A stretch of 48,925 bases of DNA from an uncultured Oscillospiraceae bacterium (GTDB taxonomy: Bacteria > Bacillota > Clostridia > Oscillospirales > Ruminococcaceae), in the NCBI GenBank assembly GCA_934462925.1, contig CAKSIT010000018.1, positions 1 to 48,925 of the forward strand. The letters run 5' to 3'. Both the position numbers and the translations under genes were made by a program. Position 1 is the stretch's first letter. The number at the start of each line of letters is the position of its first letter. Positions 1 through 48,925 of the stretch are shown piece after piece. The notes beneath the pieces were generated by a model that saw nothing but the letters and a program-made list of their open reading frames with translations, had not been told where the DNA came from and searched no databases.

Positions 1-134
1 CTTACGAGGAGGTTTGAAGAAGCAGTCGGTGCGCTATACACATTTTCACTCAAACAAGGTTTTTAGAGGTGACCATATGTTATTACAAGGCGGCTCTTTA
101 GTCGCGCGGACTTCTTCGCCGCCGTAGCTGCCTG
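1..134. other. Window edge, no gene called
   Basis: This stretch precedes the 3' end of the leftmost TetR gene. I see no open reading frame with a credible ribosome binding site and no RNA gene. The upstream neighbour lies outside the window, so a gene fragment cannot be excluded. Confidence 0.3.
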
Positions 135-785
135 TTATCCGCCCGTAAAAAGGCGGTCTGTTCCCACAACGTCCGCAACGCCCATAAGGCGCGACCAGCC
201 CGCCGCCTGGAACATATACATCTGCTTTACATAGTCGCGGCTTTTTTCGCGCGGCAGGTCGTGTATTATAAGCTCGAAATACGAGGCGAACATTCCGCTT
301 ACGATAACGTGTTCAAGGTCGGGGTCAATGTAGGGAACGTCCGTGCCGAGCGAGCGCAGCACGCTGTAGAACTTGTGCGTGGCGTCCACCTCAACGCGCA
401 CCATCTCGTCCATGAACGCAGCGTAGCGCGTACCCTCAGAGCGCGTAAGCACCAGCCTGAACGCGGTTTTGTTCTCGTAAAGGAAGTCTATCTTGCTTAT
501 CATCCACGTGCTTGACGTAACGCCGAGATTATCCCGCTGCACCTCGGGCGGCTGCTGCGCGAAGCTCTCCTGCACGCTGTAATACTCCGCCATAAACCTG
601 TCGGCAGGCTCTGCAAGCGCATTGAACAGCGCCTCCTTGCTCTCAAAGTATCCGTAAAACGCGCCCGTCGTAACGCCTGCGCGCTTCACAATGTTCCTGA
701 GCGAAGCCCGCTGAAAGCCCTTTTCAAGGAACTCCTCAGCCGCCGAGCTCATTATTCTTTCATACGTACTCCTGTCGTCAGCCAT
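135..785 (-). CDS. TetR/AcrR family transcriptional regulator
   Basis: This 216-residue protein has the typical length and layout of a TetR repressor. The N-terminal helix-turn-helix lies at about residues 27-57 (ASLRNIVKRAGVTTGAFYGYF, then SKEALFNAL), followed by an all-helical ligand-binding and dimerisation domain with no recognisable ligand signature. The ATG at 785 is preceded by AGGAGGAGC, a strong ribosome binding site. The promoter carries two abutting 13-bp palindromes over the -10 box, so autorepression is likely. No target gene is visible: the rightward neighbour is a MITE-like element, and the left neighbour is outside the window. Family assignment is secure; the effector is unknown. 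Confidence 0.9.
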   Translation of the reverse strand: MADDRSTYERIMSSAAEEFLEKGFQRASLRNIVKRAGVTTGAFYGYFESKEALFNALAEPADRFMAEYYSVQESFAQQPPEVQRDNLGVTSSTWMISKIDFLYENKTAFRLVLTRSEGTRYAAFMDEMVRVEVDATHKFYSVLRSLGTDVPYIDPDLEHVIVSGMFASYFELIIHDLPREKSRDYVKQMYMFQAAGWSRLMGVADVVGTDRLFTGG

Positions 786-799
786 ATCGCTCCTCCTAT

Positions 800-852
800 A
801 TAACGCTGTTATATAACACTGTTATGATAGCACAAACTAACCGAATTGTCAA
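800..852 (-). promoter_or_regulatory. Promoter with tandem TetR operators
   Basis: On the minus strand, TTGACA (852-847) and TATCAT (829-824) are separated by 17 bp, which makes a good sigma-A promoter for the TetR gene. Two perfect 13-bp palindromes of form ATAACRGYGTTAT-like (ATAAC-N3-GTTAT) abut at 800-812 and 813-825, overlapping the -10 box and the start site. That position fits autorepression by the adjacent TetR protein. The boxes and palindromes are seen directly; the binding partner is inferred. Confidence 0.75.
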
Positions 853-907
853 GCCCCCTGCGAAAATTTTTGTGAAGCGAGGGAAAAGATAACAGGCATT
901 ATAAAAA

Positions 908-1284
908 TGCGTAATTCGTAATGCGTAATTAACCGCATAAAATATGCGCCGCGCTTATTGCAAGCACGGCGCGCTGACCGTCGAAAAAACCCCATACGGG
1001 GGTTTTCCGACGGGACATCCGCACTGCGCGCACGGTTGCGTAAGCGCAGCGTCGCGTACACACTTGTGCGGATAGAAGTGTTTTTTGCCTCGGGAAGCCC
1101 GAGGCAAAAAAGTTATTTCAAAGCCCGCATACGCGGGCAAAATGGACTTTTTCGACAGACTGTGCGCCGCGCTTATTGCAAGCACGGCGCGTTTTATAAT
1201 GTATATAGTACAAATCGCATTGAGCAGGGCGCGTAATTCACACAAACCAACAATTACGAATTACGCATTACGCATTACGAATTG
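908..1284. repeat. MITE-like element, copy A (with internal duplication)
   Basis: The ends are inverted repeats built from the units TGCGTAATTCGTAATGCG and its complement AATTACGAATTACGCATT. The interior shares with 2719-2881 the blocks AATTAACCGCATAAA, GCTTATTGCAAGCACGGCG and TTCACACAAACCAACAATTA. There is no transposase, so this is a non-autonomous, miniature-transposon-like repeat. Copy A is longer than copy B because of an internal 218-bp duplication event. Its right end supplies the last codons and stop of the acetyltransferase gene. Confidence 0.65.
945..1191. repeat. 29-bp direct repeat flanking a hairpin-rich insert
   Basis: A 29-bp sequence starting TGCGCCGCGCTTATTG occurs at 945-973 and again exactly at 1163-1191. 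The 189 bp between them are absent from the other MITE copy. They contain three clean inverted repeats: CCCCATACGGGG at about 990-1003, TTTTTTGCCTCGGG with its complement at about 1081-1111, and CCCGCATACGCGGG at about 1123-1137. This looks like an insertion with target duplication or a slipped duplication inside the MITE. Confidence 0.55.
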
Positions 1285-1908
1285 CTCCAGCGCTTCTATG
1301 TCGCCCGATTTTATCGCCGCAATGCTGCGCGCTATTTTGTCGCTCTCCCAATCCCACCAGCGCAGGCGGAGCAGCCGCTCTGCCGTGTCGTCGTCAAAGC
1401 GCCTGCGAATGGGCTTTGCAGGCACGCCGCCCATTATGGTGTACGGCGGGACGTCGTGCGTTACCACCGCGCGTGCGCCTATTATCGCGCCGTCGCCTAT
1501 TGTAACCCCCGAAAGAATCACCGCCTCGTAGCCTATCCACACGTCGCTGCCGACAATTATGTCGCCCTTGTTGTCCCACGCGTCGCGAATGTCCTTTGAA
1601 TCCAGCCCCCACTCCTCGTAGAATATCGGGAACGTGTAGTTTGAAAGCGAGCGCATAGCGTGGTTCGCGCTATTAAACAGAAAGCGCGCCCCGCACGCTA
1701 TGGAGCAGAATTTGCCTATTTTCAGCCTGTCGCCGTTTACGGGATAGTGGTACAGCACGTTGTTTTTCTCAAAGTCGCGCGGGTCGTTTACAAAATCGTT
1801 GTACATGGTGTATTCGCCCACCTCAATATTCGGCGACTTCACCACACTTTTAAGGTACACTATCTGCTTATCGCCCGTGCGCGGGTATATTTTATTGTCC
1901 CAAGTCAT
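1261..1908 (-). CDS. CatB/Vat-type xenobiotic acetyltransferase (left-handed beta-helix)
   Basis: This 215-residue hexapeptide-repeat O-acetyltransferase belongs to the family that includes VatD and CatB, which use acetyl-CoA to acetylate streptogramin A or chloramphenicol. Visible signatures are the catalytic-histidine segment [16 protein letters not shown] and the isoleucine-rich hexapeptide coil [18 protein letters not shown], with [20 protein letters not shown] and [12 protein letters not shown] closing it. I chose the ATG at 1908 because AAAGGAG lies 8 nt upstream; the longer frame has no such site. The last codons and the stop lie within the inverted-repeat end of the MITE at 908-1284, so the C-terminus was probably altered by that insertion. 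Substrate is unknown and resistance cannot be asserted. Confidence 0.85.
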
Positions 1909-2034
1909 AGGTTTCTCTCCTTTTCTGCTGAAAATGCGCAATGCCCGCTATAAGCGCAGCGCGTCCAAACTATTAAGGCTACACCGCATAATTATTGTCG
2001 TACGATTGCGAAGTCAGATTTTTCGTCAGATTGT

Positions 2035-2079
2035 ACAAATTGAGTGCAGACGGGCTGACGCCCGTCAAGCGAAATTTGT
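2035..2079. repeat. Nested inverted repeat in intergenic DNA
   Basis: GACGGGC (2049-2055) and GCCCGTC (2060-2066) form a 7-bp stem. The outer arms ACAAATT (2035-2041) and AATTTGT (2073-2079) extend it. No T-tract follows on either strand, so it is not a clear terminator. It may be a second small palindromic repeat family. The rest of 1909-2162 holds no credible gene. Confidence 0.45.
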
Positions 2080-2162
2080 GCAATATGGCGGAAAATATGC
2101 AAGCAAGCGTGCGGCAAAGGCGTTAGCCGTTAATTGTGCGGTGTTGCCTTAACTATTCACTA

Positions 2163-2582
2163 TCAACTATTAACTTTAATTACCCTCGCTATCTCCATAG
2201 CGGCTATTTTCATCACAGCCCCGCCGCTCATTATGTAAAACCACACGCGGCGCGCCTCCTGCGTTTGCGCTATCGGCGTGGCTATCGCGCTTACGATAAT
2301 AACTAGCGCGCCTATGCAGCCGATTATATTAGGCACGCTGACAAGCGGGAATACGCCCGCATTGCAGCTGCCGTCTATTGCGTTCTGTATGGTCTTGTCA
2401 AGTCCGTCGCGCGCCGCCGCAAAGCAGCAAACCACAAGCCCGTACGCCGGCAGAATCACGCTCATGCGCCCCCAGTACCTGATACTCCCGCGCCACGCCA
2501 CGCACGCCGCTATGTAGCCCAAAAGCGCCAGTATCATTATCGTTGTCGCGGTAGTTACCGCATTGCCAAAATACAGCTTCAT
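2163..2582 (-). CDS. Small integral membrane protein, unknown function
   Basis: The 139-residue product is dominated by four hydrophobic helices, at about residues 7-29 (TTATTIMILALLGYIAACVA), 39-57, 83-104 (VPNIIGCIGALVIIVSAIA) and 114-130. I do not recognise the family. The start at 2582 has AGAGGAAC upstream. A 5' leader hairpin (GGCGCTC with GAGCGCC) lies between promoter and start and could modulate translation. It is convergent with nothing and divergent from the GH32 gene. Function cannot be inferred. Confidence 0.6.
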   Translation of the reverse strand: MKLYFGNAVTTATTIMILALLGYIAACVAWRGSIRYWGRMSVILPAYGLVVCCFAAARDGLDKTIQNAIDGSCNAGVFPLVSVPNIIGCIGALVIIVSAIATPIAQTQEARRVWFYIMSGGAVMKIAAMEIARVIKVNS

Positions 2583-2654
2583 CTTATGTTCCTCTTTTCA
2601 TGCAAAGGGCGCTCCCCGCAAAATCACGAGCGCCGTTTTCCCGTTTGCGAATAG

Positions 2655-2684
2655 ATTATATCACCGCGCGAGGGCGCTTGTCAA
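2655..2684 (-). promoter_or_regulatory. Sigma-A promoter of the membrane protein gene
   Basis: On the minus strand, TTGACA (2684-2679) and TATAAT (2660-2655) are perfect consensus boxes 18 bp apart. They read toward the membrane-protein gene starting at 2582. Confidence 0.75.
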
Positions 2685-2718
2685 GAGGGACAGATGTCCA
2701 AATTTCGTGCGGAAATAA

Positions 2719-2881
2719 TGCGTAATTCGTAAAGCATAATTCGTAATTCGTAATGTGTAATTAACCGCATAAATTATGTGTCACGCTTATTGCAAGCACG
2801 GCGACTTTAATTGTATGTAGCACGAATCGCAATGAGTATGGCGCGTAGTTCACACAAACCAACAATTACGCATTACGAATT
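2719..2881. repeat. MITE-like element, copy B
   Basis: This 163-bp copy has the same inverted ends (GCGTAATTCGTAA units and their complement) and the same interior blocks as 908-1284, but lacks the 218-bp duplication. It sits just upstream of the GH32 promoter. It contains no coding capacity. Confidence 0.65.
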
Positions 2882-2934
2882 GAAAAAGCCGCGCGCTGTT
2901 TCTTGTCAATGTGGACTGCCGTCTGGATTCCGTG

Positions 2935-2963
2935 TTGACAAATGCGCGGAAAAGACCTATAAT
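2935..2963 (+). promoter_or_regulatory. Sigma-A promoter of the GH32 gene
   Basis: TTGACA (2935-2940) and TATAAT (2958-2963) are separated by 17 bp. The leader to the ATG at 2990 is short and contains GGAGGG. No catabolite-response element or operator is obvious. Confidence 0.85.
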
Positions 2964-2989
2964 AGTGTAAAAACAGCGGAGGGCTTTTT

Positions 2990-4267
2990 ATGGACATGCT
3001 TCACCTGAAAGCGCCGAGGGGCTGGATAAACGACCCCAACGGCTTTATATTCTACAAGGGAGAGTACCACCTGTTCTACCAGCACTTCCCCTACGCCGCG
3101 CGCTGGGGGCGAATGCACTGGGGACACGCCGTAAGCCGCGACCTTGTGAGCTGGCAGCACCTTGAGACAGCGCTCTTTCCCACAAAACCTGCGGACGCGG
3201 ACGGGTGCTTTTCGGGCAGCGCCGTTGAAAAGGACGGCGTTATGCACCTGTTCTACACGGGCGTAAAATACGACGCGCCCGACCCCGAAAACGTGAACGT
3301 CTGCCTCGACGGGCTGTTCACCGCCGCGCAGCTGCACATCTCCTCGCCCGACGGGTACAGCTTTGACAACTTCGGCGGCAAAAGCGTGGTGATTCCGCCG
3401 ATAACCGACCCGAAGCGCGGCGATATGCGCAACACCCGCGACCCCAAAGTATGGCGCGGCGCGGACGGCTGGTACATGGTACTCGGCAGCACGGTGAATA
3501 ACAATGGGCTGCCCGAGCCTCGGGGGCGGCTGCTGTTTTACAAAAGCGCCGACCTTTGCTCGTGGGAATACGCGGGCTTCGCCGAAGCCGACATCGGGGG
3601 CTGGATGTGGGAATGCCCCGACTACTTCCGCACGGACGGCGGCGGAGTGCTGCTGCTCTCCCCGCTGGATATGCCGTGCGGCAGTCAGTCGCTGTGTACG
3701 CTTGCGGAGTTTGACGAGCGCGAATGCCGCATGGAGATTTCGCCGCGCTACCAGTTCCTCGACCTCGGGCTTGACCTGTACGCGCCGCAAAGCGCGCTCG
3801 ACAGCGACGGCAGGCGCGTTGTTGCGGCATGGCTGCGAATGCCCGAGCCTATGCGCAGCGGGGCTGTCGGTATGTTCTGCATTCCCCGCGTATGCGAGGC
3901 GGAGCGCGGGCATATCTTCTTCAGGCCGCACCCGAATATACGCGCGCGGTTCTGCGTGAAAACGGACAAGCCGCAGGGCGCGTACATGGTGCGCGCGGCG
4001 CTGCGCGACGGCGAAACGCTCGACATAGGCGGGTACGTCCTCAGCATGAACGGCGGCAGGCTCACCGCCGACAGAACGCGCGTTATGAAATGCGGGCAGC
4101 GCCCCACGGCGGCTACTCCCCCGCTTAACGGCGCGGACATTGAAGCCTACGTTGACGAGAACATTATCGAGGTGTTCGTAAACGGCGGGGAGTACGTTAT
4201 AACTCACGCGGTTTACGGCATTACGGGCGTTGTCCGCGGCAGAGCAGAGGTGTTTGTTATGGGGTGA
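2990..4267 (+). CDS. Glycoside hydrolase family 32 (intracellular beta-fructosidase, ScrB/SacA type)
   Basis: This 425-residue enzyme hydrolyses beta-fructofuranosyl bonds in sucrose, sucrose-6-phosphate or fructans. The three GH32 signatures are present: WINDPNG at residues 12-18 with the nucleophile Asp15, RDP at about 150-152 (transition-state stabiliser), and WECPD with the acid/base Glu208. The five-bladed propeller is complete and a C-terminal beta-sandwich follows, a little shorter than in typical ScrB. There is no signal peptide, so it acts in the cytoplasm. It has its own strong promoter and GGAGGG site. No sucrose transporter or PTS gene is adjacent, which leaves the exact substrate open. 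Confidence 0.92.
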   Translation: MDMLHLKAPRGWINDPNGFIFYKGEYHLFYQHFPYAARWGRMHWGHAVSRDLVSWQHLETALFPTKPADADGCFSGSAVEKDGVMHLFYTGVKYDAPDPENVNVCLDGLFTAAQLHISSPDGYSFDNFGGKSVVIPPITDPKRGDMRNTRDPKVWRGADGWYMVLGSTVNNNGLPEPRGRLLFYKSADLCSWEYAGFAEADIGGWMWECPDYFRTDGGGVLLLSPLDMPCGSQSLCTLAEFDERECRMEISPRYQFLDLGLDLYAPQSALDSDGRRVVAAWLRMPEPMRSGAVGMFCIPRVCEAERGHIFFRPHPNIRARFCVKTDKPQGAYMVRAALRDGETLDIGGYVLSMNGGRLTADRTRVMKCGQRPTAATPPLNGADIEAYVDENIIEVFVNGGEYVITHAVYGITGVVRGRAEVFVMG

Positions 4268-4305
4268 TTTTCCGCGATTTACAAGCACTTCACGTATAAA
4301 ATAAT

Positions 4306-4326
4306 CCCGCCGATTTTGTCGGCGGG
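4306..4326. terminator. Hairpin terminator between GH32 gene and next region
   Basis: CCCGCCGA (4306-4313) pairs with TCGGCGGG (4319-4326) around a 5-nt loop. On the minus strand it is followed by ATTATTTTAT, on the plus strand only by AAAACTTG. It therefore fits leftward transcription best, but also lies 39 bp after the GH32 stop. Confidence 0.6.
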
Positions 4327-4329
4327 AAA

Positions 4330-4629
4330 ACTTGTCGGCGGTTCTTATAAGCACGCATTGAATGGACATTATGTTCACGCCCGTTGCAAGGCACTTCATT
4401 ATCATCTCAATGGGGACTGCCGCCGCAAGCCCCTCGGACGGGATACCGAGCAGCCTGTTGCGTATGTTAAGCAGTATTTCCTCTGTAGTAAGGCATATGC
4501 GCTTGGCGTACTTGGGCGGACATTTGCATTTGCCCGTAAGCTCCGATTCCGGTTTCTCGGATATTCTGTCAATTTCCGCCCCCGTTAAGGGCAGTTTTCC
4601 TGTTCAATGTCGATTCTACTTGTATTCAT
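4330..4629 (-). pseudogene. Possible broken ORF of unknown family
   Basis: On the minus strand an ATG at 4629 begins a peptide (MNTSRIDIEQENCP) that stops after 14 codons. An adjacent frame then runs on with natural-looking sequence (LTGAEIDRISEKPESELTG, later LTTEEILLNIRNRLLGIPSEG) toward the leftward hairpin at 4306-4326. The pattern suggests a small gene with a frameshift and a lost stop. I do not recognise the family, and the protein-like look may be chance. Nothing else is visible in 4268-4674. Confidence 0.25.
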
Positions 4630-4674
4630 TTTAATTACCAAACCAAAAACAAGTCTGTCAAACGCCTTTGCGCG

Positions 4675-5286
4675 TTATTGTGCGGAAACCGCGTTCTGAC
4701 AGATGGTGCGCGCGTTCTTTATGCAGAACGCCACAGCGCTTGCGGCAAGCCGCGCGGAATGCTCGAGCATGGTGCGCTCGGGGTTATACGTGTAGTCAAG
4801 GTACGCGTTGAAGAAGCCGCCCGCAAGGAACGCGGACAGCACCGCGGAATCTGCGCTCGCGCCGTTGGAGAACTGCTCAAGCACGGCGTCGGCAGCCTTT
4901 TTGATAACAGTTTTGAGCCGTGAAACAAGAATGCCGCGCATATCCACGCGCACAAGGTGGAAGTAGAACTCAAAATCCACCGTGATAAGCCTGTCAAGTC
5001 CCAAAAACAGCTCGTAAGTGCTTTTTTCATAGTCGGACGTGTCAAATTTATCCGCAAGCTCCTTGAGCGCCGCGACAAGGTCGGACTCGATTTCGCTCAA
5101 AATATCGGTGATATTGCGGTAATGCGTGTAAAACGTGCGGCGGTTGACGTTGGCTTCGGCTGTAAGCTCGCTTATGGTTATTGCGGAAATATCCTTGCTT
5201 TCCATTATTTTGAACAGCGCAGCCTTGATAGCCTTTTTTGTGCGCACAACGCGCTTGTCGTTGTCGTGGCGTGTGGAAGTATTCAT
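4675..5286 (-). CDS. TetR/AcrR family transcriptional regulator
   Basis: The 203-residue protein has an N-terminal TetR helix-turn-helix at about residues 30-60 (ISAITISELTAEANVNRRTF, then YTHYRN) and a C-terminal TetR_C-like helical domain (FFNAYLDYTYNPERTMLEHS). The start at 5286 is chosen because AAGGGGCAAGG precedes it and the region upstream is low-complexity leader. It has its own consensus promoter. It is oriented away from the tRNA, with no obvious target beside it. Possible targets are itself or distant genes. Confidence 0.85.
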   Translation of the reverse strand: MNTSTRHDNDKRVVRTKKAIKAALFKIMESKDISAITISELTAEANVNRRTFYTHYRNITDILSEIESDLVAALKELADKFDTSDYEKSTYELFLGLDRLITVDFEFYFHLVRVDMRGILVSRLKTVIKKAADAVLEQFSNGASADSAVLSAFLAGGFFNAYLDYTYNPERTMLEHSARLAASAVAFCIKNARTICQNAVSAQ

Positions 5287-5347
5287 CTGCCTTGCCCCTT
5301 TTATATCACATTTCGAGCCAAAATGTATTTTAATGCTCGTATGAGTT

Positions 5348-5376
5348 ATTATACAATTTTTTTCGCATTTTGTCAA
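5348..5376 (-). promoter_or_regulatory. Sigma-A promoter of the second TetR gene
   Basis: On the minus strand, TTGACA (5376-5371) and TATAAT (5353-5348) are separated by 17 bp. The leader of about 55 nt contains the inverted pair CGAGC / GCTCG around AAAATACATTTT (about 5311-5337), a plausible operator. Confidence 0.75.
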
Positions 5377-5553
5377 GGATTTTCGCGCTTTTTTCAACGT
5401 TTGAGAAAAAATTCTGCAAGGCGGGGCTTTCAGCGCGCGGTTCGCCGCAGCGAACGCCATACGCGCATATGGCGGTTTAATGCGAAGCGTTACGGCGTTT
5501 TCGCGGTTTATTCGCCCGCGGGGAAAAATTTTATAAAAATTTCGGAAAAGCTA

Positions 5554-5582
5554 TTGACAAATCGGATTCGGTGTGCTATAAT
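5554..5582 (+). promoter_or_regulatory. Promoter of tRNA-Pro
   Basis: TTGACA (5554-5559) and TATAAT (5577-5582), with a 17-bp spacer, lie 17 bp before the mature tRNA. This is a perfect consensus promoter, as expected for a stable RNA. Confidence 0.9.
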
Positions 5583-5598
5583 AATATGCGTCAGATAG

Positions 5599-5675
5599 CT
5601 GGGTGTGGCGCAGATTGGTAGCGCGCTACCTTGGGGTGGTAGAGGCCGCAGGTTCAAATCCTGTCACTCAGACCA
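5599..5675 (+). tRNA. tRNA-Pro (GGG)
   Basis: The 77-nt gene folds into a full cloverleaf. The acceptor stem is CTGGGTG with CACTCAG, followed by discriminator A and an encoded CCA. The anticodon stem is CTACC/GGTAG (5626-5630, 5638-5642) and the loop TTGGGGT gives anticodon GGG at 5633-5635. The T arm carries GGTTCAAATC. The 3' 45 nt are the attachment core of the ICE; insertion restored the tRNA sequence exactly, so the gene stays functional. Its native terminator now lies beyond attR at 43545. Confidence 0.97.
5631..5675 (+). repeat. attL core (45-bp direct repeat)
   Basis: This is the tRNA segment from the anticodon loop to CCA, starting TTGGGGTGGTAGAGG. It matches 43496-43540 at every base; flanking bases differ on both sides (C versus A before, G versus A after). 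Confidence 0.95.
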
Positions 5676-5679
5676 GTTG

Positions 5680-5732
5680 TATAGCAGACAGATTGCACTA
5701 TCTAGTATAGAATGTGCAATCTCTTTGCTATA
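5680..5732. repeat. Nested inverted repeat next to attL
   Basis: TATAGCA (5680-5686) and AGATTGCAC (5690-5698) pair with GTGCAATCT (5714-5722) and TGCTATA (5726-5732), giving two coaxial stems separated by 3-nt internal loops. It starts 4 bp after the tRNA. It could be integrase/excisionase arm sites or an RNA hairpin that ends tRNA transcription. No T-tract follows. Confidence 0.6.
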
Positions 5733-6101
5733 TCTAGCGTAAGTTTATATAAAACACGGAGCAGTTGCTGCGGTAACAGTACCGCCCCGTGATTTATACG
5801 ATTGTTGCACTCCTGTGTTACGCTTTTAACTTTGACGCGGTTGTTACGCGGACGAGGTCAACGCGAAAGCGCCCTTGTTTTCTTGCCGCAGCCTGCGGCT
5901 GGTGTGACTGCTCTGTTTACCTGCTTCACAGCGGGATACTCGCTCGAACGTGCTTCGTGAATGGAAACGGTGTCGTTCTTCGTGGCGTAGTCCTAACAGC
6001 AGAAAAGTTGTTCTCGCACGGAGTAATTCAATTGTAGGCAATACACCCGCTCAAACTGTAGAGAAAGAGCCGTCCAGACGGTTGCACATTCTGAACAGCT
6101 C
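5733..6101. other. ICE left-end region without a convincing gene
   Basis: A hairpin at 5755-5791 is visible: CACGG...CCGTG enclosing GCGGTA-ACAG-TACCGC. Short open frames exist on both strands (plus 5789-6037, minus 5844-6041), but neither has a ribosome binding site or recognisable protein features. The DNA is GC-rich with many short inverted repeats, so a structured RNA or recombination sites are possible. I cannot assign it. Confidence 0.4.
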
Positions 6102-6131
6102 TTGACAAAATGTATCTTAATATGCTAGAAT
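6102..6131 (+). promoter_or_regulatory. Promoter of the left-end small RNA
   Basis: TTGACA (6102-6107) and TAGAAT (6126-6131) are separated by 18 bp. It is one of the few rightward promoters in the ICE and leads straight into a structured, terminator-ended segment with no ORF. Confidence 0.7.
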
Positions 6132-6137
6132 AGAAAC

Positions 6138-6258
6138 GTCCGAAAAAGGGCGCAAAATTCAGCATATAAAAGGCACTCGTAAAAGTCGTTCAGATACTGC
6201 AATATCTGTTCGATAGCTTGTGTGTGTGTACACGCACACACAAGTCGGGTGTTTTTTT
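6138..6258 (+). ncRNA. Candidate structured small RNA, about 120 nt
   Basis: Downstream of the promoter there is no reading frame but strong secondary structure. The outer stem pairs AAAAGGCACTCG (6168-6179) with CGGGTGTTTTTT (6246-6257), with three G-T pairs. Inside are two hairpins: CAGATA-CTGCAA-TATCTG (6191-6208) and a 12-13-bp GT/AC hairpin (6217-6244). The transcript ends in seven T (6252-6258), so the 3' strand of the outer stem doubles as the terminator. This makes a compact three-way-junction-like RNA, on the strand opposite to all ICE protein genes. I do not recognise a known family. A possible role is control of excision, maintenance or copy number; that is speculation. Confidence 0.6.
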
Positions 6259-6380
6259 ATTGCACTTAATATTATACACCATGCGTGTCAGAATGTCAAG
6301 ATTACTTATGTAAATTAGTGTATGGCATTTTGAATGAAATTTGCGCATGGCTTTTGGTGTTTGTTGCCAAAAAAGCGCGT

Positions 6381-6399
6381 TTCATGGCTGAAAAGAAAA
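6381..6399 (-). repeat. 19-bp cassette-boundary repeat, copy 1
   Basis: TTCATGGCTGAAAAGAAAA on the plus strand lies one base after the stop codon of the phosphoesterase gene in its reading direction. It is identical to 7060-7078 and differs at one base from 8055-8073. Confidence 0.7.
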
Positions 6400-6400
6400 G

Positions 6401-7036
6401 TCAAAAGACCTGCCTCACGAGCCTGCTGCGCCCTGTCGTTGAATTGAACTCTATCAGAGAACCGCCATAAATGCACTGTATTTCGCACCCCCTGTATCTT
6501 TTCTCCACAGTTTCGTGATAGTGTCCACAAAGATTTAATTTCACCTTGCGATGAGCAATGTATCGTGATATTCCTTTCAATCCGCAGTGCGCTTTGTCGC
6601 GCCTGCCCATAATATAGTATGCGGTGTCATGGGATATTAAGATGTCTGCGGGAGGTAACGACCTTGCAGCAGCGATACTTTCACGCTGCGTAAGCATAGC
6701 ATAGCTGCCGTCCTTGTACCGGTGAGAACCGCCGAAGCCTGCAATTGTTATGCCGTTGAGTTTTATTGTTTTCCCGTGCAGGTTAATTATTCCGCAGCGT
6801 TCAAGCTGGTTGAGTTCATCGTGATTCCCAAGGACGCCAAAAATAGGCTTGCGGGAAACGCAGCGTATAAGTTCAAGTGCCTGATTCGGTATATCGCCCA
6901 ACAATATACAACAATGGTATTCGTAATTACAAATCCTCTCCAGTTCCTGCTCACTCCATGAGTGGAGGTCGGCAATAACCATCATTCGCATGATTTCTTC
7001 TGCTGAATTTTTCGCAACATCATTGTGTTTGTGCAT
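6401..7036 (-). CDS. Calcineurin-like metallophosphoesterase
   Basis: The 211-residue protein has all metal-binding blocks of the metallophosphoesterase superfamily in order: D23-x-H25 (VIADLHSW), G47-D48 (LLGDIPN), G70-N71-H72-D73 (LGNHDE), SHD near residue 134 and CGHYHE near 170-175. It is therefore likely an active two-metal phosphatase or nuclease of the cytoplasm; substrate is unknown. The start at 7036 follows GAGGAG with 6-nt spacing. It is the leftmost ICE protein gene, separated from toxN by a terminator and bracketed by two identical 19-bp repeats, which suggests acquisition as a cassette. Similar small phosphoesterases may act on RNA, DNA or cyclic nucleotides. Confidence 0.88.
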   Translation of the reverse strand: MHKHNDVAKNSAEEIMRMMVIADLHSWSEQELERICNYEYHCCILLGDIPNQALELIRCVSRKPIFGVLGNHDELNQLERCGIINLHGKTIKLNGITIAGFGGSHRYKDGSYAMLTQRESIAAARSLPPADILISHDTAYYIMGRRDKAHCGLKGISRYIAHRKVKLNLCGHYHETVEKRYRGCEIQCIYGGSLIEFNSTTGRSRLVRQVF

Positions 7037-7059
7037 ACTTTTCTCCTCTGTGAAATAAT

Positions 7060-7078
7060 TTCATGGCTGAAAAGAAAA
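7060..7078 (-). repeat. 19-bp cassette-boundary repeat, copy 2
   Basis: This copy is identical to 6381-6399. It lies between the terminator after toxN and the phosphoesterase ribosome binding site; part of it forms the T-tract of that terminator on the minus strand. Confidence 0.7.
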
Positions 7079-7106
7079 AGCCCCCTCTCGACGGTAACGG
7101 GAGGGG
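7070..7106 (-). terminator. Rho-independent terminator after toxN
   Basis: On the minus strand CCCCTCCCG pairs with CGAGAGGGG (one mismatch) around a 7-nt loop, followed by CTTTTTCTTTT. It separates toxN from the phosphoesterase gene. Confidence 0.8.
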
Positions 7107-7108
7107 TT

Positions 7109-7124
7109 GTGCTATATGTAGCAC
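7109..7124 (-). promoter_or_regulatory. 16-bp ICE hairpin motif, copy 1
   Basis: GTGCTATATGTAGCAC (plus strand) is a 6-bp inverted repeat with a 4-nt loop. It begins 3 nt after the toxN stop codon and directly precedes the terminator. It is the only copy not placed just before a start codon. Confidence 0.75.
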
Positions 7125-7127
7125 AAT

Positions 7128-7742
7128 TTATAGCTTCGGCTTCTTTTTAGCAGAATGTATCGTGCTGCCACTTGAAGCTCCGGTAAGAACCGTTTCTTTT
7201 GTTTCGGTAGACTCAGTTATTGTCGGCATGGGCAGTTTTTTCTTTGCACAAAAATCCAAGTAAGCTTTTTCAAGCAGCGCAAAGTCGCATGATTTGTTCC
7301 GAAGCTTCTGCGAAGTGGACTGACTTATGCTGACATATGATTTTGTAGCCTGTCGGGCAATCCTGTCCTTGTTCCTGCGGCAGAAAGCAAGTTCCTTTTG
7401 GAGCAGGCGCTTTCTGTCCTCGCTGCCCGCATTGCTAAAATCCATAGGAATCAACATCTGGCGCGGAACAGGTATCATATATGCAAATCTCAGCGAACCC
7501 TTTATTTGATTCTTCTTATCATCGGTCTTTATAAGAATGCTGTTCGCGTCGTCCTTTGTCTGCGATGAAATGGGAACGAAATAGCTTATACCGCTCTTTT
7601 TTGTAATTACTGCGCCGTAGAAGAATTTTTCCCTGTTGGCATATGTAACATTCGGAACGCAGGTAAATCCACGTTCTTTTATTTCAGCGTTTTTCAAGTA
7701 TTCAATATATTCGGGGTCAACATAATAAAATTTGATGTCCAT
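7128..7742 (-). CDS. Type III toxin-antitoxin toxin, ToxN/AbiQ family endoribonuclease
   Basis: The 204-residue product matches the ToxN/AbiQ fold in sequence pattern: N-terminal KFYYVDPEYIEYLKNAE, YFVPISS, the family hallmark AYMIPVP, and the C-terminal run KELAFCRRNKDRIARQA then CDFALLEKAYLDFC. Such toxins are endoribonucleases, held inactive by a pseudoknot RNA that they cut from a tandem-repeat precursor. That arrangement is present here: consensus promoter, three 53-bp repeats, terminator, then this ORF with AGAGGTTGAA before ATG. A 30-residue lysine-rich tail (ending SAKKKPKL) extends beyond usual family length. Role: element maintenance and possibly abortive phage defence. Confidence 0.9.
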   Translation of the reverse strand: MDIKFYYVDPEYIEYLKNAEIKERGFTCVPNVTYANREKFFYGAVITKKSGISYFVPISSQTKDDANSILIKTDDKKNQIKGSLRFAYMIPVPRQMLIPMDFSNAGSEDRKRLLQKELAFCRRNKDRIARQATKSYVSISQSTSQKLRNKSCDFALLEKAYLDFCAKKKLPMPTITESTETKETVLTGASSGSTIHSAKKKPKL

Positions 7743-7768
7743 TTCAACCTCTACTGTATTTTATGAAT

Positions 7769-7794
7769 AAAAAAAGCCGAGTCGCCTCGGCTTT
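7769..7794 (-). terminator. Attenuating terminator between antitoxin RNA and toxN
   Basis: On the minus strand AAAGCCGAG-GCGA-CTCGGCTTT is a perfect 9-bp stem followed by seven T. It lies 27 bp before the toxN start. In type III systems such a terminator keeps antitoxin RNA in excess over toxin mRNA. Confidence 0.92.
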
Positions 7795-7804
7795 GATTGC
7801 TTTT

Positions 7805-7958
7805 CAGGTCGCATTCCCTGTTGTGGTTAAGCAGACGGCAGCGAAACGCCAATAAAACAGGTCGCATTCCCCGTTGTGGTTAAGCGGACGGCAGCGAAAC
7901 GCCAATAAAACAGGTCGCATTTCCCGTTGTGGTTAAACGGACGGCAGCGAAACGCCAC
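7805..7958 (-). repeat. 53-bp tandem repeat, 2.9 copies
   Basis: The copies begin at 7805, 7858 and 7911, each with CAGGTCGCATT, and share ACGGCAGCGAAACGCC. Differences are few and partly compensatory. There are no spacers, so this is a tandem repeat and not a CRISPR array. Confidence 0.95.
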
Positions 7959-7989
7959 TACGATGAGCAATCGAACATCTGTCAAGTAT

Positions 7990-8018
7990 ATTATAACCGA
8001 ACCTTGCAGATTTGTCAA
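7990..8018 (-). promoter_or_regulatory. Consensus promoter of the antitoxin RNA
   Basis: On the minus strand, TTGACA (8018-8013) and TATAAT (7995-7990) are both perfect and 17 bp apart. This is the strongest type of sigma-A promoter, as expected for an antitoxin RNA needed in excess. Confidence 0.92.
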
Positions 8019-8054
8019 GTCCCGCGCTAAAAGAAATTTCCCGCCGCAAAATGC

Positions 8055-8073
8055 TTCATGCCTGAAAAGAAAA
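8055..8073 (-). repeat. 19-bp cassette-boundary repeat, copy 3
   Basis: TTCATGCCTGAAAAGAAAA differs at one base from the two other copies. It lies one base after the stop codon of the replication-initiator gene, at the outer edge of the toxin-antitoxin cassette. Confidence 0.7.
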
Positions 8074-8074
8074 A

Positions 8075-9178
8075 TCACTCCCCGCGCAGGTCGTGGTTCG
8101 CCCGCGCCTGCCAGTAGCTGCCTATGGTCGCAGGGGCGTTGTAGAGCGCCGTTATCATGTAGCTGCGGATATTGCGCACGTCTGCTGCGGTGTTCTTGAG
8201 CGCCTCGACGACGTACTCGATGTGGGAGCTGTCAAGCTTAAGAAATGCGCTCTTGACTACCTCGTGCGGCAGCTCCTCGCCGTTTACGCGGACGGTGGGC
8301 TTCGTGGAGCATACCACGTCCACCATGACCGACACCAGCTCGTTTATGGCGGCTGCGTCTGCGGGTGAACGCTCCGCGAGCAGCTCGCTTTCGGTGTTTT
8401 CGCGTATAAGCTCGGCGTATTCCTCGCGTTCCTGCGCCCTGCGCCGAACGTCCGTTCCATCAATCACATCATCTTCCCCGCGCGTGCGCGGGATAGATAG
8501 ATTGATTATATTTGGTTTATTATCTTTAGTTTTATTAGAGTACAGCTCCTCCCAAACGTCGGAGCTTGCTCCTACCTTTTGGCGGAGCAAGGATTCCCCT
8601 TTCGTCCGAGCTTGCTCCGCCCTTTTGTCGGAGCAGGGAGAATCGGCGCTGTTATGCGGAATATCCGATACAGGCGCTTCTACGGGCGCTTCGGGCGCAG
8701 GTTCTTCTGCGCAGCTTCCCCCGAACGCTGCGGACAGGAACGCGTTCATCTGCTGCGTTGCTGCATTCGGCTCGGCGGGCTTGCGCTTTTTCTCGTAGCT
8801 TTCCGCGGCGGCGGGCTTAATTGCGCGCATAGCGGCTTCTCCCTGCGCGATAAGGCGCTGCAAAAGCTCTATGTCCTCGACGATGAAGAAGCTGCGCTTG
8901 GCGGGCATACCGCGCAGTTCGCAGCGGATAAGCCCAGCCTTTACGAGCGCGTCCACGCTGCGCTTCTGCTGCTTTTCGGAAAGCGCGGTGCTTTCTGCGA
9001 GGTCGGGCGCGGTGGAGTAAAACCACCCGTCGTCGAGCATACCTCGCTCGCTGTACCAGTAATACTTAGCGACTATAGCGCCGTATACTACCGCCTCGTT
9101 CAGCCCTATTGCGTGCGCAAGCGGGCGGTTCACGGTGACGGTGTTCGCGGGGTTGAGAAGCTGAAAAACTGCGTTCAT
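8075..9178 (-). CDS. Winged-helix replication-initiator-like protein (DUF6017-type C-terminus)
   Basis: The 367-residue protein starts with a winged-helix region (residues about 15-110: LNEAVVYGAIVAKYYWYS, then LAESTALSEKQQKRSVDALV and KAGLIRCELRG), as in plasmid/ICE replication initiators and phage helix-turn-helix replisome organisers. A low-complexity linker of about 150 residues follows. The C-terminal helical block (SSHIEYVVEALKNTAADVRN and YMITALYNAP) resembles DUF6017 or DnaD-like tails. AAAGAGG precedes the ATG at 9178. Together with ParAB it suggests that the ICE can replicate autonomously when excised. The exact family name is uncertain. Confidence 0.7.
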   Translation of the reverse strand: MNAVFQLLNPANTVTVNRPLAHAIGLNEAVVYGAIVAKYYWYSERGMLDDGWFYSTAPDLAESTALSEKQQKRSVDALVKAGLIRCELRGMPAKRSFFIVEDIELLQRLIAQGEAAMRAIKPAAAESYEKKRKPAEPNAATQQMNAFLSAAFGGSCAEEPAPEAPVEAPVSDIPHNSADSPCSDKRAEQARTKGESLLRQKVGASSDVWEELYSNKTKDNKPNIINLSIPRTRGEDDVIDGTDVRRRAQEREEYAELIRENTESELLAERSPADAAAINELVSVMVDVVCSTKPTVRVNGEELPHEVVKSAFLKLDSSHIEYVVEALKNTAADVRNIRSYMITALYNAPATIGSYWQARANHDLRGE

Positions 9179-9241
9179 AGTATGTACCTCTTTCTTTTTT
9201 TGAACATTCTAGCGCTTGTGGGACTGCAATTAACTGCAAAT

Positions 9242-9264
9242 AAAAAAGCCCGCTGCTAAGCGGG
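9242..9264 (-). terminator. Terminator after the relaxase gene
   Basis: On the minus strand CCCGCT-TAGC-AGCGGG is followed by CTTTTTTA. It lies just beyond the relaxase stop (9277) and before the replication gene. Confidence 0.85.
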
Positions 9265-9276
9265 TGATGTGCGTAT

Positions 9277-11196
9277 TTACTTCGTTTGTTTCTTCTGCTT
9301 TTGTTCTCGCTCCTGCTGCGCTTTCACAAGCTCGTCTATGTAGTTGCCCTCGACCAGCCGTTCATAGGTGCGCACAAGCTCCGAGATTCTGCCGAGCCGC
9401 AGCTGTTCGCCCGATACCTCGTCCTTAAGAGCGTTTATGTATGTCGGGGAAAGCCGCAGGCGGGATTCAAGGCTCTCGAGTTCGTCCGCGCCTGTTATCC
9501 CGTATTTCGCAGCGGTTTCCTTGGCAGCTGCGAGCCTTACCTGACTCATTGCGTCCATTGCGTCCGAGGGTTTCCGTTCAGAAAAGAAAAATTTAAGCTC
9601 CCTGATGTCGGCTCTGAGCGTCGGTATGTCCTCGGAAAGCTGCCTGATTTTTGCAAGCGTATCGTTTATCTTCCGCTGACTTTCCTCGGCGGCGCTGTAG
9701 ATATCCTCGCGGGAGCCGAGGTTCATTTCCTGCATAGTCAGCAGCTGCTCTGACAGGTGGTTTATCTCCCTGTCGTTCTCATAGCAGTAGTGCTTTTTCG
9801 GGTCTGACCTCTGCGGGCGCAGGCGCAGCGAGCGCACAGCAATAACCGTCTGCTGTATAGCGGCGTAAAAACGCTGCTCGGTTTCGTTCGCCTTGGCGGA
9901 ACGCGCCTGAACTGCTCGCGGGAATTTATCGCGCTGCGCAATTCTTGCTTCAATATTCTGCGGGAGATAATCCTCGCCGAGAGTTTTGAGCCGCACGAAT
10001 CTCTGCGCGCCCGGGCTTTTTACGGCAAGGTACTTTCCCTCTTTTATTTCATAGCCGCGCTCGCGAAGCTTGCCGATAAGCTCCGAAAAATTTTCGCAGG
10101 AATACACGAGCGTGTCGATGTCGAGCTTTATCTCGTCGCGAACGCCCGCGTTTTTAATCGGCTGATATTTTGCGGCGATAGCGCAGCAGGTCTTGTACGC
10201 CCAGTCGGGTACGTAGAGCGCGTTCTGTTCTTCAACGTACCGTATGTTCGAGCGCGAAAGCTCCTCGGAAATGAACGCCAGCTTGTCGGGCGAGTACACC
10301 TCGAACGGAACGAACCTTGCGCCCGCTTTTTTTGCGAGAACGCGTATCTTTTCATCTCGCTTCTGAATTTCGCTGCGCATAAAGTCGTTCTGATTTTTGA
10401 TGAGCTTTATGTCCTCCTGCGTGATTTCCGCGTCGGGTTTCTTTTTAAGCTCGTTGATGTGCGTGTTGATTTTTTCAAGCTCCCTGCGGCTCTGACGATA
10501 TTCTTCGCACTCCATGTGCGCGTAGTGAGCGCCCTTGACGTCGCGTGATATACCGCGCTTGCGCAGAAGCTCCGACATAATTTCTTTTTCAGCCGCCGCC
10601 CACATTGCCCACTCGGAATTGCGCTTTGATTTTGATACGAAGCCTTGCTCCTCTAACGCTTTTTTGAGAGAGATTCTTGTGGGAAGTCCCTGTCCCGTAG
10701 TATGGCATATCGGCAGAAAGTCAATGTGCAGGTGAGGCGTAGCCTCGTCAAGGTGCATAACGGCGTTGAACACCTTGATGTTCGGATTGCGCTTTTCAAA
10801 TCCGCGCATATACTCGTCGAGTATCTGCCTGGCAAGCTCATAGTTTTCTTTTCCATAGCCGCAGCTGTTTATGTCGCCGACCTGAACCACGACCTCGTAG
10901 AACGGCTTCTCCTTTTTGGATTGTTCCATGTGTTCGTAGTAGTCGGAAATTTTTCTGTCGGCGCGCGTTTGGCGGGCGTTATACTCTGCGAGAGCCTCGT
11001 CAAAAATCTCGTGATATTTTTCGCGGATATTCTCCTGCGTGTAGATTATGTTGTCGGGAATGCGTTCGCGGACAACGTTCTTTGCGATGAATGTGCGGTT
11101 GTTGTGTTCGACAACGCCTTTGTCCACGCGGAACGTAAGGCTGAGCTTCTGACTGCCGCCTCTGCCCGATTTTCCCGCCGCTGAATTTGCGCTCAT
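9277..11196 (-). CDS. MOBV (Mob/Pre) relaxase
   Basis: This 639-residue protein nicks oriT and pilots the transferred strand. Residues about 20-40 contain VEHNNRTF, the N-terminal MOBV block, and residues about 148-158 contain HLDEATPHLHIDF, the metal-binding HxDE-PHxH motif that defines Mob/Pre relaxases. A long lysine- and glutamate-rich coiled-coil region fills residues about 240-639, as usual for this family. The start at 11196 follows GGAGG. The 428-bp intergenic region upstream holds the candidate oriT. It contains one copy of the strand-biased CAGAAAAGAA motif at 9579. Confidence 0.9.
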   Translation of the reverse strand: MSANSAAGKSGRGGSQKLSLTFRVDKGVVEHNNRTFIAKNVVRERIPDNIIYTQENIREKYHEIFDEALAEYNARQTRADRKISDYYEHMEQSKKEKPFYEVVVQVGDINSCGYGKENYELARQILDEYMRGFEKRNPNIKVFNAVMHLDEATPHLHIDFLPICHTTGQGLPTRISLKKALEEQGFVSKSKRNSEWAMWAAAEKEIMSELLRKRGISRDVKGAHYAHMECEEYRQSRRELEKINTHINELKKKPDAEITQEDIKLIKNQNDFMRSEIQKRDEKIRVLAKKAGARFVPFEVYSPDKLAFISEELSRSNIRYVEEQNALYVPDWAYKTCCAIAAKYQPIKNAGVRDEIKLDIDTLVYSCENFSELIGKLRERGYEIKEGKYLAVKSPGAQRFVRLKTLGEDYLPQNIEARIAQRDKFPRAVQARSAKANETEQRFYAAIQQTVIAVRSLRLRPQRSDPKKHYCYENDREINHLSEQLLTMQEMNLGSREDIYSAAEESQRKINDTLAKIRQLSEDIPTLRADIRELKFFFSERKPSDAMDAMSQVRLAAAKETAAKYGITGADELESLESRLRLSPTYINALKDEVSGEQLRLGRISELVRTYERLVEGNYIDELVKAQQEREQKQKKQTK

Positions 11197-11485
11197 TTTC
11201 TGTTCCTCCGTTCTTTTTTTCGTTTACTTTTTTTCGTGGGATTTTGCTTTTGCGCAGAATTTGCGTTTTTCTTTCAGTCATGCAAATTGAGGCGTTCCAA
11301 CTTTTTTGAAAGCAGTTTTTGGAACAAAAACGGGGGGAGTCCGCAAAACTGCTTATACTCAATAAGCAATTTTGGCAAACGTACCGTTTTCCACAATGTG
11401 CAATTTCGCCGGTGACGCCCCGGACCCCGCCGCAGTTTTCTCGCGAAAGCCGAAAAAACGCCGCTGATTTTTTTCGCGTATCCTG
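11197..11485 (-). other. Candidate oriT region upstream of the relaxase
   Basis: The 428-bp gap between primase and relaxase genes has no ORF. It contains a long inverted repeat at 11344-11374, a second pair TTCCAA/TTGGAA at about 11299-11335, and long T-runs near the relaxase start. MOBV oriT sites usually lie immediately upstream of the mob gene and contain an inverted repeat next to nic. The nic position cannot be read from sequence alone. Confidence 0.55.
11344..11374. repeat. 13-bp inverted repeat, probable oriT hairpin
   Basis: CAAAACTGCTTAT (11344-11356) and ATAAGCAATTTTG (11362-11374) pair with one mismatch around the loop ACTCA. The size and position fit the relaxase-recognition hairpin of MOBV elements. 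Confidence 0.6.
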
Positions 11486-11536
11486 CGAAAAACAAACAGA
11501 GCCGAGCAAGAAAACTGTTTTTCTTTTTCGGCTCTG
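11486..11536 (-). terminator. Terminator after the primase gene
   Basis: On the minus strand CAGAGCCGA pairs with TCGGCTCTG, and an inner AAGAAAA pairs with TTTTCTT, followed by TTTGTTTTT. It insulates the oriT/relaxase region from the upstream replication genes. Confidence 0.8.
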
Positions 11537-11624
11537 AAGAAAAATTTTCTGAAATTTTTCGCGACTGTTTTTTCTCGCTCAGGGCAAATCCCTGAAACCC
11601 TTTTTGCAGCTTTTGTTTCAAAAA

Positions 11625-12554
11625 TCAGCGCTTTGTGTGCGCGCTTTTTTGAGAAGCGGACTGCGTTTTCTGCTGCGTTTGCGAAGCGAATTTTTTCAGC
11701 AGGTCGTTGTAGTCCTTAACGTCCTGCTCCTCAAGAATTTTTCGGCAGGGCGTAAGTCCGTTGGCTTGCGTGAACTTAATTCCTGCTTCGTCGTTGTCCA
11801 CGCAGCTGTATAATTTCATTCCGCTTTCTTTGAGTTTTTTCAGCGCGTTCGGCTTAAGCCCTGCCATGGATACCAACACGGAATCCTGTATTTTCTCGGG
11901 ATTTGCAAGCTGTCTGAACGACAACAAATCGATTGCGCTTTCAAAAACGTAGCACTTTTTCGGCTCGCCGATTTTTACGGCGAACACGCTTTCGGACGTT
12001 CCCGCTGCAACGCCCTTGAAGCGCTGAAACGAATTTGTCCCCTGAATTTCTGCGCCGACTGTTTTGCCGCCCTCGTCCTTGTGGAGAAAAACGGCGTTGC
12101 CTTTTTTGTCTTGGTATAGCAGTCCGTCGTGAACGAGCTGCGACACAAGCTCGGGCTTTAAGCAGCGGGTTTTGCACAGATACGCGAAAACTTTTTTCAT
12201 GTTATCGTCCCTTTCGGGAAGCTCCGGCTCGCGCGGCTTTTCTGAAAAAGGAATCGAGCCGCTCTGCGTTTTTTCGTACGTAAGCCTGCCGCCCGACAGC
12301 TTCTCCACCGCCGTTTTGAAGTCGATTCCCAGCACGTCGGTAAGGCAGTTTATCGGGTTGCTTCCGCCGCGGCTGCTGCTTTCCTGCGAAAAGCAATACC
12401 ATTTATTTGTCTGTACATTTACGAAAAGCCCGCCGTAGCCTTTGACGTGGAGTTCGTTTTTTCTCAGCTCGCATTCGTATCCGCCCTGCTGAAAAAACGC
12501 AGCAAGGTCGGCGCTGCGCGCTTTCTGTATAAGCTCGTCGTTGATAGCTGACAT
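11625..12554 (-). CDS. Toprim-domain primase-like protein (DUF3991/Toprim)
   Basis: This 309-residue protein has an N-terminal DUF3991-like region (residues about 10-70, FFQQGGYECELRKNELHVKG, then NKWYCFSQ) that resembles the zinc-finger end of DnaG but lacks an obvious cysteine cluster. A Toprim domain follows: the acidic glutamate is in CYVFESAIDLLSF (about residue 205) and the DxD is in LYSCVDNDEAG (about 252). It probably primes complementary-strand synthesis after transfer. The start at 12554 follows GAAAGGAG. A terminator separates it from the helicase gene upstream. Confidence 0.85.
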   Translation of the reverse strand: MSAINDELIQKARSADLAAFFQQGGYECELRKNELHVKGYGGLFVNVQTNKWYCFSQESSSRGGSNPINCLTDVLGIDFKTAVEKLSGGRLTYEKTQSGSIPFSEKPREPELPERDDNMKKVFAYLCKTRCLKPELVSQLVHDGLLYQDKKGNAVFLHKDEGGKTVGAEIQGTNSFQRFKGVAAGTSESVFAVKIGEPKKCYVFESAIDLLSFRQLANPEKIQDSVLVSMAGLKPNALKKLKESGMKLYSCVDNDEAGIKFTQANGLTPCRKILEEQDVKDYNDLLKKFASQTQQKTQSASQKSAHTKR

Positions 12555-12568
12555 GGTATTCTCCTTTC

Positions 12569-12602
12569 AAAAAAAAATGCCCCGTCGTGCAAGCGACGGG
12601 GC
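12569..12602 (-). terminator. Terminator after the giant helicase gene
   Basis: On the minus strand GCCCCGTCG-CTTGCA-CGACGGGGC is a perfect 9-bp stem followed by A and nine T. Confidence 0.93.
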
Positions 12603-12612
12603 AGCAGTACAG

Positions 12613-15600
12613 TTACTTTTTCGGGCGCTTTTGTGTGTGCGCCTGTGCTTTCTTCTGCGTGGGGGCGGGTTCGGTAAGCTCGTCGTCCGCGGCGAAAACT
12701 TCCTCGCTTCTGCCGCAGTCAAGCTCCGCGTTAAGCTGTTCAAGGCGCGCGGTTTTCTCTTTCAGAACAGCCTCGAACTCAAACGGCATATCAAGTTTTT
12801 TCTGCGCCTGAGCGATATCCGCTTTATCGCTTTCGATACGTTCTTCGCACGCTGCAATCGCCTTTTCAATACCCGTTTTTATTGCGTTTTCAATGCGCGT
12901 TACATTGCCAAGGTTGTTATCCAGCGCAAGCGGCGCGCTGTAAACCAGCCCGTCCGTACGCTTGAGCTGCGCAACGGGGAAGCAGGCAGAACCGCTGCTT
13001 GCAGGTTCAAGACTCAGCTCAAATCCTTTGTATTCGCCGAGCGTTTTTTTGCTGTGAAGCGTTATGCACTTTACAGCCTCCGCCGCTATAATTTCCGCAG
13101 CTTCCGCACGTTCCGTGTAAACGCTGCCGTTAAGCTTTACGGAGAAGTCCGCAGGCTGCGCGGCTGCAAATCTCTTGTCACCGTTAAGCTTTTCGAGCCG
13201 TATTTGCGCAAGCGACAGGTCTGACGTTCTACCGCAAATAACGTCCTGCATTTTATACCTTTCGCTGTAATGCGCGCTCTCGAGCGTGCGCAGCTGCGAC
13301 ACGTCCATGTCAAGCTCGATTTTCTCCTTTATGCGCGGGTCGCCTGTGGCGAGAGCCTGCATTTCGGAGTAATTAAGCACCATCTCGTCAACGTCCTCGC
13401 AGGTTCTCGCGGGAGTTTTACCCGACATAAGCTGCGAAATGAATTTTTGCTTCGTGACGATTATGTTCATCATATACGCGTCAAAGGTGTTTTCGGTGAC
13501 GTAATTGTAAACGCCGACCTCGCTAAAGCTGTTGCCCTGACGGATTATTCTGCCGTTGCGCTGCTCCAAATCCGAGGGCTTCCACGGTATATCGAGGTTG
13601 TGCAGCGCTGCAAGCCTCGTCTGTATGTTAGCGCCTGTTCCCATTTTCGCGGTGGAAGCGATAACTATACGCTTCTTTCCTGCGCGCAGCTCCGAGAACA
13701 TCTCGTTGCGCTGCTCCTGATTCTTGGCGTCGCCTGCGGCGCAAATTTCGCTTGCAGGAACGCCTCTGCGCTGCAATTCCTCTCTTATATAGTTGTAAAC
13801 GGAGAACTTGCCGTCGTCGTCGTTTACTGCGATATCGCAGAAAATAGCCTGAACGCCTTTCTGCTCCTCCGTATTTTTGTAAATCTCCATTACCTTGTCG
13901 ATACAGAGATTTACCTTGCTTGTCGGGCTGTTTTCCGCTTCGGGGTTAATGCAGCGCGCGTCAAGCCCGAGCAGCCGCGCCTCGTGCGTTATCTTAAGCA
14001 TATTGTCCTCGGTCTGCTCCACAGCGCCGCTGTGTATCGCTTCGGAACGCGCTGCGAGCAGCTGTACATATGCTTTCTGAAACTCGTCGGGCTGCGCGAC
14101 GATAGTCTGCGGCTTGCCGCCTGCAATCTCGGGAACGGGCAGGTTCAGCATTTCCTGCGTCCGAATATCTGCAAATTCCTTGTACATCTGCATAAGCTCG
14201 GGCAGGTTTGAGAACTTTGCAAAGCGCTTTTTCGTGCGGAAGCCGTCGCCCGCAGGCTTAAGCTCGAGCTGCGACACCACCTCGCCGAAATTGCTCGCCC
14301 AATCGTCGAACGTTTGCAGTCTTGCGCGTTCAAGGAGGTCGGGGCGTAGATAGCGCTGCATGGTGTACAGCTCTGTCATGCTATTCGTTACGGGCGTTCC
14401 CGTGGCAAAGAGAATATTCTTATTTCCGTATGTTTCGTTGAGATACTGCGTTTTCATGAGAATATCCTCGCTTTTCTGCGCGGGGTTGGTGGTAACGCCC
14501 GATATGTTGCTCATCTTTGACACTACAAGACCGTTCTTGTAGCTGTGCGCCTCGTCAACGACAAGGCTGTCAAAGCCGAGCTGCTCGAACGTAAGGGAGT
14601 TATCCTTTGTCTTGCCGCCCTCCAGCAGGCGCTCAATTTTTGCGCGGATTCGCTTCTGCTCCTGCTGTAAGTCCTTTACGCTTGCCCTGTCGCGTATCAG
14701 AGATAGCTCCTCAAGCCCCTGCTGCACGGTTTCAAGCTCGCGCTCGAGAAAGCGGCGCTTATACTCGATGGACATCGGTATCTTCTCGAACTGCTCGTAG
14801 CTCATCACCACGGCGGCATAGTCGCCTGTGCAGCAGCGCCCGATGAATTTCTGACGGTTATCCTTTGAGAAATCCTTATCGCCTGCGACAAGGATTTTCG
14901 CTTGCGGGTAAAGCCGCAGCCACTCGTTCGCGGTTTGTCCGACAAGCGCCTTGGGGACTACTACGCAGGCTTTATTTATAAGCCCAAGGCGCTTTTTCTC
15001 CATTGTCGCCGCTATCATCTCAAAGGACTTGCCCGCGCCTACGCAATGCGCAAGAAGCGTGTTACCGCCGTACTTAGCGCGTGCCACGGCGTCCTTTTGA
15101 TGGGGTTTGAGCTGTATGTACGGCGACATTCCGGGGAACGTCTGGTGCGCGCCGTCGTAATTGCGCCCGACAATGCTGTTGAACAGCTCGTTGTAGCGCT
15201 CTGTGTATTTGCTGCGGCGGGCAGGGTCGTCCCAAAGCCACCGCGAAAAGGCTTCGCTCATCTGCCTTGCCTTTTCGTTGGCAAGCTGCGTTTCGTCTTT
15301 GTTCAGCTCATACCTGCATTTGCCGTCGCCAAGCTCTATGCGGTCGGTAACCTTGATATCTCTGTGATTAAGCAGATTTTCAAAGATGTGATATGCGCTC
15401 AAGCGCTCTGTTCCGTAAATGCTTGTTGCTGCGGCGCTGCGGTCTGACATCTTATTTTCAAGCTTGTATTCGCCCGAAATCGTGCGGCGCAGGTTTATGT
15501 AATAAACCGAGCGCCCAATGTACTCGTGCAGAAAATCTTCGTAATCTTCGACGTCTACCCACGAAGCGCCGAGCCTTGCGGTTATTTCGCCCGCCTCAAT

Positions 15601-18600
15601 GGTAGGGGGAATTACATTTTCAAGCTCCGTCACGTTGCGCGAAAACAGCTCGGGGTTTTCTCTTGCGGCATACTGCGCCGCGCGGAGCTTGTTGCGAACG
15701 TTCCCCGAAAGGTATTCGGACGACTGTACATAGCATTCCAGCGGCTTCTCGGGGTCGTACCGCGCAGGGTCGGGGAGAATGAGCGCGCTTTCGGAAAGCT
15801 CTGCCACGATGTCCTCGCCTGAGCTGCCGCAAAGCGCGGACATATATCCGATGTCCACGCGCCCCTTTACGTCCATAGAAACCTGCATAGCCTCCTGCGG
15901 CGTATCGACGTGCGTTACTTCGACATTCGGCTTAATGGTGCGCTGCGTGAATATATCCGATTTCTCGGTCGTTTTCTTTTCGGGGTCGATTATTTCCAGC
16001 GAACATAACGTGTTATAATCGTCGTCCGCGCGGAACACATTCGCGTTGAGTCTGTCGTTTATGCTGCCAAAGCTCTTTTTGAAGCTCTCATACTGCGTAT
16101 CGAGCTTCTGCTGCAAGCTTTGCAGATCCACGTCCGTGCAGCTGCGATTCTGCGCTTCGATGAGCTGCACCATAGTCTGCCGCAGCTCGTGCAAACCTAT
16201 CATGCGCTTAAGGTCTTTGCCTGTCTGGGTGACCTGACGCATTATATTGTTTTCGCGGAAATAAAGCTTGCCGTCAACGAGGGCGTGCGTAAAATTGCGC
16301 ACGTCGTCCGTCGCGGGGATAACGCCCTGCTCCTTGTTCTGCTTAACTTCGCGCTTCTGCTGCTTTGCCTGTGCATGGAGATTCGATACGGCGCGTTCCA
16401 GCTGCTCGGACAGCTTTTCACCCTCTATGGGTGCGCAGGTCGTTTCCTGCCCGAACGGTCCTGTGGTGTATTCGAGCTTTCCGAGAACCATTTCGGGGTG
16501 GTCGATAAAGTATTGATTAACGGTAATACCGTTTGAGTTCTCCGCCGTGTAGCACCAGTCGGGCAGCTCAACCGCCATTTTCTCGCGCTTTTGCAGGAAG
16601 ATAATGTCGGCGGTGACCTCTGTGCCTGCGTTCGCCTTAAAGGCGTTGTTCGGCAGCCGTATCGCGCCGATAAGGTCGGCGCGCTTTGCAAGGTACTCGC
16701 GCACCTTGGGGTTCTGCTTGTCGAGCGTTCCCTTTGACGTAATAAACGCCACTATGCCGTTTGGAGCAACCTTATCCAGCGTTTTCGCGAAGAAATAATC
16801 GTGGATAAGGAAATGCTCCTTATCGTAGCGCCTGTCCGCTACTCCGTAATTGCCGAAAGGAACATTTCCGATGGCAGCGTCGAAAAAGTTATCGGCAAAT
16901 GCAGCTTTTTCAAAGCCCTGCACGCGGATATCCGCCTGCGGGTAGAGCTGCTTCGCTATACGTCCCGTTATGCTGTCAAGCTCCACGCCGTACAGCTTAC
17001 TGTCGCTGCTCATTGCCTGCGGCATACAGCCGAAGAAATTGCCCACGCCCATAGCAGGCTCGAGGACGTTTCCCCCGCTGAAGCCGAAGTTACCCAGCGC
17101 CTTGTACATGGCGCTGATTATTTCGGGCGAGGTGTAGTGCGCGTTCAGGGTGCTTTCCGCCGCTGCCTTGTATTCGTCGTCTGTGAGCAGTTCGCGCAGC
17201 TGCTTGTATTCCCTGCCCCATTGCTCGTTAGCCCTGTCGAATACCTGCGGCATACCGCCCCAGCCCGCATATTTAGCGAGTATCTGCTGCTCCTCGGGCG
17301 TTGCGCTGCGGCTTTCGCTCTCGATTGTTTTAAGGGTGGTTATTGCCGCTTTGTTGTTCTGATATTTGGTTTTCAGACCGCCCTCGCCGAGTACCGTTTC
17401 ATCTGTGATACGGAAACCGCCGCTTTGCGCTTGCATTTCGGGTTCAACCTTGGATTTTGCCTGCTCCTTTGGCTGTTCAGCAAAAAGACGATTTTTCTCG
17501 TTCCATTCTGAAAAAGAAATATCCGTTCCATTATCGTATTTGCCGTTATCCAACTTTTTGAAGCTAAACACGCGGTCAAAGCCTATCTCATTTTTGGCTT
17601 TATTTATTAGCTCCATTGCACTGGAGTTTGTGAGTAATTCGGGGTGTCGGGTGAAATCGTCCACAAGGTAGTTCTGTCCGTTACGTACATGGAGCACATC
17701 GACTGCGCCGTTTTTCGTTTCAATGCCGAGGGTAAGCCGCGCGTAAGGTATACCGTCTGCGTTCCCGGTTTCCTCGCTATTATATTGCCGGCTTCTAAGC
17801 TCGTCAAACCTTGCCTTGGCTTCCTCGAAGGTATTGTAACGCTCCAAGCTTGCTCTTTCGGTGCTGTTGTCAGCCCATGTTTTCAGGTCTGCTATTATGT
17901 AGGGAGTCCATACTTTTTCTTCCTGCACGGTTTCATTCAGAGAATATGCTCTGTCAAGCTGTTCGTGACGGTCGAACTCCTGCCTTGCCGCAGTAATCAG
18001 AGCATTTCCTAGAGCTTCCCAAGTGTGGGAAACCTCAAATCCGCCCTTTGTGCGGAAAGTCATGCCGGTATCGGTTTTCTCTGATGAAATCTCAACTCTG
18101 CTGATACCGTCGGCGGGAGGGTACTCAAAATTGAGAAACTGCATATTCCAGTATATTTTTTTTGCAAGCTCGGCGCTGATGTCCTCACCGTTATGGAAAC
18201 GGGTGGTCAGAACCTCAAATTCGTCGGCGCTCAGACTTGCGCCCATAGTCCAGTTGGTTATGCCGCTATATACCGGAGCATGGTCGTAATCGAACAGCTT
18301 ATTGCCTAAGTCGTCCATCTCATCGCTTGCAAGCTGCTTTTCAGCCAGCAAGCCGATGTTGTCCGTCAGCGCCCTTTGAGCTTTACGTTCCTCGCGGGAA
18401 AGAGTGAAATCCGGCACAACGGTAAACCCATAGCTGTCAACGAAATACGCCCTTGTTGTACCGTTTTTCTTTACGGCAACAATATCTCCGACCGAAAGAG
18501 AATGCCCGTGGAAATCCTGCGGGTGGTCAACATTGAAACGCTTGTAGATATCATCGAGCGTTTCGTTCTCCTGCAATCTGCCGCGATAAACACGGTCGTA

Positions 18601-21243
18601 ATTCTCGCGGTCGATATACATTCCGTGATTTTTCAGATATTCGCTGTTGGCGAAGTGGTAGTCCCGCAGCTTTTCATCATCTTTAAGCTGAAAAATCGCA
18701 TATCTCGGCTCGGTAAGCGCAAACAGCTTGCTCAGGTAGTTCCTATCTCGACTTGAAATATCCTCGCTGTCGGACTTGAATTTTTCTACAGCGACGTCGA
18801 AGCCCTCCGCACCACGGTCGAGAAGCTCCTGCTTGCAATGCTCGGTAAGATATTCCATCGGGTCTTCCTGCTCCATTGCGTCGAAAATATCGTCAAAGGA
18901 TATATAGGTGTAGACGAACTGACCACCGGCAGTGCTGTCAGGATTATAGCGTACCCATGTTACATTTTCCGCTTCGGCATTGACATAGAATTTATCTATA
19001 TCGTCCGGTATGTCGTCCTGCTGCTTGTTCTCAATTTCGGATATTGCCGCCTTTAGCTTGCTTAAAACGCTTAAGGGTGCGATGGACTGCTTCTCGGCGA
19101 TGATTTCACCGATACTGTGATATGAGGCATACAGCTCCACGTCGTATGTTGAAGATTCCGTTTCGCTTGCATACGCGGAAACAGAAACGCTGTGCAGGCT
19201 GTCGAGGTACTTTTCATCGGCGTTCCAAATCTCGTTTGCCTGATTGAGCGCCGCGTTGAATTCCTCCACGGTATAGGGGTACTTGACCTTGAAACCGACT
19301 TCTTCCGGCGAGAAATTTCTATTGTAGCTGCCATTCACATAAATAGCGGGGTATGTGATTTTTTCCTGCTGAATATCTTCGCGCAGCTCGTTATACACGC
19401 TGGGGGACACAAGGTCGCATACCGAATTAAGATAATCACGGTCGCTGCGCAGGCTGTCGAGGTAATGCTCGGTGTTGCTTTCAAGCGCCTTGGCGGCGCG
19501 GTCTGCGAAATAGCGGCGGAACTCGTCGGCATTGTACGAAGCCGCAGCCATTTTCAGCTCGTCGGAATAACCGCTCATAAATTCGTGCAGGTTATTTGCG
19601 GCGGCAGCTTTTCTGCTGTCCTCAACGCTCATACTGCCGTCGTAAGAATAGGGGTCGTAGCTCTCATCGGGGTCATAAAAGCGGTCTGAAAAAGGAATGC
19701 CCAGTTCAGCCGCTTTGATTCGTACCTCTTCAAGCTCGATAAGCAATTTATCAACGCGTTCAGCAACCGCAGGAAAAACTTCTTCTCTGAAATCCTTATC
19801 CTGCTGAAACTTGTCGTACAGGGGTGCAAGCTGCTCGGCAGAGTATTTCAAACTATCCTTTTCCTGCCCTGAAATGAGCGATGTAAAATAGCTGTTTACG
19901 GCGGCTCTGACTGCAAGGTTAAAATTCGCCTTGTCGGAGTTTTCGTGCGCGCCGCGAACCGTGCTATTCTCGTAAAGAGCGTAACTCGCCAAATCTATAA
20001 ATTCTAAAACAGAAACAGCGGGGGAATAATCCTCCGCTGTCGCTGTCGTGCTATTTATGCTATTTATGCTCTGCGCTGAAGCACCAGGTCTGTCATCACT
20101 CTGTGCTCCACCTCGAGCTGCTTCGTTTTCTCCCATGCCGCTATTTCCAAAAACGTCGTGGGGCGAGGATTCTTCCGTGCGTACTCCTGCTCCATGTTCC
20201 ACGCCATTTCCTCGGCTTCCGCGTCTATCTGACGAGGGATTATCTCCCACCTCATTCTGCCCTTGAGCGCGGGTATCTCCAGCGGGTGATTCTCCTCCAT
20301 GAAACGCTGCCACGCCGTCCCGTAATGCCCTATCGGGCGCTTCATCAGCTCCTGTTCCTCGTCCGTCAGCCCCAGCTCCGGCTGCTCGAGATAAACGAAC
20401 GTCGTCGGGTCGAGCCTGTACGTCCTGCCGTTCTCCTTGATTATCTCGGGGTAATGCTTCCCGTCCTCCTCGCACCATATCTGACGAACGCCGTTTACTA
20501 TCGTATCCTTGCTCATAAGTGTTCCTCCTCTGAATGTCGTTCACGGTCTTTTCCATCGAAAGCAGCGCCCCTTTGGCGCTGCGCTGCACGAGCGCAAGCA
20601 GCTGCTCCTTCTGCGCCTTGTCTTGCAGCATATCCATAGCCCACGGGTATTTGTCGATAAGGTCGGCGGAACGGTACTTGAATCCGCTCTGATACCCGCA
20701 GCGGGCGGCAACGACGGCGCGCGCCATCATTGTTACGGACTTTACGAAATTTTTCTCCTGCTCGGTAGAAATCCCGAACTCCTTTGCCGCAGCCTGTGCC
20801 GCGCTTGCGGTATGCTCGTCGGTGAGCGCGTCAATGCAGTCGGTAAGCGTGCTGAACTTAAACCCCGCCTGCGTTGAATACGCCTCAACATATTGCGCGG
20901 CGAGTTTGCTGTCAAAGCGCCAGCGCGGCTGTATTTCCCTGCCTTTGGTCTGGGAGATGTCGAAGTAATGCCGCAGCTTGCCGTTCTCGAACGCCGCTAT
21001 CGACCGCTGCCCGCGTTCAACCTGCCTGCCGAGCCGCTGCCACGTGTCGTAATCCGTCACCATATCCGCATTCGGATTTGCGTGGAATACCATCATGGCA
21101 TGGTCTGCGGGAAGCTTATAGTGCCTGCCCGAAAAAGAAAGGTAAGCCTTAAGTGCGGATTTGTCGGAAAAGAGCCTGTCGGTTACCGCTTCGTACTGCG
21201 CGCGAACCTCCTGCTCCCTTTCCTCTCGTGTCTGTCGAGCCAT
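12613..21243 (-). CDS. Giant ArdC-like / methylase-fold / SNF2 helicase
   Basis: The 2876-residue protein carries several domains. Residues 1-240 are ArdC/LtrC-like and probably bind single-stranded DNA (LSFSGRHYKLPADHAMMVFH). Residues 242-393 are a Gly/Arg/Asp-rich linker overprinted by another gene. Residues about 800-1000 resemble YodL/DUF4316 (RYAIFQLKDDEKLRDYHF and NVDHPQDFHGHSLSVGDIVA). Residues about 1366-1560 have a methyltransferase fold (HYTSPEI, VLEPAMGVGNFF), but the usual NPP[YF] is NVPF. Residues about 2040-2620 are an SNF2 helicase: AHCVGAGKS Walker A, DEAH at about 2229, RNGRIIRQGN near 2561. The family is typical of Clostridial CTn elements, where it likely assists DNA processing or protects entering DNA. 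It has its own promoter and three copies of the CTGAAAAAGRA motif. Confidence 0.92.
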   Translation of the reverse strand: MARQTREEREQEVRAQYEAVTDRLFSDKSALKAYLSFSGRHYKLPADHAMMVFHANPNADMVTDYDTWQRLGRQVERGQRSIAAFENGKLRHYFDISQTKGREIQPRWRFDSKLAAQYVEAYSTQAGFKFSTLTDCIDALTDEHTASAAQAAAKEFGISTEQEKNFVKSVTMMARAVVAARCGYQSGFKYRSADLIDKYPWAMDMLQDKAQKEQLLALVQRSAKGALLSMEKTVNDIQRRNTYEQGYDSKRRSSDMVRGGREALPRDNQGERQDVQARPDDVRLSRAAGAGADGRGTGADEAPDRALRDGVAAFHGGESPAGDTRAQGQNEVGDNPSSDRRGSRGNGVEHGAGVRTEESSPHDVFGNSGMGENEAARGGAQSDDRPGASAQSINSINSTTATAEDYSPAVSVLEFIDLASYALYENSTVRGAHENSDKANFNLAVRAAVNSYFTSLISGQEKDSLKYSAEQLAPLYDKFQQDKDFREEVFPAVAERVDKLLIELEEVRIKAAELGIPFSDRFYDPDESYDPYSYDGSMSVEDSRKAAAANNLHEFMSGYSDELKMAAASYNADEFRRYFADRAAKALESNTEHYLDSLRSDRDYLNSVCDLVSPSVYNELREDIQQEKITYPAIYVNGSYNRNFSPEEVGFKVKYPYTVEEFNAALNQANEIWNADEKYLDSLHSVSVSAYASETESSTYDVELYASYHSIGEIIAEKQSIAPLSVLSKLKAAISEIENKQQDDIPDDIDKFYVNAEAENVTWVRYNPDSTAGGQFVYTYISFDDIFDAMEQEDPMEYLTEHCKQELLDRGAEGFDVAVEKFKSDSEDISSRDRNYLSKLFALTEPRYAIFQLKDDEKLRDYHFANSEYLKNHGMYIDRENYDRVYRGRLQENETLDDIYKRFNVDHPQDFHGHSLSVGDIVAVKKNGTTRAYFVDSYGFTVVPDFTLSREERKAQRALTDNIGLLAEKQLASDEMDDLGNKLFDYDHAPVYSGITNWTMGASLSADEFEVLTTRFHNGEDISAELAKKIYWNMQFLNFEYPPADGISRVEISSEKTDTGMTFRTKGGFEVSHTWEALGNALITAARQEFDRHEQLDRAYSLNETVQEEKVWTPYIIADLKTWADNSTERASLERYNTFEEAKARFDELRSRQYNSEETGNADGIPYARLTLGIETKNGAVDVLHVRNGQNYLVDDFTRHPELLTNSSAMELINKAKNEIGFDRVFSFKKLDNGKYDNGTDISFSEWNEKNRLFAEQPKEQAKSKVEPEMQAQSGGFRITDETVLGEGGLKTKYQNNKAAITTLKTIESESRSATPEEQQILAKYAGWGGMPQVFDRANEQWGREYKQLRELLTDDEYKAAAESTLNAHYTSPEIISAMYKALGNFGFSGGNVLEPAMGVGNFFGCMPQAMSSDSKLYGVELDSITGRIAKQLYPQADIRVQGFEKAAFADNFFDAAIGNVPFGNYGVADRRYDKEHFLIHDYFFAKTLDKVAPNGIVAFITSKGTLDKQNPKVREYLAKRADLIGAIRLPNNAFKANAGTEVTADIIFLQKREKMAVELPDWCYTAENSNGITVNQYFIDHPEMVLGKLEYTTGPFGQETTCAPIEGEKLSEQLERAVSNLHAQAKQQKREVKQNKEQGVIPATDDVRNFTHALVDGKLYFRENNIMRQVTQTGKDLKRMIGLHELRQTMVQLIEAQNRSCTDVDLQSLQQKLDTQYESFKKSFGSINDRLNANVFRADDDYNTLCSLEIIDPEKKTTEKSDIFTQRTIKPNVEVTHVDTPQEAMQVSMDVKGRVDIGYMSALCGSSGEDIVAELSESALILPDPARYDPEKPLECYVQSSEYLSGNVRNKLRAAQYAARENPELFSRNVTELENVIPPTIEAGEITARLGASWVDVEDYEDFLHEYIGRSVYYINLRRTISGEYKLENKMSDRSAAATSIYGTERLSAYHIFENLLNHRDIKVTDRIELGDGKCRYELNKDETQLANEKARQMSEAFSRWLWDDPARRSKYTERYNELFNSIVGRNYDGAHQTFPGMSPYIQLKPHQKDAVARAKYGGNTLLAHCVGAGKSFEMIAATMEKKRLGLINKACVVVPKALVGQTANEWLRLYPQAKILVAGDKDFSKDNRQKFIGRCCTGDYAAVVMSYEQFEKIPMSIEYKRRFLERELETVQQGLEELSLIRDRASVKDLQQEQKRIRAKIERLLEGGKTKDNSLTFEQLGFDSLVVDEAHSYKNGLVVSKMSNISGVTTNPAQKSEDILMKTQYLNETYGNKNILFATGTPVTNSMTELYTMQRYLRPDLLERARLQTFDDWASNFGEVVSQLELKPAGDGFRTKKRFAKFSNLPELMQMYKEFADIRTQEMLNLPVPEIAGGKPQTIVAQPDEFQKAYVQLLAARSEAIHSGAVEQTEDNMLKITHEARLLGLDARCINPEAENSPTSKVNLCIDKVMEIYKNTEEQKGVQAIFCDIAVNDDDGKFSVYNYIREELQRRGVPASEICAAGDAKNQEQRNEMFSELRAGKKRIVIASTAKMGTGANIQTRLAALHNLDIPWKPSDLEQRNGRIIRQGNSFSEVGVYNYVTENTFDAYMMNIIVTKQKFISQLMSGKTPARTCEDVDEMVLNYSEMQALATGDPRIKEKIELDMDVSQLRTLESAHYSERYKMQDVICGRTSDLSLAQIRLEKLNGDKRFAAAQPADFSVKLNGSVYTERAEAAEIIAAEAVKCITLHSKKTLGEYKGFELSLEPASSGSACFPVAQLKRTDGLVYSAPLALDNNLGNVTRIENAIKTGIEKAIAACEERIESDKADIAQAQKKLDMPFEFEAVLKEKTARLEQLNAELDCGRSEEVFAADDELTEPAPTQKKAQAHTQKRPKK
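20064..20516 (-). CDS. TnpV-like protein, fully overprinted in the helicase gene
   Basis: A 150-codon frame on the same strand but in a different frame lies wholly inside the helicase gene. It has its own AGAGGAGG site 8 nt before the ATG at 20516. The protein looks natural (WCEEDGKHYPEIIKENGRTY, then PIGHYGTAWQRFMEENHP and EKTKQLEVEHRVMTDLVL) and follows the layout of transposon TnpV proteins: short basic start, IGxYG block, H-P block, and a C-terminal W...H.E block. The helicase frame over the same bases encodes only a low-complexity linker, so this frame is probably the constrained one. Function of TnpV is unknown. The family call is by pattern, not search. Confidence 0.7.
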   Translation of the reverse strand: MSKDTIVNGVRQIWCEEDGKHYPEIIKENGRTYRLDPTTFVYLEQPELGLTDEEQELMKRPIGHYGTAWQRFMEENHPLEIPALKGRMRWEIIPRQIDAEAEEMAWNMEQEYARKNPRPTTFLEIAAWEKTKQLEVEHRVMTDLVLQRRA

Positions 21244-21262
21244 GTTTACCTCCTGTAATTGT

Positions 21263-21291
21263 ATTTTACCACATTAACGCAATAAAGTCAA
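21263..21291 (-). promoter_or_regulatory. Promoter of the giant helicase gene
   Basis: On the minus strand, TTGACT (21291-21286) and TAAAAT (21268-21263) are 17 bp apart. ACAGGAGG follows before the ATG at 21243. Confidence 0.75.
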
Positions 21292-21322
21292 GCTTTTTTC
21301 CTTGAAGTTTGAATTTATTTTT

Positions 21323-21754
21323 TCAGAACGGATAGTCGTCCGTATCTATGCCCGTATCGTCGGGGAAGTCGGGCGCTGTATAGCTTTCTTCCGCAGGCTC
21401 GGAGGGCTTTGCTCCCGCGTCTACGGAAGCACGAGCCTTTTCGCCTGTGAACCTTATGATATCAGCTTCTATTTCGTCCCACACGGCGGGGTTGCCGTCC
21501 TTGTCGGTGTAGCGGCGCTGCTGACGTTCGCCCTCGAGCATTATCATACTGCCCTTGCCGAAGTATTTGCAGACAAATTCTGCGCGCTTGCCCCATGCGC
21601 GGACGTTGAAGAAATCTGTTTCCCGCTCGCCGTCTTTCGGGCAATATGCGCGTTCGACCGCCACGCGGAAAACCGTTACCGCCTTGCCGCTTGGCGTTAC
21701 CTTAAGCTCAGGCGCATTGCAGAGCCTGCCCATGATTATCGACCTGTTAAACAT
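21323..21754 (-). CDS. ssb: Single-stranded DNA-binding protein
   Basis: The 143-residue protein has the bacterial SSB OB-fold (MFNRSIIMGRLCNAPELKVT, then RVAVERAY, FFNVRAWGKRAEFVCKYF and GKGSMIMLEGE) and an acidic tail ending DTDDYPF, the usual partner-binding tip. It coats single-stranded DNA during transfer and replication. GAAAGGAGC precedes the ATG at 21754, and a copy of the 16-bp hairpin motif lies 21 nt upstream of the start. It sits between the surface protein and helicase genes. Confidence 0.95.
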   Translation of the reverse strand: MFNRSIIMGRLCNAPELKVTPSGKAVTVFRVAVERAYCPKDGERETDFFNVRAWGKRAEFVCKYFGKGSMIMLEGERQQRRYTDKDGNPAVWDEIEADIIRFTGEKARASVDAGAKPSEPAEESYTAPDFPDDTGIDTDDYPF

Positions 21755-21775
21755 AAAAAGCTCCTTTCGCTTTTT

Positions 21776-21791
21776 GTGCTATATGTAGCAC
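21776..21791 (-). promoter_or_regulatory. 16-bp ICE hairpin motif, copy 2 (upstream of ssb)
   Basis: An exact copy of GTGCTATATGTAGCAC lies between the surface-protein stop (21793) and the ssb ribosome binding site. Confidence 0.75.
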
Positions 21792-21792
21792 A

Positions 21793-24489
21793 CTAGAAAT
21801 TAACTCCGAGGGGGTACGGATACCCGTTGTACACGTTCGGCTTGCGCTGCCACAGGCTGTAGCCGCTGCCCGAGGCGTTGAGAACGGACAGCACGCCGTC
21901 TACAGTCAGTCCGCTGTCTGCGGGAACTGACAGCACGCGCGAGCCTATCCTCGAACGCGTACCGCTGCCAACGAAGCTGTAGCCGTTTGACGCATCGACT
22001 ATGCAGCAGCTTATAGCGTGGGAATAATCCATGCTGCCGTCCGCGCCGACGATACCGCCGTTGTTTGTGCCGTTGAGAAACAGATTCGCCGCATAGCAGC
22101 TTTTAATATACCCGCTGCCTATCGCCGTACCCGTTCCAACGATTCCGCCGCTGTTGGCTGCTTTTGACGTGAACGTGCGCACGCCGCAGCCTATAATGCT
22201 GCCGCCCGTCCTGTCAGGCTTACTGCCGCCGCTGCAAATTTCAGCGCCGTAAGCCGTGCCTGCTATGCCGCCTGCCGAGGCTATGCCTGCTTCTACGTTA
22301 ATGCTGTTTGCAATGCAGCCCGTTACCGTGCAGGCTGTGCCGACTATGCCGCCAGCCGCTTCTGCGCTGCCCGAAATCCGCACGGAATTTGCCATGCACT
22401 CCTCGATAACGCCGCCCGCGCCGACAAGCCCGCCTACGCTGTTCGTCGGCTTATCGGCGGTAATGCTGCCGCTTACCGTGCAGCCGATAATGCGAGTGTT
22501 TCCTGTTGCAAATTTACCGCCGCCCTGCTCGTCGTCGAAAAAGTACGAGGTAACGTTATTAACGAGAATGCCGCAGTCAGCGCCGCCCGTGGTTATCTTC
22601 GCGTCCTTAATGCGCACGTTGCGTATGGTGGCGGCGGCAAGCGTTCCGAAAAGTCCGCCCTCGCCGCGCAGACCGTTTATCGTATATCCCTGCCCGTCGT
22701 ATACGAACAGGTCGTAGTACTTGTCCTCGTAGCCCGCATATATTACGTGCGTGCTTATCGGGCGGCGCTCTGCGTCTGCGGGGAATGTGATGTCGGCAGT
22801 CTGCTTGAAATATCCCGCCGCGCCGTTCTCGGCGAGGAACAGCAGCTGGTCGTAGCTGCTGATAATGTACGGCTCAGCCGCCGTGCCTTTACCGCCGCCG
22901 TATCTGCCAAGGACGCGGTAGAGCGTTACGTCCTCCGTAAAGCAGTATTCCGTCCCGCCGTAATACTTTATCGCTGCGTACTGCCCCTTTTGCGGCTTTG
23001 TGGAGTAGCCGTAGGTGCAGCCGTAAACGCTTTGGTACGGGTCGTTCGGGTCGTTTACCACGGGCAGCGTTAGCCGCGCGCCTTTCATGCCGACGGCTAT
23101 GCGGTGCTTTTCGGCGGACCGGTTGAGGTAGCTGCGGTCTATGGACACGGTGATATACTCCGCGCGCTCCCACTTTGCGTAAACATCGCAGCTGCCCGAA
23201 ACGTACAGGTTTTCAATGCGCTGCTGCGAACCCTCCAAATACCACCCCGAAACCACCATGCCCTCTTTCTGCGCGCCGAAATCGTCAAGCATATCTACGT
23301 GCGAGCCGATTTCCTTTTCCATTACGATAACGTTGTCGTCGTAATGAAGCGTTATTTTCGCCGTGGGCTTCTTGCTGCTCCACACGGCGTATAGCGTAAG
23401 GTTTTCCGCGGGCATTTTAAGGCTTTTAAGCGCCGATTTTGCCGCAGGCGAGGTGTTCCAGCCCGCAAGCACAAGCTCGTCCTTGTAAATCGCGGCATCC
23501 GCAGGCATAGGCACGTTCGCACCATATCTGCACTCGGCGCGGGAGAGCGTTCCAACGCCGCCGTTGCTGTTGTAGGTCACGGTATATGTGGCAGCTTCCC
23601 ACACCGCATAGAGCGTGACGTTCTGATACGGCATTCTGTAGTCGTAAAGCGGGTAGTTTACCGCCTTACTGTCGGAAAATCCGATAAGGTCGTAGCCCTC
23701 GCGCGACAGGCTTTTCGCGGCTTCTGCGGCGTTTGGCAGCGTGACGTACTGCCCGGGCGCAGCCGTAATGCTGTCAAGCGTACCCGCGCCGCCGTTCGCG
23801 CTGAACGTTATCACATATTCCGCCGCCCCGTCCGAGCCGCCCTGACCGCCCTGCGGCACGCTCTCAGCCGAAGCCTCGGCGGTGGCTGTTTCGTTCTGCG
23901 CCGTTTCTGCCGAATCGGTTTCGGCGGGTCTGTCTATGTACACATCTGCCGTTTGCAGGGTTTCCAAAACGGCAGCCGTGTCGGCGGTTTCGGTTTCAGC
24001 CGTAACCGGCGCTGATTCGGTCGTCGCTTCGCCCGCTGCGGTTTCAACGGTTTCTGCCGTCGGCGCGTCGGGTTCGGACTTCCCGCCGCCTGCGGCTGCG
24101 GCTATCAAGCCGATAACCACTACCGCAGCAACAGCCGCGACGATGAACAGCGGGGCGTTTTTGCTTTTGCCGCCGCCGCTCTTGCTCTTACCCGTGGTTA
24201 TGCTTATTTCGTTTTCGTCTACAGCCTCGAGCGCGCCCTGCGCCATAAGCTCGCCGAACGCTTCCTCTGTAAGCTCGGGCGGTATTAACTCCGCCTTGTA
24301 GAGCGTATACGCAACGTCTACTACCGTAGTTTTGGTTTTCTTGACAAACTCCTTATACTGCGGGGAGTTTGTCAGCAGCTTCTCCTGAAACGGCACGCCC
24401 AAATCGTCCGCGTCCGACTGGTCCGGTACGAGGAAAATCACCTGCGTTTCGTCGTCGAAGCTGCTGATAGAAACTCTAAAGAAAAACAT
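21793..24489 (-). CDS. Membrane-anchored surface protein with InlB B-repeats and GLUG-like repeats
   Basis: The 898-residue product begins with a cytoplasmic domain of about 110 residues (unknown family), then one membrane span at about residues 114-135 (APLFIVAAVAAVVVIGLIAA). A Glu/Thr/Ala-rich stalk follows. The outer part has InlB B-repeats (ITFSANGGAGTLDSITA, VTYNSNGGVGTLS and the LTLYAVW closers). A beta-helix of GLUG-type repeats comes last (GGLVGAGGVIEECMANSV, GGIVGTACTVTGCIANS, GGIAGTAYGAE, GGIVGTGTAIG). Such proteins act in adhesion or aggregation, perhaps bringing mating cells together. The start is the ATG at 24489; a TTG at 24498 overlaps the topB stop. The gene is translationally linked to topB. 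Confidence 0.82.
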   Translation of the reverse strand: MFFFRVSISSFDDETQVIFLVPDQSDADDLGVPFQEKLLTNSPQYKEFVKKTKTTVVDVAYTLYKAELIPPELTEEAFGELMAQGALEAVDENEISITTGKSKSGGGKSKNAPLFIVAAVAAVVVIGLIAAAAGGGKSEPDAPTAETVETAAGEATTESAPVTAETETADTAAVLETLQTADVYIDRPAETDSAETAQNETATAEASAESVPQGGQGGSDGAAEYVITFSANGGAGTLDSITAAPGQYVTLPNAAEAAKSLSREGYDLIGFSDSKAVNYPLYDYRMPYQNVTLYAVWEAATYTVTYNSNGGVGTLSRAECRYGANVPMPADAAIYKDELVLAGWNTSPAAKSALKSLKMPAENLTLYAVWSSKKPTAKITLHYDDNVIVMEKEIGSHVDMLDDFGAQKEGMVVSGWYLEGSQQRIENLYVSGSCDVYAKWERAEYITVSIDRSYLNRSAEKHRIAVGMKGARLTLPVVNDPNDPYQSVYGCTYGYSTKPQKGQYAAIKYYGGTEYCFTEDVTLYRVLGRYGGGKGTAAEPYIISSYDQLLFLAENGAAGYFKQTADITFPADAERRPISTHVIYAGYEDKYYDLFVYDGQGYTINGLRGEGGLFGTLAAATIRNVRIKDAKITTGGADCGILVNNVTSYFFDDEQGGGKFATGNTRIIGCTVSGSITADKPTNSVGGLVGAGGVIEECMANSVRISGSAEAAGGIVGTACTVTGCIANSINVEAGIASAGGIAGTAYGAEICSGGSKPDRTGGSIIGCGVRTFTSKAANSGGIVGTGTAIGSGYIKSCYAANLFLNGTNNGGIVGADGSMDYSHAISCCIVDASNGYSFVGSGTRSRIGSRVLSVPADSGLTVDGVLSVLNASGSGYSLWQRKPNVYNGYPYPLGVNF

Positions 24490-24494
24490 CCCTA

Positions 24495-26612
24495 TCAACC
24501 GCCTTTCTTTTTGCCTGATTTGGGCTTATTGTCAAACTCCATCGAGAATCCAACGTGGAGATTACCCTTTTTATCCGTCCATTCCTTGTCCGAAAAAGAA
24601 ACAATAGCGTCGTATGTGCCGCCCGTTTTCTCGGACTTGAACCCGCTGACCCTGACCTTACCCTTTGCCAGCAACGACTTCATCACGCTCGACGTGAGCG
24701 TTTTGCCCTTTGACTTCCAGAATAAATCGTCGCCCCAAAGCCTGAATATACAGGTCTGCGGCGAGTTTTCGCAATAATACACCGTGCTGCTGTCCTTGCG
24801 GAACTCGAACACGCTGCCGCCGCACTTCGGGCATTTGCCCAATGGAACTTTTGGGGGCGCAAGGGATACGTGTTCACGCCCTGCTTCATACGCTATGATT
24901 TCGCGCACGTTCTTCACCGTCTGCGCTATTACGGCTTCGGCGGTTTCCGTGCCGTTCTCGATGGCGGCGAGCTGCTGCTCCATTGTCGCGGTAAGCTCAA
25001 TGCTTTTCGCGGCTTCGGGAAGCAAGTCGATAAGCTTGCGTCCCTTATCCTCCGCGACAAGTGATTTCCCGCTGCGCGAGATGTACCCTACCGTAATAAC
25101 GCGCTCGATGATAGCTGCGCGCGTTGCGGGCGTTCCCAGCCCGCGCTCGGAAACATAGCTGCTAAGCTCCTTGTCCTCGATACGGCGGTCGATGTTCTCC
25201 ATCGCCTTTAACAGCGTGCTTTCCGTGTAGTGCTTCGGCGGCTGCGTTTCGCACTCGGTAATTGCCGGATTTTTAGCCTCAAAGCACTCGCCCTCGGTAT
25301 AGCTTGCAGCAGCGTCTTTATCCTGCGCAGGGTAGAGCTTTTTCCAACCGAGCTTTACGGGAGTCTTGTATTTAAGGCGGAATGTTTCGCCGCACACATC
25401 GAATATCACAACAGTTTCATTGTACTGATATTCGGCGCTCAGAACGGCGAGAAAACGCGTCATAACCATCTCAAGCACGGCTCTTTCATTTTTGGAAAGC
25501 TCCGTCTTGTCCGCCCTGTCAATGTATTCCGTGGGAAGTATCGCGTGGTGGTCGCTCACCTTTGCGTTGTTGACCACGCGGGAGTCAACATTCAGCCCCG
25601 CGAGCAGCAGCTCGTTGACAGCAGCCTCGTTGAAAAACCGCAGCTTCTGCACCAGCCCCTCGAGCTTTGCCGCCATATCGTCTGTGATATAGCTGCTGTC
25701 GGTTCGGGGATAGGTAAGCAGCTTTTTTTCATATAGCGACTGCATTATGACGAGAGTTTCCGCTGCCGAAAAGCCCAGCTTGTCGTTGGCTTCCGCCTGC
25801 AAGGACGTGAGAGAAAACAGCAGCGGGCGGTTTTCTTTTTTCGGCTTTGTATCGACCGACTTCACCGTGCAAAGCTGATTTTCACATTTTGCTCTGACTG
25901 CTTCCGCCGCGCTGCGCTCGGAAAAGCATTCTTCTTCGCCGTCGAACCACTCTGCGCCGTTCTCCAGCGCAAGCTTGTAGTACGGCTTTTTCACAAACGC
26001 CGCAATTTCGCCGTCGCGCTGAACTATCATATTTACAACGGCGGTCTGCACCCTGCCTACGGAGCATTTCGCGCCACAGTAAATCGAGTAGAGCCTCGAC
26101 AGATTCATGCCGTGTATCCAGTCCACCTTGCTGCGGGTAAGCCCTGCGGCGTAAACGCTGTCCTTTGCCGCGCTCGGCAGCAGGCTTTCAAAGCCCTGCC
26201 TTATGCTTTCAGCGGTAAGCGAGGATATCCACAGCCGCTTTACGGGCTTTGTGCAGCCGATATAGTCGTAGATATATCGGAAAATGCACTCGCCCTCGCG
26301 CCCCGCGTCCGTCGCGCAGATGATTTCGTCTACCTCGCTGTTCAGCATATTCTTGGTAAGCGCTGCAAGGCACTCCTCCGCGCCCGCAACGGGCGTGAAC
26401 TCGAACTCGGGGAGAATGGGCAGGTCGTCAAGCACCCATTTCTGATAGCGCGCGTCGTATTCGTTCGGCGACTTCAGGCGAACAAGGTGTCCGCGCGCGG
26501 CGGTCACGATGTAGCCGCTGCCCTTAAGAACGCCGTCTGTCTTTTCGTCCGCGCCAATAACGGCGGCGATATCACGCGCAACGGACGGCTTTTCAGCTAC
26601 CACTAGCTTCAC
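24495..26612 (-). CDS. topB: DNA topoisomerase III
   Basis: This 705-residue type IA topoisomerase decatenates and relaxes single-strand-containing DNA. The N-terminal Toprim starts KLVVAEKPSVARDIAAVIG; the acidic TDAGREGE motif is near residues 110-117. The active-site tyrosine is in LTYPRTDSSY near residue 299, and GTPATRA follows. A C-terminal zinc-ribbon-like part (CPKCGGSVFEF with YCENSPQTC) ends in a lysine-rich tail. The GTG at 26612 is preferred because AGGAGG precedes it and the family begins there. It overlaps the DUF4315 gene by 20 bp. A hairpin motif copy lies 23 nt upstream of the start. Confidence 0.95.
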   Translation of the reverse strand: MKLVVAEKPSVARDIAAVIGADEKTDGVLKGSGYIVTAARGHLVRLKSPNEYDARYQKWVLDDLPILPEFEFTPVAGAEECLAALTKNMLNSEVDEIICATDAGREGECIFRYIYDYIGCTKPVKRLWISSLTAESIRQGFESLLPSAAKDSVYAAGLTRSKVDWIHGMNLSRLYSIYCGAKCSVGRVQTAVVNMIVQRDGEIAAFVKKPYYKLALENGAEWFDGEEECFSERSAAEAVRAKCENQLCTVKSVDTKPKKENRPLLFSLTSLQAEANDKLGFSAAETLVIMQSLYEKKLLTYPRTDSSYITDDMAAKLEGLVQKLRFFNEAAVNELLLAGLNVDSRVVNNAKVSDHHAILPTEYIDRADKTELSKNERAVLEMVMTRFLAVLSAEYQYNETVVIFDVCGETFRLKYKTPVKLGWKKLYPAQDKDAAASYTEGECFEAKNPAITECETQPPKHYTESTLLKAMENIDRRIEDKELSSYVSERGLGTPATRAAIIERVITVGYISRSGKSLVAEDKGRKLIDLLPEAAKSIELTATMEQQLAAIENGTETAEAVIAQTVKNVREIIAYEAGREHVSLAPPKVPLGKCPKCGGSVFEFRKDSSTVYYCENSPQTCIFRLWGDDLFWKSKGKTLTSSVMKSLLAKGKVRVSGFKSEKTGGTYDAIVSFSDKEWTDKKGNLHVGFSMEFDNKPKSGKKKGG

Positions 26613-26904
26613 GCTTTTCCACCTCCTGCACGGTTGTGCTATATGTAGCACGGTCGTTTTTATCAAAAATTCCTGCGGCTATGGCTTCCTGTATGTCGGC
26701 GGGTGTTATGCCCTTTGCCGTCAGCGTGTCCGATAGCTGCTGTAAACGCAGCTGCGCCAGCTCCGCTTCAAGCTCGGCAAGCTCTTTTTTTACCGCCCTG
26801 ATACCTGCTTTTGCGGCTTTAAGCTGTTCCCCGTGTTGGGACAGCCTCTGCCGCTTTGCAGCAATCTTGGCGTTAAGGCTTTTAAGCCTACTTTCTGTTG
26901 ACAT
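26593..26904 (-). CDS. DUF4315-family coiled-coil protein
   Basis: This 103-residue protein is a short Lys/Ala/Glu-rich coiled coil (RLKSLNAKIAAKRQRLSQHG, then KKELAELEAELAQLRLQQL) with a C-terminal helix-turn segment (LTAKGITPADIQEAIAAG). That matches the DUF4315 proteins of Clostridial conjugative elements; function is unknown. It starts one base before the CD1107 stop (ATG at 26904). The hairpin motif lies inside its 3' end, where it encodes RATYST, so the coding sequence and the regulatory signal of topB are superimposed. Confidence 0.8.
   Translation of the reverse strand: MSTESRLKSLNAKIAAKRQRLSQHGEQLKAAKAGIRAVKKELAELEAELAQLRLQQLSDTLTAKGITPADIQEAIAAGIFDKNDRATYSTTVQEVEKREASGS
26636..26651 (-). 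promoter_or_regulatory. 16-bp ICE hairpin motif, copy 3 (upstream of topB)
   Basis: This exact copy lies within the last codons of the DUF4315 gene, 23 nt before the topB GTG start with the AGGAGG site between. Confidence 0.75.
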
Positions 26905-27198
26905 TCACTTTCTCCTCTCTCGCTTTTTCTCGCGAATTTTATGTATACCGTATCCCGCCGAAACCGCCGCCAGCGGAATAATATCTATAATGCCGACGTG
27001 CAGCGTTGGCGCGGGGACTTCTTCCGCCGATTCCGCTTCCGCTGCTTCAGCCGTGCTTTCATCGGGAGCGGGAGCAAAGCTTCCCACGTTGCCCTTTACG
27101 ACGAAAAACAGGAAAATAATCAGCAGCGCCCCGCCCACGGCAAGCAGTATGCGCTGCCTTATGCTCTTGCCAGCAAGGTATTCCGTGATTTTCTTCAT
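26905..27198 (-). CDS. CD1107/DUF4366-like small membrane protein
   Basis: The 97-residue product has a first membrane helix at about residues 17-35 (ILLAVGGALLIIFLFFVV), an acidic outer segment (STAEAAEAESAEE), a second hydrophobic stretch (IIDIIPLAAVSAGYGIH) and a basic tail (REKKRERRK). It fits a short version of the CD1107 mobile-element protein. It overlaps the CD1108 stop by 4 bp (ATGA), so translation is coupled. It probably belongs to the transfer channel. Confidence 0.65.
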   Translation of the reverse strand: MKKITEYLAGKSIRQRILLAVGGALLIIFLFFVVKGNVGSFAPAPDESTAEAAEAESAEEVPAPTLHVGIIDIIPLAAVSAGYGIHKIREKKRERRK

Positions 27199-28898
27199 AT
27201 AAGCCCCCTTTCCCTGTCTGCGAGCAATCTTGTTATCATATCGCGCGCAGATGTGTATCGCTTATATTCGGCGTCGGTGAACTCGTAAAGCTCTGCCACC
27301 GATTTGCCGTAGTATTGCTCTGCCGTCATAAGCGTTACGTCCATCTGCATATGATTCTTGGGGCAGTAGGGGTGACCCACGCAAAAGTAGTGGCGGTCGC
27401 CGTTCTCGTCGTCCACATAGCCGTCGTGGCAGTCGGGACGCGTTTCACGCTCGCAGCTGCGCCCCGGGCAGTATACGGGGCTTTGCGTTTTTACGGTTTT
27501 GTAAAAATACGTCGTACCCCAGCGACAGCTGTTCCCGCCGCCGTTGCTTACGGTAACGCCGTCCTCTGTCATCGCTATCGACTGTACCTCGCCGATAAAT
27601 TCTTCAAAATCGGAGCGCTTGAAGTCGAAATCGAATATTTCATTTTCCGACACGCCTGCTGCAATCTGCTTTTCGCGCGTTATAAGCACGAAAAGCGTTG
27701 CAAGAAACTCCGCGCAGTCCTCGTCGGACATCAGCAGCTCATCAATCAGCGGATTGATGAACGCGTCCTTTCTCTCCGCGGGGAAAAACAGCATACTGTT
27801 CGCGTTGTCGTAATAGGAAATGATACGCTGCGGCTCGTCCTCATCAAGTTCCTCGCAAAAGCTTGAAACGGTCGATTTAAGGACGGATTTAACGCGCGAT
27901 TCGAGAACGTCGCGCACGTCGTCCACATACTCCTCGTAGTTGTCGCATATGTCCGACGGGTCGTTGTATTCGCTGTCCGAAATCGTCCAGCCAAGCGTGC
28001 CTGTTACCGCGCCGTCCACGCCGCCAAGCGCCATTGTTATCAGCACATAAACGAGAATCAATAAAAGTATCACCGCAATAACGATAAGGCTGTACGGCGA
28101 TGTTTCGGCAATTAGCGTAACGAGTTTCTGCACCGCCTTTGCGGTGGTCTGCGCCACCTTTACAGCGGCTTTGGCAGCCGCCTTGACAGCCTTTGCAGCG
28201 GCTTTGGCTGCGGTTTTCGCGGTCTTTGCCGTTGCCTTTGCGGCTTTGGCTGCGGCTTTTGCAGACGTGCGCGCCGCTTTAGTCGTTGTTTTGACAGCAC
28301 GGGCTGTATGCGTCGGGGTCTTGACCGCCGTGCGCACGGAACGACGCGTTGTGCTGCGCACGGCAGAGCGCATTCTGCCCGAAACGTGGCGGTTTATGCG
28401 GTTATATATCCGCCGCACGTCCTGCGCCTTGTCAATGGGATTCTTAACGGCGCGGAATATTTTCTGCGCAGCCTTATCGACATAGCCTGCGGTCTGCAAT
28501 CCGAGCTTTGTCGCTTCCGCGCCCGTGTCGCCGTTTTTATTAAGGTCGGCGCGCTGCGAAAGCAGCTTGTCCTTTACGGCAGCTGCGGGCTTTACAGCCG
28601 CCGACAACGCGCCCTTGGAAGCGCTCTTAAGGACAGAGCCGCCCGAGCTTTTCGCCGCGCTCGAATTTGCTACCGAGTATTTGCCGCGCGGGGCAATGCG
28701 CGCGTTTTTAAGCCGTTTGCGCGCCGCCTGCCTAAAAAAATGCAGCCGCGCGGGGTCGGACTTTAACGCGCCTTTTACCACGCGCGGCTTTTTATGCAGC
28801 AGCCTTTTCGGCGCGACGCGGCTGCTGCTGAGCTTGTATCGCCTGATATCGGCGAGCTTGGGCGTGCGCCTGTTAATAATGCGCGTTTTTATTATCAT
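27195..28898 (-). CDS. CD1108-family mobile element membrane protein
   Basis: The protein of about 567 residues has a highly basic N-terminal half ending in a histone-H1-like Ala/Lys run (residues about 200-270; AAKAAKATAKTAKTAAKAAA is part of it). One membrane span follows at about 270-295 (YSLIVIAVILLLILVYVLIT), then an acidic outer domain and a cysteine-rich section (VYCPGRSCERETRPDC, YFCVGHPYCPKNH). CD1108 proteins lie next to VirB4 in Clostridial elements and are thought to belong to the type IV secretion complex. The basic repeats may bind DNA or lipid. The ATG at 28898 is used; a GTG at 28907 is an alternative overlapping the VirB4 stop. Confidence 0.8.
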   Translation of the reverse strand: MIIKTRIINRRTPKLADIRRYKLSSSRVAPKRLLHKKPRVVKGALKSDPARLHFFRQAARKRLKNARIAPRGKYSVANSSAAKSSGGSVLKSASKGALSAAVKPAAAVKDKLLSQRADLNKNGDTGAEATKLGLQTAGYVDKAAQKIFRAVKNPIDKAQDVRRIYNRINRHVSGRMRSAVRSTTRRSVRTAVKTPTHTARAVKTTTKAARTSAKAAAKAAKATAKTAKTAAKAAAKAVKAAAKAAVKVAQTTAKAVQKLVTLIAETSPYSLIVIAVILLLILVYVLITMALGGVDGAVTGTLGWTISDSEYNDPSDICDNYEEYVDDVRDVLESRVKSVLKSTVSSFCEELDEDEPQRIISYYDNANSMLFFPAERKDAFINPLIDELLMSDEDCAEFLATLFVLITREKQIAAGVSENEIFDFDFKRSDFEEFIGEVQSIAMTEDGVTVSNGGGNSCRWGTTYFYKTVKTQSPVYCPGRSCERETRPDCHDGYVDDENGDRHYFCVGHPYCPKNHMQMDVTLMTAEQYYGKSVAELYEFTDAEYKRYTSARDMITRLLADRERGLI

Positions 28899-28899
28899 C

Positions 28900-31263
28900 T
28901 CACTCACCGAATTTCGTGGTCATAAGCTTATACAGCTTCGTGTCTGTAGGGAAGTCGTCCTTAAACGGCAGCGAGCCGTTCATGCCGCAGTATATAAGCC
29001 CCGAGCCTGCGGGCGCGCCCGTAACATAGTTCATAAGCTCGTCGGGGATTTTGAGTATTCGTGCGAGCTGCTCGCGGTCGCTCGCCGCCTGATTGAGCAT
29101 GAGGATAAACTCCGAATTTGAAAGCATGGAGCGCGCTGTATCGGATTTCAGCAAATCCTCGACGTTTTGCGTAATTCCCGTCGGAATGCCGCCCCATTTT
29201 CTTGCGCGCTTGTACAGCTCAAACAGGAAGTTGGCGCTTTCCTCATTTCTGAAAAGAAGATAAATCTCGTCTATGTAAATGCGGGTGCGTATGCCGCGCT
29301 CACGGTTGCGGACGATTTTGTCCCACAGGTTTTCAAGCACCACCATCATGCCAAGGGGCTTAAGCTGCTTGCCTAAATCCTTTATGTCGTATACGACAAC
29401 GCGGTTATTCACGTTGACGTTTGACGAGTACGAAAACGCGTTCATTGAACCGCTTACATACAGCTCGAGCGAGAGATACAGCGGCTGCGCCGCTTCCGAC
29501 GGATTCTTGCGCAGTATGTTGTAGTAGTCGAGCAACGTCGGCATTTCAAGGCTTTCGCCCATCTGAAACTTCTTGTAGACCTCGTGCAGGCAGGTGTCAA
29601 TAATGGTTTTCTGCTCGGGAGAAATCCCGCTCTTGCCCATTATCGTTTCAAAGAACGATAGGAAGAAATCGTACTTGGCGCTTATCGGGTCGTCCTCGCC
29701 GCTTTGGAACATTTCGGGCGGAATGTCCAGCGGGTTAAGGTGCGACGCGGAACTCTCCGAGATATAGATAAGCTCGCCGCCCAGCGCCCTGACGAGGTTT
29801 GTGTATTCGCGCTCGGGGTCTACTATGATAATTTCATCGTTGGTGGCAAGGAACGTGTTAACCATCTCGCGCTTTGCGCTGAACGACTTGCCTGAACCGG
29901 GGCAGCCGAGTATAAACCCGTTGGCGTTTATAAGACTTGCACGGTTGAAGATAATCAGGTTGTTGGTGGTCTGATTCAATCCGTAGTAAGCGCCGCCTTT
30001 CTGCGACAGCTCCTTGCTATTGAACGGCAGGAACACGGCGGTGCTTTCCGTGGTAAGGGTGCGCCGCACAGGCAGCCGGCAGTTGCCAATCGGCAGGCAG
30101 CTCGCCATAGCGTCCTCCTGCTGGAACGGGGCGCGCGACGTGGTGCAGATGTGCTTGCGGAACACCGCCTCGATTTTCTCCGTATTCGCGTTCAGCTCGT
30201 CGAAGCTCGAGCCTGTAACCATTACGACAAGGTTAAGCAAAAACATCTTTTGGTTTTTGCTTTGCAAGTCATCGAGCAGGGACTCCGCCTCCTCGAGCGA
30301 CCGGCGCAGGTCGTCACCTATAACGTCGGTAACTACGCCGTGCTGCGCCGCCTTTTTCTGCGCCTGAATCTTGTTTGAACGCATAGCTGTAAGCTGGCGC
30401 TTGACGGTTTTTCGGGCTTCCGCAGGGTCTACGGGCGCAATGTTCACCGTCACTACTATCGGCAGCGACGTTTCGCACAGGTCGGTAAGTATCCTGTCAG
30501 ATAACCCCGAGGGCAGCAGCTTAAGGTAAATCATTCTTGCGAATTTGTCGTCGAAAAGAAAATAATCCTTTTTGAACTCGAAATAATCGGGGCAGCAGAG
30601 CGATTTTTCCGCCCCGCGCAGGAACTCCGAGCTGCTTATAGGGCGTATCTCCTGATTTACACCGCGGAATATATCCGCGATTATTCGCACGCGCTCGTTA
30701 GCCTTAAGCACGGTAAGCTCGCTGCCGAGCTTCTGAAAGCAGCTGCGCATGAACAGCTCGATACTGCCGAACCGCTGCTGGGCGGTTTCCAAATCCGCCG
30801 CCGCTACCGTGACCGTGAAATATTTTTTGGTGGTAATGCCGTTCTGCCCCTGCTGCATTTTGTCAAGCAGCATGGCATTGTATTCGTCACGGTACTCGTC
30901 GTAGCCGTCGTCCATATGCCTGAGGAGTATGCGTTGTGCAAACTCCTTTTTGTTAATAACGTTGTTGTGCAACGTTATCTGTATATCGTCCGTGGTGTCG
31001 AAACTATTGAGCAGGTCGCCGTAGGCGAGGAATATCTTTTCCTGCTCCTCGGCGGAAGCCGCCGTATATGACACGTCTGAAAAAGAATAAGTCTTGGAAA
31101 AGCGGTTTTGGCTTACCGCAAAAATATAGTTGCCGCACACGTGGTCGTATGGTATGGTATCCTGCACCGAACGTGCGACCTTGCGCACGGATTTATCCTT
31201 AGCCTTCTTGGGCTTCTTCTCCTTGGCTAGCCGCAGCTTGTCGGCTTCCTTTGCGTTGCTCAT
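28900..31263 (-). CDS. VirB4-type conjugation ATPase
   Basis: This 787-residue ATPase powers the type IV secretion channel at the inner face of the membrane. The N-terminal CagE/VirB4 domain is followed by the ATPase core: Walker A in GFILGCPGSGKSFSAKREM at about residues 450-458, IIIVDPEREY nearby, and Walker B in RIYIDEIYLLF at about 660. The ATG at 31263 follows AGAAAGGAAATAA and overlaps the PrgI gene by 65 bp. The N-terminus is strongly basic. Three copies of the strand-biased CTGAAAAAGAA-like motif occur at 29249, 30551 and 31077. Confidence 0.95.
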   Translation of the reverse strand: MSNAKEADKLRLAKEKKPKKAKDKSVRKVARSVQDTIPYDHVCGNYIFAVSQNRFSKTYSFSDVSYTAASAEEQEKIFLAYGDLLNSFDTTDDIQITLHNNVINKKEFAQRILLRHMDDGYDEYRDEYNAMLLDKMQQGQNGITTKKYFTVTVAAADLETAQQRFGSIELFMRSCFQKLGSELTVLKANERVRIIADIFRGVNQEIRPISSSEFLRGAEKSLCCPDYFEFKKDYFLFDDKFARMIYLKLLPSGLSDRILTDLCETSLPIVVTVNIAPVDPAEARKTVKRQLTAMRSNKIQAQKKAAQHGVVTDVIGDDLRRSLEEAESLLDDLQSKNQKMFLLNLVVMVTGSSFDELNANTEKIEAVFRKHICTTSRAPFQQEDAMASCLPIGNCRLPVRRTLTTESTAVFLPFNSKELSQKGGAYYGLNQTTNNLIIFNRASLINANGFILGCPGSGKSFSAKREMVNTFLATNDEIIIVDPEREYTNLVRALGGELIYISESSASHLNPLDIPPEMFQSGEDDPISAKYDFFLSFFETIMGKSGISPEQKTIIDTCLHEVYKKFQMGESLEMPTLLDYYNILRKNPSEAAQPLYLSLELYVSGSMNAFSYSSNVNVNNRVVVYDIKDLGKQLKPLGMMVVLENLWDKIVRNRERGIRTRIYIDEIYLLFRNEESANFLFELYKRARKWGGIPTGITQNVEDLLKSDTARSMLSNSEFILMLNQAASDREQLARILKIPDELMNYVTGAPAGSGLIYCGMNGSLPFKDDFPTDTKLYKLMTTKFGE

Positions 31264-31654
31264 CTTTATTTCCTTTCTGCTTGCGCTTCTTGGCGGCAAG
31301 CCGGCGTGCAAGCTCTGTGCTGATTATTGCCTCGCGCGCGAACCAGAACACAGGCAGGTCTATGTATTTGCGCTTTTGCGGTTCTGCCCATTTCTGCCGG
31401 TACAGCAGCCGCAGGAAGTCCTCAAAATTTAACCCGTTGTAGCGGAAAAAACCAAAGGCGAGAATCGGCGCTGCGGCAAGCATAACAAGCCAGCCTGTAA
31501 CATCTCCGCCTAGGGCGTCCTTGCCGAAGATATAAAGCGGCACGCATACGCATAGCGCCGCAGCTGCGGAGGCGCACTGCCGCACCGTAAGCCCGAAAAC
31601 GAACCTTTCCTTGTACTCCTTTATCTCTTTCGGGATTTTTATTTCAATGCTCAT
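31199..31654 (-). CDS. PrgI-family conjugation membrane protein
   Basis: The 151-residue protein begins MSIEIKIPKEIKEYKERF, the usual PrgI/VirB3-like opening, and has two membrane helices (about residues 28-48 and 53-75). The tail is Lys/Arg-rich. It lies between TrbL-like and VirB4 genes, the standard order for this system, and anchors VirB4 at the membrane. AAGGAGG precedes the ATG. Its last 65 bp overlap the VirB4 gene. Confidence 0.88.
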   Translation of the reverse strand: MSIEIKIPKEIKEYKERFVFGLTVRQCASAAAALCVCVPLYIFGKDALGGDVTGWLVMLAAAPILAFGFFRYNGLNFEDFLRLLYRQKWAEPQKRKYIDLPVFWFAREAIISTELARRLAAKKRKQKGNKDEQRKGSRQAAASQGEEAQEG

Positions 31655-31664
31655 GCAGTCCTCC

Positions 31665-32513
31665 TTACATTGCGCCTGTAATGCGCTTAGCCCACGAGCC
31701 GCTCTGCATTACGCAAAGTCCGAGCGTCAGCACAAGCACCATCGCCTTCCAGCCGTCAAGACTGAGGGCAGCGATAAGGTCCATATCCTGCACGGCGTTA
31801 AACGCAAGAAACATTATTATCAGCACGATTGCCTGTAGCGTTACCGCTGCATAGGACTTAAGAAAATTCTTCCCGATATCCTGCAATCCGTCGCAAGCTA
31901 ACGTCGAAAGCGGAATCGGTGCAATGATGGTGTATACCGTCAATTCAAACATACGCCCTATTACGACGATGTTGGCGACGTACATAATTATTATCATTAT
32001 CCAGCCGAGTATGTTGACCTTTGTCATTGTGAACATCGGGGATAAATCTAAAAACCAACTTGGTTCTTCGTATAACTTGGCGACCTCGTCGCTTGTCAAA
32101 AAGAAACCGTACATCTCACTTGTTGTCGGGATGAACTCTCCGACAAACCGCGAGGCGGATATGCTGCCTGCAAGCTCCGTAAAGCCGCTGTAAATGGTAG
32201 TTGTAATCCACTCCGCATTGTCTACGGCAAGCTTTGCCACAGTGAGCTTCAGGCATAACATCAATACATTTTCCCACGTCACCCATTGCAGGTGCATGGT
32301 TTTGGCGAAAAAATCTATAAGGAAAAAGAGTACGCACAGGGTGATTGCCGTACCCTTGATAATCGACATGAGTGACTTAAGCGACTCGTCCGTCAGAATG
32401 GAATTTATGAACGATGTGTTGCACAGCAACGATACTATCGCGTTGTACAGGCTGTTAAGTACCTGTGCATATGTGCGAATGCCAGCCGCAACGCTGTCAT
32501 AATCGATACCCAT
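31665..32513 (-). CDS. TrbL/VirB6-like polytopic conjugation protein
   Basis: The 282-residue protein has about six membrane segments, including AITLCVLFFLIDFF near residue 57, WIMIIIMYVANIVVIGRM near 172 and AVTLQAIVLIIMFLAFNAV near 225. It has a central soluble loop. Position between the pilin-like and PrgI genes matches the CD1112/TrbL family, which forms the inner-membrane core of the transfer channel. AAGGAGG precedes the ATG at 32513. Confidence 0.85.
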   Translation of the reverse strand: MGIDYDSVAAGIRTYAQVLNSLYNAIVSLLCNTSFINSILTDESLKSLMSIIKGTAITLCVLFFLIDFFAKTMHLQWVTWENVLMLCLKLTVAKLAVDNAEWITTTIYSGFTELAGSISASRFVGEFIPTTSEMYGFFLTSDEVAKLYEEPSWFLDLSPMFTMTKVNILGWIMIIIMYVANIVVIGRMFELTVYTIIAPIPLSTLACDGLQDIGKNFLKSYAAVTLQAIVLIIMFLAFNAVQDMDLIAALSLDGWKAMVLVLTLGLCVMQSGSWAKRITGAM

Positions 32514-32532
32514 AGGTTAACCTCCTTGCCCC

Positions 32533-32564
32533 AAGAAACGAAAGGCTGCGCACGCGCAGCCTTT
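32533..32564 (-). terminator. Hairpin after the pilin-like gene
   Basis: AAAGGCTGCG (32541-32550) pairs perfectly with CGCAGCCTTT (32555-32564). On the minus strand it is followed by the weak tract TCGTTTCTT. It may be a partial terminator or 3' stabiliser, allowing more pilin than downstream products. Confidence 0.65.
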
Positions 32565-32589
32565 GTTCCAAAGGAATAATGCGATGCGA

Positions 32590-33009
32590 TTAGATAATAG
32601 CTGTTTCAATGCCGAACAGGTTGAGTGATTTGGACAGCGCAAATACGATGAATCCCGCAGCCAGCGTCTGAAGTCCACGGGTCTTACCCTCTGCGTCATC
32701 GCTCTTGAAGGCAAGACCAAACATAACGCCGCCGACGAAGGCGACTACAAGTCCTATGCGTCCAATCCAGTCTGCAAAAAACTTGACCACCGTGTTGAAC
32801 GCTGCGTCGGGGTCTACGTCCGAGCCGCCTGACGACTCTGCGAATGCTGTTAACGCCATGACCATGCTCATCGCGTAGAACGTAGTTACGGCGAGTACTG
32901 CGTGCTTGAACTTAGCGCGTAATGCCGTAAGTATCGCGCCCTTTTCCTTGGGCGCGGCTGCGGGGGTAGTTGTGCTGTGGGTAGTGATGATTTCGTTTTC
33001 CTTAGCCAT
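32590..33009 (-). CDS. Maff2/VirB2-like small membrane (pilin-like) protein
   Basis: The 139-residue protein has a Thr/Ala/Pro-rich start, a first hydrophobic helix with a possible cleavage site (VLAVTTFYAMSMVMALTAFA then ES), and a mature region with two further helices (GRIGLVVAFVGGVMFGLAF and TLAAGFIVFALSKSLNLF). This layout and its place just after VirD4 match the Maff2/CD1112-adjacent small proteins of CTn elements, with VirB2-like topology. The ATG at 33009 follows AAGGAGG. The hairpin behind it suggests high expression. Confidence 0.75.
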   Translation of the reverse strand: MAKENEIITTHSTTTPAAAPKEKGAILTALRAKFKHAVLAVTTFYAMSMVMALTAFAESSGGSDVDPDAAFNTVVKFFADWIGRIGLVVAFVGGVMFGLAFKSDDAEGKTRGLQTLAAGFIVFALSKSLNLFGIETAII

Positions 33010-33064
33010 AAGAAAAACCTCCTTAATATATTCCAACCGCTGTTGCGGGTGGTTGCATAGTAAA

Positions 33065-35197
33065 TCAGAAAATGCTCATCAGGTCGAGAACATCGTCGTC
33101 GGATATGAACGCGTCAGAGCTGAAGTCTGCCGCCGTGATATCGTCGGGCAGCTCCTCGTCCTCCATGCTGTCAACCGCAAACAGGCGCTCGCTTGCGCTG
33201 CCCTGCTCCTGCTGCGTTTCCGAAGCGCCCTCAAAGGGGCTTGTAAATTCGTCCTCAAGGGAATACTTATCGCTCGAATCGCCGCCTGCGGCTTCGGGCG
33301 TGAGAGTATCCTCATCTTCGGGGATATCTATATCTGCATACATAGGCTCTTTCTCCTTTGGTGGTATTTTTTCGGTGTAAAGCTCCGCGTTGTCAGGCTG
33401 CTGTACGGTGCGCAGCTCGTCTATCAGATAGGCGTAGTTTCTGTTGCTGTCCTCGAGATACTTGTAATTCGGGTGCTTTTCTATATCAAACTTGTGGCAG
33501 AAAAATGGGTAGAGCGCCCTGACTATCAGCACGCACTCGTTCGGCTTCATAACCTTAAGCTCGTCGGGCGTCATAAGCTCCCTGCCCATAATGCTGTTGT
33601 TCTCAGAGGTGGACGGCGACTTGCGGCTTTTCGTCCGATTTTGAGATACCACGTCAATGGTTTCCTTGCCGAGCGATTTCGATATTGCTTCAAGCGTACT
33701 CGCCTCCTGACCGCCTAAAAAAAGGAGACTGTCGCAGTTACCTGTGACAATCTCCCAAGATTTATCGTACATTTTTTTCAGCTGTGCAAGGTTCTGAATA
33801 ATGATGTTCGCCGATATCTCCATACTTCGCATTGTTGCAAGGAGCTTATCGAAATCGGGTATTGTACCGATATTCGCGAACTCGTCGAGCAGGCAGCGGA
33901 CGTGTACGGGTAAACGACCGCCGTACTTGAAGTTTGCGGTATCATACAGCGTATCGAACAGCTGTGTGTACATCATTGCCGCCAAGAAGTTGAACGTCGC
34001 GTCCGAGGACGGTATAATAACGAACAGAGCCGTTTTCTTGTCGCCCAGCGTATCAAGGCGTATGTTGTCTGTGTGCGTCAAATCTCCTACTTCGGGGAGA
34101 TTAAACGCTTGCAGCCTTACCGCCGCCGAAATGAGGATTGACTTCGCGGTTTCAGCAGGGGCTTTCTTAAAGTCCTTGTAGTATGTGACAGCCATGCTGT
34201 ATGGATTTTCATCGGCAAGCTCGTTCATCATCTCGTCGAGCGGGGACTGCATATTTTCGTCCTGCTCGCTTATCTCCGCAAGCTTCATCACTTTCATAAC
34301 CGTGCCGAAGTTTCTGTCCTGCGGCTCTGCCTTTTCTAACAGGTAAAATGATATTGCCAAAAGCAGCGCCTGCGTCGCGTCGTCCCAGAACTGGTCGCCG
34401 CCCGAAGCGCCCTCTTTTTTGGTGTTTTTCATCAGGCAGTTTATCATCTTAAGGACATAGGACTTGTTTACGTTACCATCGCGGTCGTAAACATAGTTGA
34501 ACGGGTTGTAGTTATTGCTGTGCGACATATCAATAAGGTTGAACACCCGTATCGCATAACCCGCTTTTTTCAGCAGCCGTCCGCAGGAACGCAGCAGCTC
34601 GCCTTTGGGGTCTGTTACAACGTATGATGTGTTGAGCTGCATAAGGTTCGGCTTGACGTAAAAGCGGGACTTACCCGAACCCGAACCGCCTATTACAAGC
34701 ACGTTGAGGTTTTCACGGTGCTGTCGGGTGTTAAGCGACATTCGCACCTCTTGCGTGAGAAGAATATTGTTGTCCGTTTCAAACGGGGATTTGGGCTTGT
34801 CGGCTTTTGCGGACTTGCCCCCTTTTTTCTTTTCGGGCTTATCTGCAAGGAACTTTTCTTCCTTTTCGTTCGCCCAGCGCGCAGAGCCGTGTTCCACGCC
34901 TTTGCGGTGCAGGCGTTTTCGGGAAGTGTATTTCATGAGCGCGTAAATACCGAGCGCAGACAGAGCCGCAAACGGCAGCGTCTGCGCGTATGAACCGCTC
35001 GTTGCAAAATGCCCGAAGATAACGTCCGTGTCCGTAAGCACGCTCTCAAAGGTCGTCGGGAATACGCCGAAATCCAGCTCGCCGCTTTCGCTTACGGACA
35101 TATCCAGCGCAGCGCCGAGCGCCGCTGCAAGGTAAACCACGGCAAGCGCTATTATGCCATAAAGCACATAATTCAGCGGGTCTTTTTTCTTTCTCAT
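33065..35197 (-). CDS. VirD4/TraG-type coupling protein
   Basis: The 710-residue ATPase links the relaxase-DNA complex to the secretion channel. Two N-terminal membrane helices (residues about 10-30 and 70-90) precede the motor domain. Walker A is in VLVIGGSGSGKSRFYVKPNL near residue 167, followed by VVTDPKGELLR. Walker B is in CLLDEFANIGTIPDFDKLL near 434. A long acidic tail (residues about 600-710) probably binds substrate. It overlaps the DUF3801 gene by 4 bp (ATGA), an order also seen as PcfB-PcfC in pCF10-type systems. Confidence 0.95.
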   Translation of the reverse strand: MRKKKDPLNYVLYGIIALAVVYLAAALGAALDMSVSESGELDFGVFPTTFESVLTDTDVIFGHFATSGSYAQTLPFAALSALGIYALMKYTSRKRLHRKGVEHGSARWANEKEEKFLADKPEKKKGGKSAKADKPKSPFETDNNILLTQEVRMSLNTRQHRENLNVLVIGGSGSGKSRFYVKPNLMQLNTSYVVTDPKGELLRSCGRLLKKAGYAIRVFNLIDMSHSNNYNPFNYVYDRDGNVNKSYVLKMINCLMKNTKKEGASGGDQFWDDATQALLLAISFYLLEKAEPQDRNFGTVMKVMKLAEISEQDENMQSPLDEMMNELADENPYSMAVTYYKDFKKAPAETAKSILISAAVRLQAFNLPEVGDLTHTDNIRLDTLGDKKTALFVIIPSSDATFNFLAAMMYTQLFDTLYDTANFKYGGRLPVHVRCLLDEFANIGTIPDFDKLLATMRSMEISANIIIQNLAQLKKMYDKSWEIVTGNCDSLLFLGGQEASTLEAISKSLGKETIDVVSQNRTKSRKSPSTSENNSIMGRELMTPDELKVMKPNECVLIVRALYPFFCHKFDIEKHPNYKYLEDSNRNYAYLIDELRTVQQPDNAELYTEKIPPKEKEPMYADIDIPEDEDTLTPEAAGGDSSDKYSLEDEFTSPFEGASETQQEQGSASERLFAVDSMEDEELPDDITAADFSSDAFISDDDVLDLMSIF

Positions 35198-36597
35198 CTT
35201 TTTACCCCTTTACCAATATCGAGCTTTTCCTTTGGAGCTTTAGGCGTTTTCGCCGCAGCTTTTTTCATACCCTCGCGCAGCCTGTTTGCAAGGGCGCTCT
35301 GCTTAGCGGCTTTGTTGATTATCTGCTGCGCCTTGCCGTCGCTTATACCAAGCTCGCGGCTCATTTTTTCGCTTAGCTGCGGGTCAGAAAAGTCGTAAGA
35401 GCGGGAAAAGCTGCCTACCTTTACTGAAAAAGAAGATTGCGACGTGCGCTCTATATTCAGCGACTGCGCGCCGTTCTCGCGGTATATAACGGTTTCGTGC
35501 AGCCTGGAATTTATCTGCTCGTCTATTTTAAGCGTTTTCGCCACCGCTTCCTGCGCCTGCTCCTCGGACATGGCAAGGTTGGATACGCAAAGCCGCTGCA
35601 TATCCGCCGCGCTCATAGTCGCAGGCGACATCACAACGCCCTTGCCCTCATGCTCGACAAATATGTGCGTACCGCTGCCCGCCTTAAAGCTTACCGCCGA
35701 AAACGTCGTGCCTTTGAGAAGCGCGCTGTCGCTCTCGAACCTGATGTTCGTTTTAAGCGCGGAAATCTGCTCAAGCTGCTTGTTGCCGACAAGGTACTTC
35801 TCCTTGTCAAGCGAAAGGTCGTCGCAGAATTTATTAGCGGCAATCTCAGCCTCGGCGCGGGAATACTTAAACTGCGCCTGAATGGTTTCCATAACGCTTT
35901 CTTTTGTCAGCGGGTCGTTCTTTTCGTTCACAAAGGATATGCTCTTGCCGAGCTTATCGTCCGTCATTACGGCTACGCCGTTTACACGTTCAGCCTTGAA
36001 TTTCTCGGAAATGTCGCTCTGCATAGCCTTGTATTCTGCTTTTATCTTGTCTGCCGCTTCCTTTTCGGCGGCGGGGTAAAGGCAGTATATTTTCCCGTTG
36101 GCGCTCTGTGCGAACTGGCACTCAATGCCGTGCTGCTCGAATTGTTCCTTGATTGCGGCAGCATTGCTGCGGCTGACGGCGAAGCACTTGATATCCTGCG
36201 GCGCTTCCTGTAACCGCTCCTGCATAAGCTCCTGTATTATCTGATTTACCACGGGCGCGTCGCGCTTAAGGTATTCCACGGTGTGCTTGCCGCCCTCGCT
36301 GCCCGTCAGGGCTACGGGAATGCCGTACTCCTTTGCTTTTGCTGCGAGCTTCTCCGCATCGGCGGCGAGAAAGTTGGAGTTTGATTTTACGGGGCTGTCG
36401 TGCAGCGAGCTTTCCCGCAAAATCTCGCCGCGCGACACCGCCCCGCGCAGCTCCCGCGAGTTGTTCGAGAGTTCTATTGCCTTTTCCGTGGCAGTTTTAG
36501 CGACAGAAGCTAGCATTCGCGCAAGCTCTGCCGCAATTTCAATCGCTTTCTGCGAGCTGCTTAACGCAACGCTCGCAAGTTCATCTCCTGTGGGCAT
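35194..36597 (-). CDS. DUF3801 (PcfB-like) protein with a long C-terminal extension
   Basis: The 467-residue protein starts with a DUF3801/PcfB-like domain (residues about 5-140; GDELASVALSSSQKAIEIAA and KAKEYGIPVALTGSEGGKHT). PcfB is the accessory protein that helps recruit relaxase to the coupling protein PcfC. Classic members are about 150-200 residues. Here at least two further domains follow, one around residues 140-210 resembling a degenerate repeat of the first (KCFAVSRSNAAAIKEQFEQH), and a C-terminal half of unknown kind with repeated SFS segments. The ATG at 36597 follows AAGGAGGAAC. The hairpin motif lies 26 nt upstream. Confidence 0.75.
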   Translation of the reverse strand: MPTGDELASVALSSSQKAIEIAAELARMLASVAKTATEKAIELSNNSRELRGAVSRGEILRESSLHDSPVKSNSNFLAADAEKLAAKAKEYGIPVALTGSEGGKHTVEYLKRDAPVVNQIIQELMQERLQEAPQDIKCFAVSRSNAAAIKEQFEQHGIECQFAQSANGKIYCLYPAAEKEAADKIKAEYKAMQSDISEKFKAERVNGVAVMTDDKLGKSISFVNEKNDPLTKESVMETIQAQFKYSRAEAEIAANKFCDDLSLDKEKYLVGNKQLEQISALKTNIRFESDSALLKGTTFSAVSFKAGSGTHIFVEHEGKGVVMSPATMSAADMQRLCVSNLAMSEEQAQEAVAKTLKIDEQINSRLHETVIYRENGAQSLNIERTSQSSFSVKVGSFSRSYDFSDPQLSEKMSRELGISDGKAQQIINKAAKQSALANRLREGMKKAAAKTPKAPKEKLDIGKGVKR

Positions 36598-36623
36598 GAA
36601 TGTTCCTCCTTGTTGATAGTGAC

Positions 36624-36639
36624 GTGCTATATGTAGCAC
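36624..36639 (-). promoter_or_regulatory. 16-bp ICE hairpin motif, copy 4 (upstream of DUF3801 gene)
   Basis: An exact copy lies between the lipoprotein terminator and the start codon of the DUF3801 gene, 26 nt before the ATG. Confidence 0.75.
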
Positions 36640-36644
36640 AAAAT

Positions 36645-36677
36645 AAAAAAAGCCGACTGTATGAAACAATCGGCTTT
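36645..36677 (-). terminator. Terminator after the lipoprotein gene
   Basis: On the minus strand AAAGCCGA and TCGGCTTT form the stem, followed by seven T. It separates the lipoprotein gene from the transfer operon. Confidence 0.88.
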
Positions 36678-36698
36678 AATTAACTTGTTGAGATTACA

Positions 36699-37835
36699 TC
36701 AGCTTATGCCGGTAAAATCGGACGTTATCTTGCTGTCGTACGCAGTCTGTATGTCGCGCCTTGCGCCAAGGGCGAGCGCTGAGTAGGATATTTCTCCGCT
36801 AGAGGATATTGTCGCGTCCGTAAGGCGTACGATAAGCGCTGCTCCATTCAGCTCTTCTTCTTTCATAGAAGAACCGTCCCGAACGGAGTAGGAAATGTCC
36901 GCGGTATAAAACAGATAGATAAACCTGTTCTCCTTTGTAACGCCAAACGTGCTTTTGGATACTTCTATACCCGCATACCCCGAATCATAAGCTATATTCT
37001 CTATGCTCTTAACACTATGGCTGTGCATTGAAACTGTGAACGCGTCTATGCCCGATAATCCCGAAACAATGCTGAGCTTAGAGGTGTCGTCAAGCGCAGC
37101 CAGCTTTTCGGGCAGAGCCGCTGTAACGCTCGAAATGAGCTTCTCGCGGCTCTCGGTGTCAAGGTCTGCCGCAGACAGTATGTAGGACTTGTCAGCCTGC
37201 ACGGTGTATTCGCGCGAGGTTTCCTTTATATCGCCGAGTTCGCCGATAACTTTTCGCCCGTACTCTGAAATTTCAACCGTGACCTTATCGCCGTTGGCGA
37301 GGCTGCCGCTTTTCTTCCCGTCGGGCAGAACGATTCCAAAATAAGAGGTGTTAATCTGCGGATTACCGCCCTCATATGCTATATCAACCCTGCAAAACGG
37401 GGATATGCCGTCAAAAGTTACCTTAAGCCCGTCGAATGCGTCAACCTGCGGTTTTTCCTCAAGCCCGCTCACGATAAATTCAAGCTCCGTGTTCTTTACG
37501 GCTACCTTTGAATTTTTCAGTATCTCGGGGTCGGTGTCAACCGTGACCGTTACCACGTCGCCGTTGGAAAGGCTGCCGTTGTCCGCGTGACTATGTACGG
37601 AAAACGACCTCAGCACCGCCGCAGCGGAAGCCATGTTCATATCGCCGAGCAGCGAAAGCGCGTATGCGTCGTCAAGCTTTACGCGAGCCTCGCCCTCGCC
37701 GTCAAAGCCGCTGAACTCCATATTCACGCACTTCTCAAAGTCAACGGTCGCTTTCGCACTAGAGCAGCCCGAAAGCGCCAGCGCCGCTGCAAGAACCGAA
37801 AGCAGCAGCACAGAAAGAAAAAATCCCTTTTTCAT
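36699..37835 (-). CDS. Secreted lipoprotein, unknown function
   Basis: The 378-residue product has a lipoprotein signal: KKGFFLSVLLLSVLAAALAL then the lipobox LSGC with the cysteine near residue 24. The mature part is beta-rich, with repeated phrases such as NGDVVTVTVDTDPEI and NGDKVTVEISEYGRK, suggesting tandem Ig-like domains. No family is recognised. The ATG at 37835 is preferred, since AGGAGG lies 10 nt upstream. It has its own consensus promoter and its own terminator, so it is expressed independently of the transfer operon. An exclusion or host-interaction role is possible but unproven. Confidence 0.75.
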   Translation of the reverse strand: MKKGFFLSVLLLSVLAAALALSGCSSAKATVDFEKCVNMEFSGFDGEGEARVKLDDAYALSLLGDMNMASAAAVLRSFSVHSHADNGSLSNGDVVTVTVDTDPEILKNSKVAVKNTELEFIVSGLEEKPQVDAFDGLKVTFDGISPFCRVDIAYEGGNPQINTSYFGIVLPDGKKSGSLANGDKVTVEISEYGRKVIGELGDIKETSREYTVQADKSYILSAADLDTESREKLISSVTAALPEKLAALDDTSKLSIVSGLSGIDAFTVSMHSHSVKSIENIAYDSGYAGIEVSKSTFGVTKENRFIYLFYTADISYSVRDGSSMKEEELNGAALIVRLTDATISSSGEISYSALALGARRDIQTAYDSKITSDFTGIS

Positions 37836-37891
37836 TTTGCACATTACCTCCTAAATAATAACATGATATGTAGAATAAATGCCACACCAGT

Positions 37892-37920
37892 ATTATAACA
37901 CAGCTTTCAGTCCCTGTCAA
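37892..37920 (-). promoter_or_regulatory. Consensus promoter of the lipoprotein gene
   Basis: On the minus strand, TTGACA (37920-37915) and TATAAT (37897-37892), both perfect, are 17 bp apart. This implies constitutive expression of the lipoprotein while the ICE is integrated. Confidence 0.92.
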
Positions 37921-37945
37921 TACTGCTTATTGACATTTTATGATT

Positions 37946-38839
37946 TTATTTAACATTTTTAAGCTTGCTCCAAAGGTTCAGAATGATATAATCCTGAACC
38001 TCGGCGTAAACTATCGTATCGTCAATGTAGGCTAACAGCGCCTTGACCTCCTCGGCAGACAGGGCAAAGCCCGAGGGGGTCTGCGGTTTATCGGCAGCCG
38101 ATTTTGCTTCGGGCGCAGGCGCGCTTTTTTCAGCCTGCGCCTGAACCTCGGCTTTAACCTCCTTGTGGGTAATCTGCGCGGCAGGCTTTTCGGCAAGCCT
38201 TTCGCGCTGGCGCTCTGCGGGCAGTTTAGCAATCTCGTTCGCGGTGCTTATGGACATCTCGCCCGAATGCACCGCCTGCTCTACTTCCTCAACGGCGTTA
38301 TTCATGACGTTTTCTATCTTCCCGACCTGCGCGGGGGAAACGTTGAGCGCTTTCGCGATGTACTCGCGCAGCCGCCCCTTTATCGGCTTGCCCTGCGACT
38401 CCAGCTCCTCGAGCGTTTCCCGTAACACGCGGTATTCCTGCATTACCTCGGCGTCCGTGTACTTGCGCTGCGTGGCGTTGAGCATGATAAGGTTGAGCCG
38501 CGCTTCCGCCGCGCTGCGTTCGCCGTCAATATAGCAGGGAATAAGCGTGCTTGTAAGCCGTTTCTGCTCGACAAGCAGCTTTATCGCAGAATATCTGCGG
38601 TGACCGCTGATGAGCCAGTAACCCGCGCCGCCGCTGTCCTTGCATACAACAAGGTTGTGTTTAAGCCCCTGCCGCTCTATGTCGTCCGCGAGCAGCTCTA
38701 TATCGGAAATCTCGTAGAAATTCTCCTTGTTGAGCTTTATCTCCGAAAAGTCAACCATTTTTATGTTGTCGAGAAAGCTGTCCGCCGAAGCTGCTTTCAT
38801 GTCCATGCCGATGTTCGGCGCAAACGCAAATCTTCCCAT
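37946..38839 (-). CDS. parB: ParB-like partition protein
   Basis: The 297-residue protein has the ParB/Spo0J N-terminal nuclease-like domain (IKLNKENFYEISDIELLADD, then GYWLISGHRRYSAIKLL with the GHRR box near residue 80) and a helix-turn-helix KorB-like domain (GRLREYIAKALNVSPAQVGK). A proline- and alanine-rich linker leads to a short C-terminal dimer domain. With ParA it should segregate the excised, replicating form. The ATG at 38839 lies 1 nt after the parA stop. No classical parS site is seen. Confidence 0.92.
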   Translation of the reverse strand: MGRFAFAPNIGMDMKAASADSFLDNIKMVDFSEIKLNKENFYEISDIELLADDIERQGLKHNLVVCKDSGGAGYWLISGHRRYSAIKLLVEQKRLTSTLIPCYIDGERSAAEARLNLIMLNATQRKYTDAEVMQEYRVLRETLEELESQGKPIKGRLREYIAKALNVSPAQVGKIENVMNNAVEEVEQAVHSGEMSISTANEIAKLPAERQRERLAEKPAAQITHKEVKAEVQAQAEKSAPAPEAKSAADKPQTPSGFALSAEEVKALLAYIDDTIVYAEVQDYIILNLWSKLKNVK

Positions 38840-38840
38840 G

Positions 38841-39491
38841 TCAGCCACCCGTCCTTTCAACTATTTCGCGCGTAAGCGCTGCGAACGCAGCCGAAGCCGC
38901 AGTCCAGCCCATATATTCAGCGGCTGTAACGCCGTAATTCGTGGAGTTCTTAATAACTCGGCTGTAGGGGATAACGCTATCCATAGCCTTGTTGCCAAGG
39001 CTGCTGCGCAGCATTTCGAGCAGCTGCACGTCCGAGGGGTTGTCCCTGTCGAAGCGATTCGCAAAGCAGCCGCCGAACCTTGTGCCGCTGCGGCTGATGA
39101 TGTCGGTGACGGTAGGCACTCCCTGTATGGCGAACAGCCCCAGCTCAATGGGAACGAAAACGTAGTCGCTTGCGGTAAGGATACTGCGCGTAAAATCGTT
39201 GAGCGCGGGCGGCATATCTATCAGCATATAATCGTAGCTTTGCCTGTCTGAAAAAGAAAAGATATCGTCAGGCTCTTTGGCTGCGGCTATCATGTCTATG
39301 CGGTCGTAACGCGTACCGTAAGGGCGCTCGGGTGTTTCAGCGCCGCTGAAGAATCTGCGGCAGTTTTCCTGCCCGTCCGTATCGGCGACAAGCACGCGCT
39401 TACCAAGCTCCGCGAGCCGCTGTGAGATGTTGATAACACTAGTCGTCTTTCCGACCCCGCCTTTGTTGTTGTAAATAGCTATTGATGTCAT
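38841..39491 (-). CDS. parA: ParA-family partition ATPase
   Basis: The 216-residue protein has the deviant Walker A NNKGGVGKTT at residues 8-17, the A' segment VADTDGQENC and Walker B in YMLIDMPPAL. The C-terminal helices match small ParA/Soj proteins. It drives partition with ParB. The ATG at 39491 follows AAGAGGAAATT; the longer open frame has no start signal. The hairpin motif lies 19 nt upstream. A CTGAAAAAGAA motif is in the gene at 39248. Confidence 0.93.
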   Translation of the reverse strand: MTSIAIYNNKGGVGKTTSVINISQRLAELGKRVLVADTDGQENCRRFFSGAETPERPYGTRYDRIDMIAAAKEPDDIFSFSDRQSYDYMLIDMPPALNDFTRSILTASDYVFVPIELGLFAIQGVPTVTDIISRSGTRFGGCFANRFDRDNPSDVQLLEMLRSSLGNKAMDSVIPYSRVIKNSTNYGVTAAEYMGWTAASAAFAALTREIVERTGG

Positions 39492-39510
39492 AATTTCCTC
39501 TTTCTGTCGC

Positions 39511-39526
39511 GTGCTATATGTAGCAC
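39511..39526 (-). promoter_or_regulatory. 16-bp ICE hairpin motif, copy 5 (upstream of parA)
   Basis: An exact copy lies 19 nt before the parA ATG, followed on the minus strand by GCGACAGAAAGAGG, a string shared with copy 6. Confidence 0.75.
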
Positions 39527-39532
39527 ATTCTT

Positions 39533-40099
39533 TTATGGTAATTGTGTTATTCGGTGCAGCAGCCCTATAAAAAATGTCACACCTCCCATAAAACCGAGCA
39601 GCATAAATATAGGCTGTATTGCTGTTACGACCCCTAAAAGCCAAGTTGTTTCGTCAGCATATGTTGGTGGCAACCAGCTGACGCTCCACTCAACGATTTG
39701 TGGAAGAAAAATCCCCAATGCCATAGCGCCACATGAAAATGTGGTTCTAAAAAGAGCTGGGAGAATGTATTCCACAAACATTGTGTTCTTTTGCCTGCTA
39801 AGGGCTTTCTTTTTCTTTTTTGCTGCTTTCAGGAACTCATTCGCGAACCTTTTTTGCGTGTTATCGTCGGCGGTTTCAATTCCATTAAGTAACGTGTCCA
39901 TGCAAACACTAAGGTCGAGGTCGTTTTTTTGAACCACAGCTGGCGGTGCGTTTTCGACGTCGGTGTGAACAACAACCTCAATAGCATTCGATGGAACGTC
40001 AACACCACGGGAGTTGCGACGAATACTTTCTTCCTCGTCCATCAAGTGGACAGGCGTGTATTCCCGCATTCTAGGCGGTTTTGTAAGATTTACAGCCAT
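39533..40099 (-). CDS. Membrane protein with C-terminal two-helix anchor, unknown function
   Basis: The 188-residue protein has a soluble N-terminal part of about 110 residues, a very basic patch (KAAKKKKKALSRQKNTMF), and two membrane segments near the C-terminus (about residues 120-140 and 158-180, the latter AIQPIFMLLGFMGGVTFFIG). I do not recognise the family. The ATG at 40099 follows AAGAGG; a copy of the hairpin motif lies 20 nt upstream. It sits between the tandem-HTH regulator and parA. Confidence 0.6.
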   Translation of the reverse strand: MAVNLTKPPRMREYTPVHLMDEEESIRRNSRGVDVPSNAIEVVVHTDVENAPPAVVQKNDLDLSVCMDTLLNGIETADDNTQKRFANEFLKAAKKKKKALSRQKNTMFVEYILPALFRTTFSCGAMALGIFLPQIVEWSVSWLPPTYADETTWLLGVVTAIQPIFMLLGFMGGVTFFIGLLHRITQLP

Positions 40100-40119
40100 T
40101 TTATACCTCTTTCTGTCGC

Positions 40120-40135
40120 GTGCTATATGTAGCAC
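40120..40135 (-). promoter_or_regulatory. 16-bp ICE hairpin motif, copy 6
   Basis: An exact copy lies between the regulator stop (40138) and the membrane-protein gene, 20 nt before its ATG. Confidence 0.75.
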
Positions 40136-40137
40136 AT

Positions 40138-40728
40138 TTACTTTCCCACTTTGTCAATCAAAATTGACAGAAGCTCGGGTGATATATCTGCGGGAAGCTC
40201 TGCTGTAAGCTCCTTTCCCGTAAGTCTGATAATGCGCTTCGCAGGCATTGCCGCAGGTAGCGCAGGCATATTGCCCTCGTTGACCGGGCTATTATCCAAA
40301 CCACAAATCCAGTCTATTGACGCGTTAAACTCTGTCGCTATATGTATAAGGGTAGCAACGGTCGGCTGCATTCTGTCTGTTTCGTATGCCGAAAGCGTGG
40401 ACTGCGGGATTCCCAGCCGCGAGCAGAACTCCTTTTGGCTGCACCCTGCGTTCTTACGAATCGCACGAATGCGTTCGCCAAGCTTTACGCCTGCCATAAC
40501 CTCCTCCTTTCCGTAATCCTCGCCAAGAATACAGGCGGGAGACACTCTTAAGGCGCGGGCTATATCGTTTACTACGGATAGTGACATATCCGTTTCGCCC
40601 TTTTCGTACTTCTGAACGCAGCGCAGCGACTTGTCCAGCTGCTTAGCAAGCTCGGTCTGGCTTAAGCCGCTTTCCCTGCGCAAGGCTTTTATTCGCAAGC
40701 CCGCCGCTTTGATGTTTATATCGCTCAT
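40138..40728 (-). CDS. Regulator with two XRE-type helix-turn-helix domains
   Basis: The 196-residue protein holds two HTH_3 domains, at about residues 9-62 (RIKALRRESGLSQTELAKQL) and 80-135 (RIRAIRKNAGCSQKEFCSRL). A C-terminal tail of about 60 residues follows. Double XRE proteins can bind two half-sites or bridge operators. As the only classical DNA-binding regulator in the ICE, it is the best candidate for transfer control. Its start overlaps the stop of a 41-residue upstream ORF (ATGA), so translation is probably coupled. A hairpin motif copy lies 12 nt upstream of the start. Confidence 0.88.
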   Translation of the reverse strand: MSDINIKAAGLRIKALRRESGLSQTELAKQLDKSLRCVQKYEKGETDMSLSVVNDIARALRVSPACILGEDYGKEEVMAGVKLGERIRAIRKNAGCSQKEFCSRLGIPQSTLSAYETDRMQPTVATLIHIATEFNASIDWICGLDNSPVNEGNMPALPAAMPAKRIIRLTGKELTAELPADISPELLSILIDKVGK

Positions 40729-40850
40729 TCGTATCTTCCTGTGCTATATGTAGCACGTTCTCGGAAGCAGCCTACTGCCTGCAACAGATTCAATGGGTAT
40801 TCGGGACTTATGGAGTCCTGTGTGCTAAGCTCAACATTGTCGATAGTCAT
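40725..40850 (-). CDS. 41-residue upstream ORF (leader peptide) of the XRE regulator
   Basis: The frame begins at ATG 40850 with AAAGAGAA upstream and encodes MTIDNVELSTQDSISPEYPL and then about 20 more residues. Its stop overlaps the regulator start as ATGA. The hairpin motif lies inside it and encodes RATYST, the same peptide as in the DUF4315 gene. It may be a small protein in its own right or a leader that tunes regulator translation. Confidence 0.5.
   Translation of the reverse strand: MTIDNVELSTQDSISPEYPLNLLQAVGCFRERATYSTGRYE
40741..40756 (-). promoter_or_regulatory. 16-bp ICE hairpin motif, copy 7 (upstream of XRE regulator)
   Basis: An exact copy lies 12 nt before the regulator ATG, with AGGAAGA between hairpin and start codon. 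The hairpin could occlude or expose this ribosome binding site. Confidence 0.75.
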
Positions 40851-40992
40851 ACAATTCTCTTTCTATATCACGCCTCTTTCTATAGTTGTTTATAATACAC
40901 GGCAGGGGGCGGTGAAAGAGGAAAAAACCGCCCCGCAGGTAGCTACCCTGTTCGCCGTGATGTTAAAGCTCCGAAGAGCGTTTAACCGTAGT

Positions 40993-42027
40993 TTAGTGGT
41001 TGGGACGTTTGGGCGGATTCTTTTTTACAGGAACGCCAATTCCTTTCTGCGCTCTTAGCTCATCGCGCTTTTTCACATACTCGCGCGACAGCTCGGGGTT
41101 GCGCCGAAACACGTCGTTTACCTCGCTTATCTTCGTCAAAAGAACCTTGCAGCTTGATTCGGATTGCTGCGCCCGTTCCCTAAGAGTAGGCGCTGCCTTG
41201 AACGCCCGCACCATATCCTCGCACGATTCGCTGTATTCCAGCAGCTTCGGACGGCAGCCCAAAGGCACGTCGTTACTCCATTTGCTGTAACCGCTGATAA
41301 GGTCGGTGCGGCTCTTAAGCGTTTCGTATGTTTCGTGAATACTGCCGCCGTACTTGGTGACAAGCTCGGGCTTTATGTATCTGCCCGTTTCAAGGAATCT
41401 GCTCATCAGACGTCCGAGCGCCTTATTTCGGTCAAGTTCGTTGTAATGAATGTAAACGGAATAGCCTTTCTTCTTAGCAGCGGCGGCAATATTTATTAAC
41501 TCTGTGCAATCCCCGCCGACACGGGGATATGCTATATTTTCTCCCTTGCCTATTGCCATTGCCAACTGCTGTTCGGATAGGGATTGACTTTCTTTGTGGA
41601 CAACAGCTGCGCCCCAGCCGTTGTTGTATTCGGGAAGTAGTTTTTTTGCTTCATCACTATCAATCACCCTTGATTGATAAAGCTCCGAAATCGGTTCGAC
41701 TAATGCCGAAGATTTTCCCGACGCAGGCAAACCTACAATTATATCTAACCGGCGGTCTTTCCGAATCTCTCCTGAAAAAGAAATAGCGCCGTCCTCTTTG
41801 GTAACGGCGCTGCCCATATTCTGAAGCTTGTTAAGCACACCTTGACGTATACCATCCCGATGTGGAAGAAGCGAAGTTGGAGTGCTGTCATTGATACAAG
41901 AGTTTGCTTCCTTTATTTCTTTCAACGCAGCTATTTCACTTGCTGGAACGCTTTCGCTTGCGGCAAGCCGTTTCAGAACCCTTTGCATTTCCGCTGAAAC
42001 TGGCTCTCCGGTAAGCTTATTTATCAC
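40993..42027 (-). CDS. Zeta toxin family kinase
   Basis: The 344-residue protein has a P-loop kinase core typical of zeta/PezT toxins, which phosphorylate UDP-N-acetylglucosamine and poison wall synthesis. Walker A is in DIIVGLPASGKSSALVEP near residues 97-105, followed by the substrate-side acidic block VIDSDEAKKLLPEY. Later come the basic helices SVYIHYNELDRNKALGRL and RFLETGRYIKPEL. An N-terminal extension of about 90 residues and a C-terminal Lys/Pro tail flank the core. It starts with GTG at 42027 after AAAGGGTG. A terminator separates it from the small gene upstream. Role: post-segregational maintenance. Confidence 0.85.
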   Translation of the reverse strand: MINKLTGEPVSAEMQRVLKRLAASESVPASEIAALKEIKEANSCINDSTPTSLLPHRDGIRQGVLNKLQNMGSAVTKEDGAISFSGEIRKDRRLDIIVGLPASGKSSALVEPISELYQSRVIDSDEAKKLLPEYNNGWGAAVVHKESQSLSEQQLAMAIGKGENIAYPRVGGDCTELINIAAAAKKKGYSVYIHYNELDRNKALGRLMSRFLETGRYIKPELVTKYGGSIHETYETLKSRTDLISGYSKWSNDVPLGCRPKLLEYSESCEDMVRAFKAAPTLRERAQQSESSCKVLLTKISEVNDVFRRNPELSREYVKKRDELRAQKGIGVPVKKNPPKRPNH

Positions 42028-42045
42028 TTAAATCACCCTTTACAC

Positions 42046-42078
42046 AAAAAAGCGGAGAACTGTTACATTCTCCGCTTT
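42046..42078 (-). terminator. Terminator between the small ORF and the zeta toxin gene
   Basis: On the minus strand AAAGCGGAGAA and TTCTCCGCTTT form an 11-bp stem followed by TTTTTTG. It should attenuate toxin expression relative to the upstream small gene. Confidence 0.9.
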
Positions 42079-42098
42079 GTTTATTTTGATTTAGGCTC

Positions 42099-42350
42099 TT
42101 AGATGTCGCTTTCGGAAAGAACGCCGTCTGCAATCATCATCTTTTCTTGATCCTCAAAGGGAGTGTCCCAAACCATATCCTTATGAGCAAATGCCCAGTC
42201 TACAACTTCGGTATACTTTGAACTGAAATTTTTGAAATACTTCCGATTTGATATCTCGTCCATGTATTTGAGAAACCAAGCAGAAGAAAATTCGCTCCAC
42301 TCGATATCCTCGACCCCTATCGCGCTGAAACCTGTTGTTGGTAAAGCCAT
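42099..42350 (-). CDS. 83-residue protein, putative antitoxin partner of the zeta toxin
   Basis: The product begins MALPTTGFSAIG and has an acidic, aromatic-rich body (EWSEFSSAWFLKYMDEI, WAFAHKDMVWDTPFEDQEKM). I recognise no family. The ATG at 42350 is chosen for GAAAGGAG upstream. It has its own promoter and directly precedes the zeta kinase gene. Size, acidity and position suggest an antitoxin, like epsilon for zeta, but there is no sequence proof. Confidence 0.55.
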   Translation of the reverse strand: MALPTTGFSAIGVEDIEWSEFSSAWFLKYMDEISNRKYFKNFSSKYTEVVDWAFAHKDMVWDTPFEDQEKMMIADGVLSESDI

Positions 42351-42392
42351 AACGATACTCCTTTCAAGCTTAAGTTCCATGCCTTTGCTTAT

Positions 42393-42421
42393 ATTGTAAC
42401 ATATCTGAAAGCATTTGTAAA
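42393..42421 (-). promoter_or_regulatory. Promoter of the putative antitoxin-zeta unit
   Basis: On the minus strand, TTTACA (42421-42416) and TACAAT (42398-42393) are 17 bp apart. An opposite-orientation copy of the motif TTTCTTTTCAG lies beside it at 42435-42445. Confidence 0.7.
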
Positions 42422-42456
42422 GCGTTGATTCAAATTTCTTTTCAGATATGATAATA

Positions 42457-43404
42457 TTAGTAAATATTAAGCAATTGTCGAGTTTCTTCTATGTCACTAT
42501 GCGCATAAACCTTATGTAACATTTCCAAGTTCGAGTGACCAAGTGTTTTTGCAACAGCAAATAAATTACAATCAGCATTTACCCACTCGCTTGTCCGACT
42601 GTGACGCAATCGATGTGAAGTATAAATCGGCATATCTATGCCCTTGCCCTTGTAAAATAACTGCATATCATTCATAAACACATCATAATGCCTCCGCTGC
42701 CATGTTCGTGGATTGATTACCCCGCCAGTCCCTGTAGATACCACAAAGTCACTTGCGGCTTTCTTTTTCTGTTTTAATAATATCGTCGAAAGCTCGGCGC
42801 TTATCGGAATATCTCTGATACTAGTCGAGGTCTTAGGCAAGCCAAGAATCACGGTGTTTATACCGTTTTCTTTAACAATTGCGGCAGCTTGCCGTATATA
42901 GATGACATTATGCTCAAAGTCAACATATTTCCACGGTAATCCCAAAAGCTCGCCCCTCCTTATACCGGTTTCTATCAAAACAAACACTTCATATCCGAAC
43001 CTATGCTGAACGGCGTATTCCTTTATCAATTTCATTTGCTCGATAGAGTAAATACGACCATCGGACTGCTCAATTGAAAGATTATAGTTTTTCTTTGGAA
43101 TTTTTAGCCTATCGCAGGGATTACGCTTGCATAAGCCATTCCAAACAGCTTCTTCAAAAAGCTGATTCAAACATGATTTGAACTTCTTTACAGTATCTGT
43201 ACTATACTTTCCAATCATAAGATTTAGAAAAATCTGAAGCTCTATAGGCTTTATCTCGTCAATAAACATACATCCAAACTCAGGAACGAGATGATTTTCA
43301 ACGCTATTGCGATAAGTTGCTTCAAATGTGTTTGACTTAACCATGCCAGATTTCATCCGCAGCCATTCCGCAGCCCACTCATTAAATCTTATTCGTTTTT
43401 CCAT
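42457..43404 (-). CDS. int: Tyrosine recombinase (ICE integrase)
   Basis: The 315-residue enzyme catalyses integration and excision at the tRNA-Pro site. An N-terminal SAM-like core-binding domain covers residues about 8-90. The catalytic residues are visible: Arg in TGIRRGELLGL, the box HRLRHSRTS, LGHSNLEML, and the nucleophilic Tyr in HKVYAHSDI near the C-terminus. AAAGGAGAAAAGGG precedes the ATG. It lies 91 bp from attR and is transcribed away from it, the usual layout. No excisionase gene is obvious; the 5733-6101 region or small ORFs could hold one. Confidence 0.95.
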   Translation of the reverse strand: MEKRIRFNEWAAEWLRMKSGMVKSNTFEATYRNSVENHLVPEFGCMFIDEIKPIELQIFLNLMIGKYSTDTVKKFKSCLNQLFEEAVWNGLCKRNPCDRLKIPKKNYNLSIEQSDGRIYSIEQMKLIKEYAVQHRFGYEVFVLIETGIRRGELLGLPWKYVDFEHNVIYIRQAAAIVKENGINTVILGLPKTSTSIRDIPISAELSTILLKQKKKAASDFVVSTGTGGVINPRTWQRRHYDVFMNDMQLFYKGKGIDMPIYTSHRLRHSRTSEWVNADCNLFAVAKTLGHSNLEMLHKVYAHSDIEETRQLLNIY

Positions 43405-43411
43405 CCCTTTT

Positions 43412-43453
43412 CTCCTTTAGGTTATAATAAACTTGGTTCATTGTCATTATAAC
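43412..43453 (-). promoter_or_regulatory. Integrase promoter with extended -10 and inverted repeat
   Basis: On the minus strand TGTTATAAT (TATAAT at 43451-43446) is an extended -10 box without a good -35. GTTATAAT near the integrase start and ATTATAAC at the -10 form an 8-bp inverted repeat about 17 bp apart, a possible operator or recombinase-binding site. Confidence 0.55.
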
Positions 43454-43495
43454 ACAAAAGATGTCGGAATAGTGCAAATAAATAGTTTTGATTTA

Positions 43496-43540
43496 TTGGG
43501 GTGGTAGAGGCCGCAGGTTCAAATCCTGTCACTCAGACCA
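43496..43540 (+). repeat. attR core (45-bp direct repeat)
   Basis: This is identical to 5631-5675, the tRNA 3' part. Here it is a fragment without the tRNA 5' half. It marks the right junction of the ICE. Confidence 0.95.
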
Positions 43541-43544
43541 AACG

Positions 43545-43576
43545 ACCGCTTCTCGAAAGAGGAGCGGTTCTTTGTT
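43545..43576 (+). terminator. Displaced tRNA-Pro terminator
   Basis: ACCGCTTCTC-GAAA-GAGGAGCGGT is a 10-bp stem with one T-G pair, then TCTTTGTTTTT. It starts 5 bp after attR, so it is the original terminator of tRNA-Pro, moved away by the ICE insertion. A further GC hairpin without T-tract lies at about 43605-43628; the rest of 43577-43782 shows nothing. Confidence 0.85.
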
Positions 43577-43782
43577 TTTATCGGCGGTATATGGCATTCG
43601 GGGGCGGCTTTGCGGGTGCAGAGCCGCCGCATGATTTATACTATATGTTTCACTTTTAGGATACCATGCGCAGCTTTCTCACAAGATAACCTGTAATCGT
43701 GGCGTATTGCAGGCTTGTGTCCGAAGTCCGCCAACAGCAATTCATTCCGCAAATATTTTTGCGCTAAAGCTGCAAGCTAAAT

Positions 43783-43808
43783 CCCGCTGCCGTTCATTCA
43801 GCAGCGGG
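43783..43808 (-). terminator. Hairpin at the end of the restriction-like operon
   Basis: CCCGCTGC (43783-43790) pairs with GCAGCGGG (43801-43808). It lies 7 bp beyond the stop of the helicase gene on its strand. The following tract, ATTTAGCTT, is weak. Confidence 0.65.
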
Positions 43809-43814
43809 AATATG

Positions 43815-46724
43815 TTATATAGTCAAAAATCCGGTATTAAACGCGTTAGGGAACGGGAACATCTTCTCGCCCATTTTGAATTGAACCCTGATATGCTTGC
43901 TGTCCAGCTTTACAACCGTACCCTCGCCGAACACTTTGTGCTTTACCGTGCTGCCGACAGCAACGCCCGAAAGGTCGATTTCAACAGGCTCAGGCGCGGG
44001 TTTTGCAGCCTGCACGGGCTTTGTTGGCTCGGGCTTGGAAAAGCCGTACTGCTCCGTGACAAGGGACGGCTTTGCCCCGACTGTAACAGGGATTTTCCCG
44101 GCGGGTTTCGGCGCGGCGGGCTTTGCTGGCTCTGTCGGAACGCCCGCGGCAGCTCCCGCCATGCTATTCTGCTGATTGTAGAACAGCCGCTCAAATTCCT
44201 CCTTGCGGATAGAGATATCCCAGCCGCCGACCTCGTCATCGTCGTGACGGTCGATTCCCGTATATGTAAGGCTTGCGTCCTCATACCGCTTGAACTGGAA
44301 TATCGCCTGATTCATCAGATTGGAATTGAACAGCCCCATAGTGCAGAGCAGCTCGAAATCCCTTACGTCAAGATTCGTGACTTTCTTAAACAGTCCGGGG
44401 GATATCTCGGTTATTACATCACGCAGCGACTTTTCGCGCTCGTCCGTAAGATACATGAAAATCGGCACGCGGGTAGCGAATTTGATGAGCTTCTCCTGTA
44501 TCTGCTTGCGCAGGGTTTTGGTTTTCTTTTCGTCCTCGGTCAGCTCCTGTTTCTGCTTTGGCGTGAGCTTTTCCTCGCCGTCTTTCTTTGCTTTTTTGAC
44601 TGCCTCGGATTTGTTGATTATCGTTTCTATTTGTGTATTCAGGCTGCGGAAGCCCTCAATGTTCATCAAAGCGTCAAGAGCGTCCTTGTTTTCCATAAGC
44701 CGTGCAAGGGTGTCGTTATCGACGTTGACAAGCAGCGCAGACTCCCAGCGGCGTGCAAGCAGCGTCGCCGACGTTCCCGCCATGGCGATATCCAGCACGT
44801 CCTGCGCGTTTATCGCTTTCATTGCAGAGCCGTCATACGCAAGAACCGGCAGGAAGCTGATGAAATCCGCAACTTTCTTTTCGGGGTCGCCCTCGTCTAT
44901 GTTCAGCCGGCATGAATAATCCGAAACCTGACGCAGCGCACGGTCAAGCGCAAAATCGAAAACATAGCACTCCCGCTTCATTATTTCGTCCTCGCCGTCC
45001 TCGTTCTTGACTACCCACGGCGACTGCACACGGAACGCCGACTGGAAGTATGTTTCGGGGCTTTTAAGATTACGCAGCATGAAAATACCAGTCCACGGCT
45101 TTACGGTAACGCCCGTGGTCAGCTTGCCGCAGGAGAGCGTTATCGTCTTGGTTTTAAGCGGGTCGCCCATGGAGTTTATAACAGGCTTCACGGCGTCAAG
45201 ACCGATTCTGGCTTTCGTTCCTGCGCAGACGTTTATTGTGTAATCGTGGTAAAATGTGTTCTGCTTTTGCTGAAGCAGATTGTACATTGCAAAGCAGCTA
45301 GACACATTCGGCAGAAACCACAGCGTATGCGACAGCACGTTCAGCAGTCGGGTATCCGAAAACGGCATGGGCGGGCGCTTGTCCTGCCCGAGTTTAAGCT
45401 CGTCCACCGCCGACGGCAGATGTGCGCCGCGGATAAGGTCAAGCCACTTCTGCACCTCGTTTTCGTATACGAACCGTGCGTCCTCGCCCTTGCCCTTTGC
45501 GGAAAAGAACACGTTAAGGTCGAACTCGTTGAACTCCCCCTGCATGGCTATCTGCCGTATCTCCTCGGGTATCTTGTAGGTCATGAGAACCATTCTCGGG
45601 AGCGCAAGATACGGGTTGCCCGCGCCTTTCCATTCGGCTTTTGCCCGCTGTTCGTCGGAATACGTCCAGTTGAATATCTGCTCCTCGATGAACTCGCCGC
45701 TGTTTATCGCACGGAACGGCGTTCCCGAAAGATAAAGATAATACCCCGTTGTTATGGGCAGGAATGTTTCGTTGCAGGCGTTTCCCGCTTCCTCCTGCTG
45801 ATACTTCTCAACGTCAAAATCCGCCTCGGATTCTTCGTCGGGATTGTCGAACAGCTTTCTCGCATTTTCGCGCCATGCGCCGAAGTGATACTCGTCAAAG
45901 ATAACGATATCCCAGTTATCGGTGTGGATAAACTCGTTCTTCGCCTTTATACCGCCGTTTTCATTTGTTCCAAGCAGGTCCTGAAACGAACCGAAAACAA
46001 CTATCGGCTTCGACTTGTCGGCGTTTCTGTACGCGCGGTCGATGTCGATTTTGTTGTTGTGCGCGTCCTTGTTGGAGATAAACTGCCAGCCGTCAAAATC
46101 AACATGGGTCTGCAAATCCTCGTGCCATGCGGATTCAACCGCGGGCTTGAATGTCAGCACAAGTATACGCTTGAAGCCCATCTTTTTGCACAGCTGATAT
46201 GCGGCAAAGGTCTTGCCAAAGCGCATTTTAGCATTCCAGAGGAACTTCGGGGAACGGTCGGGTTCGTCCTGCTTTGCGCTGTTGAAATAGTCTATCGTAC
46301 GCTGAACTGCATTGAACTGCTCGGGGCGCATTCCAAAGCTGTTTGTTCGCAGGGGCGCTGAAACCTCGCCCGTTTTCAGCTCGCGAATTGCGGCTTTTAC
46401 GTCGCTTACGGAGCAGTTGAACCACTCGTTGCGGTCGCTGCCTGCGTTAAGCTGACGGAAGCCGTTCCTGCGCAGAATTGCGTGGACTTCATGGTCTGTA
46501 AAGCATGAACCGTCCGCGCACATGGCGGATTCGACAAGCAGAACGGTATATTTTACGCCGCTCGTGTGAAGCTGTTCTTTTATTCGCGTAGCAGCGTCGC
46601 GCTCGGTGTAGCCTACTTTTATGTAGCCCTTGTGGGAATCCACGCCGTCAAGCTTATAGGCGTATATGGTGGGCGTTATCGGGGGGCGCTGTGGGAAAAA
46701 TTCAGTTTCAGCCATTGTCGTCAC
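43815..46724 (-). CDS. GIY-YIG nuclease / superfamily 2 helicase fusion (restriction-subunit-like)
   Basis: The 969-residue protein has an N-terminal T5orf172-type GIY-YIG domain (residues about 14-115): GYIKVGYTER, the basic RIKEQ, and a Glu in RNEWF. A DEAD-like helicase follows, with Walker A in NAKMRFGKTFAAYQL near residue 168 and DEYH in VIFDEYHFGAW near 276. The extreme C-terminus resembles the SH3/Tudor-like end of PcrA/UvrD (VGSTVKHKVFGEGTVVKLD). It is predicted to translocate on DNA and cut, like the Res subunit of type III systems but with a different nuclease at the other end. It overlaps the methylase gene by 17 bp. The start is GTG 46724 or ATG 46715. Confidence 0.85.
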   Translation of the reverse strand: MTTMAETEFFPQRPPITPTIYAYKLDGVDSHKGYIKVGYTERDAATRIKEQLHTSGVKYTVLLVESAMCADGSCFTDHEVHAILRRNGFRQLNAGSDRNEWFNCSVSDVKAAIRELKTGEVSAPLRTNSFGMRPEQFNAVQRTIDYFNSAKQDEPDRSPKFLWNAKMRFGKTFAAYQLCKKMGFKRILVLTFKPAVESAWHEDLQTHVDFDGWQFISNKDAHNNKIDIDRAYRNADKSKPIVVFGSFQDLLGTNENGGIKAKNEFIHTDNWDIVIFDEYHFGAWRENARKLFDNPDEESEADFDVEKYQQEEAGNACNETFLPITTGYYLYLSGTPFRAINSGEFIEEQIFNWTYSDEQRAKAEWKGAGNPYLALPRMVLMTYKIPEEIRQIAMQGEFNEFDLNVFFSAKGKGEDARFVYENEVQKWLDLIRGAHLPSAVDELKLGQDKRPPMPFSDTRLLNVLSHTLWFLPNVSSCFAMYNLLQQKQNTFYHDYTINVCAGTKARIGLDAVKPVINSMGDPLKTKTITLSCGKLTTGVTVKPWTGIFMLRNLKSPETYFQSAFRVQSPWVVKNEDGEDEIMKRECYVFDFALDRALRQVSDYSCRLNIDEGDPEKKVADFISFLPVLAYDGSAMKAINAQDVLDIAMAGTSATLLARRWESALLVNVDNDTLARLMENKDALDALMNIEGFRSLNTQIETIINKSEAVKKAKKDGEEKLTPKQKQELTEDEKKTKTLRKQIQEKLIKFATRVPIFMYLTDEREKSLRDVITEISPGLFKKVTNLDVRDFELLCTMGLFNSNLMNQAIFQFKRYEDASLTYTGIDRHDDDEVGGWDISIRKEEFERLFYNQQNSMAGAAAGVPTEPAKPAAPKPAGKIPVTVGAKPSLVTEQYGFSKPEPTKPVQAAKPAPEPVEIDLSGVAVGSTVKHKVFGEGTVVKLDSKHIRVQFKMGEKMFPFPNAFNTGFLTI

Positions 46725-48243
46725 CGCCTATCTCCATGGGCTTTATCATACTTTCGATAAAGTCGATTTCTTCTTGCGTAAGGTTGTATTTGGCATAGAG
46801 TTCTTCGTCTGTCCATGGTTTGGAGAAGTCTTGCATGGGGACGAAAGAATAAGTGCTTTTAGGGGCATGCTGAGATATTTTCTTTAAGAGAACCATAAAC
46901 CTAAAAAATTTTGTGGAAATATAACTCATCATATTAAAGCACTCATCTTTGCTTTTGCACGGACCTAAGACTAAGTAAGTTGCTGTGCATGCGCTATTTT
47001 TACCAGCATATATTGGTTTATTTATTACTTGATGTGGAAATCCATCACCCGCATTATATGCACTTGATATCAATACTTTTTCTTTGTCTATTAAGTCAAG
47101 ATTTTTACAAATAGCTATTCTATCTATATATGTTATTTTAGCACCTCTTTCATACAAAGAAATGCTGTTAGCATAATAATTGCTTTTACCTTTATAAGTG
47201 GTTGAAATGCCAAAAGGTTGTGTGAATGATACAACACTGTCGAATGTATCTTCCCTCAGAAGTCTCACTTTTCTTAATATACTTACAGCTTCATTGTATC
47301 TAATAAAAACATCTGTATTTGGTTCTTTAATTGGTCTTTTTGCGATAGAAAAAACTTCATTATTTTTATAAGTTGTTACTGTGCAGTCGCCACAATAAGC
47401 ATTATCCCATAAAAAATAACATACTCCTCCCTTGATTTCTACTCCAGGGAAGCAATCTGCAGCGTCCATATAATCTGTAAGGTGGCTTATTTTAGAGTCA
47501 TTAAGCATACTATCCCTAAATGCATCGAGACCCAAACCGCCTGAAAACCATCTTGACGGAATTATCATCGTAATATATCTGGGATTTAGTTTTTTCGCCT
47601 GTTGCACAAATCTATTGTATATAGGTATTGCTCCTGCTCCCAACCCGCCACCATTACTAAGCTGATACGGCGGATTTGAGATGATAACATCAAATTTCAT
47701 GTCGTATAGCTCCTTTGGTTCACAATGGATAAATTCGTATGCGTGAGTTTCGTTGTCCTCGCTGCGGTCGTACTGCGCCTGCGCAGCGCCGCACCACGAG
47801 CATTTTCCATCTTTCCAAAGGTGTTCTATACGCTTGAATCTGATGTTACCATCAGCGTGCGCGTCGTCAAACCGCGCAACGGAATATTTACTGTTGGGGT
47901 ATGCGCTGCAATACACGCTGCGCCTTGAAATGAGCGAAGTCAGCTCGGTTATGGCTATGCCAAAGAGCTGCTTTTTGAAAATATGGTCGAACCGCTGTTC
48001 GCGGTCGGGTATCTGCTTTTCAAGTCCTTTATCAAAGCGCTTTGCAGCTTCACGCAAAAAAACGCCCGATTTGCACGCAGGGTCAAGTATCCTCGTATCG
48101 GGATTGCTGAAAATTTCCTGCGGAAGCATATCAAGCATTGCGTTAGCTATTGACGGCGGGGTGAAAACCTCGTCGCTCGACAAGTTAGCTAAGCAGCTCA
48201 AAACATCGGGATTATAGACATTCTCGAATAATCCTTCGCTCAT
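46708..48243 (-). CDS. Eco57I-like N6-adenine DNA methyltransferase
   Basis: The 511-residue enzyme has the SAM-binding motif I ILDPACKSGVFL near residues 49-60 and catalytic NPPY near 188 (VIISNPPYQL), the order of gamma-class and Eco57I-like adenine methylases. A CxxC-containing insert (CSWCGAAQ) lies between. The C-terminal half (residues about 215-470) has no catalytic motif and is likely the target-recognition domain; its DNA is clearly AT-richer than the rest of the operon. The ATG at 48243 follows GGAGG and overlaps the upstream stop as ATGA. It probably protects host sites from the helicase-nuclease. Confidence 0.9.
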   Translation of the reverse strand: MSEGLFENVYNPDVLSCLANLSSDEVFTPPSIANAMLDMLPQEIFSNPDTRILDPACKSGVFLREAAKRFDKGLEKQIPDREQRFDHIFKKQLFGIAITELTSLISRRSVYCSAYPNSKYSVARFDDAHADGNIRFKRIEHLWKDGKCSWCGAAQAQYDRSEDNETHAYEFIHCEPKELYDMKFDVIISNPPYQLSNGGGLGAGAIPIYNRFVQQAKKLNPRYITMIIPSRWFSGGLGLDAFRDSMLNDSKISHLTDYMDAADCFPGVEIKGGVCYFLWDNAYCGDCTVTTYKNNEVFSIAKRPIKEPNTDVFIRYNEAVSILRKVRLLREDTFDSVVSFTQPFGISTTYKGKSNYYANSISLYERGAKITYIDRIAICKNLDLIDKEKVLISSAYNAGDGFPHQVINKPIYAGKNSACTATYLVLGPCKSKDECFNMMSYISTKFFRFMVLLKKISQHAPKSTYSFVPMQDFSKPWTDEELYAKYNLTQEEIDFIESMIKPMEIGGDDNG

Positions 48244-48881
48244 TCTCCTAACCTCCTGTAATCGCAAATTTCCTGTGTTAGAAAGATGCCGCCGTCAGGC
48301 GATTCTTCCAAAGAAAGCTGATTTTCAGAAGGTTCTCCCATAAGTTCGGAGAAATAATAATCCTTGCGCTGTATTTGCCCGCCCATGACGAAAGCCCACT
48401 CGGAAAAGACGATAGGCTCGGCTGTGTCCCGCGCGTTTTCGTCAACGCACATCATCGTCAGAGCGTTTCCGCAGACGATATTGCGGCTGAGAATAAAGCG
48501 AATAGAACGGCGCATATTATCGTTGCAGTCCTTTTTGCAGAGGGCCTTGTATTCTGCGTTCCAAAGCGCAAAGAGCCGCTCGCGGCACGCTTCAACGTTG
48601 TCCGCAAGGATATCTACGCCATAAAGGCTCGACACGGCGAGCAGGCTGTTCTTCTCGAAGTCCGTCACAGAACGCCGATACTTTTTGCGTACAACAGCCA
48701 GTTTTCGCGCGAGTATCTCGGCGAGGAAGTTCCCGTCCCCGCAGGCGGGTTCGAGAAAGCGGCTGTCAATGCGCTCGGTTTCGGGCTTCACGAGGTCGCA
48801 CATGGCTTTGACCTCGCGCTCGGCGGTGAATACTTCGCCGTGGTCGGCTACTCGCTGGCGGGATTTCACTTGCTGCGCCAT
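48240..48881 (-). CDS. Methyltransferase-fold protein lacking the NPPY motif
   Basis: The 213-residue protein shows the methylase opening HGEVFTAEREVKAMCDLV and motif I RFLEPACGDGNFLAEIL near residues 40-55. An acidic-rich segment SLYGVDILADNVEACRERL follows, as in Eco57I-like enzymes. It ends before any NPP[YFW] motif, so it binds SAM at most or acts as a regulatory or specificity partner. AAAAGAG precedes the ATG at 48881. It is the first visible gene of the operon; more genes may lie upstream, beyond the window. Confidence 0.75.
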   Translation of the reverse strand: MAQQVKSRQRVADHGEVFTAEREVKAMCDLVKPETERIDSRFLEPACGDGNFLAEILARKLAVVRKKYRRSVTDFEKNSLLAVSSLYGVDILADNVEACRERLFALWNAEYKALCKKDCNDNMRRSIRFILSRNIVCGNALTMMCVDENARDTAEPIVFSEWAFVMGGQIQRKDYYFSELMGEPSENQLSLEESPDGGIFLTQEICDYRRLGE

Positions 48882-48925
48882 TATGTCACTCTTTTCGTGC
48901 GGGATTTTTTCAGAGTATTCCCATC

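Follow-up and report, generated by a model that had tools for sequence, protein, structure and literature searches.

A ToxIN-family type III toxin-antitoxin locus on an ICE-like element and a predicted, covarying leader-trailer pseudoknot around its antitoxin array

Type III toxin-antitoxin systems of the ToxIN family combine an endoribonuclease with an antitoxin RNA made of short repeats. These measure 34-36 nt in the characterised systems Pa, Bt and antiQ (PMC5086642), and 36-50 nt is given as typical of type III monomers (PMC10853763). In ToxI_Ec two adenines of loop 2 pack on stem S1 (PMC8860590). The CptIN system of Eubacterium rectale, also of type III, has a pseudoknot unit of 45 nt whose long loop forms an extended A-minor twist and not a hairpin (PMC4627078). 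Loss of the toxI precursor after transcription shut-off has been proposed to free ToxN (PMC10853763), and how the antitoxin RNA of type III systems is degraded is said to be not yet fully understood (PMC5086642).

The locus analyzed here lies in a window of 48.9 kb, by which we mean the whole stretch of DNA under study. Like ToxIN_Pa, ToxIN_Bt, ToxIN_Ec and AbiQ-antiQ it has the order promoter, repeats, terminator, toxin gene, and its toxin is homologous to theirs in sequence and fold. All parts are on the minus strand. The promoter upstream of the repeats consists of a -35 element of exact consensus (TTGACA, 8018-8013) and a TATAAT -10 element (7995-7990) at a spacing of 17 bp. The toxI array at 7957-7805 was reported by TRF with a period of 53 nt, 2.9 copies, 96% matches and a score of 278, as compared to scores of 50-52 for the other four repeat rows of the window. 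Its three near-complete 53-nt units, which start with GGCG at 7956, 7903 and 7850, stand directly upstream of the toxin gene, and about three units are also present in Bt and antiQ. A rho-independent terminator (7794-7773; 9-bp stem 7794-7786/7781-7773, then a T run) separates the repeats from toxN, which occupies 7742-7128 and encodes a putative ToxN/AbiQ-family endoribonuclease of 204 aa. Promoter, tandem repeats and strong terminator had been part of the original prediction and were recovered as described there. An Rfam search of 6600-8700 gave a single match, RefA1, which was discarded as chance (17.4 bits at a gathering score of 94).

The assignment of the gene as ToxN/AbiQ-like, made earlier from the letters of the sequence, was confirmed by profile searches. 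The protein matches Pfam ToxN_toxin (PF13958) at 3.4e-32 with 112.3 bits (cut-off 25) and the PADLOC AbiQ profile at 4e-29, the latter being a homology match only; in NCBIfam there was no match at E up to 0.1. Among solved sequences only ToxN and AbiQ were matched at E up to 1, with values of 9.5e-13 to 2.2e-7. An AlphaFold model was built from 34 sequences (mean pLDDT 86.2) and compared by Foldseek, where 4ato, 2xd0, 7d8o and 4glk, each a ToxN or AbiQ structure, made up all matches at E up to 0.001 (5.5e-11 to 3.2e-9). CptN (4rmo) followed below these four with E 1.3e-3. Membership of the CptIN family was rejected, as CptN is the closest relative neither by sequence nor by fold search. For ToxN_Pa, Tyr29, Lys33, Thr52, Ser53 and Lys55 are given as active-site residues (PMC5086642). 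In a pairwise alignment with 2xd0, Y34, K39, S59 and S60 of the window toxin stand at active-site positions as the same or like residues, and the position of Lys55 is taken by T62 with K63 adjacent. Y34 and K39 are invariant among the 34 toxin sequences, S59 and S60 present at 90% or more. The basic C-terminal tail, earlier regarded as a notable trait, did not keep this standing: it is disordered in the model (low confidence, pLDDT below 50 at 181-195), and since the number of residues following the motif CDFxxL[EQ] varies from 7 to 173 among the 108 relatives with the motif (median 26.5, window 46), the tail does not stand out. Profile, fold and locus layout thus bear out the type III (ToxIN/AbiQ) assignment, and many relatives of the toxin, rather than lacking the upstream repeats and terminator, have the same layout. 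Judged by its sequence, the toxin is a member of the known ToxIN family and the locus a type III system ordinary in kind.

Relatives of the toxin were collected from several sources. A protein search yielded 133, 120 of them among the matches listed. A scan of genome contigs with the 34-protein alignment, one genome per species, yielded 85, of which 80 were kept, and further genome searches added more, mostly distant ones. No relatives were obtained from genome or viral contigs with the window toxin alone, or from viral contigs with the 34-protein alignment. In plasmid records 122 toxin relatives were found, all under 60% identity, and in phage records one; four loci from plasmid and phage records were inspected. 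The listing for the cluster of the window toxin comprises 36 contigs. Viral contigs searched with a pattern for the long unit gave 0 matches, no stretch similar to the window array was found in plasmids, and window positions 1-25000 shared a single matching stretch of 71 bases with plasmids.

The repeat had been predicted to be unusually long, and this holds in part. With 53 nt the unit exceeds the 34-36 nt of Pa, Bt and antiQ (PMC5086642) as well as the periods of 58 of the 60 array-bearing relatives (34-55, median 37). Two relatives, L006 and L007, reach 55 nt and are the only ones above 50, the next being L033 (46) and L005 (44); the window unit is therefore long, yet not unique. Moreover, a single 5-bp hairpin in loop 2 accounts for most of the added nucleotides; it is located in the first unit (7956-7915) at 7940-7936/7928-7924. 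This hairpin distinguishes the window from ToxIN_Pa, ToxIN_Bt, ToxIN_Ec and AbiQ-antiQ and occurs also in L006, L007 and the single-unit locus L075. CptIN resembles the window as a type III system with a longer unit, but its toxin is only distantly similar in fold and its long loop is the A-minor twist mentioned above, whereas the extra loop of the window is a hairpin. A different loop-2 hairpin, with a UUCG cap, was noticed in L033.

The window unit can form the H-type pseudoknot core of ToxI, with S1 GGCG/TGCC and S2 TCGC/GCGA, which in the first unit correspond to 7956-7953/7946-7943 and 7950-7947/7918-7915, respectively. An automatic pseudoknot search of the units, which was run without a control and always returns a best pseudoknot, gave S1, a short L1, S2 and a loop 2 of 3-16 nt in the relatives. 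For the window, L006 and L007 it settled on a different pairing, and the core was therefore drawn there by inspection; for the window it is based on the likeness to the units of relatives.

The loop-2 hairpin was evaluated on an alignment of the hairpins alone, because a fuller alignment mis-registered it. In eight distinct hairpins from the window, L006, L007 and L075, 38 of 40 cells are paired, the two exceptions being an A.C mismatch in copies 2 and 3 of the window. The covariation score was reached by 1 of 500 shuffles, and an equal score, from 2 pairs only, was obtained with the hairpin slid by +3. Both sides are changed in 2 of 5 pairs, which is not above chance (149 of 500 shuffles). 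With this both-side count and only eight rows, the support from covariation is moderate. The compensatory change within the array that had been pointed out earlier, namely the pair 7833/7819 of the third copy replaced at 7886/7872 in the second, is present; it belongs to this extra hairpin and lies outside the pseudoknot core drawn as toxin-inhibiting. The hairpin marks a place where ToxI-type units accept insertions.

A feature absent from the original prediction, and in our judgement a more interesting one, is a pairing between the two ends of the putative antitoxin precursor. Near the predicted 5' end, 10 nt past the -10 element, begins a leader hairpin (7979-7962) of the order GATG-TTC-GATTGCT-CATC on the minus strand. 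Its stem, here called outer S1, is formed by GATG (7979-7976) and CATC (7965-7962). The loop contains GATTGCT (7972-7966), which is complementary to AGCAATC (7801-7795) in the trailer between the last repeat and the terminator; these are the two strands, S2 and S2', of the outer S2. Many relatives from gut bacteria seem capable of such a pairing too. In the minimum free energy (MFE) fold of the predicted transcript, leader loop and trailer are paired, without the unit cores (the model excludes pseudoknots). The MFE itself is not clearly below that of shuffled sequences (z -0.91; 41 of 200 fold as well).

The occurrence of this outer pseudoknot was counted in 61 arrays, the window included, which were those of 99 upstream regions in which the array was clear, the sequence sufficient and the leader distinct; loci sharing a leader or a trailer were counted once. 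A structured search gave 40 matches, and six unlike the rest (L028, L058, L081, L107, L108 and L117) were dropped as chance ahead of the covariation counts. The outer pseudoknot was counted in the other 34 of the 61 arrays, 31 of them distinct. The leader hairpin begins 8-12 nt past a perfect TATAAT in 22 of the 34 loci; the remaining 12 have an imperfect -10, no -10 that could be found, or a different spacing. As the 34 loci were chosen for pairing, their high paired fraction is partly by construction, and counts with shuffled or permuted trailers are a fairer test.

At least four Watson-Crick pairs in S1 together with at least seven in S2 were present in 30 of 61 arrays. At this S2 length shuffled trailers gave a mean of 2.8 arrays and a maximum of 7, and trailers dealt among the loci 8.6 and 13. 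With S2 of at least six pairs, 37 of 61 arrays were positive (shuffled 11.6, maximum 18; dealt 19.3, maximum 28); a threshold of five pairs did not discriminate (52 of 63; shuffled 41, maximum 51). Alternative array boundaries led to 32 of 61 for an S2 of 6 (shuffled 5.2, permuted 10.1) and 23 of 61 for an S2 of 7 (1.4 and 5.1). A boundary-free rule, by which a hairpin near the -10 must find its complement within 25 nt of the terminator, was satisfied by 32 of 82 distinct loci at S2 of at least 6 (shuffled mean 3.6, maximum 9; dealt mean 8.9, maximum 17) and by 23 of 82 at S2 of at least 7 (shuffled 0.9, maximum 4; dealt 4.2, maximum 10). Two of the 32 were judged chance: L121, where a unit pairs with its neighbouring unit, and L108. 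Trailers dealt among loci match fairly often because related loci have motifs in common.

Compensatory changes were found in both outer stems. Only S2 was counted on the alignment; S1 was counted by script, since the alignment mis-registers it. All 124 of 124 S1 cells are paired, as compared to a mean of 74 and a maximum of 100 in 2000 permutations of the strands among loci, and the S1 types include GATG/CATC, AGTG/CACT, ACGG/CCGT, GTGT/ACAC, ACGA/TCGT, ATGT/ACAT and ACGT/ACGT. For S2, 184 of 186 cells are paired (permutations: mean 168.5, maximum 175), and at most 44% when the stem is slid by one to three columns. The covariation score of S2 was higher than in all 500 shuffles, and one S2 pair splits 17 to 14 between G-C and A-U. 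Besides GATTGCT/AGCAATC of the window, GATTAC/GTAATC occurs as a natural S2 type. The number of S2 pairs with both sides changed (3 of 6) is not above chance, being reached by 41 of 500 shuffles. The parts follow the order S1, L1 of 1-3 nt, S2, a gap of 0-2 nt, S1', the array, an A-rich strand and S2', as in a single ToxI unit whose loop 2 holds the array. The four bases 5' of S2' are A in 106 of 136 cases (background 29%), resembling the A-rich loop 2 of many units.

In a ToxN tree of 84 rows the outer pseudoknot is strongly clustered, with 11 changes against 26.6 for shuffled labels. Among these labels L010 is mislabelled as positive (4 nt upstream only), L005, L013 and L031 were labelled by eye, and duplicates such as L025, L034, L087, L088, L091 and L113 were left unlabelled. 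The element is mostly confined to a supported 35-row clade, which contains the window, and an 11-row clade of the sister group. In the 35-row clade 18 of 24 testable distinct loci are positive by the boundary-free rule. The misses comprise L008, L032 and L039, positive under the array-based S1/S2 rule, L013, positive by eye with a longer L1, L005 with 5 bp, and L027, in which neither array nor pseudoknot was seen. The 11-row clade has 7 of 10 positives; L057 is positive under the array-based rule, L053 has no outer pseudoknot by eye, and L072 is the third miss. The seven boundary-free positives of the remaining 48 loci are L015, L017 and L021, which duplicate rows of the 35-row clade, the chance matches L108 and L121, and L069 and L075. 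The latter two, single-unit loci with no tandem array and outside the derivation set, have the outer pseudoknot, and so has L148, newly obtained and closely related to L029. The labelled rows stem from records of the Oscillospiraceae, the Lachnospiraceae and the Erysipelotrichaceae and from others that carry no family name.

Some of these loci deserve a remark of their own. In L069, from an Erysipelotrichaceae assembly, the leader-trailer pseudoknot flanks a single-unit antitoxin. L075 (L096 and L106 are apparently the same contig) has a single long unit, the loop-2 hairpin and leader-trailer pairing; in the genome search its toxin was matched in two pieces that overlap, which may reflect a broken gene or an assembly error. 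Bases 1-635 of L013 hold three ToxI-like units with long hairpin-bearing inserts between them, an array that is no longer a simple tandem repeat, and leader-trailer pairing is still seen there by eye. Seven loci outside the clade (L055, L058, L059, L061, L073, L100 and L116) have a starting hairpin and, by eye, no matching trailer; the 5' hairpin may thus be general and the pairing derived. Unlike the window, whose array is enclosed by the predicted leader-trailer pseudoknot, the classical loci L121 (E. coli), L122 (E. faecium), L123 (Fusobacterium) and L124 (Clostridioides phage) were not seen by eye to have the outer element, which argues that type III function does not need it.

The best explanation of the whole, to which we give a probability of roughly 0.8, is a ToxIN-family type III toxin-antitoxin system on an ICE-like element, with a leader-trailer pseudoknot that would clamp the antitoxin precursor; clamping is the likely role of the outer pseudoknot. 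By analogy with the ToxIN family, ToxN would cut the array into units, the units would keep ToxN inactive in an alternating RNA-protein ring, and the RNase would be freed once the antitoxin supply is lost. The leader-trailer pseudoknot would tie the 5' end to the stretch just ahead of the terminator, making the precursor pseudo-circular with protected ends and keeping the units together until processing by ToxN. The A-rich strand before S2' may pack on S1, as the loop-2 adenines do in ToxI_Ec. Since loss of the precursor has been proposed to free ToxN, tying its ends could set the precursor lifetime, and the clamp may tune the speed of antitoxin loss once transcription stops. In type I systems, long-range pairing between the 5' and 3' parts of hok mRNA ties the RNA ends and locks the toxin mRNA. 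The pairing in the window would tie the antitoxin precursor and not the toxin mRNA, and the comparison is an analogy only.

Somewhat short of even odds is what we would give the more far-reaching proposal that this ToxIN clade of Clostridia and Erysipelotrichaceae has a nested antitoxin RNA, in which a split outer ToxI-type pseudoknot encloses an array that can shrink to one unit. If true, the outer pseudoknot, divided between the 5' end and the region ahead of the terminator, would make the precursor pseudo-circular and set its lifetime and hence the trigger threshold of the toxin. Antitoxin loss is thought to release the toxin, and a structure at the precursor ends bears on that step; a conserved, covarying structure tying these ends would offer a direct handle on antitoxin RNA degradation. 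In the portions consulted of the open-licence articles PMC5086642, PMC8860590, PMC4627078, PMC5772629, PMC10853763 and PMC5449768, neither leader-trailer pairing nor a loop-2 hairpin of ToxI is described. The locus is a long-unit variant, and the covarying leader-trailer pseudoknot common to a clade is newly noticed here.

Instead of acting as a clamp, the pairing might be a transcription-control switch that either helps the terminator or competes with it and in this way sets the toxI:toxN ratio. S2' lies 0-18 nt (median 4) ahead of the terminator stem, so that stacking is possible, and by eye a GTTAC stretch in the terminator arm of L006 could compete. However, the trailer strand overlaps the terminator stem in 0 of 34 loci; both structures are therefore compatible, which speaks against a classical attenuator, and no conserved antiterminator was noticed by eye. 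Overall, we regard such a switch as unlikely. We are equally doubtful that the outer element goes beyond a clamp and forms a split antitoxin unit of its own, able to bind toxin and holding the array within loop 2. The order and geometry of its parts, with an L1 of 1-3 nt, a gap of 0-2 nt and the A-rich strand before S2', are like those of a unit, and two loci with a single inner unit have it. Yet its 5' and 3' flanks are by eye unlike unit flanks, which ToxN_Ec reads base-specifically according to PMC8860590, and loop 2 would have to span about 100-170 nt in three-unit arrays. Quite improbable is a decayed, silent locus in the window: the A.C mismatch in two loop-2 hairpins and the imperfect Lys55 position would fit, but consensus promoter, open reading frame, terminator and outer pairing are all intact, and the listing of the protein's cluster extends to 36 contigs. 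Shared ancestry plus chance, with no role of the complementarity at the RNA level, is the least probable reading, for although subclades share motifs, dealt trailers match more often than shuffled ones and the covariation statistics ignore tree kinship, the counts at S2 of at least 7 beat every shuffle and permutation (30 against 7 and 13; 23 against 4 and 10), and the strands change together in several S1 types and two main S2 types, leaving only 2 of 186 S2 cells unpaired.

The placement of the locus on an ICE, which was also part of the original prediction, is backed by gene content. The window encodes an integrase (42457-43404), a relaxase (9277-11196), a VirD4-type coupling protein (33065-35197), a TraG/VirB4-type ATPase (28900-31311) and a TrbL/VirB6 protein (31665-32513; below its cut-off), together with SSB, topoisomerase and ParA. 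The integrase, the relaxase and the genes of type IV secretion point to an ICE-like element as the carrier. Within flanks of up to 5 kb, the loci of relatives gave no match to the phosphoesterase, DUF6017, TetR and 2957-4405 proteins of the window; its relaxase was matched once, weakly (L001, 24% identity), and its coupling protein twice (L102 and L080). As these neighbours of toxN are mostly absent beside its relatives, the module probably spreads on its own and not together with this element.

Further genes of the window were noted in passing, all on the minus strand. A calcineurin-like phosphoesterase gene (6401-7036) adjoins toxN and matches PADLOC PDC-S10 at 7.6e-12. At 40138-42027 an HTH protein adjoins a Zeta-toxin-like protein (Pfam 1.1e-13), possibly a second toxin-antitoxin pair, and at 43815-48267, near the integrase, a T5orf172 and ResIII protein adjoins an Eco57I-type methylase, likely a restriction-modification pair. 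A very long open reading frame of 2876 aa extends over 12613-21243.
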